Shown one piece after another: positions 1 to 64,000 of a stretch of 64,000 nucleotides of DNA. This DNA is from Paramacrobiotus metropolitanus (lineage: Eukaryota; Tardigrada; Eutardigrada; Parachela; Macrobiotidae). Each line of letters starts with the position of its first letter. Position 1 is the first letter of the stretch. The position numbers and the translations under genes are program-made. Below the pieces are notes generated by a model. It did not search any database and was not told the DNA's origin. It saw only the letters and a list, made by a program, of their open reading frames with translations. The stretch spans positions 248,001-312,000 of the forward strand of contig NW_026570243.1 of the NCBI RefSeq assembly GCF_019649055.1, in the 5' to 3' direction.

Positions 1-4
1 AATT

Positions 5-3000
5 ATGAGGATCTCGGCCGAACGATTTGCGGCCGGACCGGCACTTAGTCGACCAGCCAGCCCGTCGGGCACAGAAACCGACAGCGACATCGAATGGTTC
101 GACATGCCGGATCCAACTCCAGTACCAGGGCTGACAGCCCCACCTGACCATTTGGTCGCGCCAGAACGACAGGTCCATCCTAGACCAACTTCGCTGGCGC
201 CGCCACCAGAAATCGAGGAACGGTTGGCACTCATTGGGAGGGCCGTCATCAGGCCATTCAGACCGGCTTACACGGATGACTTTCCCGTGTTAAACCAGCC
301 GGACAACGCCAATCGACCGGCCCCTCGAACCACTCAACCGGCCCCTCAAACCAATCAACCGCCCCAGCGTACTATACGCCAACAATGGGAAGAAGACCAG
401 GCAGCAGCGGACCAACGGTTGCGCGATGCTGACACCGGTCCTGTCATTATGACGGCACCTCAAATAGTGAGGCAAAGGCACCTGATCCGGGATGCCGAAG
501 ATGTTTATCGCCGTCTGTACGACAGAATAAGAGAACTTAATCCGCGTGACCCAGAAACGGTCAGGCTGACCCAACGGCAGCAAAGCTTATCCCAACGGGT
601 AGATTTGCTCAGGGAACTTACACCGAACAACACGATGCCTACCGGCGATTCGTTAGTTGTTGTCGACCACACCACGAGATGGATCCGTGAATTTATCGAG
701 GATTACTGGAAGGTCCAACGACCTGGCCCGTCAACGACGGCACGCCCCAGTGACTTCGATCCAGTAAACGAATGGCGACCATCATCAGTGCCGGCGCCAG
801 CACCTTTGGCCCTGACATACGAGCCGGTCGCCCCACCATCAGTTGGACAGCCAATTCCAACTGAGTTGGCCCAGGCCCTAACGGTGCCTGGCCCAACATC
901 AAGCCAACCAGTGGACGCTGCTATACCCGCCACAGCGGACAGCAGCAAAGAAGCCACACCGCAGGACGTCGAAATGGACGTGAGCCTGCCTGACAATACC
1001 CTCGAGCTTTCTTCGGAAAAGCCGACTGAACCAGAGTCGACACCAGTCCAACTGGCTGGTGCACCGACAAGTCCAATGGCTGTTGATGCGCCAACGGCGT
1101 CATCACAGCCCACACTGAAGCCAATCGAAGGCGACACATCAAGTGGCACGCTCATTGTCCGATCAACGGACAGGAAATCGACAGGAGGAAGGCCAGAACC
1201 AGCCACTCCTGCCACAACGAGCGGTCCACAGTCGCCCAGGTTCAAGAAGAAGAAGAGGACTCCTCCAGAAGCAGAAGAGCCTCCTTCACAACGGTCACTC
1301 CCACCTTGGAGAGGACCAAGAGAGAACCTGGAACTTACTCGTCCAACCAGGCCCACTCTACCAGCGTGGAGTGGCCCGCCAGCGGACTTAGACGTTCCTG
1401 GCCCTACCAGGCCCGGCCCGTCCATACTCAAACCGAAGAAGGCGGAACCACCGACTCTTACACTTCGTGGTCTGACGACCAAGAAGAAGAAGTCGCCGCC
1501 AAAGAACTTCCCTGGACAAGAACATGTGCTTTCACCACCGGAAGCACCAAAGATTCCTTCAGGAACAACTCAGCCATTGCGGGACGAACCTCCAACGAGG
1601 CATCGCATCCGATTGGCTCAAACAGAGTCATGGGATGACCCGCATAACCGGGCTGTCAGCGAGATCATAGAAGTTGATCTTCGCTTAAATTTGACTGAAG
1701 AGGACATGCGCCAGCGACTCCGCGCCGGCGACCCGGCATTAACGGACCACGAGATTGACCGCATCAACCGAGGCTGTCAGTTGTTGGTCCAGGAACGAAC
1801 AATCCTCATCAGAAAGCTGATGGCCATGCGGAGCAAAAGCCAGGCCCTTCGCCAACGCAAGCTGCCTAGCGAAATCATTGAGCATGCCATCTACATACGA
1901 GGTCCACACATTGACCCAAGAGCATGGACCGTTGAACCACGCCCAAAACCAGGCCAGCCAGTGGAAGACCAACTCCCACCGGAAGAGGCAGAAAGTGAGG
2001 ACGAACGTCCTCAGATGCCAGCGGCCTTTTGGGGCGTCATGTCCAGTGAAGAGTCGGAGAACGAATCAGACTTGGACGAAAATGTCCAAAGGGCGCTATA
2101 TGAGACCAGTCAGGTCCGGCCACCTTCAACAAAGGAATCGCCACGCCGTAGCCGATCTCCATCAAAAAGGACTTCTCCTGGACGCGCCACATCAACTCCG
2201 GCGCGAATGCCCAGCATGCCGGCCATCGAACCGGCGCCTGCCAGGTTCACACCGAGCCGGCCAGGCAAATCCCCAACAAAAGAGAGGATGGACACCACAC
2301 CTCCTCAGCAGCAAACCATGACCATTACTGTGGAACGAATCGCAGCACCTACGGTGTCTGCAGGTTCATCACTTGAGCCAGTAACGGTCACGGTTAGAAC
2401 CCCTGCACCAGTAGCCGCAGAATCGGCCAGCCTGACGGTACAGACAACTTCTGCTGTCACGGAACAAGAAACGGAAGCCGACTCGGCTCTGATGCCCATG
2501 AGCGCTCTCACTCCTACGGAGCAGAGACAATTATATGCCCATGCAGACAGCAATGAGCGACGGCGATACCGATTCCTGCTCGCAAAGAGACAGGAGGCGA
2601 AAGAGCAGAATAACATGGAGGAATTCGACATGTTGTCCGAGATGCTCGCGCCATTAGTTTACCGAATGGTACAAGATTATCGGACCCGCCGCAACCAAAA
2701 GGCCTTTCCCCCACCGGGGCAAGACCCAATGATGACTGAAGCCTTGCTGTCAAGCGCTCCACTAATCGTGGTACCGCCAAGGACGCAAGCACCTCAAGTT
2801 TCAGAACCGATGGACACTTCTCCGTCCGGACCTGTGGCTGTACAGCCACAGCCAGAAACGGCCCAACAGGAGGAGCCATTAAAGGCCACTTCGTCGACGC
2901 AAGAATCGACAGGCCAAAGTCAGTCCGGAACAGGGCCAACGGCCGCTGCCGCGATAACACTGACGGACATGCCTGCCAGCATCGACGATATACCTTTTGG

Positions 3001-5608
3001 CCGTCCAGTAACATTTCCCACAACGGGGACACTGGAAAACTTCGCACTTGGCATAGGCGTGATTCACTCAGCTAACTCCCAACGGAGTAAGCAGCCGAGG
3101 AAAGCCAAGAACCCAGAGAGGGCCAAACCACCCTCTCGTCCAACTTCTCCGAGGGCCAAACCAGCCACTCGACCAAATTCCCCTCAACCGAGCGGAAGTC
3201 AGGCGGCCACACCCCGGCCAACGGCTAATCCAGAGGCCGAAAGGAACCGCCAAAGGAAACAAGCGGCCAAAGATAAGAAAAAACAGGCCAAGATCGCCCA
3301 GCTTGAGAAACGGCTGTCAGGCGATGAAGATGTCCAAGTCCTATCGGACAGTCCAGATAAACCAGCGGAGCCCACACCAAATCGCTCACGGCGGGACGAG
3401 GAGCATGAACCACACTCCCGGGCAGAACCAGCCTCAGAAGAAGTGATGCTCCCCTCGCCCTGGGATGATGAGGACGAGCTACCACAACCTGGACCGGAAG
3501 CCACACATATAGAGATCCCAGCGGATCACTATATACGATTAACCGTGGCAGCCGCCAGGGCCATGAGGCGCGCAACAGGACGAGACATGTACCAATGCCT
3601 CGTCTGCGTCCTCAGATCTCGTCTGAAATATACAGAAGAGTATCAAGGCCTACCGCCGGCGGACCGTGTACTAACGGCACCCTTTATGCGGCGGATGGTA
3701 TCCCGCATTCTGGACATGGGACTTCTGGCCCGCACACATCGTGATTGGACCAGCCTGATGGAATTGCACGTGCCCCATCGGCCAGCAGGACTTTCCCGTA
3801 GCAGGGACCTTCCTTTCCATCAGATATGCAGGACTTTTGCTTACCTGCACAATCCAAGAGGTTCCAACCTGACCGACATTGCCAGGACACTTAATGCTCT
3901 CTACTACTATGGAGAGGAGAACCTGGACAAACTCACCACCAGCCTGGCTGATGAGCTAATTGCTCTGGTCAGGGAAGGAACTTTGGAAACGACCAATGCA
4001 CACCGGGCGGAGCCAATTCGCTTCACCATTCCGGGATTCATCCCACAGAAGACCCAACGGTCTCTGTACGTGTCACATGACGTTGACACAAAATGGGACC
4101 CGGACCGAAAGAAAGCGGTTGGACCGCCAAAGGACAAGCTGACCGGCAGAGCCAGGCAGGCTTACTTGATATCCCAAGAGGCCAAACTGCCCGGTCCGAA
4201 GAACTTGCCGACTGAAAAGCCCCCTCGACCATCGGTCACTAGGAGAGAAAGGGCAGCACGGCAAGAAGCTGAAGAAGAGAGGCGCGAGGCCGGAATCCGG
4301 TCCGTGCCCAGGGACACTGTGTCACTGCCAAACGCAGCTGGCCAGTCCAGACCTCCCTCACCAGCCCCATCAGCTACATCCATAAAGAGTCGAAAGTCTA
4401 CAGCCAAAAAGGCTACGGCCACGAAGGCTAGGACTTCTGGCGGGGACAAAGGATACCCGCCACTGGGGCAAGATGTATCGGACTCTGAGGACTCTAACCA
4501 TGAGGACTCGGAGTTGGAAGAAGAAGAAGAGCCGGACCAGGACCAAACCATGGAGTCCCAAAGGTCCGACTCAGATGACGATGATGACCAGAGCCCTGGC
4601 AAACTGACCATGGACGTCCCACCGGACCATGATATGGAAATCTCACCCGGTGATGAAAACCTGCCACCCAACGGTGACCAGGACATGGAGGACCAGGGCG
4701 GCGCAGAAGGCACCGGTCAAGACCAAAGAGGCGCAGACAGCGCCGATCGGGAAAGTCAGGCCAGCGTGGAAGACGCTGAGCCAAGTGGCAGCGGTGCACA
4801 GCCCTACCGGGACAGAGTGCGAGACTCCACCTCACCAGAATCAAACGACGGTGAGATCCATTGGACTTTACCCGACCCATGCCCGGCCAAACCGCGCATC
4901 GATTACGTGCCGCCACCGAGAACCTTGGTGGCGAGGAAATGGCCCGGCGGAGATCCTTCGAAGAAGCCGAAGATCTCCAATACGGACGAGACGTGGGCGT
5001 ATATCAAGGCGGCCTTGAAGGCGTTGTCCCAAACGGGTACAACCCTTGCTACAGGAGGCTTGGCCTTCCAACTCATCCAGAAATGGAATGGCCCACCAGT
5101 TTCAAAGTCCAAAGTGATGAAAAACATCCAAATGGCCTACGAACAAGGAGCCATTCTCCGGACCCATCTGCCCAACATGCAGATGTTTTACACGTTCCCA
5201 CCGGAAAGACGTGACAATGCGCCTCAAGGCTACTGGGAATGGCGAAATGCTATCTTGGCGGTATTAACCACCACGCAACACCCCTTGGGCCTGACGAGAG
5301 GCGAAATGGCTAACCAACTCCTTGGACGATACAACGTCCAGATCTCGACGTACGATCCCCAGCTGAGTGACGGGAATGAATATCCCCCTAGCCGCCCCAA
5401 CGGGTTGTACTATCTCAGCGAGGACGTGCGATACATCGTTAAGAAGATGCTACGCGAAGGCTGGCTAGAGCAGACCGTTAATGAGCCAGAGGCGCAGCAA
5501 CGGTACCGGATGAAAAATAACCCACCGGACCGATATGGCCCTCGTCCCACCGAACCCGCCACCTTGGCCTCAACCAAGTCCAAGAAGAAACGGCGTGTCC
5601 ATCAGTGA
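5..5608 (+). CDS. ORF1: 1,867-aa Pro/Ser/Thr-rich protein with winged-helix-like segments, unknown
   Basis: I do not recognise this protein. It may be longer, because the frame is open to the window edge. Residues 1-1,160 are mostly low-complexity and rich in Pro, Ser, Thr and Lys, with a near-repeat around residues 440-485 (PPWRGP / PAWSGP). Residues about 1,165-1,370 and 1,652-1,845 are ordered and Trp/Leu/Tyr-rich, with alternating helices that resemble winged-helix DNA-binding folds (for example WAYIKAALKALSQTG and YWEWRNAILAVL). A strongly acidic stretch (Asp/Glu runs) lies near residues 1,495-1,545, and the C-terminus ends in a basic KSKKKRRVHQ that looks like a nuclear localisation signal. 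The frame is unbroken over 5.6 kb, so it has been under recent selection. A second ORF and an LTR-like end follow, so a mobile-element protein is the best guess. No reverse transcriptase, integrase or transposase motif is visible. Confidence 0.75.
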   Translation: MRISAERFAAGPALSRPASPSGTETDSDIEWFDMPDPTPVPGLTAPPDHLVAPERQVHPRPTSLAPPPEIEERLALIGRAVIRPFRPAYTDDFPVLNQPDNANRPAPRTTQPAPQTNQPPQRTIRQQWEEDQAAADQRLRDADTGPVIMTAPQIVRQRHLIRDAEDVYRRLYDRIRELNPRDPETVRLTQRQQSLSQRVDLLRELTPNNTMPTGDSLVVVDHTTRWIREFIEDYWKVQRPGPSTTARPSDFDPVNEWRPSSVPAPAPLALTYEPVAPPSVGQPIPTELAQALTVPGPTSSQPVDAAIPATADSSKEATPQDVEMDVSLPDNTLELSSEKPTEPESTPVQLAGAPTSPMAVDAPTASSQPTLKPIEGDTSSGTLIVRSTDRKSTGGRPEPATPATTSGPQSPRFKKKKRTPPEAEEPPSQRSLPPWRGPRENLELTRPTRPTLPAWSGPPADLDVPGPTRPGPSILKPKKAEPPTLTLRGLTTKKKKSPPKNFPGQEHVLSPPEAPKIPSGTTQPLRDEPPTRHRIRLAQTESWDDPHNRAVSEIIEVDLRLNLTEEDMRQRLRAGDPALTDHEIDRINRGCQLLVQERTILIRKLMAMRSKSQALRQRKLPSEIIEHAIYIRGPHIDPRAWTVEPRPKPGQPVEDQLPPEEAESEDERPQMPAAFWGVMSSEESENESDLDENVQRALYETSQVRPPSTKESPRRSRSPSKRTSPGRATSTPARMPSMPAIEPAPARFTPSRPGKSPTKERMDTTPPQQQTMTITVERIAAPTVSAGSSLEPVTVTVRTPAPVAAESASLTVQTTSAVTEQETEADSALMPMSALTPTEQRQLYAHADSNERRRYRFLLAKRQEAKEQNNMEEFDMLSEMLAPLVYRMVQDYRTRRNQKAFPPPGQDPMMTEALLSSAPLIVVPPRTQAPQVSEPMDTSPSGPVAVQPQPETAQQEEPLKATSSTQESTGQSQSGTGPTAAAAITLTDMPASIDDIPFGRPVTFPTTGTLENFALGIGVIHSANSQRSKQPRKAKNPERAKPPSRPTSPRAKPATRPNSPQPSGSQAATPRPTANPEAERNRQRKQAAKDKKKQAKIAQLEKRLSGDEDVQVLSDSPDKPAEPTPNRSRRDEEHEPHSRAEPASEEVMLPSPWDDEDELPQPGPEATHIEIPADHYIRLTVAAARAMRRATGRDMYQCLVCVLRSRLKYTEEYQGLPPADRVLTAPFMRRMVSRILDMGLLARTHRDWTSLMELHVPHRPAGLSRSRDLPFHQICRTFAYLHNPRGSNLTDIARTLNALYYYGEENLDKLTTSLADELIALVREGTLETTNAHRAEPIRFTIPGFIPQKTQRSLYVSHDVDTKWDPDRKKAVGPPKDKLTGRARQAYLISQEAKLPGPKNLPTEKPPRPSVTRRERAARQEAEEERREAGIRSVPRDTVSLPNAAGQSRPPSPAPSATSIKSRKSTAKKATATKARTSGGDKGYPPLGQDVSDSEDSNHEDSELEEEEEPDQDQTMESQRSDSDDDDDQSPGKLTMDVPPDHDMEISPGDENLPPNGDQDMEDQGGAEGTGQDQRGADSADRESQASVEDAEPSGSGAQPYRDRVRDSTSPESNDGEIHWTLPDPCPAKPRIDYVPPPRTLVARKWPGGDPSKKPKISNTDETWAYIKAALKALSQTGTTLATGGLAFQLIQKWNGPPVSKSKVMKNIQMAYEQGAILRTHLPNMQMFYTFPPERRDNAPQGYWEWRNAILAVLTTTQHPLGLTRGEMANQLLGRYNVQISTYDPQLSDGNEYPPSRPNGLYYLSEDVRYIVKKMLREGWLEQTVNEPEAQQRYRMKNNPPDRYGPRPTEPATLASTKSKKKRRVHQ

Positions 5609-5795
5609 CCTAGGCATACACTTTGCATAGGGTCTAGGGTGTGATCCCGATATAATTCACCGGGCAAGAAAAGCCTAGTTAACAAATCACGTGTAAAATT
5701 ATAGGGACGTAAACCATAGGGCGTAATTATCATAGGAACCAGCCATAAGCGGACTTAACCCCATTCTGCAAGTTTCATTTCTGTTACCACAGAGA
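5609..5795 (+). promoter_or_regulatory. Spacer with splice-acceptor-like site before ORF2
   Basis: These 187 bases separate ORF1 and ORF2. They end in a pyrimidine-rich run and CAG (ctgttaccacag), three bases before the ORF2 ATG at 5,796. This is what a 3' splice site for a subgenomic mRNA would look like, so ORF2 could be expressed from a spliced transcript. This is inference from one motif. Confidence 0.3.
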
Positions 5796-7752
5796 ATGGG
5801 ACTTACACCGCAGCAGAAGTATGAACCGCGATGCTCGGACTGCAGACGCAACAGCGGTGATAATTTGACATATCCTCACCGCCGGGACAATTCCTCACGG
5901 GAGTTGTTCCCCTGCGCATACCACCTGCGACCGGGCTTCCGCGACGAGAATGACCGAGCCTACTGCTTCTACTTAGAAGTGGTGAGAGGCAACTTTGATG
6001 CGTACTGCCATATGACCAGCCGCGACGGAAGCCATCTGTTCCCCCTACTGAGGGACCATGAGCAGATAGAGATCTACGATCTCTATATGCAACGCAGTGG
6101 CGCCCGACAACCTGGCTGGAGCAGTACCGGAACTCCGATTCCTCCACTCAGCCAATCGGCCAGAGACAAAAAGGAGGAACGTGACCGGGAACGTCGAGCT
6201 CGTCACACGGGCTCTGACCAGTCCTCAGGGCGTGGTCCAACGGCCGCCCCGAGTAATTACGCACACCAGCCACAGCGGCCATCATCAGGCTCTCGATCCC
6301 ACGGATACGAGTTGCCTATACCTATGGAATATAACCAGATCCTCGAAAATATCAACAAAGCCATGGTTGACCAGGTGGCCAAACAGCTGATGGAAGGTGG
6401 ATTGCTGGACGCCTTGAAAGGCCAATATCAACCGGCGCGTACTGAGCAGCGCGCGCCGCTGGAACCGCTACCGCGGAACCCAGATGACTTACGTCACCAG
6501 ATCCAGAGCCGCAACCAGGGCCAAACTGGCCGCCAAAGTCGTAGCCAGCCCGAGGAGCGCCGAACGCGCACGTCACCCGGAAAACGGAGCGAGGCGGAGT
6601 CCAGCCTGGTTGTCGCTCAGACCACCAAGCGATCAGAACGAAATGTCAGCTCGGTGGCCCATAACATCAGCATCCAAATCCCAATGGAGACAGAGTCCGC
6701 ACCGCCGTCATCGGACCCACCGGCCCGACAAGACGCAAGCGTCAGTGCCACGGACTTTGATCCCTATAAATATGCCGAGGACCAAGGCATCAATATCCGA
6801 CCACTTCCCCACCGGGAGGTGACGGATTACATTATGAGAGCCATCCCATACCCTAGGGACAGATGGGCTCAAGTGGATGCCATGGTCCAGAACTTGCAAA
6901 CCTTCGTCACCCGGTCCGGACTCGAAATGGAAATGCAGAAAAAGGAGTGGCCCCGTGACTTTAGCATGTAGGAACACACTGAAAACCGTGAGGGCTACCC
7001 CATGGTCCGTGATAATGCTCTATCGAGCATTACGGACGTAAACTTACTCGGACAGCCCATCACCAGACCGGACTGGAATGACTTGTGCCAACTGCACATT
7101 AAGGACGACCAACTTGATGTCGTCAAATACCTGGCTCAGTTTGTCCTACCGGACGCAAACGCCAGTTTTATCATCGCAGCTTGCAGAGCCGCCATAGACA
7201 TCCCGTGCAAACCGGCCGACCATCGGGATGACCCAGAGAAACAAACCTATTCCTATAACGGCACGATGATACGCATCTTTGCCGCCAGACTTGGACACCT
7301 ACGGTGCCACTGGGAGCTTGAAGTTGCCTACCGGCAGGGGAAAATCATTCCTCGATTACTGACCCAAGTGGCCCTCCTCGGAAACCAACCATGAGATCGA
7401 AGCGGGAGTCAAAATCCAGAGCGCCCTGAACGTTTACAGGAGCCGCGCCAAAGATTACCGCTATCGACAGCCAACGGACTTCGATGACGGTGCGGAAGCG
7501 TTCGTTAACCGAACGTCAACACGGAAACTTCCAACGAAGTTTCGCACTCAGCGATCCTCAACAGGATCGTCCGCACATGTCCAGACTCAGGCCCAGCACC
7601 CGGGCCAAGAAGTCCAGCCGACCAGCGCCTCCAGCCAACCACGGGACAACCAGACCGAACAGGAGTTGGCGGACATGGAGGAAAGCGTCGTTGACCCGCT
7701 CAACCCTGGGCCAGGCGACGGCGACCAAGCCGGAAAGGGAGGGCAGGAATAG
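5796..7752 (+). CDS. ORF2: unknown protein interrupted by one in-frame UAG and one +1 frameshift
   Basis: The first segment (5,796-6,971, 391 aa) begins with a Cys/His-rich region (CSDC near residue 14, CAYH near residue 47) that could bind zinc. A Gln/Arg/Pro-rich linker follows, then an ordered segment ending before TAG at 6,969. The same frame continues open to a TGA at 7,392, giving a helical segment with VVKYLAQFVLP and FAARLGHLRCHWELEV. Near 7,365-7,390 the open frame shifts by +1 and runs on to TAG at 7,750 through an acidic Gln-rich tail. The three pieces read as one gene of roughly 650 codons. The UAG could be a readthrough stop as in some retroelements, or a simple nonsense mutation. 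I find no family match. It lies 187 bases after ORF1 in another frame. Confidence 0.55.
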
Positions 7753-9480
7753 GCTAACGGCCATTCCTGCATGTCGGCCCTAGAAGTGGACCGGCATCGG
7801 CTGGATCGGACTTGAACACCATAATGGGTGCAATCTAACGGTTGTTACCCTCGCTCAACAGACGTGGCTTACGGCCATGTATCGTCAACCCCACCGGACC
7901 TAAATCCCTGGATCTTAACCGGATTCCCCGGATTGGCTCTGGCTTAGCGGCTGGGACCATGAATTTGGCTCGGCCATCCCAGACCATCCGACGGAGTCCA
8001 CCGGACCGAACTTGGCGCGAGCTAAGTTCCCCGGCATGGAAAGGATCCAGCGCCCACAAGGCGGCGACGGCCCGCATAGAAGTTGCGGCAAGCCGTGGAT
8101 CAGCCTGGCCTGCATAAAAGTTGCGACAAGCCAAGGCCAAGTCCTGGCCCATAGAAGTTGGACCAGGCCCGCTGTGTGTCCAACGGACCATATGCGGCTC
8201 ACGAGTCTAGTTGCCATACCAGGCATTGGGACAAGTGAGTTTGGGAGCCACATAGAAGTTGTGGTATACCCTTTTGCATGCCACGTCCAACATCCTCACC
8301 ATGGACCGCCCAGAGGCTCATCCAAAAGATGCACCGCCCCGAGGCCAAACGAGGATGTTCCTAGTCAGAAGACCAACTCCTTTGTGGTAAACGCCTACCG
8401 GCGCCCACAACTTAATTTTTTTTTTTGGAGTTTGGCCCGGCCAATCTGATGTTTTCGTCAGAAGCCACTTAATTTTGTTATGGCCACGGTCTCAGGGAAA
8501 TCGCCTATCTGACATGGCAACCCATCGGACATGGTAGCCAACTCATGGCCCACGGCCAGCGAGGCGGACCAGACTTAACCAGTCTGCAACTTTGGACCGT
8601 CGAAAAAACGACTAAGTCCTTTTGGCCCGCCATACACTTTGGACCGTCGAAAAAGCGACTAAGTCCTTTTGGCCCGCCATACACCTTGGACCGTCGAAAA
8701 AACGACTAAGTCCTTTTGGCCCGCCATACACCTTGGACCGTCGAAAAAACGACTAAGTCCTTTTGGCCCGCCATACACCTTGGACCGTCGAAAAATCGAC
8801 TAAGTCTTTTGGCCCGTCCAACGACGTGGCCCACCAAAAATTGACTAAGTCTTTTGGCCCGTCCAATGACGTGGCCCACTGGAAATTTTCTAAGTTTTTT
8901 GGCCCGTCTAACGACGTGGCTTATCAAAAAACGACTAAGTCCACATCCGAGGGCCAAACCGGGCCATACAGTCCCACAACAGCCGGAGGCGAGCCAAATC
9001 ACAATGGAACCTCGTATCCCGGCCCAGAGCGTGTCAGAGACCGAGTTTGGACCGCCCCAACGGGTTTGGTCCATCACACTACCTTGGTCCTGGGACTTAG
9101 AAAATTTTTCCATTGTGGCCCTCCTGGACTTAGAAGATTTTTGGCCCGAGGCGCATGACCAAACCGGCATGCAAGGCCAACACCGGTCCAAGTTAGAGAC
9201 CCACATGAGCCATCCAAACGGAATTGGTCCAAGCATACCATTTTGGTCATAGGAGCACCTCTCCTGTCCAGAGACATCACTCTGGCCCTGCATGGACCGC
9301 CCAACCGGGCCCGGTCCACCATAATCAGGAAGGGGACAACCTGTCCTTGCGCATGCAACCGTGCCTTCCATACACCGCACCGCTGGATTTACTTCACTGG
9401 ACCCCTGTGGACATCTCTGGGAACCGTCGCCCCGGATTCACAGGACCAGACATATCCTACCGGATAAAGCGGACCGTTGA
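7753..9480 (+). repeat. Repeat-rich 3' non-coding block of the left element
   Basis: No convincing gene is present. The block is rich in GGACC and TTTGGCCCG words. Around 8,070-8,260 the phrase ATAGAAGTTG or ATAAAAGTTG recurs four times. A clear tandem array occupies 8,594-8,945 (listed separately), and looser copies of CTTAGAA(A)ATTTTT next to GGCCC follow near 9,100-9,150. Short open frames here are by-products of the biased composition. Confidence 0.6.
8594..8945 (+). repeat. 47-bp tandem repeat, about 5 copies, grading into 3 copies of a ~45-bp variant
   Basis: The word GGACCGTCGAAAAA starts at 8,594, 8,641, 8,688, 8,735 and 8,782, exactly 47 bases apart. Each unit contains a small dyad (CGTCGAAAAAACGACT) followed by AAGTCCTTTTGGCCCGCC. 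From about 8,812 the unit changes to a variant of about 45 bases with CGTCCAACGACGTGGCCCA. The near-identity of the first units points to recent expansion. Confidence 0.85.
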
Positions 9481-9508
9481 TTAGGACCCCGTGGACAAAA
9501 GCGGCCCT

Positions 9509-10376
9509 GTGGTATACCTAGTCGGAATAAGCCTTTGTTTGTCTAGTTTTTTAACCACACCTGGTTTTTCTAGACTTATTAACCAAAGAAATTGATGTTT
9601 TTATCTAGCCATTTAACCAAAGGAATTGGCTTTGGGATCTTTAACTATGATCTTACTTTCTTTAATTCTCACCGGAATTGTGATCTTTTTTATTTCGATG
9701 TTTAACCCACGAGCCTTATAAACTTTATTTTTTTACTTGTTCGACCAACCAAGCCTTCAAACCCCACTGGAACCCCCAGCAACCAGAGTGCACTCCAGAT
9801 TTCGGCCGTTCGGTGCACTGCACCGCGGGTCTGGAGGAAGCGACCCTACCGGGTTTAGAGACAAAGTGGCATCCGGCCCTACCGGGTATCGGATCCTGGC
9901 ACCCTACCGGGTTGGCCAGGGGCAGAGTCGGAAGGTGCTCGCAGGAGCTCCCACTCCCGCCCAGAGGCATGTCAGAGACCGCTCACTCGAGGCGGTAGAC
10001 ACCTCTTGTGGCTTTGCTCTGTCGCCCGCCCGCACATGGCTACTCCATTCGTGCCGCGCTATTCCGCTGCTTACTCAGCGTATACTTTGTCTACGCTGAC
10101 CAATCAGCGCACTCTTGGGGGTGGAGCCCTGCGCCTACGGGCGATTCCATGCTTTGCAGCATCAGCTGTTGCATACCCGCAGCACGCGGAATCATTATCA
10201 CGATTCCTAGCTAGCGCACTGCAGGCACTTTTTCCAGCTTTTCCCGCATTGGGTTTTCTGTTGGTTTTTGGGTGTTGTTGCTTTATTGTTATCACAATAA
10301 AGGCTATATTTGCCCCATTTCTTTCTGCTTCTGTGTCTGATCTGACAATTGGTAAAATAAAATTAGTAATCCAGTA
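9509..10376 (+). mobile_element. LTR-like 3' end of the left element (putative)
   Basis: The block following the repeats has the layout of a retroelement LTR. A TATA box (TATAAA, 9,717-9,722) comes first. GC-rich sequence follows, with three copies of CCCTACCGGG between about 9,843 and 9,912, and then AATAAA at 10,296-10,301 followed by a T-rich stretch. The composition changes to AT-rich single-copy sequence at about 10,380. The mate LTR would lie outside the window, so neither its edges nor the LTR identity can be proven here. Confidence 0.35.
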
Positions 10377-10379
10377 AAG

Positions 10380-12500
10380 CTGGTCTGAACTGATTAATTT
10401 ATACCAAATCTAGATATACTGAGCTTGACAGAAGTTTGTAATTACTGCACTTTATCGCTTTTGTTAACGTACGGTAGCCATCACAAGTTAAACCACCAAA
10501 TGAGTGCGCGGAAAAAGCTGAAAATTCATTAATTTATCCATCAACTGAACCTGATTAACCGATCATAATATCGCGCAATTTCACGCTGAACTACAAGGCG
10601 CAAGGTTTATTCCATCGGTCTGCCTTCTACAATAGATCTGGAAGTACTGCGATTGTTTTCAACGCCCCTCGTCATTCTCTTCTTGCGGTACTTTGCGCAA
10701 ACGGCGAACAACTATGTGACCTTCAAAAATTTTGTACGTACTCTGTATTGCTGTTAAGACTTTATATGAATAATTGGAACGTGTAAATACTGCGTACCCC
10801 CGTGTTTTTGTTTTCGGGCAGTTCCCACCTCCTAATACTAGTCTATAGTACTCATATAGATAACTGTTATCGTCAGAGCTAATAAATATTGTCTAAAGAC
10901 AACTGCAGTATAATTTTAAGGAGTGACTCGGGTAGTCGCCCGCCAGACTTAGTGTCTTATTATTCAGATTCAGAGTTTGGTGTTCAGATTCAGAGTTCCA
11001 GAAATCAGAGTCAGACTTTTAGTAATCAGACTCAGACTTTTAGTATTCAGACTCAGACTTTTAGCATTCAGAATCAGATTCAGATTCAGACTTTCAGCGC
11101 AGGCCCGCACTTTTTGTTTCCTTTAGTTGGCATTTTCGTTGCGGTGTGGCGAATGGGAAACCTTATTTGCATTTTGATAATATTTTCTCGGCGGCAACTT
11201 TTAGGCAACGTACAGGTAAACATCGATTGTGGATTTGAAATTCTAAAACCATTTGTCTCACGTCCGGAAAAACAGGATTTCTTCCCGTGGTATATGCGCT
11301 TGGATTATAGTTGCGCTATTGTCGTTTTTTAGCCTGCATATTGAGCCATATTGCTAAACGCGTGTGAATTGCACCTTGTTAAAGATTTTCATGTCGGTAC
11401 CGATGACCTTTTATTTCCGCGAAAACACTATTATTGTTCAGCAAAAACTTTTTACTGTCTAAGGATTTGGGAAGACTCAAATAATGGTTTCAGTCCTTAA
11501 GAAGGCGGAGCCGTATGCGATACCGAGCTGAGGACCTCGCGGAACATGCAAGAAACTTCGCGCTTAACAGTTTCCAATTTATCAAAATTAAATTATTTTC
11601 ATTTATGAACATCAGCGCATGCATAAATGTAATATGTATGTGTAGTGGCCTTTGCTGATTAAAGTTACGTTTTAGAAAAGAACGAAAAGGGTAAAGGAAA
11701 CTGTAATGTATTGAAGGTTATAGATTTATTATTTTCCTCTGATCGTAACTGACAGCAGAAACTCTATACACCTAACCGAAGTCACAGAATCGTACGTTAC
11801 TAGGTACAGTATACTACAGAAACACAATGAAATTTTTCTGTCTTTGATTACAATTAGTGATGACCGCCATATAATGGTTATACCTTGGCGCGCCTTGTTT
11901 CAAAACGCATATTGGCGGTGTCTGCAGGTCGATCCCATAAATATTCTCAAATTTCCAATTGTACCCCCCTGACCTTTTGTCGGCGACTTTTTGCTTTTTA
12001 CAGAGTCGCCGTGCTCTGCAAATGAACGAAATTTAATTAATTTGTGCGTGATCTGGAAATCAAGATACAGATCGGAAACCAACGAGAAAATTTATCCCCT
12101 TTTGGGAGAAAAATTTTGCATTTCAGGTTTAAGGTCATCGATATGTCAAAGAGATAGGCAAATTCTCTAGCTGATATCATTAACAACGGTGAATGTACGA
12201 ATACGATTATATTATACTATCGGGATATTCATTTATCCCGCGTAATTGCGCAGGGTAATCTAGTAGTAACATACATCTGTTAATTATACCTTATGGCCAC
12301 ACCGCGCAAATTATCCCCTAGGTCTCGCATCCGCATTTGGCCCGACCTCGCACATCGCGAGAGTCCAATTCCGTTAAATCTTATGGAGGAACTTAGCCAA
12401 TTTTTTGTGGCTTTCAAGCACTTTTCCGCTTGCCTCTTTAGTAAACGTCATTCTATCGCACATCTAAGTCAAATTCGCCTCGAGCGGCCAGAGTGCCGGC
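10380..12500. other. AT-rich intergenic stretch, no gene recognised
   Basis: I see no coding region with family resemblance. A short run of the word CAGACTCAGACTTTTAG and relatives (10,965-11,095) makes one ORF look repetitive, but that is a local tandem expansion. No RNA gene or promoter was recognised. Confidence 0.5.
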
Positions 12501-12525
12501 GGGTCTCACCGTTGCATCTCTGATG

Positions 12526-12790
12526 GGGCCGGCTGACTACCGAATTAATTTTACCCAATATAACTTTCTCCACATGTTTTCTTGACTCTTTTTCGCCGCT
12601 TGTGGCCCACTTTCGTAACAAGAGATCCGGCTGATTACCGTAGTTTCTCTTGTTTAGATTTGAAACTGAATGGATTTCATAGGAGAGCCAACTTGAATGC
12701 CGTGACAACTCCCTTGGGGCCGGCTAACTACCGAATCAGTTTTACCCCAAAAAACTTGTTCCACATGATTTCTTTCTCTTTTTTAGTTAA
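12526..12790 (+). repeat. Imperfect repeat, three copies of a CCGGCT(G/A)A(C/T)TACCG module
   Basis: Copies begin near 12,526, 12,627 and 12,718. The first and third share GGCCGGCT-ACTACCGAAT followed by TTTTACCC and CCACATG-TTTCTT about 40 bases on; the middle copy is shorter. They may be remains of an LTR or non-coding part of the retroelement whose gag lies to the right. That is a guess. Confidence 0.45.
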
Positions 12791-13002
12791 TTGTGACTTT
12801 AAACCTTTTTAATGAGAGTTTACCGACTTCACCGCCGTAGCATACTCCCTCAATTTGACTTTTCCTGCAATATACGAGTACGCTGAAAACAACAATACAC
12901 GAACGCGGTTTCGATGATATGTCATATGGCCCTTATGCAATGTGCTGTACCGAGAAATGCCGTAGACGCACCTTTCATATAGTGTGATCCTAACGTTCTA
13001 CG

Positions 13003-13820
13003 CTATTCTGTTGTCTCATTCGACTCATCCTCGCCATCTCGTTGAGGGCGTCTTCTCGTAGAAGTCGGTTGGTTCTGATCCGAGTTCCGGTCAACTGGCT
13101 CCGTCGAGTCGTACTTGCATGACCTCTTTCGGATCAATATTTCGTTGACCACGACCTTTTCCCTGTCGATTACGCTTAACGGCGTCAACTGCATGGCGCG
13201 CATCGTTTTCTTCTAACTGTAGTCTCCGATTATTGGGGTCATCCGCAAATCTACGTTTTACATCAGCGTAATTATCGCGAGTTCTTTGAATTCTTACGCC
13301 TTGTTTTCTTGGTTCATTAGGAGCATGTTCGCGCTCTGGCCGAGTGTACCCTTCCGTGTCAAAATGTGTCCGAAAAAAACGAAAGAATGGACGTTATCGA
13401 CCGGTTCAATATATTGGCTGCCTGTAGTATCTCGAACTCGATTGATTCCTTCTTGCAGCTGTGACTCGAATCGGTTTCTGAAATTTCCTTTCTCCATTCT
13501 GGTTTTACAAGTGTCAAGTGTCGCTCTCGCTGTATGGGCTATCCCAGCCATTTTCATTGGCATTCCCAACTTTACAACTTTTTCGCGAAATACGGCCGGG
13601 ATGTCGTCTGCCATGGTGTTAGAAACCAGTTGTTTCTGGTAGGGTAATGCGCCAATCTTGCAGCGAAAACCTTCTCACCCATCGTTCTTGCGTCGTGTGA
13701 GGTAGGATCTGCCTGTAATCCAATCGCTGCTCTTGCTGCATCCAGTTTAAAGGCAGGGTTCAAGTGACGTCGCACAAACTGTGCCACATGTTCTCGCCGT
13801 TCCTTGTAGTCGATGTATGA
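13003..13820 (-). pseudogene. Retroelement gag, 3' part (left of the Polinton insertion)
   Basis: On the minus strand this continues the gag reading frame broken by the Polinton. It enters at 13,820 with SYIDYKERREH, runs through an Arg/Ala-rich helical region (RRHLNPAFKLDAARAAIGL), and shifts frame once near 13,650. It then reads IPAVFREKVVKL followed by a long helical segment, the pattern of the C-terminal half of a Ty3/gypsy-type gag capsid domain. A further shift near 13,250 leads to a basic tail ending at 13,003. No zinc knuckle was found. The protease and polymerase expected after gag are not recognisable between 12,500 and 13,000. The assignment rests on layout and helical pattern, not on a diagnostic motif. 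Confidence 0.55.
13815..13820. repeat. Left 6-bp target-site duplication of the Polinton (GTATGA)
   Basis: GTATGA abuts the left terminal AGTAGTAT. The matching right copy is GTAGGA at 35,602-35,607, with one mismatch. A 6-bp duplication is the known signature of Polinton integrases. Confidence 0.85.
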
Positions 13821-14258
13821 AGTAGTATCCCGGGTATACCTGACCAGTTTTTTTTATCCGGGGGTCCAAATTTTGGGACCTAGGGGATAATTTACGGTCT
13901 TAAGGTATAAACAACGTGTGGATTAAGTATAGATTTTTATAACGTACATGCAATACCGTAGCAACAATATCTATAAGTAAAAGGGTAATCAAACACGATT
14001 ACCTGGATAATCAAAACCGATTATTTGGATAATCAAAACTGATTATTTGGATGATCGAAACCGATTACCTGGATAATCAAAACCGATCACCTTATGTACG
14101 TACAGCACCGCAGTAACGATATACTGAGATAACAACTAGGTATATAAAGCAAAATGCCCTCACATTGTTTGGTCAAGATTTCCTTGACTAGTTTTAAAAC
14201 AGTCCTAATATTACCTTATGCCAATAACTGTACAAAGGTTCTCTTTTGCAAAAAACGA
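13821..14258 (+). repeat. Left terminal inverted repeat of the Polinton (~438 bp)
   Basis: It matches the right repeat (35,143-35,601) in inverse orientation from AGTAGTAT inward to TTTTGCAAAAAACGA. It contains five 22-bp dyad units (13,983-14,097) and a TATATAAAGC box on the plus strand near 14,140, so it looks like a terminal promoter that fires inward. The arms have drifted by point changes and differ in length by about one dyad unit. Confidence 0.92.
13983..14097 (+). promoter_or_regulatory. Array of five 22-bp dyads (left TIR)
   Basis: Units of the form GGATAATCAAAACCGATTATTT repeat at exactly 22 bases, two helical turns. Each unit contains TAATC and its inverse GATTA around an AAAAC core. 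The array ends about 45 bases before TATATAAAGC. The same arrangement recurs three more times in the Polinton, so it is probably a binding platform for a transcription or replication protein. Confidence 0.75.
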
Positions 14259-14623
14259 GAGAAACCGCACGGACAATCCCGAGGAACTCTTCGCGTCCGC
14301 CTGCATAGTAACACCTGTAGCCGTCGTGAAAAGCTTGACCTCGGCTTCCTCTCGGTCTAATTGTCCCTGCCATCGCTCTGATAGAAAAATGATTGTTCGG
14401 TAATCCCAACGTATTTGTGGTGTGCGACGTGTTACATGACGTGTTACTGGATTTGTCGTTGGCATTTTCATCTGAGTGAGCGATCGTATTAGATGCGGTG
14501 GCAATAGCAAATCCTGTTCATTGTACTGTTCCGTTTCGAATGCGCCGCGACGGTTTAGGTTTAACCAAAAACGGTTTCATCCTTGCGGCCGTGAAGTCCG
14601 TGTTGTGGGATTTTACCAGTCAT
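14211..14623 (-). pseudogene. Small Polinton gene of unknown function, one frameshift
   Basis: A TATATAAAGC box on the minus strand (14,644-14,653) precedes an ATG at 14,623. About 20 codons follow, then a frame change near 14,562. A long open segment comes next (FETEQYNEQDLLLPPHLIRS onward, with RTPQIRWDYRTIIFLSERW) that ends inside the left terminal repeat. It encodes about 130 residues, basic and rich in Thr/Arg, with no known domain. Its promoter is of the dyad-plus-TATATAAAG type, with the dyad array at 14,764-14,890, the same type as on the polymerase side. This suggests early expression, but the function is unknown. The TATA-to-ATG distance is only about 21 bases, so the true start may be further in. 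Confidence 0.5.
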
Positions 14624-14643
14624 TCCAAGAAAAGGCTCTCCAA

Positions 14644-14890
14644 GCTTTATATATCTGCCCTGCTGTAAAAAAAATTCTGTCAGGGAAGAGGAAGCACAGC
14701 CACCGCCCACTACCCGCACGCGTTAGCCAACTATTATGATCGGATGGTTGTGTTTGGAAAACCTGGGTAATCCAAACCGATCACCTAAGCAATCCAAACG
14801 GATTACCTAGGTAATCAAAACCGATTACAATTGTACTAGCTGAGGTAATCATAACGGTTTACCTCTGTACAAGTGGAGGTTATCAGAACC
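14644..14890 (-). promoter_or_regulatory. Dyad array (14,764-14,890) with downstream TATATAAAGC (14,644-14,653)
   Basis: Five degenerate 22-bp units of the TAATC...GATTA dyad lie upstream, on the minus strand, of a TATATAAAGC box that precedes the small gene at 14,623. The same two elements occur together in both terminal repeats and near 22.2 kb. Confidence 0.65.
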
Positions 14891-14943
14891 GGTTAGTTTT
14901 TATACATGAATCACCGTGGAACAAAACACTCGTAGTGTAGTTT

Positions 14944-15459
14944 TTACTTCACTGCTGAAATTTCTGTAATTTCAAAATCAAAATCCACACCGTGCTTTGT
15001 GCTGCACCGACAAATAATCTTGGAAAACCAGTTACGTCTAGGAGAACTGTTCCAGTCTGCTATGCTACCATTGGCATGACCGTAATAAATGGTTGAAATA
15101 AGCGCTCCTTCCTATACAGTTCCCAGAATTCCAACCGTCGCATTTTTGCTGCAAGAATAATCAGGACATAAGAATCGGGTAAAATTTTTTTTGTTTTTAT
15201 TTTTATTTGTAATTCTTATATTTTCAGTTGCAGTAGTGCAATATACTTACCTAACAGTTGAAACGTCAAACTGTTCAGCTGTTCGGTTTCGTATAGTGTT
15301 GTTCCAGTGGTCGGTTTGGATAATTTTTCCAATGCCTTCAGTGACAACAAACGCAGCAAAAACTACGAAAAACACAACGTAAAGATTGATTAATATCGCC
15401 TTTTCGCATTTTTGCTCAAGGTTACGCGCGTAGCACAACATGTGCTGAAGGTTAGCCAT
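14944..15459 (-). pseudogene. Polinton membrane protein, two exons, one nonsense codon
   Basis: Exon 1 (15,459-15,251) encodes a short cytoplasmic-type segment, then a strongly hydrophobic span (INLYVVFFVVFAAFVV, about residues 24-39), and ends at a consensus donor AG|GTAAGT. Exon 2 (15,148-14,944) follows an acceptor TTCTTGCAG and continues in phase. It carries one in-frame TAG after about 12 codons, then an outer-type segment with Cys residues (KIICRCSTKHG) and a TAA stop. The product would be about 135 aa with one transmembrane helix and several N-glycosylation-type Asn-X-Ser/Thr sites. A TATTTAAGGG box lies at 15,495-15,507 on the same strand. A single-pass membrane or envelope-associated protein is possible; no family is recognised. 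Confidence 0.55.
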
Positions 15460-15635
15460 TGTGAATTGATGGTATTAATCAGGCATACAAGCATCCCTTA
15501 AATAGCCTAGCCCAGTGTATTGTCCACGAGTAGTTCAAGATTTTTCCTACTTTTTGTTATGTTTTGTTATTAATATAATAAAAGTAATGCCAACATTTTG
15601 TTAAAGGTTATTTAAAAGTAATCCACCCTGATTAC

Positions 15636-15650
15636 TGTCTATTTAAGTGG
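15636..15650 (+). promoter_or_regulatory. TATTTAAGT box upstream of the ATPase gene
   Basis: CTATTTAAGTGG lies about 90 bases before the ATPase reading frame. Related boxes precede the membrane-protein gene (minus, 15,495-15,507) and the pX-like gene (16,284-16,312). The word differs from the TATATAAAG boxes that accompany dyad arrays. Confidence 0.4.
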
Positions 15651-15733
15651 TACATTTCTGGTATGCAAACTATGTACGCGCATTAATTTTCTTGCTGAAA
15701 AATGTTCAGTATAATGAATGATTATCCGCGCTT

Positions 15734-16268
15734 TTGCGCACCGTTATGTGCATTTGTGGGCCAACGATGTCGGGTAAAACAAATTTTGTTTTCACGCTCC
15801 TGAGAAACAGTACCTCCGTTTTTGATCAACAACCAACACGGATATTATACTGTTACGGCCAGTGGCAGAAGGGATTTGAGAATCTTCAGAAACCGGTTTC
15901 TCAAGTAGAATTCTTGCACGGTCTGGACGAACTCTTCAGTTTTGCAGTCAGTTGACAGTAAGGCTCGTACCTTGGTTATTATCGACGATTTGGCTACCGA
16001 CCTGTGCAAAGATGCTCGATGTTCGGACCTGTTTACCCGTGGAATTCATCATAAGAACGTTTCCGTCATTTTGCTTCTGCAAAATCTGTACAAACGAGGA
16101 AAATCCATGCGTGACATCACACTCAATTCGCAGTACTTGATACTATTTAAGAACGTCCGGGATGTCAATCAAATCGCATTACTGGCACGTCGAACCGGAC
16201 TGAAACATTTGGTCGACGCATACAACAAAGTAACATCGGAGCCCTATCAACCTTTGGTTTTGGACTAA
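15734..16268 (+). pseudogene. FtsK/HerA-type DNA-packaging ATPase, one frameshift
   Basis: This is the predicted genome-packaging motor of Polintons. The first segment has a Walker A motif, GPTMSGKTNF, near its N-terminus. The frame breaks near 15,945-15,955 at FSFAV. The second segment has Walker B (TLVIIDDL) and continues with HHKNVSVILLLQNLYKRG, the sensor-like region of this ATPase family, ending near 16,268. Combined length is about 178 aa, short but usual for Polinton ATPases (known about 200-300 aa). It opens the plus-strand virion block and has a TATTTAAG box upstream. Because the break separates Walker A from Walker B, this copy is inactive. Confidence 0.85.
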
Positions 16269-16283
16269 CGCCCAATGTGCCCC

Positions 16284-16312
16284 GATTATTTAAGGACCCG
16301 ATTATTTAAGGA
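16284..16312 (+). promoter_or_regulatory. Duplicated GATTATTTAAGGA box
   Basis: Two copies of GATTATTTAAGGA lie 16 bases apart between the ATPase stop and the pX-like gene. The word is the same class as the TATTTAAG boxes before the ATPase and membrane-protein genes. A promoter role is inferred from position and recurrence. Confidence 0.4.
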
Positions 16313-16385
16313 TACGATCTCATGTTTTACCGGGTGTACGAATGCTGATTTATCTTAACCGGAACGCAACAAACAGTTTACCAAA

Positions 16386-16719
16386 ATGTCGGAAAGGCTA
16401 AAGGCCTTAGCTCCCTTCATCATCACGCTGCAGCACCTGAAGCCAAAGCAACGGAAGGTCCTTGTGAGCTACCTATACCAAATCGCAGCCTAATGCACTG
16501 GAAGAAGTTGCGGTCAGTACTGTGAAAAACACCGTCAACCTAACGTCTGCAGAAGCAGATAAGTGTAAAGGTAAACGGTATCGGAAAGCATTAAAGCTGA
16601 TTGCCTTACGACGCTACCCCTTGAAAGTAAAACAAAAATTGATTCAGCAAGGCGGATCTATTGGAGCCATCTTACCAGTCATTGCCGGTTTCTTGACTTC
16701 TCTTATCGGAAATGGATGA
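16386..16719 (+). pseudogene. pX-like basic protein (adenovirus protein X/mu type), one frameshift
   Basis: The start MSERLKALAPFI with KPKQRKVLV close behind, and the C-terminal KQKLIQQGGSIGAILPVIAGFLTSL, match the general layout of the small basic core protein found in most Polintons and adintoviruses: Lys/Arg-rich, then a Gly-rich hydrophobic end. The frame shifts once near 16,485, so the first segment stops at a TAA after about 36 codons and the second is open to TGA at 16,717. Full length would be about 110 aa. In adenoviruses such proteins condense DNA in the virion. The stop overlaps the next ATG at 16,712. Confidence 0.8.
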
Positions 16720-17538
16720 ATACTTTGTCGTTCCACGCCGATTTATGGGAAAACGTCTCCATGAGCAGCTACAAATCAACAGCTACAAATCCCAGAAGCC
16801 TAAAGCGTTCTATCTTTGGACGCCTTCGTAATTCAAACACTCCAACGTACTGATATAAGCGAGTATGAAAAAGCCAGTTAGCTAAGTAGTATCCTGGAAC
16901 GCTTCCTTGCTTTGGAACAAAAATCCATTCCTGATGAAAATCCACAGACGTAACCACATAACCGCTACCAATAACTGCGGAAAGAAATCCACTGCCCCCA
17001 GTACTCCAACAATATTCCCGATTGCCACCGCAAGCGATGGTACTTGAGACACAGGATTTTGAACAACCAGCTCCTCAGAAACGACAGAAGCCAGAAGACT
17101 TTGAAGAAGCTCTTCCAACCAAACACCCTCGAGAACCTTTATTCCCATCCGATATCCCCGCCAAAGGACAAAAGCGGAATCACGACAGCGATTTTGAAGA
17201 CATCAGCAAAACAAAATCAGCGCGCATTCCTTTGTTTCCTGCGTCGTTACCAAAAAAGATTAAAACGGCATCCAGACGGGAGCCCAGAGGTGCGGCCACC
17301 AAGAACTCCCCGCCTGGCGCTTTTTCCACCGACCGCACCAAGAAAGGGTCAGAAACGACAACCCGAAGGCACTACAAACCCAACGTATCCGCATAAGCGA
17401 CCTCGGCGACCGCTGTTCCCACTAAGCACACCTCTATGTGGAAGAAAAAGAAAGGCGGCAGAGATTGAAGGCCGTGTTAGGAAACTGCGCTCGCGTACCG
17501 TCCAAAAAAAACGGGTGCGCCCAGAATACAGTGGATAA
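16712..17538 (+). pseudogene. Basic repeat-containing core protein, several frame breaks
   Basis: The segment starting at 16,712 reads MDEYFVVPRRFMGKRL and is open for 39 codons, resembling the N-terminus of a small Polinton core protein. After breaks, the region 17,022-17,538 carries four copies of a motif with consensus PR-PLFP followed six to eight residues later by GQKR or similar. Two copies are in one frame (REPLFPSDIPAKGQKR; ARIPLFPASLPKK) and two in the next (PRLALFPPTAPRKGQKR; PRRPLFP). This shows one shift near 17,280. The product is Lys/Arg/Pro-rich and likely DNA-binding within the virion. The four-fold motif is not one I know. It may be one gene or two. Confidence 0.5.
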
Positions 17539-17567
17539 CCTTGGCGTAATGGCTAGTCTACTACCCA

Positions 17568-18681
17568 GTGTTTTGCGGTTTTGCCGAATATTTAAGATCA
17601 ACTGCGTATCAACGTGCTGCAACAAAAGCGATGGAGAAACTGATGAAACGATACCTCAATCCACGCGATTCCAGCGGTCTTGGAGGCGTAGAAATGTTTC
17701 GAAGAAGTCTCAAGATCAGAGCAAACAAACAGAAAGCACAGGAGATTCTGCAGGAGATCGATGCCTACACTGTGACCAAAGAAAATCGCCGGAGGTTTTG
17801 CGCGCAATCGGATCGTAGTAACCAACCTTCGCCAGCAGTACCAAGCGGATCTGGCTGATTTATTGAGATATTCCAAAGAAAATGATGGATACAAATACCT
17901 ATTCTTTGTGATTGATTGCTTCTCCAAAAAGCTAAGCATCCAACCGATGAAAACCAAAACGGCCAAAGAAACCAAAAATGCCTTGTCGCAGGCCTTTGAA
18001 GAACTGGGTGAACCGGAAAAATTGCAGTACGATAAAAGAACCGAAGTTGTTAACGCCACGGTCAAGACCTTCCTGAAAGAAAAAGAGATTCATTTCTTTA
18101 CATCGAAAAATGACGACATTAAATGCGCCATGGCGGAACGCGTCATCCGCACCATCAAAACACGGATGTTTCGTTTGTTTCGAGCGCGAGTGTCGACGCG
18201 ATACATTGACAAACTGCAAGACTTGGTGTACTCGTATAACCATTCCAAACATCGTACCCATGGGCTGCGACCGGTTGACGTCACACAAGACAATTCGCTA
18301 GCGGTATTCAACAAGTTGCATCCTACTAAAGAGGCGCGGCGACCTCGGTTCAAGGTCGGCGATGCGGTTCGCATTGCCGTGCACAAAACCAAGGTGGAAA
18401 AGGTATCGTATCGGTTTAAGGAGGAGGTTTTTTACATCAGTAAAGTCATTTCGCATACCGTACCGGTTTACCGACTACTGGACTACCAAAACCAACCCAT
18501 CCAAGGGATATTCTACGAACACGAACTCTCCAAAGTATCGCACCCGGAGCAGAAGGAACATACCATTGACCGCATCATTACACGCCGTGGTCCAAAGATA
18601 CTAGTACGTTGGTTAGGTTACGGACCTGAACACGGTTCCTGGATCAAGGCATCATGTATGAAGGAGCACCGTTCTACGTGA
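17568..18681 (+). pseudogene. Polinton retroviral-like integrase (DDE) with C-terminal chromodomain, one frameshift
   Basis: This enzyme family joins the element ends to target DNA. The N-terminal part has YLNPRDSSGLGGVEMF, the helical pattern of Polinton integrases. The frame shifts by one near 17,797. After it the rve core is complete: the first Asp in QADLADL (about 17,848), the second in QYDKRTEV (about 18,030), and the Glu in MAERVIRTIK (about 18,137). A C-terminal chromodomain is clear (ILVRWLGYGPEHGSW). The second Asp motif has DKRTE where DxGxE is usual, an extra hint of decay. It overlaps the next gene by 28 bases. It follows the core gene and precedes the penton-like gene, as in many Polintons. 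Confidence 0.92.
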
Positions 18682-19623
18682 CGCTGCCGAGCGATATCGC
18701 TACGGACCCCAGCAACACTTCGTCCAACTGGACGACCAAACTGAAGCATCCCTTTATCCTGAAAGGAAAATGGGAAATGGCCCTGGTTGAACTACAGTAC
18801 CTCAACTCCTTTTTTACTCTTCTCGTTGAGCAGAAGATTGAGGTCCACATTGTACGGGAATTCAAGTTAAAGAAAGACGAAGCAAAGTTCCTGGAGTCTG
18901 CTGACCAAGTGGTTCACACGGACGAGATTACTATATCTCCTGGAAATTACAAAAATGCGGAATTATTACTGAAGACCATTAATTCACTGGTACCAAGAGT
19001 TGAATCGTACATGGTAGACGATACCGTGCGCGCTGACAAGAGCGCGCTGACTGCCGACAGAGCCTTTACTGTACAATTGCTGACCCCCACCAGTCATCGG
19101 GTCCGATTGAATATTGGCAACGATCGGGTTTCCGTCGTTTTTCTTCCTTCGTCGATAGATATACAAAAGATGCTGGGATTTGAACATAGCGTTCTAAAAC
19201 CGGATGTACCGTTGGAGAGTAACAGCAATGCATTTATTGGTCCATTTCCTATGGAGAAAAGACGTCGGTATCCAGTACCTGTCGTTTCTAGCCAAGCCTC
19301 CAAATCCAAAGCTGACCACTTTCATTTCAGAGCGACCGGTCAACACTCTTCTGGGCAATCAAAGCCTGTTTGTCTACAGTGATGTGGCCGACTACAGCTT
19401 GATTGGAGATACCGCAGCGCAGTTTTTACGTTCCGTGCCTATTAGAGGAGAAGTGAATCAAATTGTCGAGGCGAGATTCGACATTCCTCACTATGTTCCA
19501 GTATTACGACAACATTTCGAAACCATAAAGTTGACGATTGCCAACGACCTGGGAGACGACGCCAAGTTCCAAACTGGAAAATCTCTGGTAAAGCTACATT
19601 TTCGACCGCAACGACTTTACTAA
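18654..19623 (+). pseudogene. Penton-like minor capsid protein, one frameshift
   Basis: The start MYEGAPFYVTLPSDIATDPSN with TTKLKHP and WEMALVELQYLNSF matches the opening of Polinton/adintovirus penton-type single jelly-roll proteins. The C-terminal segment has LFVYSDVADYSLIGD, VPIRGE and PHYVPVLRQHFETI, also diagnostic of the family. The two parts lie in different frames, with the shift near 19,250-19,270. Expected product is about 320 aa, forming the fivefold vertices of a capsid. The ATG lies inside the integrase 3' end, and the stop is one base before the next ATG at 19,625. Confidence 0.85.
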
Positions 19624-19624
19624 A

Positions 19625-20023
19625 ATGCCTCTGGTGGAGTACGTGCCGGATCCCTGGCGATACGAGAACGTCCTTTTGAGTCAGACGGGTGGCAGCGCAC
19701 TCATTCGCTACCGTGGCACTCTTCAAAACGGATCGGGTTTCCCGCAGATTTTGAAAAATCTGTTTGCCAAAATATCAGGATTTGTTCAACCAATATTACG
19801 GAAAGCCGCACCTCATGCCAAAGCTGCTCTTGAAGCGGCTACACCAAATCTGCAAGAAGCGGCGACCGGGGCTATTAAAGAGGTAGCCTCACATGCGGGA
19901 ACAGCCATAGAAAAACGTTTCGCTACCCAGGAAGGAGAAGGTGTTCGAAAGAAGCGACGAGTTCAACACAAAGTTGTTCGAGTGAAACGTATACCGCCAA
20001 CCAATATTCCCGATTTCTTTTAA
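19625..20023 (+). CDS. pVI-like minor capsid protein
   Basis: This 132-aa frame is intact. Residues near 35-42 (TLQNGSGFP) resemble a maturation-protease-type site preceding a predicted amphipathic helix (ILKNLFAKISGFVQPILRK). An Ala-rich helical middle and a very basic C-terminus (KKRRVQHKVVRVKR) follow. This is the layout of adenovirus pVI-like proteins, which line the capsid interior and are cut by the viral protease. A protease gene is present 1.3 kb downstream. It sits tightly between the penton-like and capsid genes, with one-base and three-base gaps. Confidence 0.75.
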   Translation: MPLVEYVPDPWRYENVLLSQTGGSALIRYRGTLQNGSGFPQILKNLFAKISGFVQPILRKAAPHAKAALEAATPNLQEAATGAIKEVASHAGTAIEKRFATQEGEGVRKKRRVQHKVVRVKRIPPTNIPDFF

Positions 20024-20026
20024 AAA

Positions 20027-21363
20027 ATGGCCATGCTGATGATGGAAAATTCTGAGCCGGCCATGCAACTGGAGAACCAGCTCTTTGCACTACCAGCCAC
20101 CTTAACGGACCGCTGGCGCACGGAACACGAAAAGCTTAATCCCACAACGGTTTTGACAGACAATGGTTCCGCCGGCGATATCAACTTTTTCATCCCACCA
20201 AGCACCTCCGGACTGCTGAGTTTAGCGGATATGATTCTGGAATTAGAAGTGGGTATTAAAGTCCGCGAAACCACCGGCGAATGGGAACTGATCACGACAG
20301 CGGATAGTGTGGCACCAGTCAACAATTTTTTACACTCCCTGTTCTCCTCTTGCCATGTGACCGTAGCCAACCGACTGATCTCGGATGCCGCTACATTTTA
20401 TCCCTACCGAGCCTACTTGGAATCACTGCTGTCTCACACACTGGACGCCCAACAAAGCCAACTGACATCCGCCGCATTCTATTACGACAGCCCGGGGTCT
20501 TTTAACAGTGAAACAGCCAACAACGGTTAAAAAAATCGAGCAGCACTATTTAATGCCGGCCAGTACGTGCAGCTTTCCGGCAAACTGTTTTTGGACCCTT
20601 TTGATCAGAGCAAACCGCTGTGTACTGGTGTTCCCGTCAACATTCGCCTAGTGGTTAGCCGACCGGAATTTGCCCTACGCGTATGGGATACGGACACCAC
20701 CAAGACATTCAAACCATTTATCCGGAACGCTCTCTTGTCTATCCGCCGCTACATTCTATCACCGGATTTTTTGACTGCCGTAGCCGGAGAACTCCTGAAA
20801 AAGACTGTCAAATACCATATCAAGCGCGTAGTGATGCGCGTTTCGGACATTCCCCAACGAACCCAGAGCACTGTTGTCAGCAATTTGCAAATTGGTCAGA
20901 TTCCAAAGGTGGTCTTTATTGGCTTTGTTGACAGCGAAGACTTTCACGGATCGCAAAAAAAAATCCTTTTAACTTCCAACACTTCAACGATACACAATTC
21001 AGCGTCGAAGTTGACGGCCAAAGCTATCCGACAAAACCATACACTGCCGATTTTGACCGCAGTTTGTCTCCGGAGTGCTACGACGGGCTACTAGACACTC
21101 TGGGACACCGACCCAGCCTGCAAGGCGGCTTGCCTTTCAATCGGACCCAATATAACGACGGATAAACCATTTTCGGATTCGACCTGACTCCAGGACATAC
21201 CGGCCGTGGACCACTGACCCTGATAAAGCAAGGAAACCTTAGTGTCTCCGTGTCTTTTGGGAAACTATTGAAAAGTACCATTATGATGGTGTGCATGCTG
21301 GTCTATGACAGCATTATTGAAATCAATCAGCATCGACAGCTGATTGCGGACTTTACAACATGA
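20027..21363 (+). pseudogene. Major capsid protein, hexon-like double jelly-roll type, three breaks
   Basis: Hallmarks of the Polinton major capsid family are in order: an N-terminal strand-rich region with VAPVNNFLHSLFSSCHVTV, then FYPYRAYLESLLSH and QSQLTSAAFYYD; after the breaks LDPFDQ, VNIRLVVSR, NPFNFQHF and FGFDLTPGHTGRGPL. The reading frame is interrupted by an in-frame TAA at about 20,528, a shift in a nine-A run near 20,957 and an in-frame TAA at about 21,163. It ends in a TGA at 21,361. Full length would be about 445 codons, within the family range. The protease ATG overlaps this stop (ATGA). The gene supports a virion-forming ancestor. Confidence 0.92.
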
Positions 21364-21872
21364 ATACACAGGAAATTACCTCAGCACTCCATGGAAATCC
21401 TCTGACCACGGCGGTATTTCGTGGGGTCTACGCCAGCGATCAAGTTCCAGCGACATTGGCACCTTTTCCAGGAGCATGTGTAGTGAATACCGACCCAGCC
21501 GACCAAGAAAGCGAACATTGGACTGCGCTGTACCAGGAACGGGCCGGTAAAATTGAAACGTTTGATTCGTACGCGAAATGATTTGCAAGGTATTCTCAAC
21601 ATTTTGCGCTACTGGCGGCCACCAATGAAATAACTCTACAAAATCAACAGTTTCAGTCTGAATTTAGTACTGTGTATGGACAAAACTGTTTGTTTTTTAT
21701 TCTACGACGTTGTAGTGGTGAATCATATACTAATATTGTGCATTTGTTTACGGATAGCCGAATCAGCAACGACAAAATGGTTTGTCAGTATGTTAATTCT
21801 TTTTTCGACATTAGTACAACCATGGTGGACGAAGCTCTTCTCCGACAAATGTGCAAGCGTTTAATGAAATAA
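21360..21872 (+). pseudogene. Adenain-like maturation cysteine protease, one nonsense codon
   Basis: Catalytic His is visible in EHWTALY, the acidic partner region in FDSYA, and the Gln/Cys pair in YGQNCLFFIL, in the order of adenovirus-type (C5/Ulp1-fold) proteases. A TGA at 21,579, in frame, separates the His part from the Gln/Cys part. The frame then continues uninterrupted to TAA at 21,870. Length is about 170 aa, short for the family (about 200). The enzyme would process capsid precursors such as the pVI-like protein. It closes the plus-strand virion block, and its ATG overlaps the capsid gene stop. Confidence 0.88.
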
Positions 21873-21919
21873 GAAAATTCACTGACCCATTTCTGTTAGT
21901 CTTACTGTAAAACAGCATT

Positions 21920-22092
21920 TCAGCAATAATCAGCAGAAATAATTCCCCCCACATTGGCACGAATTTGATCTCCATGTTTAATCAAAAAACCAGCCACATC
22001 GAGGTCCAGAGCTTGCTCAACACTAGCTTATCCAGCCCAAACAAACAAGCGGCTGGCGGTCGTTGGGATGTCAACAGATCCATAAATTCCAT
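21920..22092 (-). pseudogene. Possible small minus-strand gene with TATATAAAG promoter, one frameshift
   Basis: A TATATAAAG box (22,156-22,164, minus) and an adjacent dyad array (22,216-22,460) point to a transcript running left. An ATG at 22,092 opens MEFMDLLTSQRPPAACLFGL. The frame then shifts near 22,030 to ALDLDVAGFLIKHGDQIRANVGG and ends at a TGA at 21,920. It would encode about 57 residues. A plus-strand frame over the same bases (21,965-22,165) looks less protein-like and has no promoter. Function unknown. Confidence 0.35.
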
Positions 22093-22155
22093 GGTGGAGA
22101 AATCAAAGTTAGAAAAGGCAGAACAACTGGTTGTGGGACTACGCTACAGCACCAA

Positions 22156-22460
22156 CTTTATATAGGGTCACCGCCGCTTGCTTCGTAATCATACTTCCAC
22201 GTCTCGCGAGTACGTAGGTAATCAATTTGGATTGCCTCTACTCGTACAGAAGATAATTGGTTGTGATTACCTGTGTAACCAGTTTTGATTATCTGTATAA
22301 TCGGTTTCGATTATCTGTATGATCGGTTGCGATTACCGATACAACCTGTTTTGATTATCTGCATAACCGGTTTGAATTACCTGTATAACTAGTTTTGATT
22401 ATCTGTATAATTAGTTTCGATTATGTGTGAGCACAAAAGATAATCGGTTTTCATTACTTC
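22156..22460 (-). promoter_or_regulatory. Long dyad array (about ten 22-bp units) with TATATAAAG box
   Basis: Units such as GATTATCTGTATAATCGGTTTC repeat every 22 bases from about 22,216 to 22,460, in the orientation opposite to the left terminal repeat. TATATAAAG lies about 50 bases beyond the left edge on the minus strand. The array separates the leftward small gene from the rightward genes at 22,609 and 23,034, so it could serve both directions. Confidence 0.65.
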
Positions 22461-22608
22461 TACTAGTACAGAAATGTGATCAGTACAGCAAGTACGAGTG
22501 TAATGATCAGGTCTCAAAACGAAACGCATCATTTGAACAGATGTAAGTTTGTTTTGTTGCTTTATTGAATAATTTTTCACTTGTTTTTGCTGCTTTATTG
22601 TAGTAGAA

Positions 22609-23091
22609 ATGGCTACGCCTTGCATACTGGATACCGACTGGTTCGTTATCAATGGTGTTAAATACATCAAGCACCTCGCCTTTTACTGCCCGGACAAAGC
22701 GGAACAAACCCTGTACACGTTTACGCTACCACGTTTTGCGAACCAGCACACCGCCGAGCTGAAAAGACATGCGCGCCAATCGCACGGTTTACTGTGGAGT
22801 ACGAAAGGAGACTATCGGCACAATCATGTGACCTGCGCCTTGGAAGACATCTTCCGACGAATTGGGCGACCCAGCCAAGTGCGTTTTTTTGCCAAGGGTC
22901 CTAAAAAGTGCCGGTTGTTGGAACAGTATTTACCGGAGGTAAAAAACCTTGAGTCCTTGGGCTGCCTACCATAACACAGGCTCAGCTCGCTACCTGTCTC
23001 GACACTGCGGAAAGTGCCCGAAAGCCGTTCGTTTTGCTTTGTGGTACCACTGCGATGCCAAGAATCACCAATGTCGTTGCCGTTGCGGATT
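22609..23091 (+). pseudogene. Cys/His-rich protein of unknown function, one probable frameshift
   Basis: The intact segment (22,609-22,974, 121 aa) starts MATPCILDTDWFVING and contains HARQSHGLLWS, which resembles a motif seen in uncharacterised proteins of arthropod mobile elements that may have an exonuclease-like fold. This is a recollection of a pattern, not a proven match. Near 22,955-22,970 the frame appears to shift into a Cys-rich tail (HCGKCPKAVRF, HQCRCRCGF) that runs to a stop near 23,091 and could bind zinc. It overlaps the start of the TBP-like frame. Function unknown. Confidence 0.45.
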
Positions 23092-23624
23092 CAAACTGTA
23101 CCCTGGATCTGAAGAAAATTGAGAAAACGCTACCAATGGCTCAATACATTCCGCAGCGATTTTCCGGTCTTTTGGTGCGCATTATTGAGCCCTTTAAAGC
23201 GCACTGCCAACTTTACCGCAATGGAAAAATTACAGTTAACGGAGCTCGTTCGGAGGACCAGTCCCACGAACTGATGAAAAAGGTTGTTGGTATGTTGGTA
23301 AATATGGGCTATCCCTGTGCGGTTTCGGGATATCGCATTGTAAACATTGTAGCTAACCACACGTTTCCCAACCGTGTGCATATCGAAAAATTTAGCGAAT
23401 TTATTAAGCTTGAATATACACCGGAATTGTTTAGCGGGCTTGCAATTAAGCTGAAGGTGGGTCGTGCTGTGCTGTTTCCACCAGGCAAATGCAATTTTTT
23501 GGGCTTAAAATGCTCTTCTGATTTACAAAAGGCTGTGAAACGTGTCGAGTTCACGCTTCAACAATTTAATAAATTCAAAACGACGTATATCCCTACGGAA
23601 GTGTGTTGTATTCCGCATCAATAA
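23034..23624 (+). CDS. TATA-binding-protein-like (TBP-fold) protein encoded by the Polinton
   Basis: The 196-aa frame reads as a TBP core: NCTLDLKKIEK, then PQRFSGLLVRI, then GKITVNGARSEDQS, followed by the second pseudo-repeat with ELFSGLAIKLKVGRAVLF and GKCNFLGLKCSSDLQKA. The paired R/L-F-SGL and GK-----G elements about 90 residues apart are the two halves of the saddle-shaped DNA-binding fold. Cellular TBP cores are about 180 residues, so the length fits. Divergence is high (for example PPGKCNFLG in the second half). The gene is intact, unlike most neighbours. It converges with the polymerase gene and overlaps its 3' end by 32 bases, so it belongs to the Polinton and is not a stray host exon. 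The true start may be the second Met (MPRITNVV). Confidence 0.8.
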   Translation: MLCGTTAMPRITNVVAVADSNCTLDLKKIEKTLPMAQYIPQRFSGLLVRIIEPFKAHCQLYRNGKITVNGARSEDQSHELMKKVVGMLVNMGYPCAVSGYRIVNIVANHTFPNRVHIEKFSEFIKLEYTPELFSGLAIKLKVGRAVLFPPGKCNFLGLKCSSDLQKAVKRVEFTLQQFNKFKTTYIPTEVCCIPHQ

Positions 23625-24462
23625 TACGACGTTTGTCATAGGTCACTTGGAATCGTTTCTGCATGCTGGCAGTATATATCTTCAAATCTTTCTTTACGCG
23701 CTTAAGAATATCAGGATATTGAATATCAATGCTGCTACGCGTTTCCAATATTTTCAACATGGTACCAAAATTAATTTGCTTACTCGTTCGTCCATTCAAA
23801 GTGAATCCTTTGACTTTTGCCACTGTTTCGCCGTCGTTGGTGACGTACGAGTAGGTTTTGGCTTCAAGACTAATGAACTGTGTAATATATTGACCAGGTT
23901 TAAGCTCGTTCGTTAGGTCTCCTAGGAAACAACCAGTTGGAAGGTCCACATGTCCGGGTTTCGAGACAAAAAAAATTGAGTCTGAAAAATTGCTATTTTA
24001 TTAAACAGACATAAAAATTAACATGCGGTAAAATACCTGTGTCAAAGTACAGCAAACGATCCTTGACCATGTCTATAAATTTGTATAAATGCAGTCTTGC
24101 CCAACATGTTGTAAACCTGTAATAATACTAATATAATACATAGCTTTGGTATATAATAGAAAATTAAAAGAATAGGACCTACGCCGCAAGACGACATTAG
24201 TGTTTGGATTCTGATCCACAAAACCACCTTCTTTCCTGTACGTCATTTGGACAACGTCTTCGGAAAACATGTCCCAAGAATGCACGTGGCATTTTCCAGA
24301 CAACAACATGTCGTAAAACTTGTCCGGTTCGGTCACATAAACTGTATTCAGTTTATTATCTAGCATTCCAAGTCGTCCCCAAAAACTGCAATCATAAAAA
24401 ACCTTTTGGGTACTGGAACGAATTTTACTAGTAGTATGGGGGGCAGAATAGCATTATTGCTC

Positions 24463-24592
24463 TGATTGGTCAGACACGCCCCCTTCTCTGATTGGTCAGA
24501 CACGCCCCCTTCTCTGATTGGTCAGACACGCCCCCTTCTATGATTGGTCAGACACGCCCCCTTCTCTGATTGGTCAGAACAGAACCGGACCA
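24463..24592 (+). repeat. 26-bp subterminal tandem repeat, 4 full copies plus a partial (left arm)
   Basis: TGATTGGTCAGACACGCC starts at 24,463, 24,489, 24,515 and 24,541, with a partial copy at 24,567. GATTGG is a CCAAT box on the opposite strand, so each unit carries CCAAT next to a GC-rich GGGGGCGTG. The mirror array at 31,549-31,688 has one unit more. Confidence 0.9.
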
Positions 24593-24763
24593 AGACCGAG
24601 ACCGAACTGAACCGAACCGTTCACAGCCGGACTTTACCCCTTTCTTTTGTTTATTTTTCCCCACCCTCTTTTATTCATTATTCAGACAGCATACGTATAT
24701 GCAGGCACGGCGGTGCATTGTTTAACAAGTAAACCAAAATATAAAATCATTATAATGGACCCA

Positions 24764-25189
24764 TTATCGAACAAAGAAAAGGCGACTGAAAGTCCGGTTA
24801 TTCTTCCAGTGCGTTGTGTGAATTTCCGCCATCAGAGCAAGAAATTCTGTATATGGCAACGTTATTATGCGGCCAAACTGGGAAAAACGGATCATACGGC
24901 CGCGTTTTTTATGAATTCTAAGCGCCAGGCGTAAACATCCCGGGCCAGCCAGTCCAATCCTTTTCAAGCCATCACCGTTAAACCCACGTTCCAAACACCC
25001 CGCCCACGGTCCACCATAAATCATTTCCATGAATGCATTCAGGTGTGTGGATTGTAGCCGTACGCCTACTAAATGTACTAAAAAACAGTACTCGTATTTT
25101 GGACACCAAAACGCTATAATTCTTGGTGTAATTTTATATATTGTATAGCCCCGAAACGTTCCTATGATTTCTACACGGTTGTCAGACAT
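24764..25189 (-). CDS. 141-aa ORF in the left arm, unknown protein
   Basis: The protein starts MSDNRVEIIGTFRGYTIYKI and is identical to the one at 30,936-31,361. It is read outward, toward the element's left end. It is basic, with RIHKKRGRMIRFSQFG followed by IITLPYTEFLALMAEI near the C-terminus, a beta-strand then helix pattern vaguely like PC4-type single-strand DNA-binding domains. The resemblance is weak. An AATAAA equivalent lies about 65 bases past the stop on the minus strand (24,696-24,701). It is the only long frame kept intact in the element, and being in both arms it would be preserved by arm-to-arm conversion. Function unknown. Confidence 0.6.
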   Translation of the reverse strand: MSDNRVEIIGTFRGYTIYKITPRIIAFWCPKYEYCFLVHLVGVRLQSTHLNAFMEMIYGGPWAGCLERGFNGDGLKRIGLAGPGCLRLALRIHKKRGRMIRFSQFGRIITLPYTEFLALMAEIHTTHWKNNRTFSRLFFVR

Positions 25190-25980
25190 TTTGCAGAGAT
25201 GTAATGAGTAACTAAACTATGTGTTCGCTTTCAGTGAGCGCGTGCATAGCTATTTGACCGGGGGCAGCTGTCGGTGGTGACGTAACTGGCGATGAGTCAT
25301 TTAAACTTTTCTCAGAAAACAGTACTCGTACCTTCACCCCACTGCACCGGCACATCACCGGGCCCCACATCGTACAAGTAGGGTAGCCATGTACTGTATG
25401 TATTGCACTGCCACTACGTACAAGCTAATTTATATTGTACGAGTACTGTACTCGTATAGACAGAGCGCGCCAACAGCAAGCTTTCTGATTGGTATCAGAA
25501 AGAATCTGGCAGCGCCTAGTGATGTGACTTTTCTCAGAAAAAAGCGGCTAATACACTGCACCGCACATCACCGTCTACTGCACAACACGACACCTCAAAG
25601 GTATGGTAAACTGTACCGAACCACCATGTATAGGTACTGTATGTATTGTACGATCGCTACTCGGGAACAAATATTATTGTACCAGTACTGTAGTTCGCAC
25701 TCTTATGGACAGAGCAAGCAAACAGGAAGCTGTCTGATTGAAATCAGATAGCATCCGGCAGCGACTGTAAGCATGCTGTCTGTTCGGTCATATTTTTCTG
25801 ATTATTTTTCTGATTATAATCGTGTTTTACTTTTACCTATGAGAAATCAGTACAAGATACACATACTGCAAATAACACGGTGTGTGTACTGTACGTTCCA
25901 AATATTCCAAATATTCCAAATATTGTACTCTTACCGGTTCCACATTAATTATTACCACTAGTGGGTGCGAGTATGAGCTG

Positions 25981-28900
25981 GAGGATTCCGTACAGTTTCA
26001 TTTTAAAATACGTAACTTTTTCTTAAAAAAATAAATTACGAATTTTGAACACCTTAATTTCTAAAACCGCACACACAATCAGTCCTTTTACACCGTATTA
26101 CACCGAATTCAGTACCGTGCACCGCACCACCTCGGGGCGCAACATCATGATGCACCGCACCGCACCTGATCCAGCACACACATTGTACCGCGCGGCATCG
26201 TACAGGTAGGGTAGATGAATAATTCATGTACTGTACTGCCACTATTCATAAAAATGTATATTGTACGAGTAGTGTACTTTGCACACATGTGGTCCGAGCG
26301 CTCCAACTGCATGCTATCTGAGTGAATTCAGGTGTCATCAGTCAGTGACTGTGCATCTAGTCTGTTCAGTCATGAGACTTTTGATGATCCAGCTGCGATG
26401 GCGATGAGTCACAGTGACTTTTTAAGACAGGACTTACAGAAAACAGTACTTGTACTTTATACCTGCACCGTATTTCACCGGCCTCCACACAGCAACGGCC
26501 TAACACCGCACCGGGTCAACACTACACTGCAGCGCAAAGGTATGGTAAACTGCACCTAAGCGTCAGGTACTGTATGTATTTTACTGCCTCTACGCGCAAA
26601 TAAATAATTATACGTATACGAGTACAAGCATGCAAATATTGTACTAATATTGTACGATAAAACATTTTTTGATTAACATTACAGACAAGTTTACTTGCAC
26701 CTATGAGCATTCAAAACTAGAGTACATACTGGTCAGCAAAAACAATATAGACGTACCGTGCACATCCACCGGCTCTCGCACAGCAACGGACCGGAGCCAA
26801 TTCCTTTACCAAACAGTCATGTGCTGCATGTAATGTACTGCCACTACTTGCAAAAATATACAATGTTGTACGAGTACTGTACTTTGCACCCGTATAGATA
26901 GAGTGCGGTAACAGCCTACGCGCAAACAAATATTATGGTACGAGTAATATAACTTACACTCGTATGGACACAGCGAGCCAACAGCATGCTTTCTGAAAAA
27001 AGTCAGATCAGCAACGATTGTGAGCAGGCAACCTGTCTGTATTTCCTCTCTCGCCCTTATGTATTTACATACAGAAGTGTAACTTGCTTTCTTATGTTTT
27101 CTTAGGTTAAACAGTTTTTTATATCTTCTTGAGTATAGTAAGTCCGTACTATTTTTAAGTCCGTGTGCTTTTGGATCCATATGACAGAGCCGATTTATGT
27201 AAGTGATTTGCTTGATCGCGCTAGCCACACCCGATTGGTCACAGCAGATGAAAACATTTTTAAATGTACCTTGCTGAATGTGGAGCGCCATCGCAACCTT
27301 AGTGCACCGTTACCGTAATAATGAAATAAGTCTGAAATTTTCTATCTCCGGACATCTGAACTGCGTGTAAGTAAGATCACTACTAAGTACTCTGTACGGT
27401 ACGTAATGAAGAGCTATTTCTTCTGCTGCCTTTGTCTGCAACTTTTTCCCCTTTCTGTTTGCAGTATCACACTCGCTCTTATAGTTCTAGACTGTATCGA
27501 TGGGTCATTTTTTAAATTGGAAACCAGTGTGTAACGTTAGTGTAGCGTCCATACAACCACATTCACTATAGTAGGTTTGTACCAATTATTTGATAAATGT
27601 GCAAAAAATGCGTTCGAAAAAATACCATCTGCGACACCGATTCGTCAAAAGGGCAATGCAGTTTAATGTAGTATTTTAAAGAAAAAAAATTGCAAATTTT
27701 TGACAACCAAACTTCATGTTTATCAATGCTTTCTATGTATTACCTATGAGAATTTGCAAACGAAAAACTACAATATCGTTTACCACAACAGTATGTTTTT
27801 GAGCGCAGATTTTAAAATTTTGATAGCTGAAACTTGTAATGTATTTTGTGAGAAAAAAGTGTACGTGTTTTAAAATAGAATTATACGATTTCCGTCGTAA
27901 AACTCCCAACTTCATACTCATACTCGCACCTACCAGTGGTTATAATTAAGTGTTTAGAACAGAGGATGTCCTTGTACGAGTACACATTACATTGCTGTTT
28001 GTATTCATAAATAAAACATGTCGTATCACGTTTGTGCCGGCACGATTGGCGATTTTGTTCTCTCGGGATCTCAGATCAGCTCGGGGGACGTGCAGCCGTG
28101 TACTAAAGTACCCTAACCAGATATATGATGTACATGTGCAAATATATGATAAAATTACCTGATGCAATAAATTATAATAAGCGAAATTAATCGTTGATAA
28201 TCACATTGCCACACTGCGTTCAAGCGATGATCCACTGGAATATTATACCGGTACCAGTTCAGTTCTTGAGCATGAGACTGAACAGCTGCCCTTGTGCAGT
28301 GGCGCTATGCGGATTACAGGAAACGGCATCAGATTGTATAATTTCACATATTACAGGAGAAAATATCAAATACCTCTCTTTTGTGGTTGAAGCATGGTAT
28401 CTGGACATTAATATAAATTATAATCATATCAATTATCAAATATCTGTTCATAGATATGCGAACAACATATGCTGCAAGACACTGGCGGCCGGCTGTTCCC
28501 ATCAGATTTGAACCTTCGTCACGGTATGTCTACATTGCTTGTGTCGCCCGGTATATAAAATGTGTTGTTTGCAGTAATAGATTTGCTTAGGTAAAAGTTG
28601 TCCTATCTGCAGTTTGAATTAGAAAAATAAGTCGTTTTATTTCAAAGATTGATGACTGAACAGACAGGCTGCATACAAACAGTTACCACCAATCTCGTAC
28701 TGCTACAATGTTTGCTCAGGCCAGTATAAATCCTGCGTTGTTTGCAGTATGTACACCAAGTTCTTAATTTTCACAGGTACAAGTGAAACTTTTCTGCAGT
28801 TTTATTCAGAAAAATAATCTGCTTCTGCCTGCAAAGTTTCATGACTGAACAGGCAGGCTGCATGTTCACAGTTGCTGCTGATCTGATTTCAATAACACAG

Positions 28901-30145
28901 CTTGGTGTTGGCGCGATCTGACTATATGAGTGCAAAGTACACTCTACTCGTACAAGATATATTTTTTTGCGCATAGTCGTAGTACAATACATAGAGTACG
29001 TGGCTGATTTGTCTACCTTACCTGTACGTTGCAGTGCTATGTGTGGGCGTTGCGTCGGGATGCTTGGTCCGGTGTGGTCCATTGCGGTGCGATGACCAGT
29101 GCGGTACGGTGCGGTGAAGGTAGAAGCAAGGTAGATAGTTAATAGAGATGCGACTCCCTAAAATCTGCAGCATGAGAATTCAGTACTTTTCGGCACGTTT
29201 GCGTCAAAAGCGTCAAGTTGTAAATAAGAGCCCGAGCGTACGGTAAGGCCTACAACCTCAACCGCTTAGAATTTTTTAAAACAGATTGCACATCTTTTTA
29301 TTAATTTTTCATGCTACCCATGCTCGTTATCGATATGAAATTATGATTTTTACGTAGGTCGAATTATGAATATGAGTGGGCCTTATGTAATTCGTAGAGG
29401 TAGTCCAAGTGTGTACGACTGCAGGGCGCAGCCAGCCTATCGCCAGCTCACTGCCTGCCTGACCTCTATGTATTCATACCCGATTCAAGCAAAACACTTT
29501 TACTACTTTACTCGCCTCCGATGTTTTTTGAAGGCAGGTATATAAACTGTGTTGGTTGCAGTATGCGCACCTAATACTAAATTTTCTTTGGATTAAGTAC
29601 AACTTATCTGTACTTTTAATCAGAAAAATAAGTTATTTCTGACCCAAAGTTTGGTGGCAGAACAGACAGGATGCATGCTTGCAGCCGGATTCCATCTGAT
29701 CTCAGACAGCACGCTGTTGCCGCGTTCTGCCATTATGAGTACAAGGTACAGTAATCGTACAATTTATATTTGTTTGCGAGTAGTGACAGTATAATACATA
29801 CAGTAGGTACTTTCAGTTCTGACTGCCTTATGATAAAGCAGCCCAACGGACTGTGCCTCATGCTCCTATGTGTCATTCCAAGATAACGCAAGCGTTGTGC
29901 ATTGGTTTGTTGCAACAGTCAACACATGCCCACTTTAAGGCAACATTGCCCAACGGTAAATCTAGTCCCGACTAGATTTTCCGTTGGGCACCGTTGACTT
30001 ATCCATGCATTGCGCGTGTTACACGCTGTACAAGTAGACTGTGAGTGCAATGGACTGCACTGCCCCGTTAATACCGTGCTATCGACGCTATGTAATAACA
30101 AATTTAGATTTGTTATTAGCTCATACTCGCACTAGTGGGTGCGCA
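25981..30145. repeat. Core of the nested element: diverged repeat modules, no recognisable gene
   Basis: The core is AT-rich. It contains degenerate copies of a module also present in both arms: TTGTACGAGTA-TGTACT, then GTATAGACAGAGCGC-CCAACAGCA and TTTCTGATT. Copies lie near 26,262, 26,870 and 26,938 in one direction and near 28,870-28,970 and 29,690-29,760 in the other, so the palindromic organisation extends, decayed, into the core. The longest frame (26,806-27,291, minus) spans such modules and is not convincing as a gene. Confidence 0.6.
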
Positions 30146-31721
30146 CAGCTCATACTCGCACCCACTAGTGGTAATAATTAATGTGGAACCGGTAAGAGTA
30201 CAATATTTGGAATATTTGGAATATTTGGAACGTACAGTACACACACCGTGTTATTTGCAGTATGTGTATCTTGTACTGATTTCTCATAGGTAAAAGTAAA
30301 ACACGATTATAATCAGAAAAATAATCAGAAAAATATGACCGAACAGACAGCATGCTTACAGTCGCTGCCGGATGCTATCTGATTTCAATCAGACAGCTTC
30401 CTGTTTGCTTGCTCTGTCCATAAGAGTGCGAACTACAGTACTGGTACAATAATATTTGTTCCCGAGTAGCGATCGTACAATACATACAGTACCTATACAT
30501 GGTGGTTCGGTACAGTTTACCATACCTTTGAGGTGTCGTGTTGTGCAGTAGACGGTGATGTGCGGTGCAGTGTATTAGCCGCTTTTTCTGAGAAAAGTCA
30601 CATCACTAGGCGCTGCCAGATTCTTTCTGATACCAATCAGAAAGCTTGCTGTTGGCGCGCTCTGTCTATACGAGTACAGTACTCGTACAATATAAATTAG
30701 CTTGTACGTAGTGGCAGTGCAATACATACAGTACATGGCTACCCTACTTGTACGATGTGGGGCCCGGTGATGTGCCGGTGCAGTGGGGTGAAGGTACGAG
30801 TACTGTTTTCTGAGAAAAGTTTAAATGACTCATCGCCAGTTACGTCACCACCGACAGCTGCCCCCGGTCAAATAGCTATGCACGCGCTCACTGAAAGCGA
30901 ACACATAGTTTAGTTACTCATTACATCTCTGCAAAATGTCTGACAACCGTGTAGAAATCATAGGAACGTTTCGGGGCTATACAATATATAAAATTACACC
31001 AAGAATTATAGCGTTTTGGTGTCCAAAATACGAGTACTGTTTTTTAGTACATTTAGTAGGCGTACGGCTACAATCCACACACCTGAATGCATTCATGGAA
31101 ATGATTTATGGTGGACCGTGGGCGGGGTGTTTGGAACGTGGGTTTAACGGTGATGGCTTGAAAAGGATTGGACTGGCTGGCCCGGGATGTTTACGCCTGG
31201 CGCTTAGAATTCATAAAAAACGCGGCCGTATGATCCGTTTTTCCCAGTTTGGCCGCATAATAACGTTGCCATATACAGAATTTCTTGCTCTGATGGCGGA
31301 AATTCACACAACGCACTGGAAGAATAACCGGACTTTCAGTCGCCTTTTCTTTGTTCGATAATGGGTCCATTATAATGATTTTATATTTTGGTTTACTTGT
31401 TAAACAATGCACCGCCGTGCCTGCATATACGTATGCTGTCTGAATAATGAATAAAAGAGGGTGGGGAAAAATAAACAAAAGAAAGGGGTAAAGTCCGGCT
31501 GTGAACGGTTCGGTTCAGTTCGGTCTCGGTCTTGGTCCGGTTCTGTTCTGACCAATCAGAGAAGGGGGCGTGTCTGACAAATCATAGAAGGGGGCGTGTC
31601 TGACAAATCATAGAAGGGGGCGTGTCTGACCAATCAGAGAAGGGGGCGTGTCTGACCAATCAGAGAAGGAGGCGTGTCTGACCAATCAGAGCAATAATGC
31701 TATTCTGCCCCCCATACTACT
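30146..31721 (-). repeat. Right arm of the nested element (~1.58 kb inverted repeat)
   Basis: Inverse of 24,430-25,980. It includes the mirror 26-bp array (31,549-31,688, six repeat starts against five in the left arm) and the second copy of the 141-codon ORF. It ends ATACTACT followed by the duplication TTTACT. Confidence 0.9.
30936..31361 (+). CDS. 141-aa ORF in the right arm, identical to the left-arm copy
   Basis: Same product as the ORF at 24,764-25,189, read outward to the right end. AATAAA lies at 31,450-31,455, about 90 bases beyond the stop, so a normal polyadenylated transcript is plausible. Both copies are free of stops and frame breaks although the surrounding Polinton genes are broken. 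This suggests the nested element is younger than the Polinton's decay or that the ORF is selected. No TATA box was recognised upstream. Function unknown. Confidence 0.6.
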   Translation: MSDNRVEIIGTFRGYTIYKITPRIIAFWCPKYEYCFLVHLVGVRLQSTHLNAFMEMIYGGPWAGCLERGFNGDGLKRIGLAGPGCLRLALRIHKKRGRMIRFSQFGRIITLPYTEFLALMAEIHTTHWKNNRTFSRLFFVR

Positions 31722-34700
31722 TTTACTTTATTACCTATTTATTACCAGTTACCCTATTTAAACATAATTTAGAAAGGGCACGCAATCCGGGATTCGGTGT
31801 TCTCTTGTCATAATCGAGGGCCACGTTTTCGTGTTTTTTAAAATCTAATATGTACTGCTGTTTCTGGTCTTCCGTAATGACATGTGCCGGCCATCCACTA
31901 GTTCTGTTTTGATTTTTAAAAATTTGTTGATGTATTCGGCAAAAAGATGGTCTTCATACTCTTCAAAGTGCCACACTTCATAAATTTCTGTAACGCTGTA
32001 TCCGCGGTCCAAAGCTTCGTTTATTTCCGGGGTGCCCCAAGTTCCCGTTAAAACCCGCTCGTCATCGGTGTGTTCACACTTGGAATTCTGATACTTGTCA
32101 ACACAAGTGCGGCACAGCGGGAACGTCATCTTGCCACCAGAGCGATACGGTAGGACAGGCAGCTTCAGGTTTCCTGGTGGAAGCACTTGGCACTGAGCCA
32201 CACGAAAATAACTGCGGATATCTTGAAAATCTTTGGTAATTATTGCTGGATGACCGACGGGATACCGTTTGTTCTTGTTGACATACGGGTATTCGCTGTT
32301 GACGTCGTAGCAGCTAATCCTTTCGTCACCGCTGATCTCATGGAGCAGCTTTACGGCATTGGTCCGACCACCGTAAAAAGCATCGCCAGGATTTAGCGGC
32401 GCAATAAAAAAAAGCCTATTTACAAAGGCTCTTAGATCCGGATCGGACTTGATTTGGTCGTTGAATTCATGCTCCCAGATCGTTTTTAAGCCATATCCTT
32501 GATTGCGAATGTACTCCTCGCGTTCCTTGGTTTGATTATAAATTTCGAACATTGCTATATTCCGTAAAGGGTTTATAGTTTCGGCAGCTTCGCACTTAGG
32601 GCATCCATGGTAAAAACAACCGTAAAATTCGTACACATGGTTGATGTCTGCACGATACCCAACCACAAAATATGGTCCAATCTGATGTTTGGCCCCGGTA
32701 AGCACAGACTCAATGACGCACTCCTCTTCGCGCTCTATCCAAGCCAGCCATTTCTTCGCAATTTCCGACTGATTACGGTTTTTTGCATGGATGCGATGAG
32801 GAAGTAGTCCGATTTGTTCAGGTTTAAGAATGAACTATTTCAAGTACCGACTGCACACACCAGCAATCATTATCGCCGACACAAAAGGGCATAAACCATT
32901 ACTGATATCTGGGAAGAGGCGACTAAACTGTTGACAACATATTCGCAAAACTGTCACATCCACCCGGCAGTAATCCTCAATTTCCCTTCGAAAGTCAAAA
33001 AGGTAATTTTTTCCCTGGATTCTATCTCATACCAACGCATGAAGGAATCTTTGGCTTTCTTATTCATACTTGAGAACCCATATTCATCCGGTTGCGCAAA
33101 AGGCAGGATTTTGTCCCAGTTCTCTTTACGGTTGAAACGATGCGGAAACGTTCCTTTGCCAATATCCGGAATGCTAAAAGCTGCTGGCCAATTTGCCAGA
33201 CTTTGTGGGTTATAGTTACAGCTATCTCGAAACCGGATGTTCAATTCACTCACATCCAGCTGCAGGATTTTTCCACCGTTCATAATGACACAAGGTTTTA
33301 TCCCTTTCCGTAGTGACCAGAGAAGTATGAAATGCCCGTCAAATCCCTACAAAGTCAAATATTCTGTAGAATTTTTTGTCATTTTGGTAATGACACCGAT
33401 CTTACCTTGAAATTATGAGCAATGATATAGTAATCCCTGTGCCTTTCATGAAATAAAAAGGTGCATAATTGATCCGTTACATCGCTACCAAACGATAATC
33501 CTTCTTCTGGAAAAATCCATTGCTGACCGTCGTCGTCTTGAACAACTTGATAAATAAACAGTCTTATTCATAAAACTTATACCGACTAGAAAGTCTTCTT
33601 ACCGCTAGGTTTGCCACCAGTTCGTCATTTTCGGCAACATAGGTTTCCAATCGAAATATAAAACCGAGCAGATTTGTGTTCCTCCAGTTCTTCTTCTGTT
33701 ACTTTACGGAGTTTCATGAAGCATTTGTGAGTAGCAGGTAAGTCATGAACTTTGCAGACTTGACAACAAAATTCTCCGCACTGGTGCTGATTGCCGTTCT
33801 TCCGATTTCTGTTTGATACCACACGGAAACATTTTCGACATTTAAATACCGTGTTACAAATGCTTTTCCGATGTTTCTTTTGAGGGTTCGATCCAACCTT
33901 GTGTTCAGCTAAACAACCCGAACCAAAAATCTCGCGATGGCAATCCGGGCACTCAATAACGCTTTCCTTGTCTGACTCACAGTTCGTTCGCAAGCATGAT
34001 TTGCAGTTAGACTCACATCTATGATCCGCTCTTTCGTTATAACCCTTATTGCATGTGAAGCACCAATAGCTCCTTTTAAAAAACGCAGGCAACGAATTCA
34101 ACAGGTCAAAGTGGTGGTCGTGATGCAGCAAAGCAATGCGTTTTTCCTGCTTTGGTCCACTGTAGACAATGCTGTTTGCGTGATCCACGCTGACAATAAT
34201 TATTTGATATTCGGAAAAGACTCGTTGAAACTGAGGGACATCCGTTATTGTATATTCTCTTTCACTCAGCCCAGCCTTTCCTATCAACGCCTTTGCTTCT
34301 TTTGTCTGAAGTTTCTGTCCGCGTTTGATTCTCCTACACAGTTTATCTCCGTCTGCATACGCTTTTCTCACCGCTAGCGCTCTGGCGAGGCATATTTCAT
34401 CAGGGTTGTTGATAACGATAACGGACTGCATTCTTTGAAGCCTTCTTTTCAGTAATATAGGTACGTCGCGCACGCAGCTGCCTTTAGGAATATCAGTGTG
34501 TTGTACAAACACTTCGAAATGCTCGTCGATGACAAATTCTTCGTAAGAGTTTAGCACCCGTTCTACTTCAGCCATCCAACGGCGCACAGTCAATTGGGAA
34601 CTCCGGATCGGTGGTGTCCAGATTGGATAATTTAATGATTTGGAGTCTATGCGCACACGAACCAACTCTCTGGCGCCACTCCTTCTAATACATGATCCAG

Positions 34701-35142
34701 TACGTGCTGTAATACGACTGTGATGGCTATGGGTGCAGTTGAAAATGGTAGGGATTCCAAATCCATGGCCTTTATAAATTAGTATTACAGTTAACGATAG
34801 TCACATGGCTACACATATACTCGTCTTACCTTCACTGAGTATTTCGAGTGCAGTTAAAATTTTTTTCAAAATTTCGATCCGGAATCCGCAATGTGTATGT
34901 GATCAGCCACATTATCAGGAAAGCTATCCGGAAAATCTGCGAGCACATAACTTGCATTTTTGCAGGTCACATTTTTTACTGTTTTCTATTTGTTCCAGTT
35001 TCTAACAATGAACAATGGTCACACTTATATATTACGTGTTAACTACTACCTGCTTCACTAGTTCCGGATCCTTGAAGGCTATTTAGATCGTCTTTTTCTA
35101 GCTTGCGCTTCTTCCCTAGTTCCATCGTAGAAAACCACAACT

Positions 35143-35601
35143 TCGTTTTTTGCAAAAGTGAACCTTTGTACAGTTATTGGCATAAGGTAATATTAAAACT
35201 GTTTTAAAACTAGTCGAGGAAATCCTGACCAAACAATGTGAGAGCATTTTGCTTTATATACCTAGTTGGTATCAGTATATCGTTACTACGGTGCTGTACG
35301 TTCATAAGATAATCGGTTTTGATTATCCAGGTAATCGATTTCGATCATCCAAATAATCAGTTTTGATTATTCAAATAATCGGTTTTGATTATTCAAATAA
35401 TCGGTTTTGATTATCCAGGTAATCGTGTTTGATTACCCTTTTACTTATAGATATTGTTGCTACGGTATTGCATGTACGTTATAAAAATCTATACCTAATC
35501 CACACGTTATTTATACCCTAAGGCAGTAAATTATCCCATAGGTACCAAAATATGGACCCCGGATAAAACAAAAACTGGTCAGGTATACCCGGGATACTAC
35601 T
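35143..35601 (-). repeat. Right terminal inverted repeat of the Polinton (~459 bp)
   Basis: Inverse of 13,821-14,258. It contains six 22-bp dyad units (about 35,309-35,440) against five on the left, and TATATAAAGC on the minus strand near 35,253-35,262. That box faces inward and precedes the first polymerase exon at 35,126 by about 130 bases, so this repeat is the likely polymerase promoter. Confidence 0.92.
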
Positions 35602-35607
35602 GTAGGA
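35602..35607. repeat. Right 6-bp target-site duplication of the Polinton (GTAGGA)
   Basis: Matches GTATGA at 13,815-13,820 with one change. On the gag strand the two read TCCTAC and TCATAC, both Ser-Tyr. Confidence 0.85.
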
Positions 35608-37036
35608 GAACTGCGTCATCGCAGTTGGATCAGGTTTATCCAACGGTACTTCCAACGATTTCGAATCCAGTAAACTCGTTAAGCTACATTGTCGGATAGG
35701 AAGATAGTGCAACACTGATGACTCGCGGGTTATATATAATCGGTCGAATCTCCTCTCTTTCATTTCTCATGCACACCCCGAGTCAGTTAAGAACTGTCAC
35801 AGTTGGTAAAGTATCCTAAGTATCTTTGCCGCTTCGACCGATTCGATGTCGACACCGAGATATCGGCAAATTTCTGCTCTTTGGTCATCAATATCGTCCA
35901 TATTATATGCCATCTTAATCAGTTCTGGGCGCCTCTGGCGATCATCGAATTTCGAAGTGCTATTTCCGGTAATTTCCCTTATTTTTTTCTGCGCACTTCT
36001 TCACGGCGTTTTTCTTCGCGCTCTCTGGTCGCTGCCAAAATTGTCGCCGTATTCAGCTTGCGTTGAATGCTATTTTTAGTCACTTTATCGCCAAAACGTT
36101 CCCATGATCTTCCGGCACGGTATTCGCGATCGCGCGAATGTTCTCGTAACCTTTTTTTCCGGTAGTTACGCGTCCCTTTACGCGAATATTCCCGTGACCT
36201 TTCGTTATGACGGTCATAATTCCTTTCGTGTGAATATTCTCGCGACCTTTCGTTTCTTGGTGGTAATCGTGGTCGCGTAAATTCCGTGTCGCGTTTGAAA
36301 CCTCGGAACCCTTTCATCACGTTTTGCTCAGCTTGGCGGGATTTTCTTAATTCTTCCGTCTGTTTATCGATCAGCAACTTGGTTGCCGGTGTCAGCGGTT
36401 CTCCTTTTCCAGCCGCATATTTTCTCTTAGGAAAATGTGAAACAAGTCTCCCCGGATGGCTGTCGGATCCTTCGTTTACGCGTCAATTTGAAGAATGAGC
36501 GACTGCACTCTAACTCTTGCTTCATCTTCGTTGAGTGTCGCTACAGGTATAGTCAGAACTGCTTCTTTCGCCAACTTCTCTCTCCGATTGCGCGCTACTC
36601 GTTCTTCTGCGCGTTTGCGATCCGCTTCTGTTTGCGCCTTAAGGTCATCTTGAATTTTCTGCAACCGTAACTTTTCGGTATCTTCTTCGAATTTCTTCCG
36701 GTACGTATCCGTTGCATAACATGGTGGTGGTTCCATTGTCTCGTCCAAACCAGGCTCACCATCCTTCATTGCCCGTATGTATCGGTCTTCCATCACCATC
36801 CTGTCAGGTGCTCCAACTCTGGGATAATGTGTTGTAGTGATCAGTGTCCGGAAGACGTCCATATTTCCGCGGATGGCTTCTTGTGCCACGACCCAGTTAG
36901 CGTTTGCCCAACATGGGTATTCAGCGTTCTTCCTGATATTATTCCGCTTACAGTCCGGAAATTTCGGATCGTAGCCCGTAAACTCCTTAGCACCTGATGT
37001 CGTTCCTGTATTGTCCGCTTGACCTTTCCCGGCCAT
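35602..37036 (-). pseudogene. Retroelement gag, 5' part (right of the Polinton insertion)
   Basis: The frame begins MAGKGQADNTGTTSG at 37,036. After an ordered region with CWANANWVVAQEAIRG it has a long charged coiled-coil-like segment (residues about 110-180), and breaks near 36,480. It then continues through an Arg/Glu-rich repeat (NERSREYSHERNYDRH then NERSREYSRKG), further breaks near 35,970 and 35,820, a helical region (FDDRQRRPELIKMAYNMD), and LDKPDPTAMTQFSY directly at the insertion point. The next codons are those at 13,820 on the other side of the Polinton. It looks like the N-terminal half of a large Ty3-type gag. No LTR pair was identified. Confidence 0.55.
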
Positions 37037-37059
37037 TTTCCACTGTAATTCAAAACAAA

Positions 37060-37944
37060 TCAGTCATAGTAATGTTTCATCATAACCTTTCCATTCTCAT
37101 CCGATTACGCCTAATTAGGCTATTCCCGTACAGAGCTGAGACTTTTCTAGCTTATGTGACCTTTTTCATTACTGTAATGTAGTGACCTTTCAGCGTTACT
37201 AGTTCGTTCGCCTATTTGTAATACGGTGACCTTTCGTATTTAGCACGTTCGCTAAATTAAGTTGAACTGTCGTTATTATCGTTTTCAAATAACTTTTCAC
37301 TTTCGTTAAGTTAAACTGGTGATGCTTCCCGTAGTATGCGGTGGTTCGCTACTCACCGCACGCATCTTTTTCACTCTGCTTTCGCTGTGTCTGCTAATGG
37401 ATCGTATGCCTTGAAGTCGATCCGCTCGTCGTTTCTAAATTCAAGTGCGTTGTCCTCCACCAGACTTTCAACTGCATTTTTAATCCATTGTTTGTTTTTT
37501 TGGATGTTAATTCTCCCAACTCGTATTGGACTGCCTTGTTATATTATGCAGATATGACATAAGGTAAAACTTTTCGTGAATTGTAAAACTTTTCCCTAAA
37601 CGCGGACAATATTTCTTAACTTCCGGCGTATTGTTTTATTTCCAAATCAGTCACCGATCAGTTAAAATTCGTACAGGTTATTTTTAGAACTTGTTCTCCC
37701 TCCCTATATATTGTTATTCTCCGATTTTTGAAGCTGCAGACTACCCGACAAAAGCTTACTAACTTCGAATCCCGGTTTGACTACGAACACCATTGCTGAC
37801 TTTTATATCCCAGTTTTTAACAGAGTAATTAGCAGACCCCGCGCGAATTGAGCGGATTAAGTAATGCGATGGATAAATCATAAGCCAGTGCAAAAACTAA
37901 AACTCATAACTGCAGGTTGGTATACCTATAGGACCTATTCGCGT
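37060..37944. other. Sequence upstream of gag; one exon-like open frame, otherwise nothing recognised
   Basis: GTGACCTTT recurs near 37,157, 37,181 and 37,209. On the minus strand, about 37,535-37,395 holds an open frame reading INIQKNKQWIKNAVESLVED and ending AKAE-stop. It is a possible coding remnant with no recognised family. An LTR would be expected here, but I could not find a mate near 12-13 kb. Confidence 0.35.
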
Positions 37945-38695
37945 CCGATCACTTCGGCTGTGTTACATTTCGGCCGCACAGGTTCACTTCGGCCAACATT
38001 CATTTCGGCAACGGGACGTTTCGGCCATCATAGGTGTCTTAGTTTCCTACGTTTTCTAGGTTTTCTGGGATTTTTAGGTTTATTATGGTTCCTTTGGTTT
38101 CTTAGTTTTATTAGGTCTCTCAGGTTTCTTAGGTTTTTATGTTTCTTTGGTTTTTTAGGTTTTTTGGTTTCTTTTGATTTCTTAAGTATCTTTGGTTTCT
38201 TAGGATTATTAGCTTTTCTTAGTTTTTTTAGATTTGTTATGTTTTCTTACGTTTTCTTAGGTTTTCTTTGATTTTTTTTGTTTTCCTGGGTATTCTCAGG
38301 TTATTCTTAAGTGATTTACGATATAAAGAATTCGTTTCTTTTTTTTTCCTAGGTGGCCTACGGTTAAGCCTTCAGTAGTTTCCCAGTAGGCTTCGTGGCT
38401 CTATGTTATCAAAAGGGACACATGATAGTGGTAATACGTAACACTGTAACACTTCAAGAACTGGCATGCAAAATGATATGAACGCAGCCATTTGGTATCA
38501 CTTTTTTGCTACAATGGTTTTAAGTAACCGATAAATTTATATCGCAAGTAACGTTTTCTTGTGAATCAAACGAAAATGAGCATCGGCCGAAATGTACTGT
38601 GGCCGAAGTGATCGTCGGCCGAACTGAATGACGGCCGAAGTAAGTACAGGCGGCCGAAAAACTATGGCCGGAATGAAAACGGCCAAAGTGATCGG
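37945..38695. mobile_element. 0.75-kb non-autonomous inverted-repeat element with TTCGGCC subterminal motifs
   Basis: The left end starts CCGATCACTTCGGC and the right end finishes with a near complement (GGCCAAAGTGATCGG). Both ends carry four to six copies of TTCGGCC or GGCCGAA. The middle (38,040-38,290) is a T-rich minisatellite of TTTCTTAGGTTTT units, and the 135-aa frame across it is a product of that repeat. No transposase. The family is not recognised. Confidence 0.6.
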
Positions 38696-38699
38696 TAAC

Positions 38700-39840
38700 C
38701 CTTACTATTGCTTGCTTAACCACAGAACACAGTTAAACCATTATTAAACAAAGACAGACATAAGCGTTTCGTTATGTTTCTTTCTCCGCTTTTTCGCTCT
38801 GCTGTAAAATCTGGAATACGTAAAATTTACTGCATGCTTGCTGCTCCGCGAGCTTCGCTTGCGCCACAGCCGAGCGTCGCATGCGGCTCCGCTTTCAAAG
38901 CGCTATATAACAAATTTTAAAAAAATGATTTCCCGTTTTCCGAAAGTCCCTTGTTACTTAAAAATGAAGCATTTCCCCTTATTGTTAGCTTGAAGCTCCA
39001 GTGTAGTGGATTTGCAGTAATAATAACATCATATTAACCTGTATCACATGGACAACACCACGTACCAAGCGGAGCAAAGAGCTTGCTGTTCTTCAGTGCA
39101 AAGTGCAAACCCTATAGATGCCAAGTTGCCCACTTGCCTTTCTTGAACAGCTTTTTCTAAAGCAGCAAATTTTGAGAAATCGGATTTTACAAATATTCGC
39201 CGGCAGTTCAGCAAGAAAAGCAACCGCCCTTGAAGACACTTTACAGTATAAATAGTAAATACGCGAAAACCACCGCGAAAGTCGGGTACTTGAAAACAGA
39301 CTGGGAAACCCTCCCCCAGTCCCAGAATCTTCCCTTCCATGTCTGTCCAGTTTCATTTTCTTTTTCAAGAACTAAATTTTATGAGGAATGTACAAACAGC
39401 AAGTACGGCTACGGAATAATCTGTTATGGAACATAAAGTTCCAACGATCTGCAGCGGAATTGTTAAAAAATTGAAAAGCGTGTTTAATTAAGCTGTTGAG
39501 GTAGTGGTGGGGTGGTCTGTTTAGCAATGGTGGGTTCCCAGCTTACCCCATAGACTATGTATGTTAAAGTTTTTGAACGTTTTCTTTTAAACGTATCTTT
39601 TTCTCCAAAAACTGATTTGTGATGGCTTATCTACATTTTAAGGGCTATCGGTTGATACATAGTCATGGCAGTTTAGTTCAGCGTATCGAGCTGGCAAACT
39701 CAACAAAGATAAAGGCTTACGCGATTATTATATAGAGAGTCTTATTTGAGACAGTCAGTATTTTAATAAAGCACTAATTACTTTTTTTATTATTGGTTTG
39801 ACTACAGAAAACAGAAAACAGTCATTCAATAAGGTTTTTT
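38700..39840. other. Intergenic stretch, nothing recognised
   Basis: Moderately AT-rich unique sequence. A GC-rich island near 38,835-38,905 (GCTTGCTGCTCCGCGAG) has no gene. Short frames show no family pattern. Confidence 0.45.
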
Positions 39841-39843
39841 TTG

Positions 39844-40398
39844 TCAGTCTCGCAGTTGGGGCGCAAACACAAAAATCACATCGATGATCACCTTCCTCGT
39901 TGTAGTCCTTGTTGCATTGAAAACACCAATAGTTTCTTGGTAGTGAGTTGTGGGTAGTGAGTTCAACACGTCAAAATTGTGGTTGTGATGGAATCCGCTG
40001 ATCTTATTTTGGCCCACTGTAAACGATTCTGACAATAGGAACGCTGACCCTATTCATTTGATATCCGGAAAGCGCTTGCTGAAAATTAACGACATCCGTT
40101 AGCGTGTATTCACTTTTATCCAAGCCGGTACTCATCGCTATTAATTCCTTTGCTTCCTTTGTCGGCAGTTATTGTCCGCGTTTATTCTTGGATACTGCAG
40201 TTTGTCACCGTTTACAAATATATTTCCTACCACTAATGCTCTTGCGAGACATATTTTATCGGGTTTCGTAATAACGATAACGGAGTGCATTCTTTGAAGC
40301 CAACTTTTCAGTAATATTGGTACGTCTTGGACGCAGCTTGCTTTAGGAAGATCAGTGTGATGCAGAAAAAACTTCATTGGGGTCATGTCCGGCGTCAT
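39844..40398 (-). pseudogene. Second Polinton polymerase B fragment (N-terminal region)
   Basis: On the minus strand this piece reads HHTDLPKASCVQDVPILLK and QRMHSVIVITKPDKICLARALVV, close to the N-terminal part of the 23.6-35.1 kb polymerase (HTDIPKGSCVRDVPILLK; NNPDEICLARALAV). Further on it has FDVLNSLP, a counterpart of FDLLNSLP. Several frameshifts and stops interrupt it. No terminal repeats or other Polinton genes surround it, so it is a lone fragment of a related but different copy. Near 40,370-40,445 a CATGTCCGGCGTCATGTC-type duplication marks its edge. Confidence 0.8.
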
Positions 40399-40465
40399 GT
40401 CATTGTCAGAAAAAACTTCATTGGGATCCTGCCCGGCGTCATGTCCGGTTGCTTCGAATGTTCTG

Positions 40466-42467
40466 CTAGTTTTTTGGACTTTTTCCGGTTAATTCTGCTT
40501 CTTGAGACCGGGCGTTGCGAGCGGGCAGACCCTTAGGGTGGTCTGGCACCGCTGCAATGTTGCTACCGGGGGTTCTCTCGAGTTGCTGCTGACCGTATGG
40601 CCGAGTTATTCGACAGCGTTTGTCCCTCGTGTGGTACTTGCAGCGATCCACCGGGACAACGTCTTCCTTTACGGAGCCGATGTTCCGGATCCATCGGTTG
40701 TTGGGTCCGCGATGGTCTAGTACGGCCCATACGCCCTCGTATGGACCGTACTGGCGGGATCGTTATTGAGGTACTCCATCAGGAGTCAGGACTAAGTCCC
40801 TTTTACGGCAGTCCGGGGTTGACTTTCTCTTGTTGTAAAGTTTGGCACTTTTCTGGAAGGCTTCGCCAGTGTTGGTTTTGGCGAATTATCCCTCTAGTTC
40901 TCCGGGGCATTTGGTCCGGTTATGAGGTCTTGTGGGATGGTCATCTCCCGGCCGTACAGCTTGTAGTATGGTGAAAATCCTGTTGTGGCATGGTTTGCCC
41001 GGTTGATCCCGGATACAACGTAAAGCTAGGTGCTTTGCTATCGGTGTATTCATTATCATCGCAGTATTTCCTTATCACGTCCCTTATTGTGTGCATGGAA
41101 CGTTCGACTTGACCTTGTCCTTCCGGCTGGTAAGCTATTCCGAACATATGCTGGGTTCCAAAGGTCTTAGAAAACTTGGCGAAGGTTTCAGCCGTAAAGT
41201 GGGATCCTTGGTCGGATTTAAGGTGCGTCGGCATGCCGTACGTCAACACGACATCATCCACAAAGAATTTCTTGAACTCTTTTGCGGAGTTCGTCTAGGT
41301 TGCCTGGGCAATGGTGAAATTTGTGAATTGGTCGGAGATGATCGCGATGTACTGGTGTGCTTTTGACTCAGTCCGAAACGAGGGTCCCTTGAAGTCAGCG
41401 TTTATCAGGTACCAAGTTTACCGGATGGCTTGGTTCGAGACTTGTTCTCCAAGGTACACCGGTGGCAGTTATCCACACAGTCGTGGACCTCGGGTAGCAC
41501 CCGATCCCAGTAGTACCGGAGCTTCGCTGCCTCTAGTGTTTTCACGCGACCAAAGTGTTTGCCGGTCTTATCGTTGTGAAGTGCCCGGATAATACCTTTT
41601 TGCATTAAGAGCGGGTTTGCGCGGCCGTTATTTCCACCGTCACGGCCTCTTCCGTAGCTTCCGTATTGGGAAGCTCCGCGCCCGTTACCACACTCCTGGT
41701 TTTGGAGCTGGTGGAATGCGAAACTCGAAGGGTTTTGCCCTCCGTAATCTCCAAAGTCAGTGATAGGCACCCTGTCCTTAATGGGGACACGTTCATAGCC
41801 GCCACAGACGGAACGCCTTCTAGTTCGGTCATAGAGGCTGCTTTAGTCATGCCGATGTCTCCAGCCTCTTCGCAGTAAATGCGCTTGATTTTTGTGATAC
41901 TTCCGTCCAGCTTCGACGGGTCACCGTCGACTAGCGGCAGTTCTCCTCGGTTCTTCCGGGCCATAATCCTCGCCATTCGTTCTTCAAGTCGATTTTTACC
42001 CTGTTGGCTTTCTTGTCGGTCTTGAGCAATGTCCGGGCAGGGTTGCGGGGGTTGCTGACGTTTAGCCTCCGGTTGTGCCTGTTGGGCTGCCGGGGTAGTT
42101 GCATTGCCTGGTGAGCCGGTTTTGCTGCCACGGCAGGCTGTCCGAGGTTGACTTGGTATGGGTTCGGGGAGGCTAGAGGTGCCGTTGGTTGCGGCTGTCC
42201 TTGTCCTGGCAAGGAGTTGTGGATTGCGTAAGGTAGCGGCTGCCAAACCCCTTTCTGGCCAAACAACATTACGGGTGGGGCTACTGCAGGGTTGAGGTTG
42301 TGCTTGGCTACCTGACCTATTGGGTCAGGGTTGGGTGGGCGATCCGGGTCTCGTTGCCCGTCTTCTTCGGGTGCCGCCGGGGCCCTAATTTGGCCCTCAA
42401 TCCGCAACAAAGCCCGACGTCTGTCGCAGTATGGATTCACCGAGTCAAGTAGCGCAACGCCCGTCAT
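40466..42467 (-). pseudogene. Ty3/gypsy-type retroelement remnant: integrase present, reverse transcriptase missing
   Basis: Read leftward, the remnant starts with ALLDSVNPYCDRRRALLRI, the spacer before a reverse transcriptase, and a Pro-rich segment (to about 41,930). A region resembling an acidic Pol fragment follows. The integrase comes next: a zinc-binding His-His-Cys-Cys domain (HNDKTGKHFGRV, then CVDNCHRCTL, about 41,600-41,420), the catalytic core with YGMPTHLKSDQGSHF and GQGQVERSMHTIR (about 41,240-41,080), and a broken C-terminal part to 40,466. Stops and shifts are frequent. The reverse-transcriptase catalytic motif and RNase H are absent, so an internal deletion is likely. Confidence 0.75.
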
Positions 42468-43343
42468 GGGGTTTGGCTACGGCCAGGGTTTCCTTCCGGG
42501 GACGTTGTCGACTGGGTCAAGTCCGGTTAAGGGTGTCCGGATGAATGGGCTGAATACCGAGCTCTATTGTGAGCTATCCGGGAACTAAATCGAATTGAGT
42601 TCGATCCGACGGGCCTAGTGCCATTTGCGGGTATTTGCGGGCATTTGCGGGCATTTCTCCGGAGGCTATGGCAGGTGTCGGTAAGGGTTGGTTTAGCACT
42701 TTTGGTCTGGCAATTGAAGTGTTCCGTTCCGGTTCCGGGGCTGTCGAGGCCGTTGGTGCCGTTGGCGGGTTCCCTTACCTGGGCCCGTAGGTGCCCACCA
42801 TGTGACGGGCCTATCCCGTGGGAGCCTATCAGTGCCAACCATGTTCCAGGCTGTGCATTTCACAGCCGGAAACGGAATTTTCCAGGACCGAAATTTTCCA
42901 GGAACGGAATTTTCTAGGAACGATGCACAGTTTCCAGTCCGCGATTCCACCATGCTGCGCAAAATGAAGGTTTCGGACAATACCGTATAGGGGACAAAGG
43001 GCGTTTCGGTTCTCTGACCTGTTACCTCGTTACAGTGCGTCAAAATAGGTTGAGAGCTATTCAGCCCTCTATCGCCCTCTATTGTTATATTGCGGCAAAA
43101 TAGCTATAGCCTTTAACGATCCAATCCAAAGCAACAAAGACATGATTACCGGAAATTGTGAAGAAATAATTCAAAAGTAGTTGTAATACGTGTAACGCGG
43201 CCTGTTACTCTGTACTTTAATATTACTCTGCTGTTACTCTTTATCTGTGCCCTGAGCCTTGAGCTTAGTATTAAGTACTGTAATGCATTGTAATGCATTG
43301 TAGCAACAACATGTCCAGTTTACATTAAGGTTGCTACGACAGT
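42468..43343. other. Flank of the Ty3-like remnant; short repeats, no gene
   Basis: GGGCATTTGCGG recurs at 42,625-42,655, and GGAATTTTC-AGGA(C/A)CG recurs three times near 42,870-42,920. At 43,047-43,115 lies an inverted copy (GCTATTCAG...TTGCGGCAAAATAGCTATAGCC) of the left edge of the 45,979-52,587 element. Nothing else recognised. Confidence 0.45.
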
Positions 43344-44903
43344 TGTAACCGACCATAACGTCCGGACGACCAAGACGTCTGGCGTATGTTTTGGTCGCTA
43401 AACCGACCGACCGACCGGGGGCAAAAAAACGTCCGCCGAAAATTTTGCTTACAGAAAATTTTATGCGTTCTCAGCCCAGACACTTTGGTCGGAGCACTAT
43501 TTCAGCACGGACAATTTGGTCGGAGGACTATTTCAGCCCGGACACTTTGGCCGGAGCACAATTTAAACTCGGACACTTTCTGTTTTTTTTTCTTTACCCG
43601 AGTAAGCTCGTTGTGCTCTGTACAAAGTACTTGAAATTTTTCAAAAAACTTTTATCTGGTGTAGTGGAGTGGCTTAAGCCTGTCGTCACTGTTTTTATAC
43701 CGATGCAATTGCAAGAAAACGGGCTATGTTTTTTGAAAAATTTTAACGGCACACATCGAGCTTACTCGGGTGGAAAAAAAAACCAGAAGGAAATTGGTTT
43801 GTGGAATTGGTTATTTCGGGTGATCCACTTGAAAGCCCGTCTTTCATTAACTTAAAATACTGTTCCACTTGAACGGCCATACGTGTAGCATAAGCATGCG
43901 TTTCTGCAAAAGCAAGACGGGATACAAGCACCTTCAGTCAAGGCTCAATTTTCAAACAGCGTTGTTTACGGTCCCGCTGTCATTAACTTAAAATACTGTT
44001 CCACTTGAACGGCCATACGTGTAGCATAAGCATGCGTTTCTGCAAAAGCAAGACGGGATACAAGCACCTTCAGTCAAGGCTCAATTTTCAAACAGCGTTG
44101 TTTACGGTCCCGCTGTCAAGCTGTCAGAAGTTTACGATTGGAAGCTGAGAGGCTTAGTATTTGCTTATATTGTTTTGTTTTTATTTGTTGACTCGGTTTC
44201 TGATTTTCGCTTTTGCTTATATCACATCAATTTTAATAAAATATATAATAACCTTTTGAAAATTTTATTTTGTGAAGGTTGTCATGTTCGATGCCATTTG
44301 TCGATGATCTTGTGTAATGTGTTGGACAGCTTCATTTGTTAGTTGTGCACAGTTCCCGTCTGGCTACGGTTTTACACGCGTTCGTCACAGTCACTAGTCT
44401 TGAAACGTGAAAATATATTCTCATTTGAAGGCAGTTTACCATTTTTTGACTACCAAACGGCATCCCAAAAAAAATAAGTGAAAGCCAGAAAAGCACAACT
44501 CGTCGGCATAAGGATAGGTTCACCATCATTGGGGACATGTTGATTACACTGCCACACAGCGGAAGGGACTCAATTTTTGCGGCTGTCTTGTCGTTCTGTG
44601 CTCCTAACAAATTGTCCGGGCAGAAATAGTGCTCCGACCAAAGTGTTTTGGTCCAAAATACTGCTCCGACCAAAATGCCCGGGTCAGAAATAGTGCTCTG
44701 ACCAAATTTCCTAGCTTTAAAAATCCTCTGACCAAAGTGTCAGGGCTGAAATAGTCCTGCGATCAAAGTGTTCCGGTCAAAAATATTGTTCCGACCAAAG
44801 TGTCCGGGCTGAGAACCCATAAAATTTTGGGTGGGCAAAATTTATGGCGGACGTTTTTTTGGTCCCCGGACGTCTTGGTCGTCGGACGTTTTGGTCGGTT
44901 ACA
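43344..44903. mobile_element. 1.56-kb non-autonomous inverted-repeat element (TGTAACCGACC ends)
   Basis: The ends are TGTAACCGACCATAACGTCC and its near complement, about 230-300 bases of imperfect inverted repeat. Each arm holds several copies of CGGACACTTTGGTCGGAGCA with CTATTTCAGC between them. The flanks GACAGT and GACGGT could be a 6-bp duplication with one change. The core (43,600-44,580) has no transposase. It contains the 136-bp tandem duplication listed separately. Confidence 0.7.
43845..44116 (+). repeat. Perfect 136-bp tandem duplication
   Basis: The block beginning CATTAACTTAAAATACTG at 43,845 and ending GTCCCGCTGT at 43,980 is repeated at 43,981-44,116 with no difference that I can see. 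This points to a very recent duplication or an assembly duplication. Confidence 0.9.
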
Positions 44904-44994
44904 GACGGTCATAGTACGACCAATGCAAGGACAATTCGCGAGACTTCGCAATACATCACGCTGATTGACCACAACGTCTGGATGAAGATGCGTA

Positions 44995-45170
44995 ATCGGT
45001 AATACGGCCGAATAGCACAAGGCTATTCGGCCGCCCATACTGGGGCAAAATAGCTGAAGACTATTTGAGCGCAGTGTGGGGCAAAATAGCAAAAGGCTAT
45101 TTTGCCCCCCATACTGGGGCAAAATAGCCAAAAGCCACAAAGACTGGGGTAAAATAGCCACTTCGATATT
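44995..45170 (+). repeat. Palindromic GGCAAAATAGC repeat cluster
   Basis: The block contains CCCATACTGGGGCAAAATAGC twice and GGCTATT(T/C)-GCC-type palindromes. It is related to the repeats at 45,979-46,158 and 52,451-52,587. Confidence 0.7.
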
Positions 45171-45978
45171 GGCTATTTATTATTATACTTCCGGACCATT
45201 CCGGTGTTGTATGAAACTGTAACTCGATTCACGATGGCACCAGAAACAAAGTATATGCTGCAGTGAAGTTTGAATTTATTTTCGGGCACGTAAATTATTA
45301 GATCTAGCGAATACTAATTTATCGAATTGTTTTTTTTGTCCAGCAGTAGCATCACTTATTGTCTAACTTGGGGAGAATAAACCATACGTGTTTGATCTTC
45401 AAGATTATTTGATATTTTAGGTGTTTTTCAAATATTGCTTCTTTCGTGTAAATAGTAAATACGTTATTGCCCTCGGTAAGCGGGACTTACCCTGTCATTT
45501 TCTTTCTGACCTCTTGTTTCCTAATTAACAGGATTACAGTGCCTACGTGCTTGTCACTTGTTGTCCATTCCTCGATATGTATTCTTAGTCCTGTTTAATC
45601 AGGAAATCCACTTTATTACGGCTGATGCATACCTGCATGATTGTGGCTACGGTTATTTTGGTGGCAGCAGGCTAGGTATATTTCACTTGGTATACACAGC
45701 TCTTCCATTGCTCTCCGATCACAATAATTACGATTTCCGAATACATGTACATTGTTTCGCCTGTATATATATATGCAAAAACTACTGACAATGGTAAAGT
45801 ACGAGTAAACGCATGCACATATAAATAGTATAAAAGTATTGCATATGAGTACCTACCGTACTCATATGCAATATATAGATATCTTATATCTATATATGCA
45901 GTTAACAATCAGGTTCTGCCTTTTATTGTTGTTAGCTGGATTTAACCGGGGATGACTGGGTGGACAATGTTATGGCTA
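45171..45978. other. Intergenic, nothing recognised
   Basis: AT-rich sequence with a short palindrome near 45,843-45,900 (ATATGAGTAC... and TATAGATATCTTATATCTATA). No gene with family resemblance. Confidence 0.45.
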
Positions 45979-46504
45979 TGGCTATTTTGCCGCAGTATAA
46001 CAATAGGGGTCTGAATAGCCCTCAGGCTATTTTGCCGCACACTGCGCCGGAATAGCCAGTTGGCTATTTTGCCGCACTATGGTGGGCGAAATAGCTTGTT
46101 GGCTATTTTACCGCGCACTGCGCTAAAACAGTTCGTTAGCTATTTTGCCGCGCTATGGACGGGAGGAGGATAATTATAATAAGGGATAAGCGTACAAGCC
46201 TATGGGAGGTGCACCTTTCTCTCCGGGTCACCGCGAGCACCAACCACGAAAAAGCTTTTGCTGACCCATACCACATACCTTAAAGACCACTCAACACTCA
46301 GTCAACAGTATATAAAAATGTCCATGAAAAAATGTCACTTGGGGAAATTTCTAGAAGGTCAGTTATAAGCCTTCTGGAAATGACCACTGCCCCATCCTTG
46401 TTTTAACCGGTTGGCTGCTTATTATTCCATCCAACATTTCAAATTTTTGCATATTCAGATCCACAATGAAATGCTACACCAGAAAAGCGCAAAATAAAAA
46501 GTAA

Positions 46505-47405
46505 AAACGAGTACAGAAATGTTTTTAAATTTAATTGGCGCAACTGTTCGAACTTGGCGCGGCACCACTGTAGTTGGATCGCACTTAACAAAACGGACGG
46601 AACACCCTCCGGGCACGCATGGACAGCAGGCTGAAGAAGGGCAAGCATCACACACGCCCGCTCGGCAACCCGGCGTCCCCGTGGACACTGTGGACCAAGC
46701 CGAGCCGCACAATCCGGAGAACGAATAGCGGAAACAGCTGTGGGTGGATCGTAACCCGGCACGGCAGCCAGATTACCCAGCCCGGATGGAGCGGACTAGC
46801 TTACACCAACGGTCACTCGGCAGAGTTCAACCGAGAGCTGAGTCGACCGCTTGACCAGCGATTCGACCATACCGTCGCCGGTCGACATTGTTCGAGCCGG
46901 AATTGTTCCAGTGTCTCTAATAGACGACAGCCGGGAATCGACACCGAAGACGGACAGAATTCGACCCGAACGAACCGGTATTTCGGACGCCGAAAGGACA
47001 ACAGTTCCAGAAACTTAGCGGGCCGCCGGACCAGGTCACCGATGGCACGATAAACGGACAATCAGCTCATGTGGAAGCCCAGTTAGCAGCCGCCCGGAAC
47101 AAAATCGACCGGAAAAAGGCAACCTTGGCGGAAAAGGATGCGACTATCACTACCTTGAAAGCGGAGAACGCGGACATGGCAGAAGTCACCGACTGACTCC
47201 AAAAACGGGTGGGTACTTTCGCGATCGAGAGCGTTTATCTAAGACAGAAGTGCAGCAAAAGAACCGAAGCGTTAGCGATGCTACAATCGACAGCTTCGGA
47301 CGGCAAAAAAAAAATTAACGCGTACAAGGAAAAGCTCAAAAAAACTCTGAGTTCATCGCGTGAACCGTCCAAGCACCGAAGGAGCAGACGGATATATTTT
47401 TGAAA
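46505..47405 (+). pseudogene. Decayed gag-like coding remnant with a coiled coil
   Basis: Several frames must be combined to read the segment. Around 46,950-47,200 it gives FDPNEPVFRTPKGQQFQKL followed by a heptad-like helix (AAARNKIDRKKATLAEKDAT, ITTLKAENADMAEV). This is typical of the structural proteins of some retroelements, but no diagnostic domain is visible. Stops and shifts are frequent. From 47,405 to 50,150 further short frames exist with no recognisable product. Codon and base composition resemble the GC-rich left element at 0-10 kb. Confidence 0.35.
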
Positions 47406-50317
47406 TACGTCAACCTGGAACAGGAACTGGGAACAACGATACACCTGACGGAACAGCTTGAGGAACGCTTAGCCGGCTTGGAGACGAATCGGACGACAGC
47501 CCGGCGCCGCGGTTCCTTGGTTCGGTGGGATTGAACGACACAGCATCCCGGACTACCGATGCGGCTAGGCGGACGAACCTGCCGAAGCCGGACGGACAGT
47601 CAAAACAGACTGGAACACATAGGAGGCTTCAAGATCGAACGCCGCAGCCGCACGAACATATCCTGAGCGATGGATCTAACCGGCGGAAGGAACAACCTGA
47701 CACGAGGAACCTGATCGATGAGGTGGACGATTGTGGCACATCCTACAGGATGAGCTTTCGATATCAGCCCGTCACGGCGCATCCCGGATTTTCCGGAGAT
47801 TCACTGTCAAACCCAGTCGGTCGCTTCAATACCGCGATTTTTCTTGCGTCCATTATTCCGGCGCCGTATTTTTAGCGTCTCGCCAAAGCCGGACCAGTTA
47901 AGGTCAGCGGCAAGGATTATCCTTTATGCCGGTCGTCGCAGTTGTGGCCGCCGTGGTTTGGCTGTCGTTTCCGACGGGGTTTGCTGACGTCAGTCTTGGG
48001 TTCGAAGTCGTGTTAGCGCCAGCGTGGGCTGCCGCACCGTCCGTTCTGGTCGGCAGGGTTCATCCTCCGGTAGTCGTGTGACCACGGCTGGCCGTTGTGC
48101 TCCTACAACTGGCGAATGTGCCGGGCGAGGCTGCGCCCCGACTTAGATGGGTTGCTGTCCATGCTGCACTAAGCCCATGTGCAATACGGCCTGCTGATAC
48201 ATCCGGCTTACCGGCTGTCCATATTTCATCCCCCAGTATTGCATCATGCCGGAAAGCTGTCCCGGCGAGAATTGCCGGGACGCAAAGCGCCCTGGTCGAC
48301 GAGATAACCATGTCGATGCCGACCGAGACCAACGACACGACCGGAAAGAGAAACCAAGGGGATGGGGCGATGTTGATCAGAGTCGACGCAGCATTAGCAA
48401 ATCGAATTACCTCGGGCGTTCGCTGATATCGGCCACCCGGATGACGGACCTTACGTCAAGTTTGACGGCTTTATGCGAAAACAGGACGGATGGGTATACC
48501 AGCTTTGCCACCTCACAAAAGACACGGATTAGTCAGTAGCGCAATAATCGCTGAATTCATGGTCGCACGTGAGCTGGGCTCCAGCCGGACATGTGGTGGA
48601 CTAGTACTAGGTACCGGCGGCACAAGAACCGAAGGATGGTTGGCCGTTCGAATTGCTGAATTTAAATTGAACTCTGAGTTGCTAAGTTTACGGCTCGATT
48701 TGGCGACCGGATGGACGGTGTTTGTGCTGGCCTGTGCAGGCGACATGAGGGTTCAGTCGCCCGGACACGCATTTTCCGTAAACTTGACACCATTCGGCCC
48801 TGCGTTTGCATCCCCGACACAATATGGACAGCCACAACTGAGCCCGCCGCGGACAGGGAGGCATGATAGAGACACTGGAGGAAACGGCGGGAACTGCGGC
48901 TGAAGGCCGGATATGGGAGGAAATTCAACCACCAGCGAGGTGGGGCCGCGGCAGTTTTGGCGGTGGTTAGCTCGGCCAGAACTTAACCCACCAAGGGGAA
49001 TGGAATAAAGCCGGCCAGAACTTCGAAAATTCAGTGGGCACGAATCGGCCTGGCCCGGCACGACGCTGGGGGACGGAGATAACGCTGGGGGACGGAACGG
49101 GTACAATGAGCATGGAACGAAACATGAAAGGCGAACGCAAACTTGAGCGATCACCTGCTGCTGCTAGATGCCGGGAACCATGCTACGGCAATGTGTGGAT
49201 TCGCGGCCGGCGACTGGAACCAGAACCCGTGCCAACGCTGGCACCAGGACTGGCACCGTCGCTAGAACGCCGGATTACCCGTCAAGGCGGCGAATCCTAA
49301 CCGTCCCGGCTAGGCGCTTCCACCTGGAACATAGGATATCGGGTGGCCAGACAACTGGCAACGGGGTTCTTAATTTCCAGGGCAGTCGGAGGCAGAGTGC
49401 GCCATGAACGGAAGCCGCCCTGGGCGGCAACTGGAATAGCCGTGGTGGTTGCTTTGGGGATCCTGGCAAGACAATCAGAGAATGCCGCAAATGCGCTAGC
49501 TACTGCCGTCTTTGGCTCAGTATCCGCCGCGATTAGTGCAGCCGGGACGCACGGGTGCCCTTGTTTATTAACAGCAGCAGCAGCCGATACTGCAGCCTGG
49601 AAAATCAAGCGCTCCCGTATACTGGGCAAGTTTACCAGCCTGCCGGGATGGAGAAACTGACCTCGCGGTAAACTGCCGACCCGAATTGCCGTGGTGACGA
49701 GTGACTTAATTCCATCGGAACCAACCGCCGGTACGTTTGGTGTACGGCGCAAGCCGTAATGGGCCCAACTCGCCTCGAACGACCAGCATCGACTGCTGCA
49801 AAGGTCGCATTGGATAGCACGGGTGAGCAGCATACTTATCCGACCGAACTGAGATTCCCGACCGTTTTAATTTGGACGCTGCAGACCAGTTGTTGGTTTG
49901 TGTCCGAGCTTGCAAAGCGGCGGAGGAGGATCAATGGCGAGACCCGCGATCGATATTGACGATGACCATGTGACCGATAGAAGAAACTCGCATTAATCGA
50001 ATAGCGGCAACGCCAGCCGGATCGGCAGGTTCAATGGATCACCGCTAGCGTGTGACGATCCCGGCCAATGTGTCGTTGTTACTGTTGAACACGCTTATGC
50101 GTTCGGTGTCTATATCAGCCCGATCGAGCAGCGTCGACCGGTTAGAGTGCCCGCTTGGACACACGAAATTGTGATCGGAACGACACCGACAGTGGCGACG
50201 CTGGATACTGGAGCCTTGACCTCGCTCAGCCCAAAGAAAAGAAGTTTGGTGAGAAGAACAACTTAAAAATGGAACCGCTCGGATACTGCAGGAAGATCGT
50301 CGGCGTGTCGTGCTTCG
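47406..50317. other. GC-rich interior of the 6.6-kb element, no recognisable gene
   Basis: Many short overlapping frames are present on both strands because CGG/CCG-rich sequence has few stop codons. None shows a motif or domain I can name. Probably decayed transposon coding sequence. Confidence 0.4.
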
Positions 50318-50752
50318 GCTGTGCCGTTCCCGGCTGTGCCGTTCCCGGCTGTGCCGTTCCCGGCTGTGCCGTTCCCGGCTGTGCCGTTCCCGGCTGTGCC
50401 GTTCCCGGCTGTGCCGTTCCCGGCTGTGCCGTTCCCGGCTGTGCCGTTCCCGGCTGTGCCGTTCCCGGCTGTGCCGTTCCCGGCTGTGCCGTTCCCGGCT
50501 GTGCCGTTCCCGGCTGTGCCGTTCCCGGCTGTGCCGTTCCCGGCTGTGCCGTTCCCGGCTGTGCCGTTCCCGGCTGTGCCGTTCCCGGCTGTGCCGTTCC
50601 CGGCTGTGCCGTTCCCGGCTGTGCCGTTCCCGGCTGTGCCGTTCCCGGCTGTGCCGTTCCCGGCTGTGCCGTTCCCGGCTGTGCCGTTCCCGGCTGTGCC
50701 GTTCCCGGCTGTGCCGTTCCCGGCTGTGCCGTTCCCGGCTGTGCCGTTCCCG
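50318..50752 (+). repeat. 15-bp minisatellite, 29 perfect copies
   Basis: GCTGTGCCGTTCCCG repeats without a single change over 435 bases. The unit length is a multiple of three and none of its six frames has a stop, so it produces long open frames in all frames (CAVPG, VPFPA, GTAQP, GNGTA and so on). These are not evidence of a protein. Perfect homogeneity suggests recent expansion or an assembly effect. Confidence 0.97.
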
Positions 50753-50879
50753 AATTCATTATCGGTGTATCTAAAAACCTGGACAGCACCCCCCACCAAA
50801 ACCCTGTCAAAATCGCGGTTTTCCCGACAAGAACCACGAGATTACCGGTTAAACAGGGTAATCTCGATAACTAGATTAT

Positions 50880-52410
50880 CAGGGAAGAGTGACTCAACAG
50901 CGATCAAAACAACCCGGTTTGGAACCTCACAGTCGGCGCGAAGCCGAAATCGACGGCATAGGCCGCCGACGGCAAAAAATCCGCAAACATTCCGGATTTT
51001 CGAGCCGTCGGGACCCCGGAGCGGGAGGACACCATCGCCAGTAGATTAGTTTGACACCACTATGCCACCCAGTCAAATAACAGCGCGTCCTCTTGGTTTC
51101 CCAGGACTTCGAAGCCTGCGTCGGAGACCCAGACATCATACGGACTCCGAGCTTACCACTAGCTTACTGAGGGTACCACAGGCGAACCGTGATGTGACCG
51201 ATGTCAATAAGAGACAAAGCTAACAGCAAACCGGTAAACAGACATGACGACAGCCTACTAAGAACTAAGACGAACCTCATCGAATTTTTGTTATGTCAAT
51301 TTAACGCATCCCCAGATGGGGACGTAGTGAACTTAATTCGCCGCAGATCGCATCCAACCACAACCTACTACCTAACCCAAACGACCCCGGCACATACGAA
51401 TTTTATACCTGTCACCCTACGAAACGTCACCGCAGTTTCCGCCGAACGAGATAATTGAACAAAACTGCCTAGTTCTCACAGTGACCACAAATCCGGCTTA
51501 GAGGTATACAGGTAGATGTATTACCTGGACATTCCTTGACTGATGGTCGAACGAGAATTATTTTTCCGGACCGGGATTACTCCGGAAGAGATACCTCCTT
51601 ATTTGTCCCGGCAGAACGACAGTTTTCATCTTCCATCACCAAGGAGGATGTTCATAACAGAGAAACGATATAGTCGACTCGTAAGGATCGGATTAGACTA
51701 ACCATACGTAGCATACTAGCTGTTAACGGGACCTTGACCCAATATGCTTCGGTCACACTGACCGTTATAGAAACGGTATTCGTACGGTACGAGCGAAGAA
51801 CCCCGGAAGGTAGAGCTTGGACCTGACACAAGCCAAAAAGCCCCGGAAGAATCGACCTAGACTTGGATCAACCGAGAATACCCCATATAGGTCCAGGAAG
51901 CCAGTGATTTTAAGTAATCACGATTTCTTACCGGACTGGATATGTAGCCTGAGATGCCGGCTGTTATTGGGATCCTCACGCGGAGTAACCTGGTGGTCGG
52001 AGGTGAACCTACGGGCTTTGCTCGGATGAAGCCTTAAAATACAGCGCTGCAACAATCAGGCTCGGTGCAGATCGCTCCAGATGGGCAGTTTCGTGCTGCC
52101 TGTTTGCTTCAGTTTATTGATTTCACAGTAAAGCTGTTTGCAATCGCTAACGTCTATGTTGTGTTGCTGATTACAGTACTGAAAACTGGTCTAAAACCTT
52201 CGATGCATGCTTGCTTTGAAAATAAATGTTAATTCGACTAACAGTGACACATTTTGAGTTGGAGTGTCTACTGAGTAGTTGCTCTGTAACGCTCTGTAAG
52301 ACGCTCTGTAACATTCTGTTTTAAGTAAGTAACGCTGTTTTGCAGAACATCCGGCACTTTACCGTATAGAGCGAATTGAAAGTGCGCGGCAACTAATGAG
52401 ACAGGCTGCA
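50880..52410. other. Interior of the 6.6-kb element right of the minisatellite, no recognisable gene
   Basis: Moderate-GC sequence with short frames only, and (AC)GCTCTGTAA repeated three times near 52,286-52,312. No domain recognised. Confidence 0.4.
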
Positions 52411-52587
52411 ATAATGGTGTGGCAAAATAGCCAACTGACTATTTTGCCAACCATAGTGCGGCAAAATAGCTGAGCAGCTATTTTAACGCAGTGTGCGGTA
52501 AAATAGCCAACAAACTATTTCGCCCACCCTAGTGCGGCAAAATAGCCGAACGGCTATTTAGCCGCAAACACTGCGGCAAAATAGCCA

Positions 52588-53400
52588 CTTCGCAATGTAT
52601 CGGTAAACAGGAAAAAACCTATAGGGCATGGGTGTATACAGGCCCGTAGCGAGGTCGGAAGGATGGGGGTTGCGCAAATTGGCTGCGCCAGTTGCGCCCT
52701 TTTTAAATTCGGTCTGCGCCCACTGCGCCCGTATATTTAAGAGTCTGCGCCCCTTGCGCCCCGCATTTCCCTTGGACTTCGCTACGGCCCTGCTCCCGTT
52801 GCACAGCCGAAGGTCAAAGTCTGTGTGCAAGATTCCGAAATTTACAAAACATTTTATACAAATTTAACGCGGCACCGCCCTTGCGCCACGGGCGCACTCG
52901 TTTCGGCGCCCGCTGCGCCCTTAAAAAATCCCTTCAATTTTGTGCCCGCGCGCACGTGCGCCAGATTCGGGCGCAAACTAAATTCAGAAGTTAGCCGAGG
53001 AGGGGGTCCGTGCGCACCCCCCCCCCTCGCTGCGGCCCTGGGTGTATATATCACTTATCAGTTATCACTTTGGAAATGGGTGTATAATGTACATGTCGGA
53101 TACAATCGTACATACAGCAGTGAAGCAGAAGAGGTTTCAAGTATTTTTAAAAATGATCTGCTGTCTTTATGTAATCACTGTAGTCTATAGTGTATTCTGG
53201 ATTAATCTGCCAGATTGCTGATAGGTCGACTGTTGGGTATGGAGACATCTCACCGAAATCAACGCTTGTTCAAATGCTTTGCATCATGTTTATAGTGGAG
53301 CACTGGTAAATGATTTGCTAAAACTTTACAGTGGGTTCTCAAAATGAAATTACACATAAAAACTATAACAATGGTCCTTCTGCACAGCACATGATTTTTT
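52588..53400. repeat. TGCGCCC-rich repeat stretch, no gene
   Basis: From 52,640 to 53,040 the words TGCGCCC and GGGCGCA recur about ten times in both orientations with T/A-rich spacers. The last part (53,050-53,400) is unique AT-rich sequence. Confidence 0.5.
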
Positions 53401-53685
53401 TTGGTTTACGCAACTATACATAAAATCAATGTTATTTACGGAAATCGTTTCAACGGTCGTATTGTTAAACTGCAGGCGTCATTTGCTTCTTCTATACCAG
53501 AAATTCACAAAATCATCAGCAATTTGCAAAAGTTTACGAAACCATACCTACCGGCGCGGGGCACGCAGCACATAATTGTTTCCGGCAACATTACCATCGA
53601 AACCATGCGGTCCTTAGTCAATGACCTTAGTCGGCCAGACCGACGTCAAAGGAAACTGGATAGAAGTATAGTCTTCGTTATGTAA
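53401..53685 (+). CDS. 94-codon open frame of unknown nature
   Basis: The frame reads MVYATIHKINVIYGNRFNGR and contains a mixed alpha/beta-looking sequence (QHIIVSGNITIETMRSLVND). It could be a coding remnant. No splice context or promoter is clear and I do not recognise it. It is listed because its composition is more protein-like than its surroundings. Confidence 0.2.
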   Translation: MVYATIHKINVIYGNRFNGRIVKLQASFASSIPEIHKIISNLQKFTKPYLPARGTQHIIVSGNITIETMRSLVNDLSRPDRRQRKLDRSIVFVM

Positions 53686-53689
53686 TTCT

Positions 53690-55080
53690 GGATAACTATT
53701 GTACCTTAACAGAGAATAACCGGATATCGAAATGAAAATTTCTTAAGGAAGTGCAGACATATAATGTGCGCTACGTGGAAGGCAGTCTCCTGCTTGCAGA
53801 ATACGAAGGTCCACGAGGCCGAAGCATACCTCCATTTAGTCCATTAGGCATTAGCCAATCGACGATCGGATGATCCGGAAAAGATGATTCTACGACCTTA
53901 CTCACAAACCAAGGATGATTCAGGGTCATTTCTCGACGCTGTTTTGCAACCAATTATCCCCTTTATTCCCTTGGGAGCAGCATTTTTGCTGCTTTATATT
54001 CTCTATACTGGATTATTCTGGATTATTCTATACTGGATTATCTCCTGGTTACAATAAATGCGTTCCCGAAAACAGACTGCAACGAGTCTTTGATAACTGT
54101 TATAACTGTCAATTCAAATATTTCCAAATAAAATTTATGGATTTTGTGAAACATATGGGATGGTTTTGTCATTACGGGAAACCATTTACAGTTTTACACA
54201 ACTTATCTGTACGTGTGATTCATGACATTTAAGTGTTTATGTGTCGGTAAGCCAAAATATGAAAGGAAAGAAACAATTATATATGCATAAATAATTTAAT
54301 TTTTTACTAAAAAAATATTATGACCTACTGTACCTATTAACGAAAGCTAAGCACGAGGTATAATACAACTTTCCAAAGCACCTTACATGGCAACAATGAG
54401 TGCGCCATATAACTAGCTACAGAAGTATAGAATTATCTGTAAAGTACTATACGGTCTCTACAAAGAATAAGTGCATTGGTTATTATTATGTTACACTAAA
54501 ATCTTCAAAATTAATACTGTCCAATAACATTGTTGCTATCAAAGAGGTATCTACAATACAATATTATACCAATTGCGCACAGGCGCATCACGGACATACT
54601 TACATCGATTTTCACGGTGCACAGACATACAAAGATGGCAAAAACCGCGCCCGTTTGCACGTCTTGCATGTATGTATGTGCGGGCCAAACCCGACCGCGT
54701 GCGCACAACAGCCGTGACGCACAGACTTCAATACAAAATTACAAACCTCCGCTGCCTTGTGGTTTCTAAGTTCTGCCAGAGTATTTTGCCGTAAATAATG
54801 ATGCAAACGTCTGATGAGCAGGAAAAAAGGGGTTGCAGTATCGATAATTTGATAATTTTATAACAATTCAAAAGTGAACGACGTTCTACAATAACTATAA
54901 GCAGACCTAAAAATACCTCTGGTAGCCAGATCAAGCGGGAACCCGCTACGCTGCCACACTTTCAAACACGAGTAACTGTTGTGGTAGAAAATACAGAACG
55001 AAAATCACATCACCTCAGACTCCAAAATTTAAGATTTAAAAATTTAATCATCTGCTTACCGTACAGGGCTGTCCAGCGAT
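53690..55080. other. AT-rich intergenic stretch, nothing recognised
   Basis: Short frames on both strands overlap around 54,400-54,800 without domain features. CTGGATTATTCT repeats twice near 54,010-54,040. Confidence 0.45.
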
Positions 55081-55228
55081 GTCACTGGCATTCGAGTATC
55101 TAGCCAGATTAAGCAGTGGAAATCAGAAATTGCAGAGCGCACTAAGGCCTCGTCCCGAATTCAAAGCGAATCTCGTTGCGATACAGCAACTCCACCTCGC
55201 GAGGTGGCTTCGCGTACCGTATCTGTAG

Positions 55229-57343
55229 GCGTGGCCACTGCATACAGCCACCTCGTGCGGTTTATCAGCCAACGACACAGTTCCCGATCGTCCGGTAATG
55301 GTCATCGCGGTGCCGCAAAACTCAGTTGTTAACGTAACGTTCGAGCACAGCTCCTCCATTCCCGCCGCTCCGTTTGCCTTTCACAGTGATCCCATTAACA
55401 CCACCGCCATGCCCTTTCTCAGCAATACCTCCATGGGAACTACTGTGATACTGAACTCCACCTTGTTTACTTTCGCTCCAAACAATGTGACCTTTGCTCC
55501 GGTAGTGGTCAACTTCACCGCTGACACCACCACTACTAGTAAACCGGCTGTCGATATCGCCAGAGTACCGACTGCGGTTGCCGGGTATGAGGATGCGTTT
55601 TTGTTGCCGCTGGGTTCGGAAGGTCCGAATGCATTCCGCGACGGGCCTATCAATGCACAGCTGCCGGCCGGGACGATTCTGGATCCGGCTGTCACTTCCA
55701 TACCGGCGGTGGAGAGTGACCCCAGTAAAGTCTTCATCTCACGAAACTGGAGGATTGAGATAAAATTCGGGGATTTCCAGATGCAGTGTCTTGATAATGC
55801 ATCGGCAATTATCGATCAACCGCTTGCAATCTCTGTCAAATACATTGTGTAAGCAATTTACATCTATCACTATTATCCGAGTAAGCCAATCGTAGTAATT
55901 ATGGCATATCGTGGTTATATAACGCACTGTACCGTAATTTGGTGTTGTGTTAAGCTGATGACCGACAATACGACAATTTCTATTGCTGATTATACGACAA
56001 TTATACGACAATTTACGACATTATACGACAATTTCTATTGTGATTCTGATCTCTGTAGCATTTAACTTTAGTATTCGTCGAAGTTAAACACAGTAGTACT
56101 GTATGGTTCAGTGTCAATTACTTAATTGTTCACTATGAATTCAGCGGATCACCACCTCCAGTAATTGCTCCCAACGAAGAAGCGGTACTTGCTCAAGGAG
56201 ATATGCCCTGTTTCCAGTAAGGCGGCTCTTTAGACTGGCTTAAAATTATTTAAAATGTTTTCATTTTAATTTAGCATAATTAAATATGTTCGCTACCATA
56301 CACATGCGAAATAAAAAAGTATTCGTGGCCCTATCAAAAGATATATGTAAAATTTCGGATATTACTCTAGTAATAAAAATTTGTATTACAGTAACTCCAT
56401 AACTGTAATTATTTATTACTTACAACTTTGTGTTGTAGGTGTGCCTATGAATAATAATACATTTGCCGGACAAGCCGTGATCCACCATAACATGACCCTT
56501 CTGCCAGAAAATCTTTCAGGATTCCAGCAGATTTACAATGGAACGTACGACAGCACGGCAAATAATAATAAAATTTCAATCCAAAAGATTGTCACTGCAG
56601 AACTATGTGGAAAAACCACAGATGTAAGTACAAATAGTAATCGTTCGAGTATACGTAGAAAACCACCAAACGATAACAAAAATTCGAGATGTTTTGCATT
56701 AGTTCCAGCAGGGATACATTGAAGTGTCGATAAAGCCGACAATGGCTATGTCAGGTATGGCAAAAACTACAAGAAGTGCTTTTAAAATGTTCTAAACGGC
56801 ACATGATACTTTTATTGATTCTAGACATTTTATAGTGTGCGGGAATTACAAAACACTTTAAATAAATGCATAATGCGTTGACTTTACCGATTTAAGAGAA
56901 TGATAAAATTTAAACACGGCGATAAATCGAAAAAGCCAAATATGAAGTAAATTCGAGCAAAAATGATAAAAAAAATCTTATTTGTTTTTTATTTAATGCC
57001 ATTTTGACGATTTGCATTGCATGCATGCAGATCATGGAGCACCGGAAGGTTACTACAAGTGCTTTGTTATTGTGAATTATGCTCCCGCCGCTCGCGAATC
57101 AGAATCATTCTGGTCGCTGAAAGATGACTGTGAATCGTTTGTCCAATCTAACCATTTCAAATATAAGTAAGGACGAAAACATTTCTGTCATTTTTCGACA
57201 CTAAGCCAGGAATCGTGATGACGTCAAAGCGGTAATTTTTTGCAGCTTGTGGTTCCAGACCAGACAGTACTTCATTGACACTGCTGCCTGCCAAGCCCGC
57301 CAAGCCCGTCCCATGCTCAATGAGCATCATTAAGCCACTGTAA
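55229..57343 (+). CDS. Multi-exon gene for a probable secreted N-glycosylated protein, unknown family
   Basis: At least six exons can be joined by GT-AG borders, phase matching at four of the five junctions. They are about 55,229-55,850 (starting after an acceptor CTGTAG; donor GT|GTAAGC), 56,147-56,214, about 56,437-56,625 (donor GAT|GTAAGT), 56,712-56,747, 57,032-57,167 and 57,259-57,343 (stop TAA). The first listed exon has many Asn-X-Ser/Thr sites (NVTF, NTTAM, NTSMG, NSTLF, NNVTF) and a Ser/Thr/Val-rich beta-type composition. Later exons add NNNTF, HNMTLLPENLSG and a Cys-containing YYKCFVIVNYAP. The second-to-third exon phase is unresolved (an acceptor near 56,391 fits better than the one at 56,436). 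The 5' end and signal peptide were not found; other open frames lie just upstream. Function unknown. Confidence 0.5.
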
Positions 57344-57819
57344 AATAACCTTGCGGTTTTATTCCTTCGATTTCCGGTTCCCAGCGTCAACGCCTATCTA
57401 TACATCGAAAATTAACAAATTTTGTGTTTCCAATGCTGTTCATCTTAATCGTTGTCTGCGTTTTTAGCAGATTTTTGCATTACTTAGCAGTAATGACAGA
57501 TAACAATATGTTTGCGGACCTTGCTTTTAAAAACGTGCAAATTTTCAATCGATCAATAATACCTCCGTCGTTGAAATACAGTTAATACTAGTAATGGTTT
57601 GTGATACTATCGATGCCGCTAATTTTTAGGTTTATTTATTGCCTAATTTATACCATTGTATATTAATTTTACTTATCATAAGGTGAAGGTCAATGGTGAT
57701 GTCAGTGTACATATGAATAATAAGCGAAATTCTGTAAAATGGTCGAAAACCAATGTATTTTTTGTTTTTATTCCCGCAACTGCAAATAAAGGAATGTCTT
57801 TTACAGTTGCGTAAGAAAA

Positions 57820-58779
57820 CTATGTTACCGTATTGCAACACCGTTTTTGTAAATTCTGAAAATTTGTATGGGATCCCGACCCTTGCAGCAGTGTATAGCT
57901 GTTACTAAACTCCATATTCCGTGCATTTTCTTCTAGCTCATGCTTCCGTCGGTCGATGATTTTTCGCATGAGCTCTACGAACGCTCTCTCAATCTGCGTA
58001 TTACTCTGCGCTGAAATCTCCCACAGAACCAACCCATGCTTTTTAGCAAAGTCCATTCCCGCTTCCCGCGGGACCTTACGCTCCTCCTCCCGATCACACT
58101 TATTGGCCAGGAGAATAATCTCCACATTGGCTTGACCTTTCTGCCGGATCTCGTGCATCCATTTGTCGCAGTTGCGAAAACTCCGCTCATTCGTGATATC
58201 ATAGACTAAAAAGAATCCGTGCGCCCGGTTGAAGTACTGCGTCGTAATCGACTGAAAACGCTCCTGCCCGGCCGTATCCCAAATCTGCAGACGCACTTGC
58301 GTACTATCGACCACCATCCGGCGGATCTTAAAGTCCAGCCCCACGGTGGCGTTTTCCTGGTAGGTAAAGGCGTCTTCTACAATGCGCCGGACAATACTGG
58401 TCTTTCCCACCGCGGTGTCGCCGACCATCATGATCTTCATGTGGATTTCGTCCGTGGGCAGGGCATAGTTGGCCGCCAAACCAATGAGCGACGAGGAACG
58501 CAGCGACGTGGAGATATTGGCAGGGGTCACGGTTCCCGGGGTGGAGACGGCGCGCCCCATGTCTTTACTGCCGGGAAGGGAGTTTCTTGGCAGCGTGGAA
58601 GAGGTTTTGTGTTCATCGTGCACAGGCGGACGACTGGAACCCCGTCCCGAGGGGCGCTCACCGCCCGCACGGGAGTGGTCACCGCGCGCATGGGTACTGC
58701 TGTGAAGGACACTGGCCGATGCATAGGGCTGCTGGAGGGCGGCGTTCATACGACATCCTCCCGCTCCAGGTCCCGACAT
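57820..58779 (-). CDS. Rab-like small GTPase with 110-residue N-terminal extension, intronless
   Basis: The G domain is complete: P-loop GDTAVGKTS (residues 120-128), G2-type TVGLDF, WDTAGQE (167-173), NKCD (226-229) and SAQ (256-258). The C-terminal tail has a double Cys (314-315) for prenylation, but four residues follow it (NTVT) where zero to three are usual. The first 110 residues are Ser/Pro/Gly-rich and disordered; the N-terminal extensions of Rab26/Rab37 are shorter. Rabs recruit effectors to vesicle membranes in the GTP state. The gene has no intron in 960 bases, unlike its neighbours, so it may descend from a retrocopy. Its closest subfamily cannot be assigned by eye. The frame is intact and probably functional. 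Confidence 0.85.
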   Translation of the reverse strand: MSGPGAGGCRMNAALQQPYASASVLHSSTHARGDHSRAGGERPSGRGSSRPPVHDEHKTSSTLPRNSLPGSKDMGRAVSTPGTVTPANISTSLRSSSLIGLAANYALPTDEIHMKIMMVGDTAVGKTSIVRRIVEDAFTYQENATVGLDFKIRRMVVDSTQVRLQIWDTAGQERFQSITTQYFNRAHGFFLVYDITNERSFRNCDKWMHEIRQKGQANVEIILLANKCDREEERKVPREAGMDFAKKHGLVLWEISAQSNTQIERAFVELMRKIIDRRKHELEENARNMEFSNSYTLLQGSGSHTNFQNLQKRCCNTVT

Positions 58780-58899
58780 TATGAAAGATATAGTGGGAGC
58801 AAAACCGATGCATTAAGATTCCACACCGCGGTACAGTATGCGCAGAGCAAAGTCTATCTTGGGAAAAGCGGTTCGTGTGCTGGGCTCATGTTATCTTTG

Positions 58900-59504
58900 T
58901 AACGCTAAAGGTTCCTTGGTTTATTAAGTAGATAATTGATAATATAGCCATTTAACAGGAATCCAGGTATAATCCCTGGTCTCGTTCATGGTATATAGAT
59001 ATGAAAAGAAAATTTAATGTAAACGTCGTTAATTCACTGATTGTGAGCATTGCCACTCAATGTACAGTCGCACAGCGCTAGCCTTTCCAAAAATCTTTAC
59101 CACAATACGTACTTTGGTGAATGTTTTGAATGTTTGCTGCAAGTGAATTCTGATAATCTCACCTATTATTAATTACAGTAGCTTTACTAGTAATTTGAGG
59201 GAAAAATGCTTATCATTAAACATTTTTTGATGTTCGCAATACACTAAATGTAGGTACACGAGCTGCAATGTACTTATGTTACGTTGTAAACTCTGCATGC
59301 AGGTAAGTCTAAATACAGGCAAATATAGTATAAATACGAGTAAGTACTGCAGTACTTAATTACTTAAGTACCTAATTTTCTTACTTCAAGCATGAAATTA
59401 TAACAAGGTAGCCTCGCGCATCCGCGCTCGGCACTTAAGTACTGGATAGCATTGGCTTTGTTTTGGAAAGGTCATTATAAATAGAAGTCACGTTTGGATT
59501 TTCT
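58900..59504. other. Region upstream of the Rab-like gene, no gene recognised
   Basis: AT-rich, with a stretch of AAGTACT/AAGTACC words near 59,337-59,375. No promoter element could be assigned with confidence. Confidence 0.4.
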
Positions 59505-60000
59505 AACGTTCTGAGTCTTCTGACACTTCTGACCTTCTGACGTTCTTAACTTCTGACGTTCTTACTTTCTGACGTTTTTTCACTTTTCACAATCTGTCAC
59601 CCTGATGTTCTGACGTTCTAACGTGCTGTTATTCTGACGTTCTGAATTTCAGACATTTTGACGTTTTTAATTTTTCACGTTCTCACGTTCTGACCTTTTG
59701 ACGTTTTATCTTTCACATTCTGACATTCTGCTGTTCTGACGTTCTAACGTTCTGACGTTCTGATATTCTGGCGTTCTGAACTTCTGACGTTCTGACGTTT
59801 TTAGTTTTTTACGTTCTGACCTTCTGGCGTTCTAATGTTCTGACGTTCTAACGTTCTGATATTGTGATATTCAGACGTTCTGAATTTCTGACGTTTTTGA
59901 TTTTTCACGTTCAGACGTTATTAATTTTCACGTTCGGATTACCTGACGTTCTGTCTTTTGGCGTCCTGACTTCTGATGTTTTTACGTTCTGACGTATAGA
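59505..60000 (+). repeat. Degenerate GTTCTGAC minisatellite (~500 bp)
   Basis: The word TTCTGACGTTCT and near variants (TTCTAACG, TTTTGACG, TTCACG) repeat throughout at roughly 8-10 bases. Units are heterogeneous, so this is an older array than the one at 50.3 kb. Confidence 0.85.
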
Positions 60001-61220
60001 TACTGTGTAGGCGGCATACTGGGCAATGTACTTTACCTTTTATGGAGGTTTACGTAATTTGCTGCTCACATAACAATTTTTCATCTACAATCTACCTTAA
60101 AAAAGAAGTATTTATGTATCCGTTATAGTCTCCGTGGTTACAGTCAATATTGTGTTATGGGCTTTTCATAACTGTGCAGTGAATACCGTACTTACTTCTT
60201 CGAGTGCTCTTTACGTTTCCTATACTTAAGACCTGGTGAAACCATCTTCTGACCACTGGGTAATAAAAACAAACAAAAATCTATTGGCACACCTATGGAA
60301 AATATGGAATTTTTTAAGACCAAGCTGGACTTAAACTGACCACGCGTTGACGAGCCTATTAAAACGGCGCATAAATACGCTTTGGTCGGTAAGCTTGTAT
60401 GAATATAAAGATATAAAGATAAAGATAATATTATTGCTTATCTTGTCAGACTTTATTATTTTGTTGTTTATCATAATAGTTTTAGCTAAAGCGTGGTGTT
60501 TACAAAATTGTCGTACCAGTGCAAAAAAGGTTTACAACGTTGTACTCATATAGATATTGCAGACCGAAGTATATAAAAAAAGAAAGGGCCACTAGTACCT
60601 TATAATTAGTCACAAATCTGCGATGTCACCCACAAAAATTCTCTACCAGATTATGTGTTTCGGAAAAATAAATTATTGTTTTCAGTTTAGAGTATCTAGA
60701 CAGCATGTACCTGGACATCTACAAGTTAAAAAATGCACATAAGAGCCTGTAAACATTTACAAGTGTAAACAGTACTTACAAGTGACGGTCGCGCTAGCGA
60801 CCAATTGTGTTTTTTAGCCTTTTAGGTAGGGAATTAGGACTAAAAGAAGATTAAGAGTGTAAATAAATGATTGCATTTGAACTTGGTAAACGGTTAGGTA
60901 TCTGTTGCTAGGAAGAACTTGTAATCGAGCAACCGCAAGAATCACTCTGATGTCTTAAAACGTTCAGATGCCTGTAAACGCCCTGAACTCAGGCAGTGCG
61001 GATAGAAAACGTTGGGCTGATGATGACCACCCGGCAAGTGAGTACCGAAGCTTTGCGAAGAGTTAATTAATTTTGAAGTCACCTTCATTTTGTTTCCGAC
61101 TTTCGGTAATTGTTTTACGAACAGTAAACAACCGAACGAGAACTGCAAAAAGATCGGGAAAATTTGCCATACGAGTGTAATTAATTCTGCAAACATGGCA
61201 GGTATTATTTACCATCGGCA
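60001..61220. other. Intergenic, 3' side of the rhomboid gene, nothing recognised
   Basis: AT-rich sequence with AATAAA-like words near 60,667 and 60,863. No gene recognised. Confidence 0.4.
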
Positions 61221-63779
61221 TCAAGCTCTATATGGTAAACCACCGTTATTTGATTCGATAATACAGACATTCCATAATACCGTGAAAACCACAAAAGCCA
61301 AATAAACAAATACCGCAATCCACCAGGCTATACTCCACGATAACTTCTGATCAAAATGCTTTAATACAATCAGTCCCATGCAAATTCCCGACAGCGTGCC
61401 CATAATATGGGCAATATAGGAGATGGGCATGGGTTTCGGCTCGGCGGCATAGCGGTCCCAAATAGCCACACCCAACACGCAACTGGCCACCAGCAGCACG
61501 CCGATCATGCGCAACAGCGGCAGTTCCATTTGTGTGCAATTCTAAAATATAAAAGCATGTCAATGGGAACAAATGGCTTTATTAGCCTATGGTCAACAGG
61601 AAGTCAGAGAGAAATACAAGTCGAATTTTACCAGGAGTATGTTGGCCAGGTGGGCGGATAACAGGGCGTAAACACCTCCCGAGGCGCCGACCAGGTAAAC
61701 ATCCGGATCAAATACCGATGTGCCCAGTGATCCTGCAGATTATTCACACGTAAATCACACTATCATCTCAAATTATAATTAATTTTAATATTATATCGGG
61801 ACAGTTAATGCAAGACTTGCAAGCGAGCCACGAACTGATACTATCCAGCTAATAAACTGTATGTCTCTATCTAAATTTTCCTGGACAGTGTATTTTCAAT
61901 AGTATTCAAAATATTGAATAAAGTATACAGTTTTCTAAGAGTATAGTTTGCGAATACTATATAACATTATTCACAAGCTGTACGAGATACAACATAGACG
62001 CAGAAATAAAATGCACGCTGACCTGCTAAAACACCGGAAAGATATATTATGCCGATGCGAAAATTTCCGTGGACCATTTCCAGTGGAAGTCCCACAAAAA
62101 TTTGGATAATAATATTGAAAACTAAATGAAACCACCTGTAAGAAAAACATCGTAAGTCAAATAAATGAATTGAAAAACCATAATAATCTGTCTGAATGTA
62201 TATGATGTATTCGTATATAATGTGTATTGTGCACTATTGTCAAAACGATTAGCATAATAATAAGAAGGTCATACCGGCATGCAAAAAGAAATAATATTAT
62301 TACCTAAAATAACAATAAGTTTGTGAATTATGCATTATACGCAAAGATAATTTTACTGTATTATACAGCTGCTACCAAATTATTTACTAAGCATTTTTGC
62401 AGAACTTCCCACATGTGAGAGTTATCTTTAATTTTCCCAAATGTGAGAATCTGTATGTGAATACTGGCGGCTAATGCATTTGATGCGTCGGTCACTCAAA
62501 ATTTCTCCATAAAAGTTAAAAATTATGCTGTTTGTTCGCTATGCGCACACAGCTCGTACCCGGCATGCAGAAAGGAATATGTAATGGATCGCCAGATTTC
62601 CAGTCGCCGGTCAGGACGATAAATAAACGGGCTATCGATGGGAACAGGCCCAATTGTCGACACGCTTCCCATCACAATTCCATAGTAGATAAATACGGCA
62701 AGCTGGAAAGAAAATAGTTGATTACTTAACTTACAGGGCAATTTATCGGCGAAAGCATGAGTAATTTATGGATTGCTCAATGGTCACTGACAAAAGCCAC
62801 TGCGACGAATCAATATACCGCCGACCAACGGTCAAACTAATGGCTTTTGTCGATGATTCAATGCAATATGCTCCTAATCGATAATCTATATTTCATGTGC
62901 GCCCTGTTGGGATGAATTTTATTAATGCGTGTATAGAAAGAAGCCAAATCCAGTGCGCGTGACCGTTCAAAGCAGCGCACGTCAGCATTGACCACTGCCG
63001 ACACGAAAATACACGAGTTATGTCTATACTCGGTGAGTTTTTGACGTATTTATTCCACAAAGACGGAAAGCTTTGTGAAACCATCGTTACTATATGACAT
63101 ATGCCAACATCAATTAATATAATTCCAAGTGACTCTTTCGGTTAACGAAAACTGCGAGTATTTTGCAACTATACCTCTTGCAATGATTTTGTCATAATTA
63201 TAGTAATTCAGCTGTTTACCACCAAAATATGTTACAACATTTTTTTCAAGTTTCTGTGGCCCTTTTTGGCAATACCAAATTACTAAATTATTATTTTATT
63301 ACGCTATTATGCAATACTATCGTATCACAAAATGGCAAACAGGTGTTGTGTAGATGTGATTTAGAATCACAGATTATAAAACGTATCGCACATTATAAAA
63401 TGGATCCATAATTTTTAATAAGTGACCGAGACTGGTGCAAAAGTAGCTCCGCTAACGAAATCCAGGATGATAGTTTTATAATGATACAGAATTATCAACC
63501 ATCCAGGACATTTGCTTGTCACTCTGTAATGCTGACAGCAATGAGGAAGACCGGAGGGGGTCGACATCGATAATTATCCGCGTAATATCCGCTAAGCCCA
63601 TCTTCAACCAAAACTTCCTTCACGGCTTTCCTAACGACTTTCTGGACAATAGTGTGCTTGTTAGGCTCAATGGTCGGCTTGATAAATCCGAATTCATCGT
63701 CAGTGTTATCATCCGACATGTGAATGTCGTCGCCACTTTGTTTCCGCCATAGAAGAAATTTATATAAACTCCGCTCCAT
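61221..63779 (-). CDS. Rhomboid-family intramembrane serine protease, five exons
   Basis: Exons on the minus strand: 1, about 63,779-63,520 ([14 protein letters not shown]... to [13 protein letters not shown]); 2, 62,702-62,560; 3, 62,135-62,023; 4, 61,732-61,632; 5, 61,541-61,221. Exons 2-5 have GT-AG borders with matching phases. Exon 2 opens [10 protein letters not shown] with the following loop [16 protein letters not shown]. Exon 3 gives the oxyanion Asn in FHLVFN. Exon 4 has the catalytic GASGG Ser. Exon 5 has the catalytic His in [12 protein letters not shown] with further transmembrane helices. All catalytic residues are present. The product is about 310 aa, usual for rhomboid-related proteases of animals, which cut membrane-anchored ligands such as EGF-type factors. 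The exon 1 donor is not a clean GT in the right phase, so that junction is provisional. Confidence 0.85.
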
Positions 63780-64000
63780 AATAGCTAATGAATCTGTAAC
63801 AATTGACCGAACCGGGCTTCATTAGCTGCGACTATTCTGTCTGATAACTCTTGAGAAACAACAGCTGTTTTGTTTATTGTTCCTTTTTACTGTGCCGATA
63901 AACAATGCTGCGGCGACAAGGCGTTCCCATTAAAAATATTTGGCGCCAGAGCAGCTCATAATTATTAAGTTTGTCAATATATAGCAAAACTACTTGCCAA

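Follow-up and report, generated by a model that had tools for sequence, protein, structure and literature searches.

All three nuclear RNA polymerases of eukaryotes work with the TATA-binding protein (TBP), which seldom changes at its DNA contacts. TBPs are also encoded by viruses, reportedly including B263R of African swine fever virus. Megavirus chilensis carries a TBP together with its own RNA polymerase subunits (PMC11464507; this and the following articles are cited from excerpts), and a virus-encoded TBP is reported for the Chrysochromulina virus CpV-BQ1 (PMC12085832). In mirusviruses a TBP gene cluster is present in 59% of the genomes, compared with 0% of those of Nucleocytoviricota (PMC10132985). 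Sporadic TATA-binding proteins are also known from heliorhodopsin elements with a putative origin in mirusviruses, and the excerpt of that article reports none for the Polinton-like viruses (PMC10675990). In beta- and gammaherpesviruses, BcRF1 or ORF24 binds the TATT boxes of late genes, which cellular TBP binds poorly, and BcRF1 and UL87 have only about 10% identity to TBP (PMC4893493). KSHV ORF24 reads TATTWAA and carries asparagine at V122 and T124, with polar residues at L114, L205, V213 and T215 (PMC12529657). Such late promoters with their TBP mimics are the closest parallel to the locus described here, which lies in a Polinton. To our knowledge, neither a TBP nor a PC4-like gene is among the standard Polinton genes, and no report of a Polinton TBP was found in the literature searched, which leaves out most subscription journals.

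The window, that is the whole stretch of DNA analysed, comprises 64,000 nucleotides of the tardigrade Paramacrobiotus metropolitanus (contig NW_026570243.1, positions 248,001 to 312,000). It contains a Polinton at 13821..35601, with terminal inverted repeats (TIRs) starting AGTAGTATCCCGGG and flanks GTATGA and GTAGGA, which form a 6-base target duplication with one mismatch. The left TIR (13821..14258, plus strand) contains a TATATAAAG box at 14141 and the right TIR (35143..35601, minus strand) contains the TATATAAAG box of the gene for protein-primed DNA polymerase B (pPolB), from 35260 on the minus strand; an extra TATATAAAG box lies at 14653 on the minus strand near the left end of the element. 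Similar to Polintons, Mavericks and adintoviruses, the element combines TIRs with AGTAGTAT ends, pPolB (PF03175), an RVE integrase (PF00665) and an A32-like ATPase with, by sequence pattern, putative capsid and protease genes. Giant viruses and mirusviruses also encode a TBP, but these are large viruses, whereas this element measures 14.5 kb without its insert.

On the plus strand, the A32-like packaging ATPase (15722..16268) is present as two overlapping frames, the second of which reaches 21.4 bits against PF04665 (cut-off 22.8; E 2e-4), and PF04665 was also found on several homologues. Further downstream are the retrovirus-type integrase (17776..18681; PF00665, E 3e-11), the putative minor capsid protein (mCP, 18654..19623), which consists of two overlapping frames and has 55 genome matches at E 1e-40 or better, the putative major capsid protein (MCP, 20027..21094), which has a broken frame here and at least 150 genome matches at set distances from TBP, and the putative adenain-like protease (21321..21872), whose frame is also broken. 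The labels mCP, MCP and protease are our assumption from sequence patterns and gene order; the capsid and protease frames of the window have no match above the Pfam cut-offs, and 21321-21581 has none. No RNA polymerase was found among the Pfam matches of the window frames scanned. A divergent PC4-like gene starts on the minus strand (21985..22092) and is truncated in this copy, with TATATAAAG 72 bases upstream, from 22164 on the minus strand. Tandem repeats of 22 bases (22253..22428) separate the PC4-like gene from the TBP operon, and a related array lies at 35309-35435. These repeats, of the GTTTTGATTATCTGTATAACCA type, flank the PC4/TBP and the pPolB promoter regions and may be activator sites.

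The pPolB gene runs on the minus strand as a 3' part (23593..24429) and a 5' part (31728..34800), the latter in several frames, of which 31845-32705 matches PF03175 at E 2.9e-18. The two parts are separated by a nested Polinton-type element (24430..31721) with the target duplication TTTACT. The nested element of 7.3 kb has the ends AGTAGTATGGGG and arms of approximately 1.5 kb that are 100% alike, each with one 141-aa frame; between the arms no frame above 170 aa is listed, and 26-base tandem repeats of the CTCTGATTGGTCAGACACGCCCCCTT type lie near both ends (24460-24578 and 31547-31691). Elsewhere in the window, the flanking frame 5796-6971 (DAYCHMTSRDG...) is closely related to a frame that adjoins a different Polinton (L064:2-376) and possibly represents a separate repeat family, and 50226-50837 is a minisatellite with GCAVP-type repeats coded in several frames.

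An earlier note, made from the letters of the window, had described an intact frame of 196 codons at 23034..23624 that encodes a TBP-like protein with two pseudo-repeats, sits among Polinton genes and overlaps the 3' end of the polymerase gene by 32 bases. All these points hold within the Polinton described above. Counted from a TTG, the frame extends over 196 open codons, and the ATG at 23055 is the likelier start, giving a gene at 23055..23624 (plus strand) of 189 codons; of 14 layout-A copies compared at this site (28 aligned), 13 also have the ATG there. The protein matches PF00352 in two stretches at E 5.5e-31 (106.7 bits, cut-off 22.9), and its best match in the PDB is 1vto_A (E 2e-23, residues 8-181). 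A profile of the window protein and 61 relatives (62 sequences) aligns with the PDB TBPs at E 1.9e-41 over positions 3-165 of 169; the profile alignment thus extends over nearly the whole core of the solved TBPs, and a saddle fold may be predicted from it. A chance match is excluded by these E-values together with the at least 152 non-host TBP places in the genome. The minus-strand pPolB frame reaches 23593 and the TBP frame reaches 23624, so that the two genes overlap by 32 bases here; in layout A, the arrangement of this copy, they lie tail-to-tail. Around the TBP gene the copy is decayed, with pPolB split by the nested element and the uncharacterised gene directly 5' (22609..22974, plus strand) interrupted; the TBP frame itself is whole. 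In other layout-A copies the Cys-rich end of this 5' gene overlaps the TBP start in a different frame.

The gene recurs throughout the genome. At least 152 non-host TBP places are listed, the one in the window included and second pieces of split matches left out, and at 133 of them at least one of pPolB, MCP and ATPase is matched no more than 25 kb away, a range that takes in at most 6.7% of the genome. All three markers are found within 25 kb at 65 places and none at 19, one of which (C140:250344) adjoins an ATPase frame, and at 40 of the 152 places an ATPase match is no more than 2.5 kb away. Since the counts of TBP, pPolB, MCP and ATPase are those of the matches listed, all are lower bounds. 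When 153 places were typed by gene arrangement, leaving out the second pieces of eight split TBP matches, TBP was found in five layouts, A to E, each with a set spacing. In layout A the MCP lies mostly 3-4 kb before TBP and pPolB mostly 1.5-1.9 kb after it on the opposite strand. The distance from TBP to pPolB is about 9.5-14 kb in layouts B-D, and in layout E pPolB lies mostly about 3-4 kb before TBP and the MCP 5-6 kb after it. Layout-E neighbours of TBP include a BIR (inhibitor of apoptosis) gene in L062 and L063 and an ADP-ribosylglycohydrolase-like gene in L065. A possible PC4 identity was also considered for the gene directly 5' of the layout-E TBP, which gave no Pfam match and, for one copy, nothing better than E 0.34 in the PDB; the 141-aa frame of the nested element is distantly alignable with it (31% to one copy).

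Polintons lacking the TBP were also considered, as 36 MCP, 43 pPolB and 49 ATPase matches have no TBP among the places listed. Three elements first counted as TBP-less were rechecked, and all three have a TBP just before the ATPase (one whole, one broken, one with only its end in the fetched stretch). Therefore, the remaining matches without TBP may reflect the extent of the lists. The search in related Polintons that the earlier note had proposed thus gave a recurrent gene, and its own counter-proposal, a single host-derived exon absent from other copies of the element, is excluded by the at least 152 places, the five layouts, the three rechecked elements and the rejection of a clade with the host TBP described below.

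Relatives were also found outside this genome. A profile search of public proteins yielded 105 proteins, 67 of which (P0003-P0069) were taken as the element-type family; these lie on public contigs, mostly from the sources ena, jgi and lgn, which are apparently metagenomes. Five contigs (20036, 16278, 14236, 13551 and 2581 bases) recur in the profile searches for TBP and for ATPase, as judged by identical base counts in both, and very probably carry both genes. For the ATPase the best 120 of 226 matches were paired in this way. Among the matches listed, such shared contigs make up four of the ten contigs of at least 12 kb that carry an element-type TBP (P0089 counted). No relative was found in the IMG/VR viral contigs scanned for element-type TBPs, and the phage records searched for one relative, P0029, contained none. 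A second divergent TBP clade (P0084, P0085, P0090 and P0091) stands apart from both canonical and Polinton TBPs.

The host TBP, on contig C4, is canonical in sequence, and its pieces lie in different frames, which would suit a gene split by introns. When 63 proteins were placed in a tree, all 44 element-type TBPs fell on one side of a branch with support 99/96, tardigrade and other element-type sequences were intermixed, and the host TBP lay among canonical TBPs; a long-branch warning applies to layout E in this tree. A second tree of 27 element-type sequences without long branches, from which four layout-E rows, P0103, P0097, P0068 and 12 further relatives were left out, gave support of 100/99. 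Forcing the host TBP into one clade with 15 tardigrade element TBPs of layouts A-D lowered lnL by 237.9 and was rejected (p-AU 1.4e-126). The phylogeny against the host TBP, also proposed earlier, thus places the element TBPs in a separate clade.

A codon model over 19 layout-A copies gave an omega of 0.145, or 0.113 without the first 26 codons, where the other frame overlaps, and fixing omega at 1 lowered lnL by 417 in layout A. Without these codons omega was 0.095 in layouts B-D (7 copies) and 0.074 in layout E (4 copies). Near-duplicates, with a likeness of 97% or more to a retained copy, were left out of these sets (10 of 29 in layout A, 13 of 20 in layouts B-D). A pairwise NG86 control yielded a median omega of 0.151 in layout A (range 0.086-0.828, 88 of 171 pairs usable), 0.29 in B-D (3 of 21 pairs) and 0.119 in E (1 of 6 pairs); high pairwise values would be expected for copies in decay after insertion. 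The comparison of dN/dS across copies that had been suggested thus indicates purifying selection, with omega of 0.07-0.15. Taken as sequences, the element TBPs thus make up a single clade that excludes the host TBP and has been kept by selection across five layouts. We infer an ancient origin of this TBP outside the tardigrade.

Similar to cellular TBP and TRF proteins (PF00352), the element TBP has two full-core pseudo-repeats and retains the intercalating positions and N69, N159, R105 and E188. It differs from them by T124N, T215L, V122T, V213N, L114Q and F116Y in addition to its separate clade. The changed positions are presumably DNA contacts, as in TBP-DNA structures. The table of TBP residues in the excerpt of PMC12529657 agrees with this assignment. 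Residues were surveyed on yeast numbering in the 67 relatives, 41 layout A-D proteins and four layout-E proteins, with gaps counted as misses; incompletely covered loci were set aside, as were 18 duplicates among 63 proteins. T124N is found in 67/67 relatives and 41/41 layout A-D proteins, V122T in 64/67 and 41/41, L114Q in 59/67 and 41/41, V213N in 61/67 and 38/41, T215L in 60/67 and 38/41, and F116Y in 62/67 and 41/41. None of the changes at 114, 116, 122, 124 and 215 was found in the host TBP exon or in eight other eukaryotic TBPs. In most layout A-D TBPs and relatives, the canonical minor-groove contacts V122, T124, V213 and T215 are thus replaced by T, N, N and L. Judged from its sequence, the element TBP is therefore a divergent member of the fold family, and its specificity is likely to be new.

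Other positions are mostly retained in layouts A-D and the relatives, namely N69, V71, F99, R105, N159, V161, F190, F207 and E188. At the intercalating sites F99, F116, F190 and F207 the window protein has F, Y, F and F; F99, Y116, F190 and F207 occur in 64, 62, 62 and 62 of the 67 relatives and in 41, 41, 41 and 40 of the 41 layout A-D proteins. The TFIIB contact E188 is retained in 61/67 relatives and 39/41 layout A-D proteins, and the TFIIA-side residues K138 and K145 are not conserved in element TBPs. The four layout-E proteins have Q114 (4/4) and L215 (4/4) but are without V122T and V213N; position 122 is I, 213 is V or T, 124 is N or I, and 116 is mostly F. The yeast altered-specificity mutant TBPm3 (V203T, L205V) reportedly targets TGTAAA, and V203T and L205V are common to many element TBPs; TGTAAA as a target was dismissed, as it shows no excess in element loci.

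Alignments upstream of the layout-A ATPase revealed one strongly conserved block, TATTTAAG, amid variable DNA. In 14 ATPase-centred loci, whose copies are related and include near-copies (L100-L102; L091 and L093), this box lies within 120 bases upstream of the start in 42 of 46 copies of four assembly-side genes: the small membrane gene (MANLQ, 12/13), the pX-like gene (11/12), the integrase (10/10) and the ATPase (9/11). One further ATPase copy, the tenth of the 11, has TATTAAAG instead. TATAWAA is found within the same distance in 0/46 copies. In the window, the boxes lie at 15497..15504 (minus strand), 45 bases 5' of the small gene MANLQHML... (start 15459); at 15640..15647 (plus strand) upstream of the packaging ATPase; at 16287..16310 (plus strand), where two boxes (16287 and 16303) precede the pX-like gene MSERLKAL... 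(start 16386); and at 17589..17596 (plus strand), 42 bases 5' of the probable integrase start MEKLMKRYL... (17631). Over 20 kb around the ATPase (6 layout-A loci), TATTTAAG occurs 28 times compared with 0.93 in shuffles (maximum 4, 30 shuffles), some of the 28 lying in coding sequence, such as a conserved box in the ATPase end. It occurs 0 times in 53 kb around TBP (15 layout-A loci; 2.5 expected). Beyond layout A any excess is weak, with 5 occurrences in 5 layout B-D loci (1.4 in shuffles, maximum 5) and one in 4 layout-E loci (1.03 in shuffles). Upstream of the layout-E ATPase, TCATTAAGC is found in L062 and L105 and CTATTTAGG in L063 and L066; L064, L065, L103 and L104 have neither. The lack of V122T and V213N together with the lack of a TATTTAAG excess in layout E would fit co-variation of protein and box, as seen in four proteins only.

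The PC4-like gene has a canonical TATA box (TATATAAA or TATAAAA) in 19/19 copies with a recognised start among the 30 loci scanned. In layout A the fourth base of the box is thus split by gene, being T in every box of the four assembly-side genes and A in 19/19 PC4-like genes. In the window and in 8/20 fetched copies, pPolB has TATATAAAG or GTATAAAA far 5' of what is probably its first intron, and the other 12 have no clear box assignment or have the region outside the fetched stretch; several of the sequences upstream of pPolB contain TATTWAA as well. In the loci L069-L088, a conserved AG|GT.TC..GA-like junction precedes the pPolB frame in many copies, suggesting an N-terminal intron. The promoters of the TBP operon are mixed, with CTATTTAAGG in layout C and TATAAATAG-like boxes in some copies; several copies, that of the window among them, have no clear TATA upstream. 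Because the layout-C operon has CTATTTAAGG, the TATTTAAG-type box would not be strictly late. Neither TATTTAAG nor TATAWAA was found upstream of the mCP (about 108 bases, 8 sequences), and the capsid genes may be co-transcribed. The PC4-like neighbour was compared in four fuller copies (L002, L003, L013 and L020), three of which match PF02229 at E 5.3e-5 to 5.6e-4 with 19.8-23.1 bits, below the curated cut-off of 25, and the fourth has no match; hhalign against human PC4 gave a probability of 77%. Judging by these matches, the element may encode a second transcription factor in this PC4-like protein.

Based on the protein family, the contact residues and the boxes, we propose, as the probable reading, that the gene encodes a Polinton-specific TBP working as the element's own core-promoter reader, with host and element promoter classes. 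Host TBP would transcribe the early genes (pPolB and PC4-like) from canonical TATA boxes. The element TBP, with its minor-groove residues rebuilt, would bind TATTTAAG of the ATPase, pX-like, small membrane and integrase genes and would recruit host TFIIB and RNA polymerase II there, leading to late expression; it may still use TFIIB because E188 is retained. The earlier note had suggested that the element may have supplied a promoter-recognition factor of its own, and this receives indirect support from the remodelled contacts and the TATTTAAG class. The matching altered start signal at several particle-building genes suggests that these Polintons run their own gene-switching programme.

Host TBP might instead read TATTTAAG as well, as an ordinary weak TATA box, so that the element TBP recruits the host polymerase and only raises dosage or widens the choice of promoters. 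TATTTAA is near to a TATA box, some TBP operons have a canonical TATA and those of layout C have TATTTAAG, and host TBP may bind TATTTAAG weakly. EBV BcRF1 binds TATA and TATT alike in vitro (PMC4893493, excerpt). However, the split of the fourth base by gene in layout A and the location of the residue changes at DNA contacts speak against this reading, which we consider unlikely. The retention of E188 in proteins with changed DNA contacts would also suit a decoy that draws TFIIB or other factors off host promoters and lowers host transcription. Such a role is quite improbable, as the DNA-reading residues are uniformly re-set rather than lost, three of the four intercalating phenylalanines are kept and the fourth is tyrosine, and a matching promoter class is present in layout A. 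There is a still smaller chance that the element TBP bends element DNA for replication, packaging or integration instead of acting in transcription; its tail-to-tail position with pPolB in layout A and its closeness to the ATPase at 40 of the 152 listed places would agree with this, but the neighbours vary by layout while TBP stays, the boxes are positioned 5' of start codons, and the TBPs known to us act in transcription. A recent capture of the host TBP or a functionless passenger exon, for which nothing speaks beyond presence in a host chromosome, is ruled out for the former by the trees and the AU test and has next to no credence for either, given the low omega, the relatives on other contigs and the five layouts.

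The proposed Polinton-specific promoter reader can be set beside the herpesvirus mimics. KSHV ORF24, EBV BcRF1 and HCMV UL87 have the identical T124N and polar residues at 114, 122 and 213 (PMC12529657, excerpt). In both systems canonical TATA boxes are found at the presumed or known early genes and TATT boxes at others, a resemblance of positions and promoters only. The Polinton genes with the box are presumably late, whereas the TATTWAA promoters of the herpesviruses are late (PMC4893493). In addition, ORF24 is a multi-domain protein without E188 (PMC12529657), whereas the Polinton protein consists of a plain TBP core and retains E188. The viral complex includes five further proteins. T124N and a TATT box in both suggest convergence, and we regard it as an evenly balanced question whether Polintons independently evolved the strategy of beta- and gammaherpesviruses, with a polar-interface TBP, a private TATT box, two gene classes and a PC4-like coactivator.

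With a plain TBP core, a family-wide change of contacts and a candidate target box in the same element, these Polintons offer a compact system for testing TBP specificity. If the proposed reading is true, small virus-like transposons would encode part of the pre-initiation complex themselves and put it to work on the RNA polymerase II of the host, providing a simple parallel to the late-promoter system of herpesviruses. The genes of Polintons would then be expressed in a regulated early-late order, a point relevant to the question whether Polintons are active viruses.
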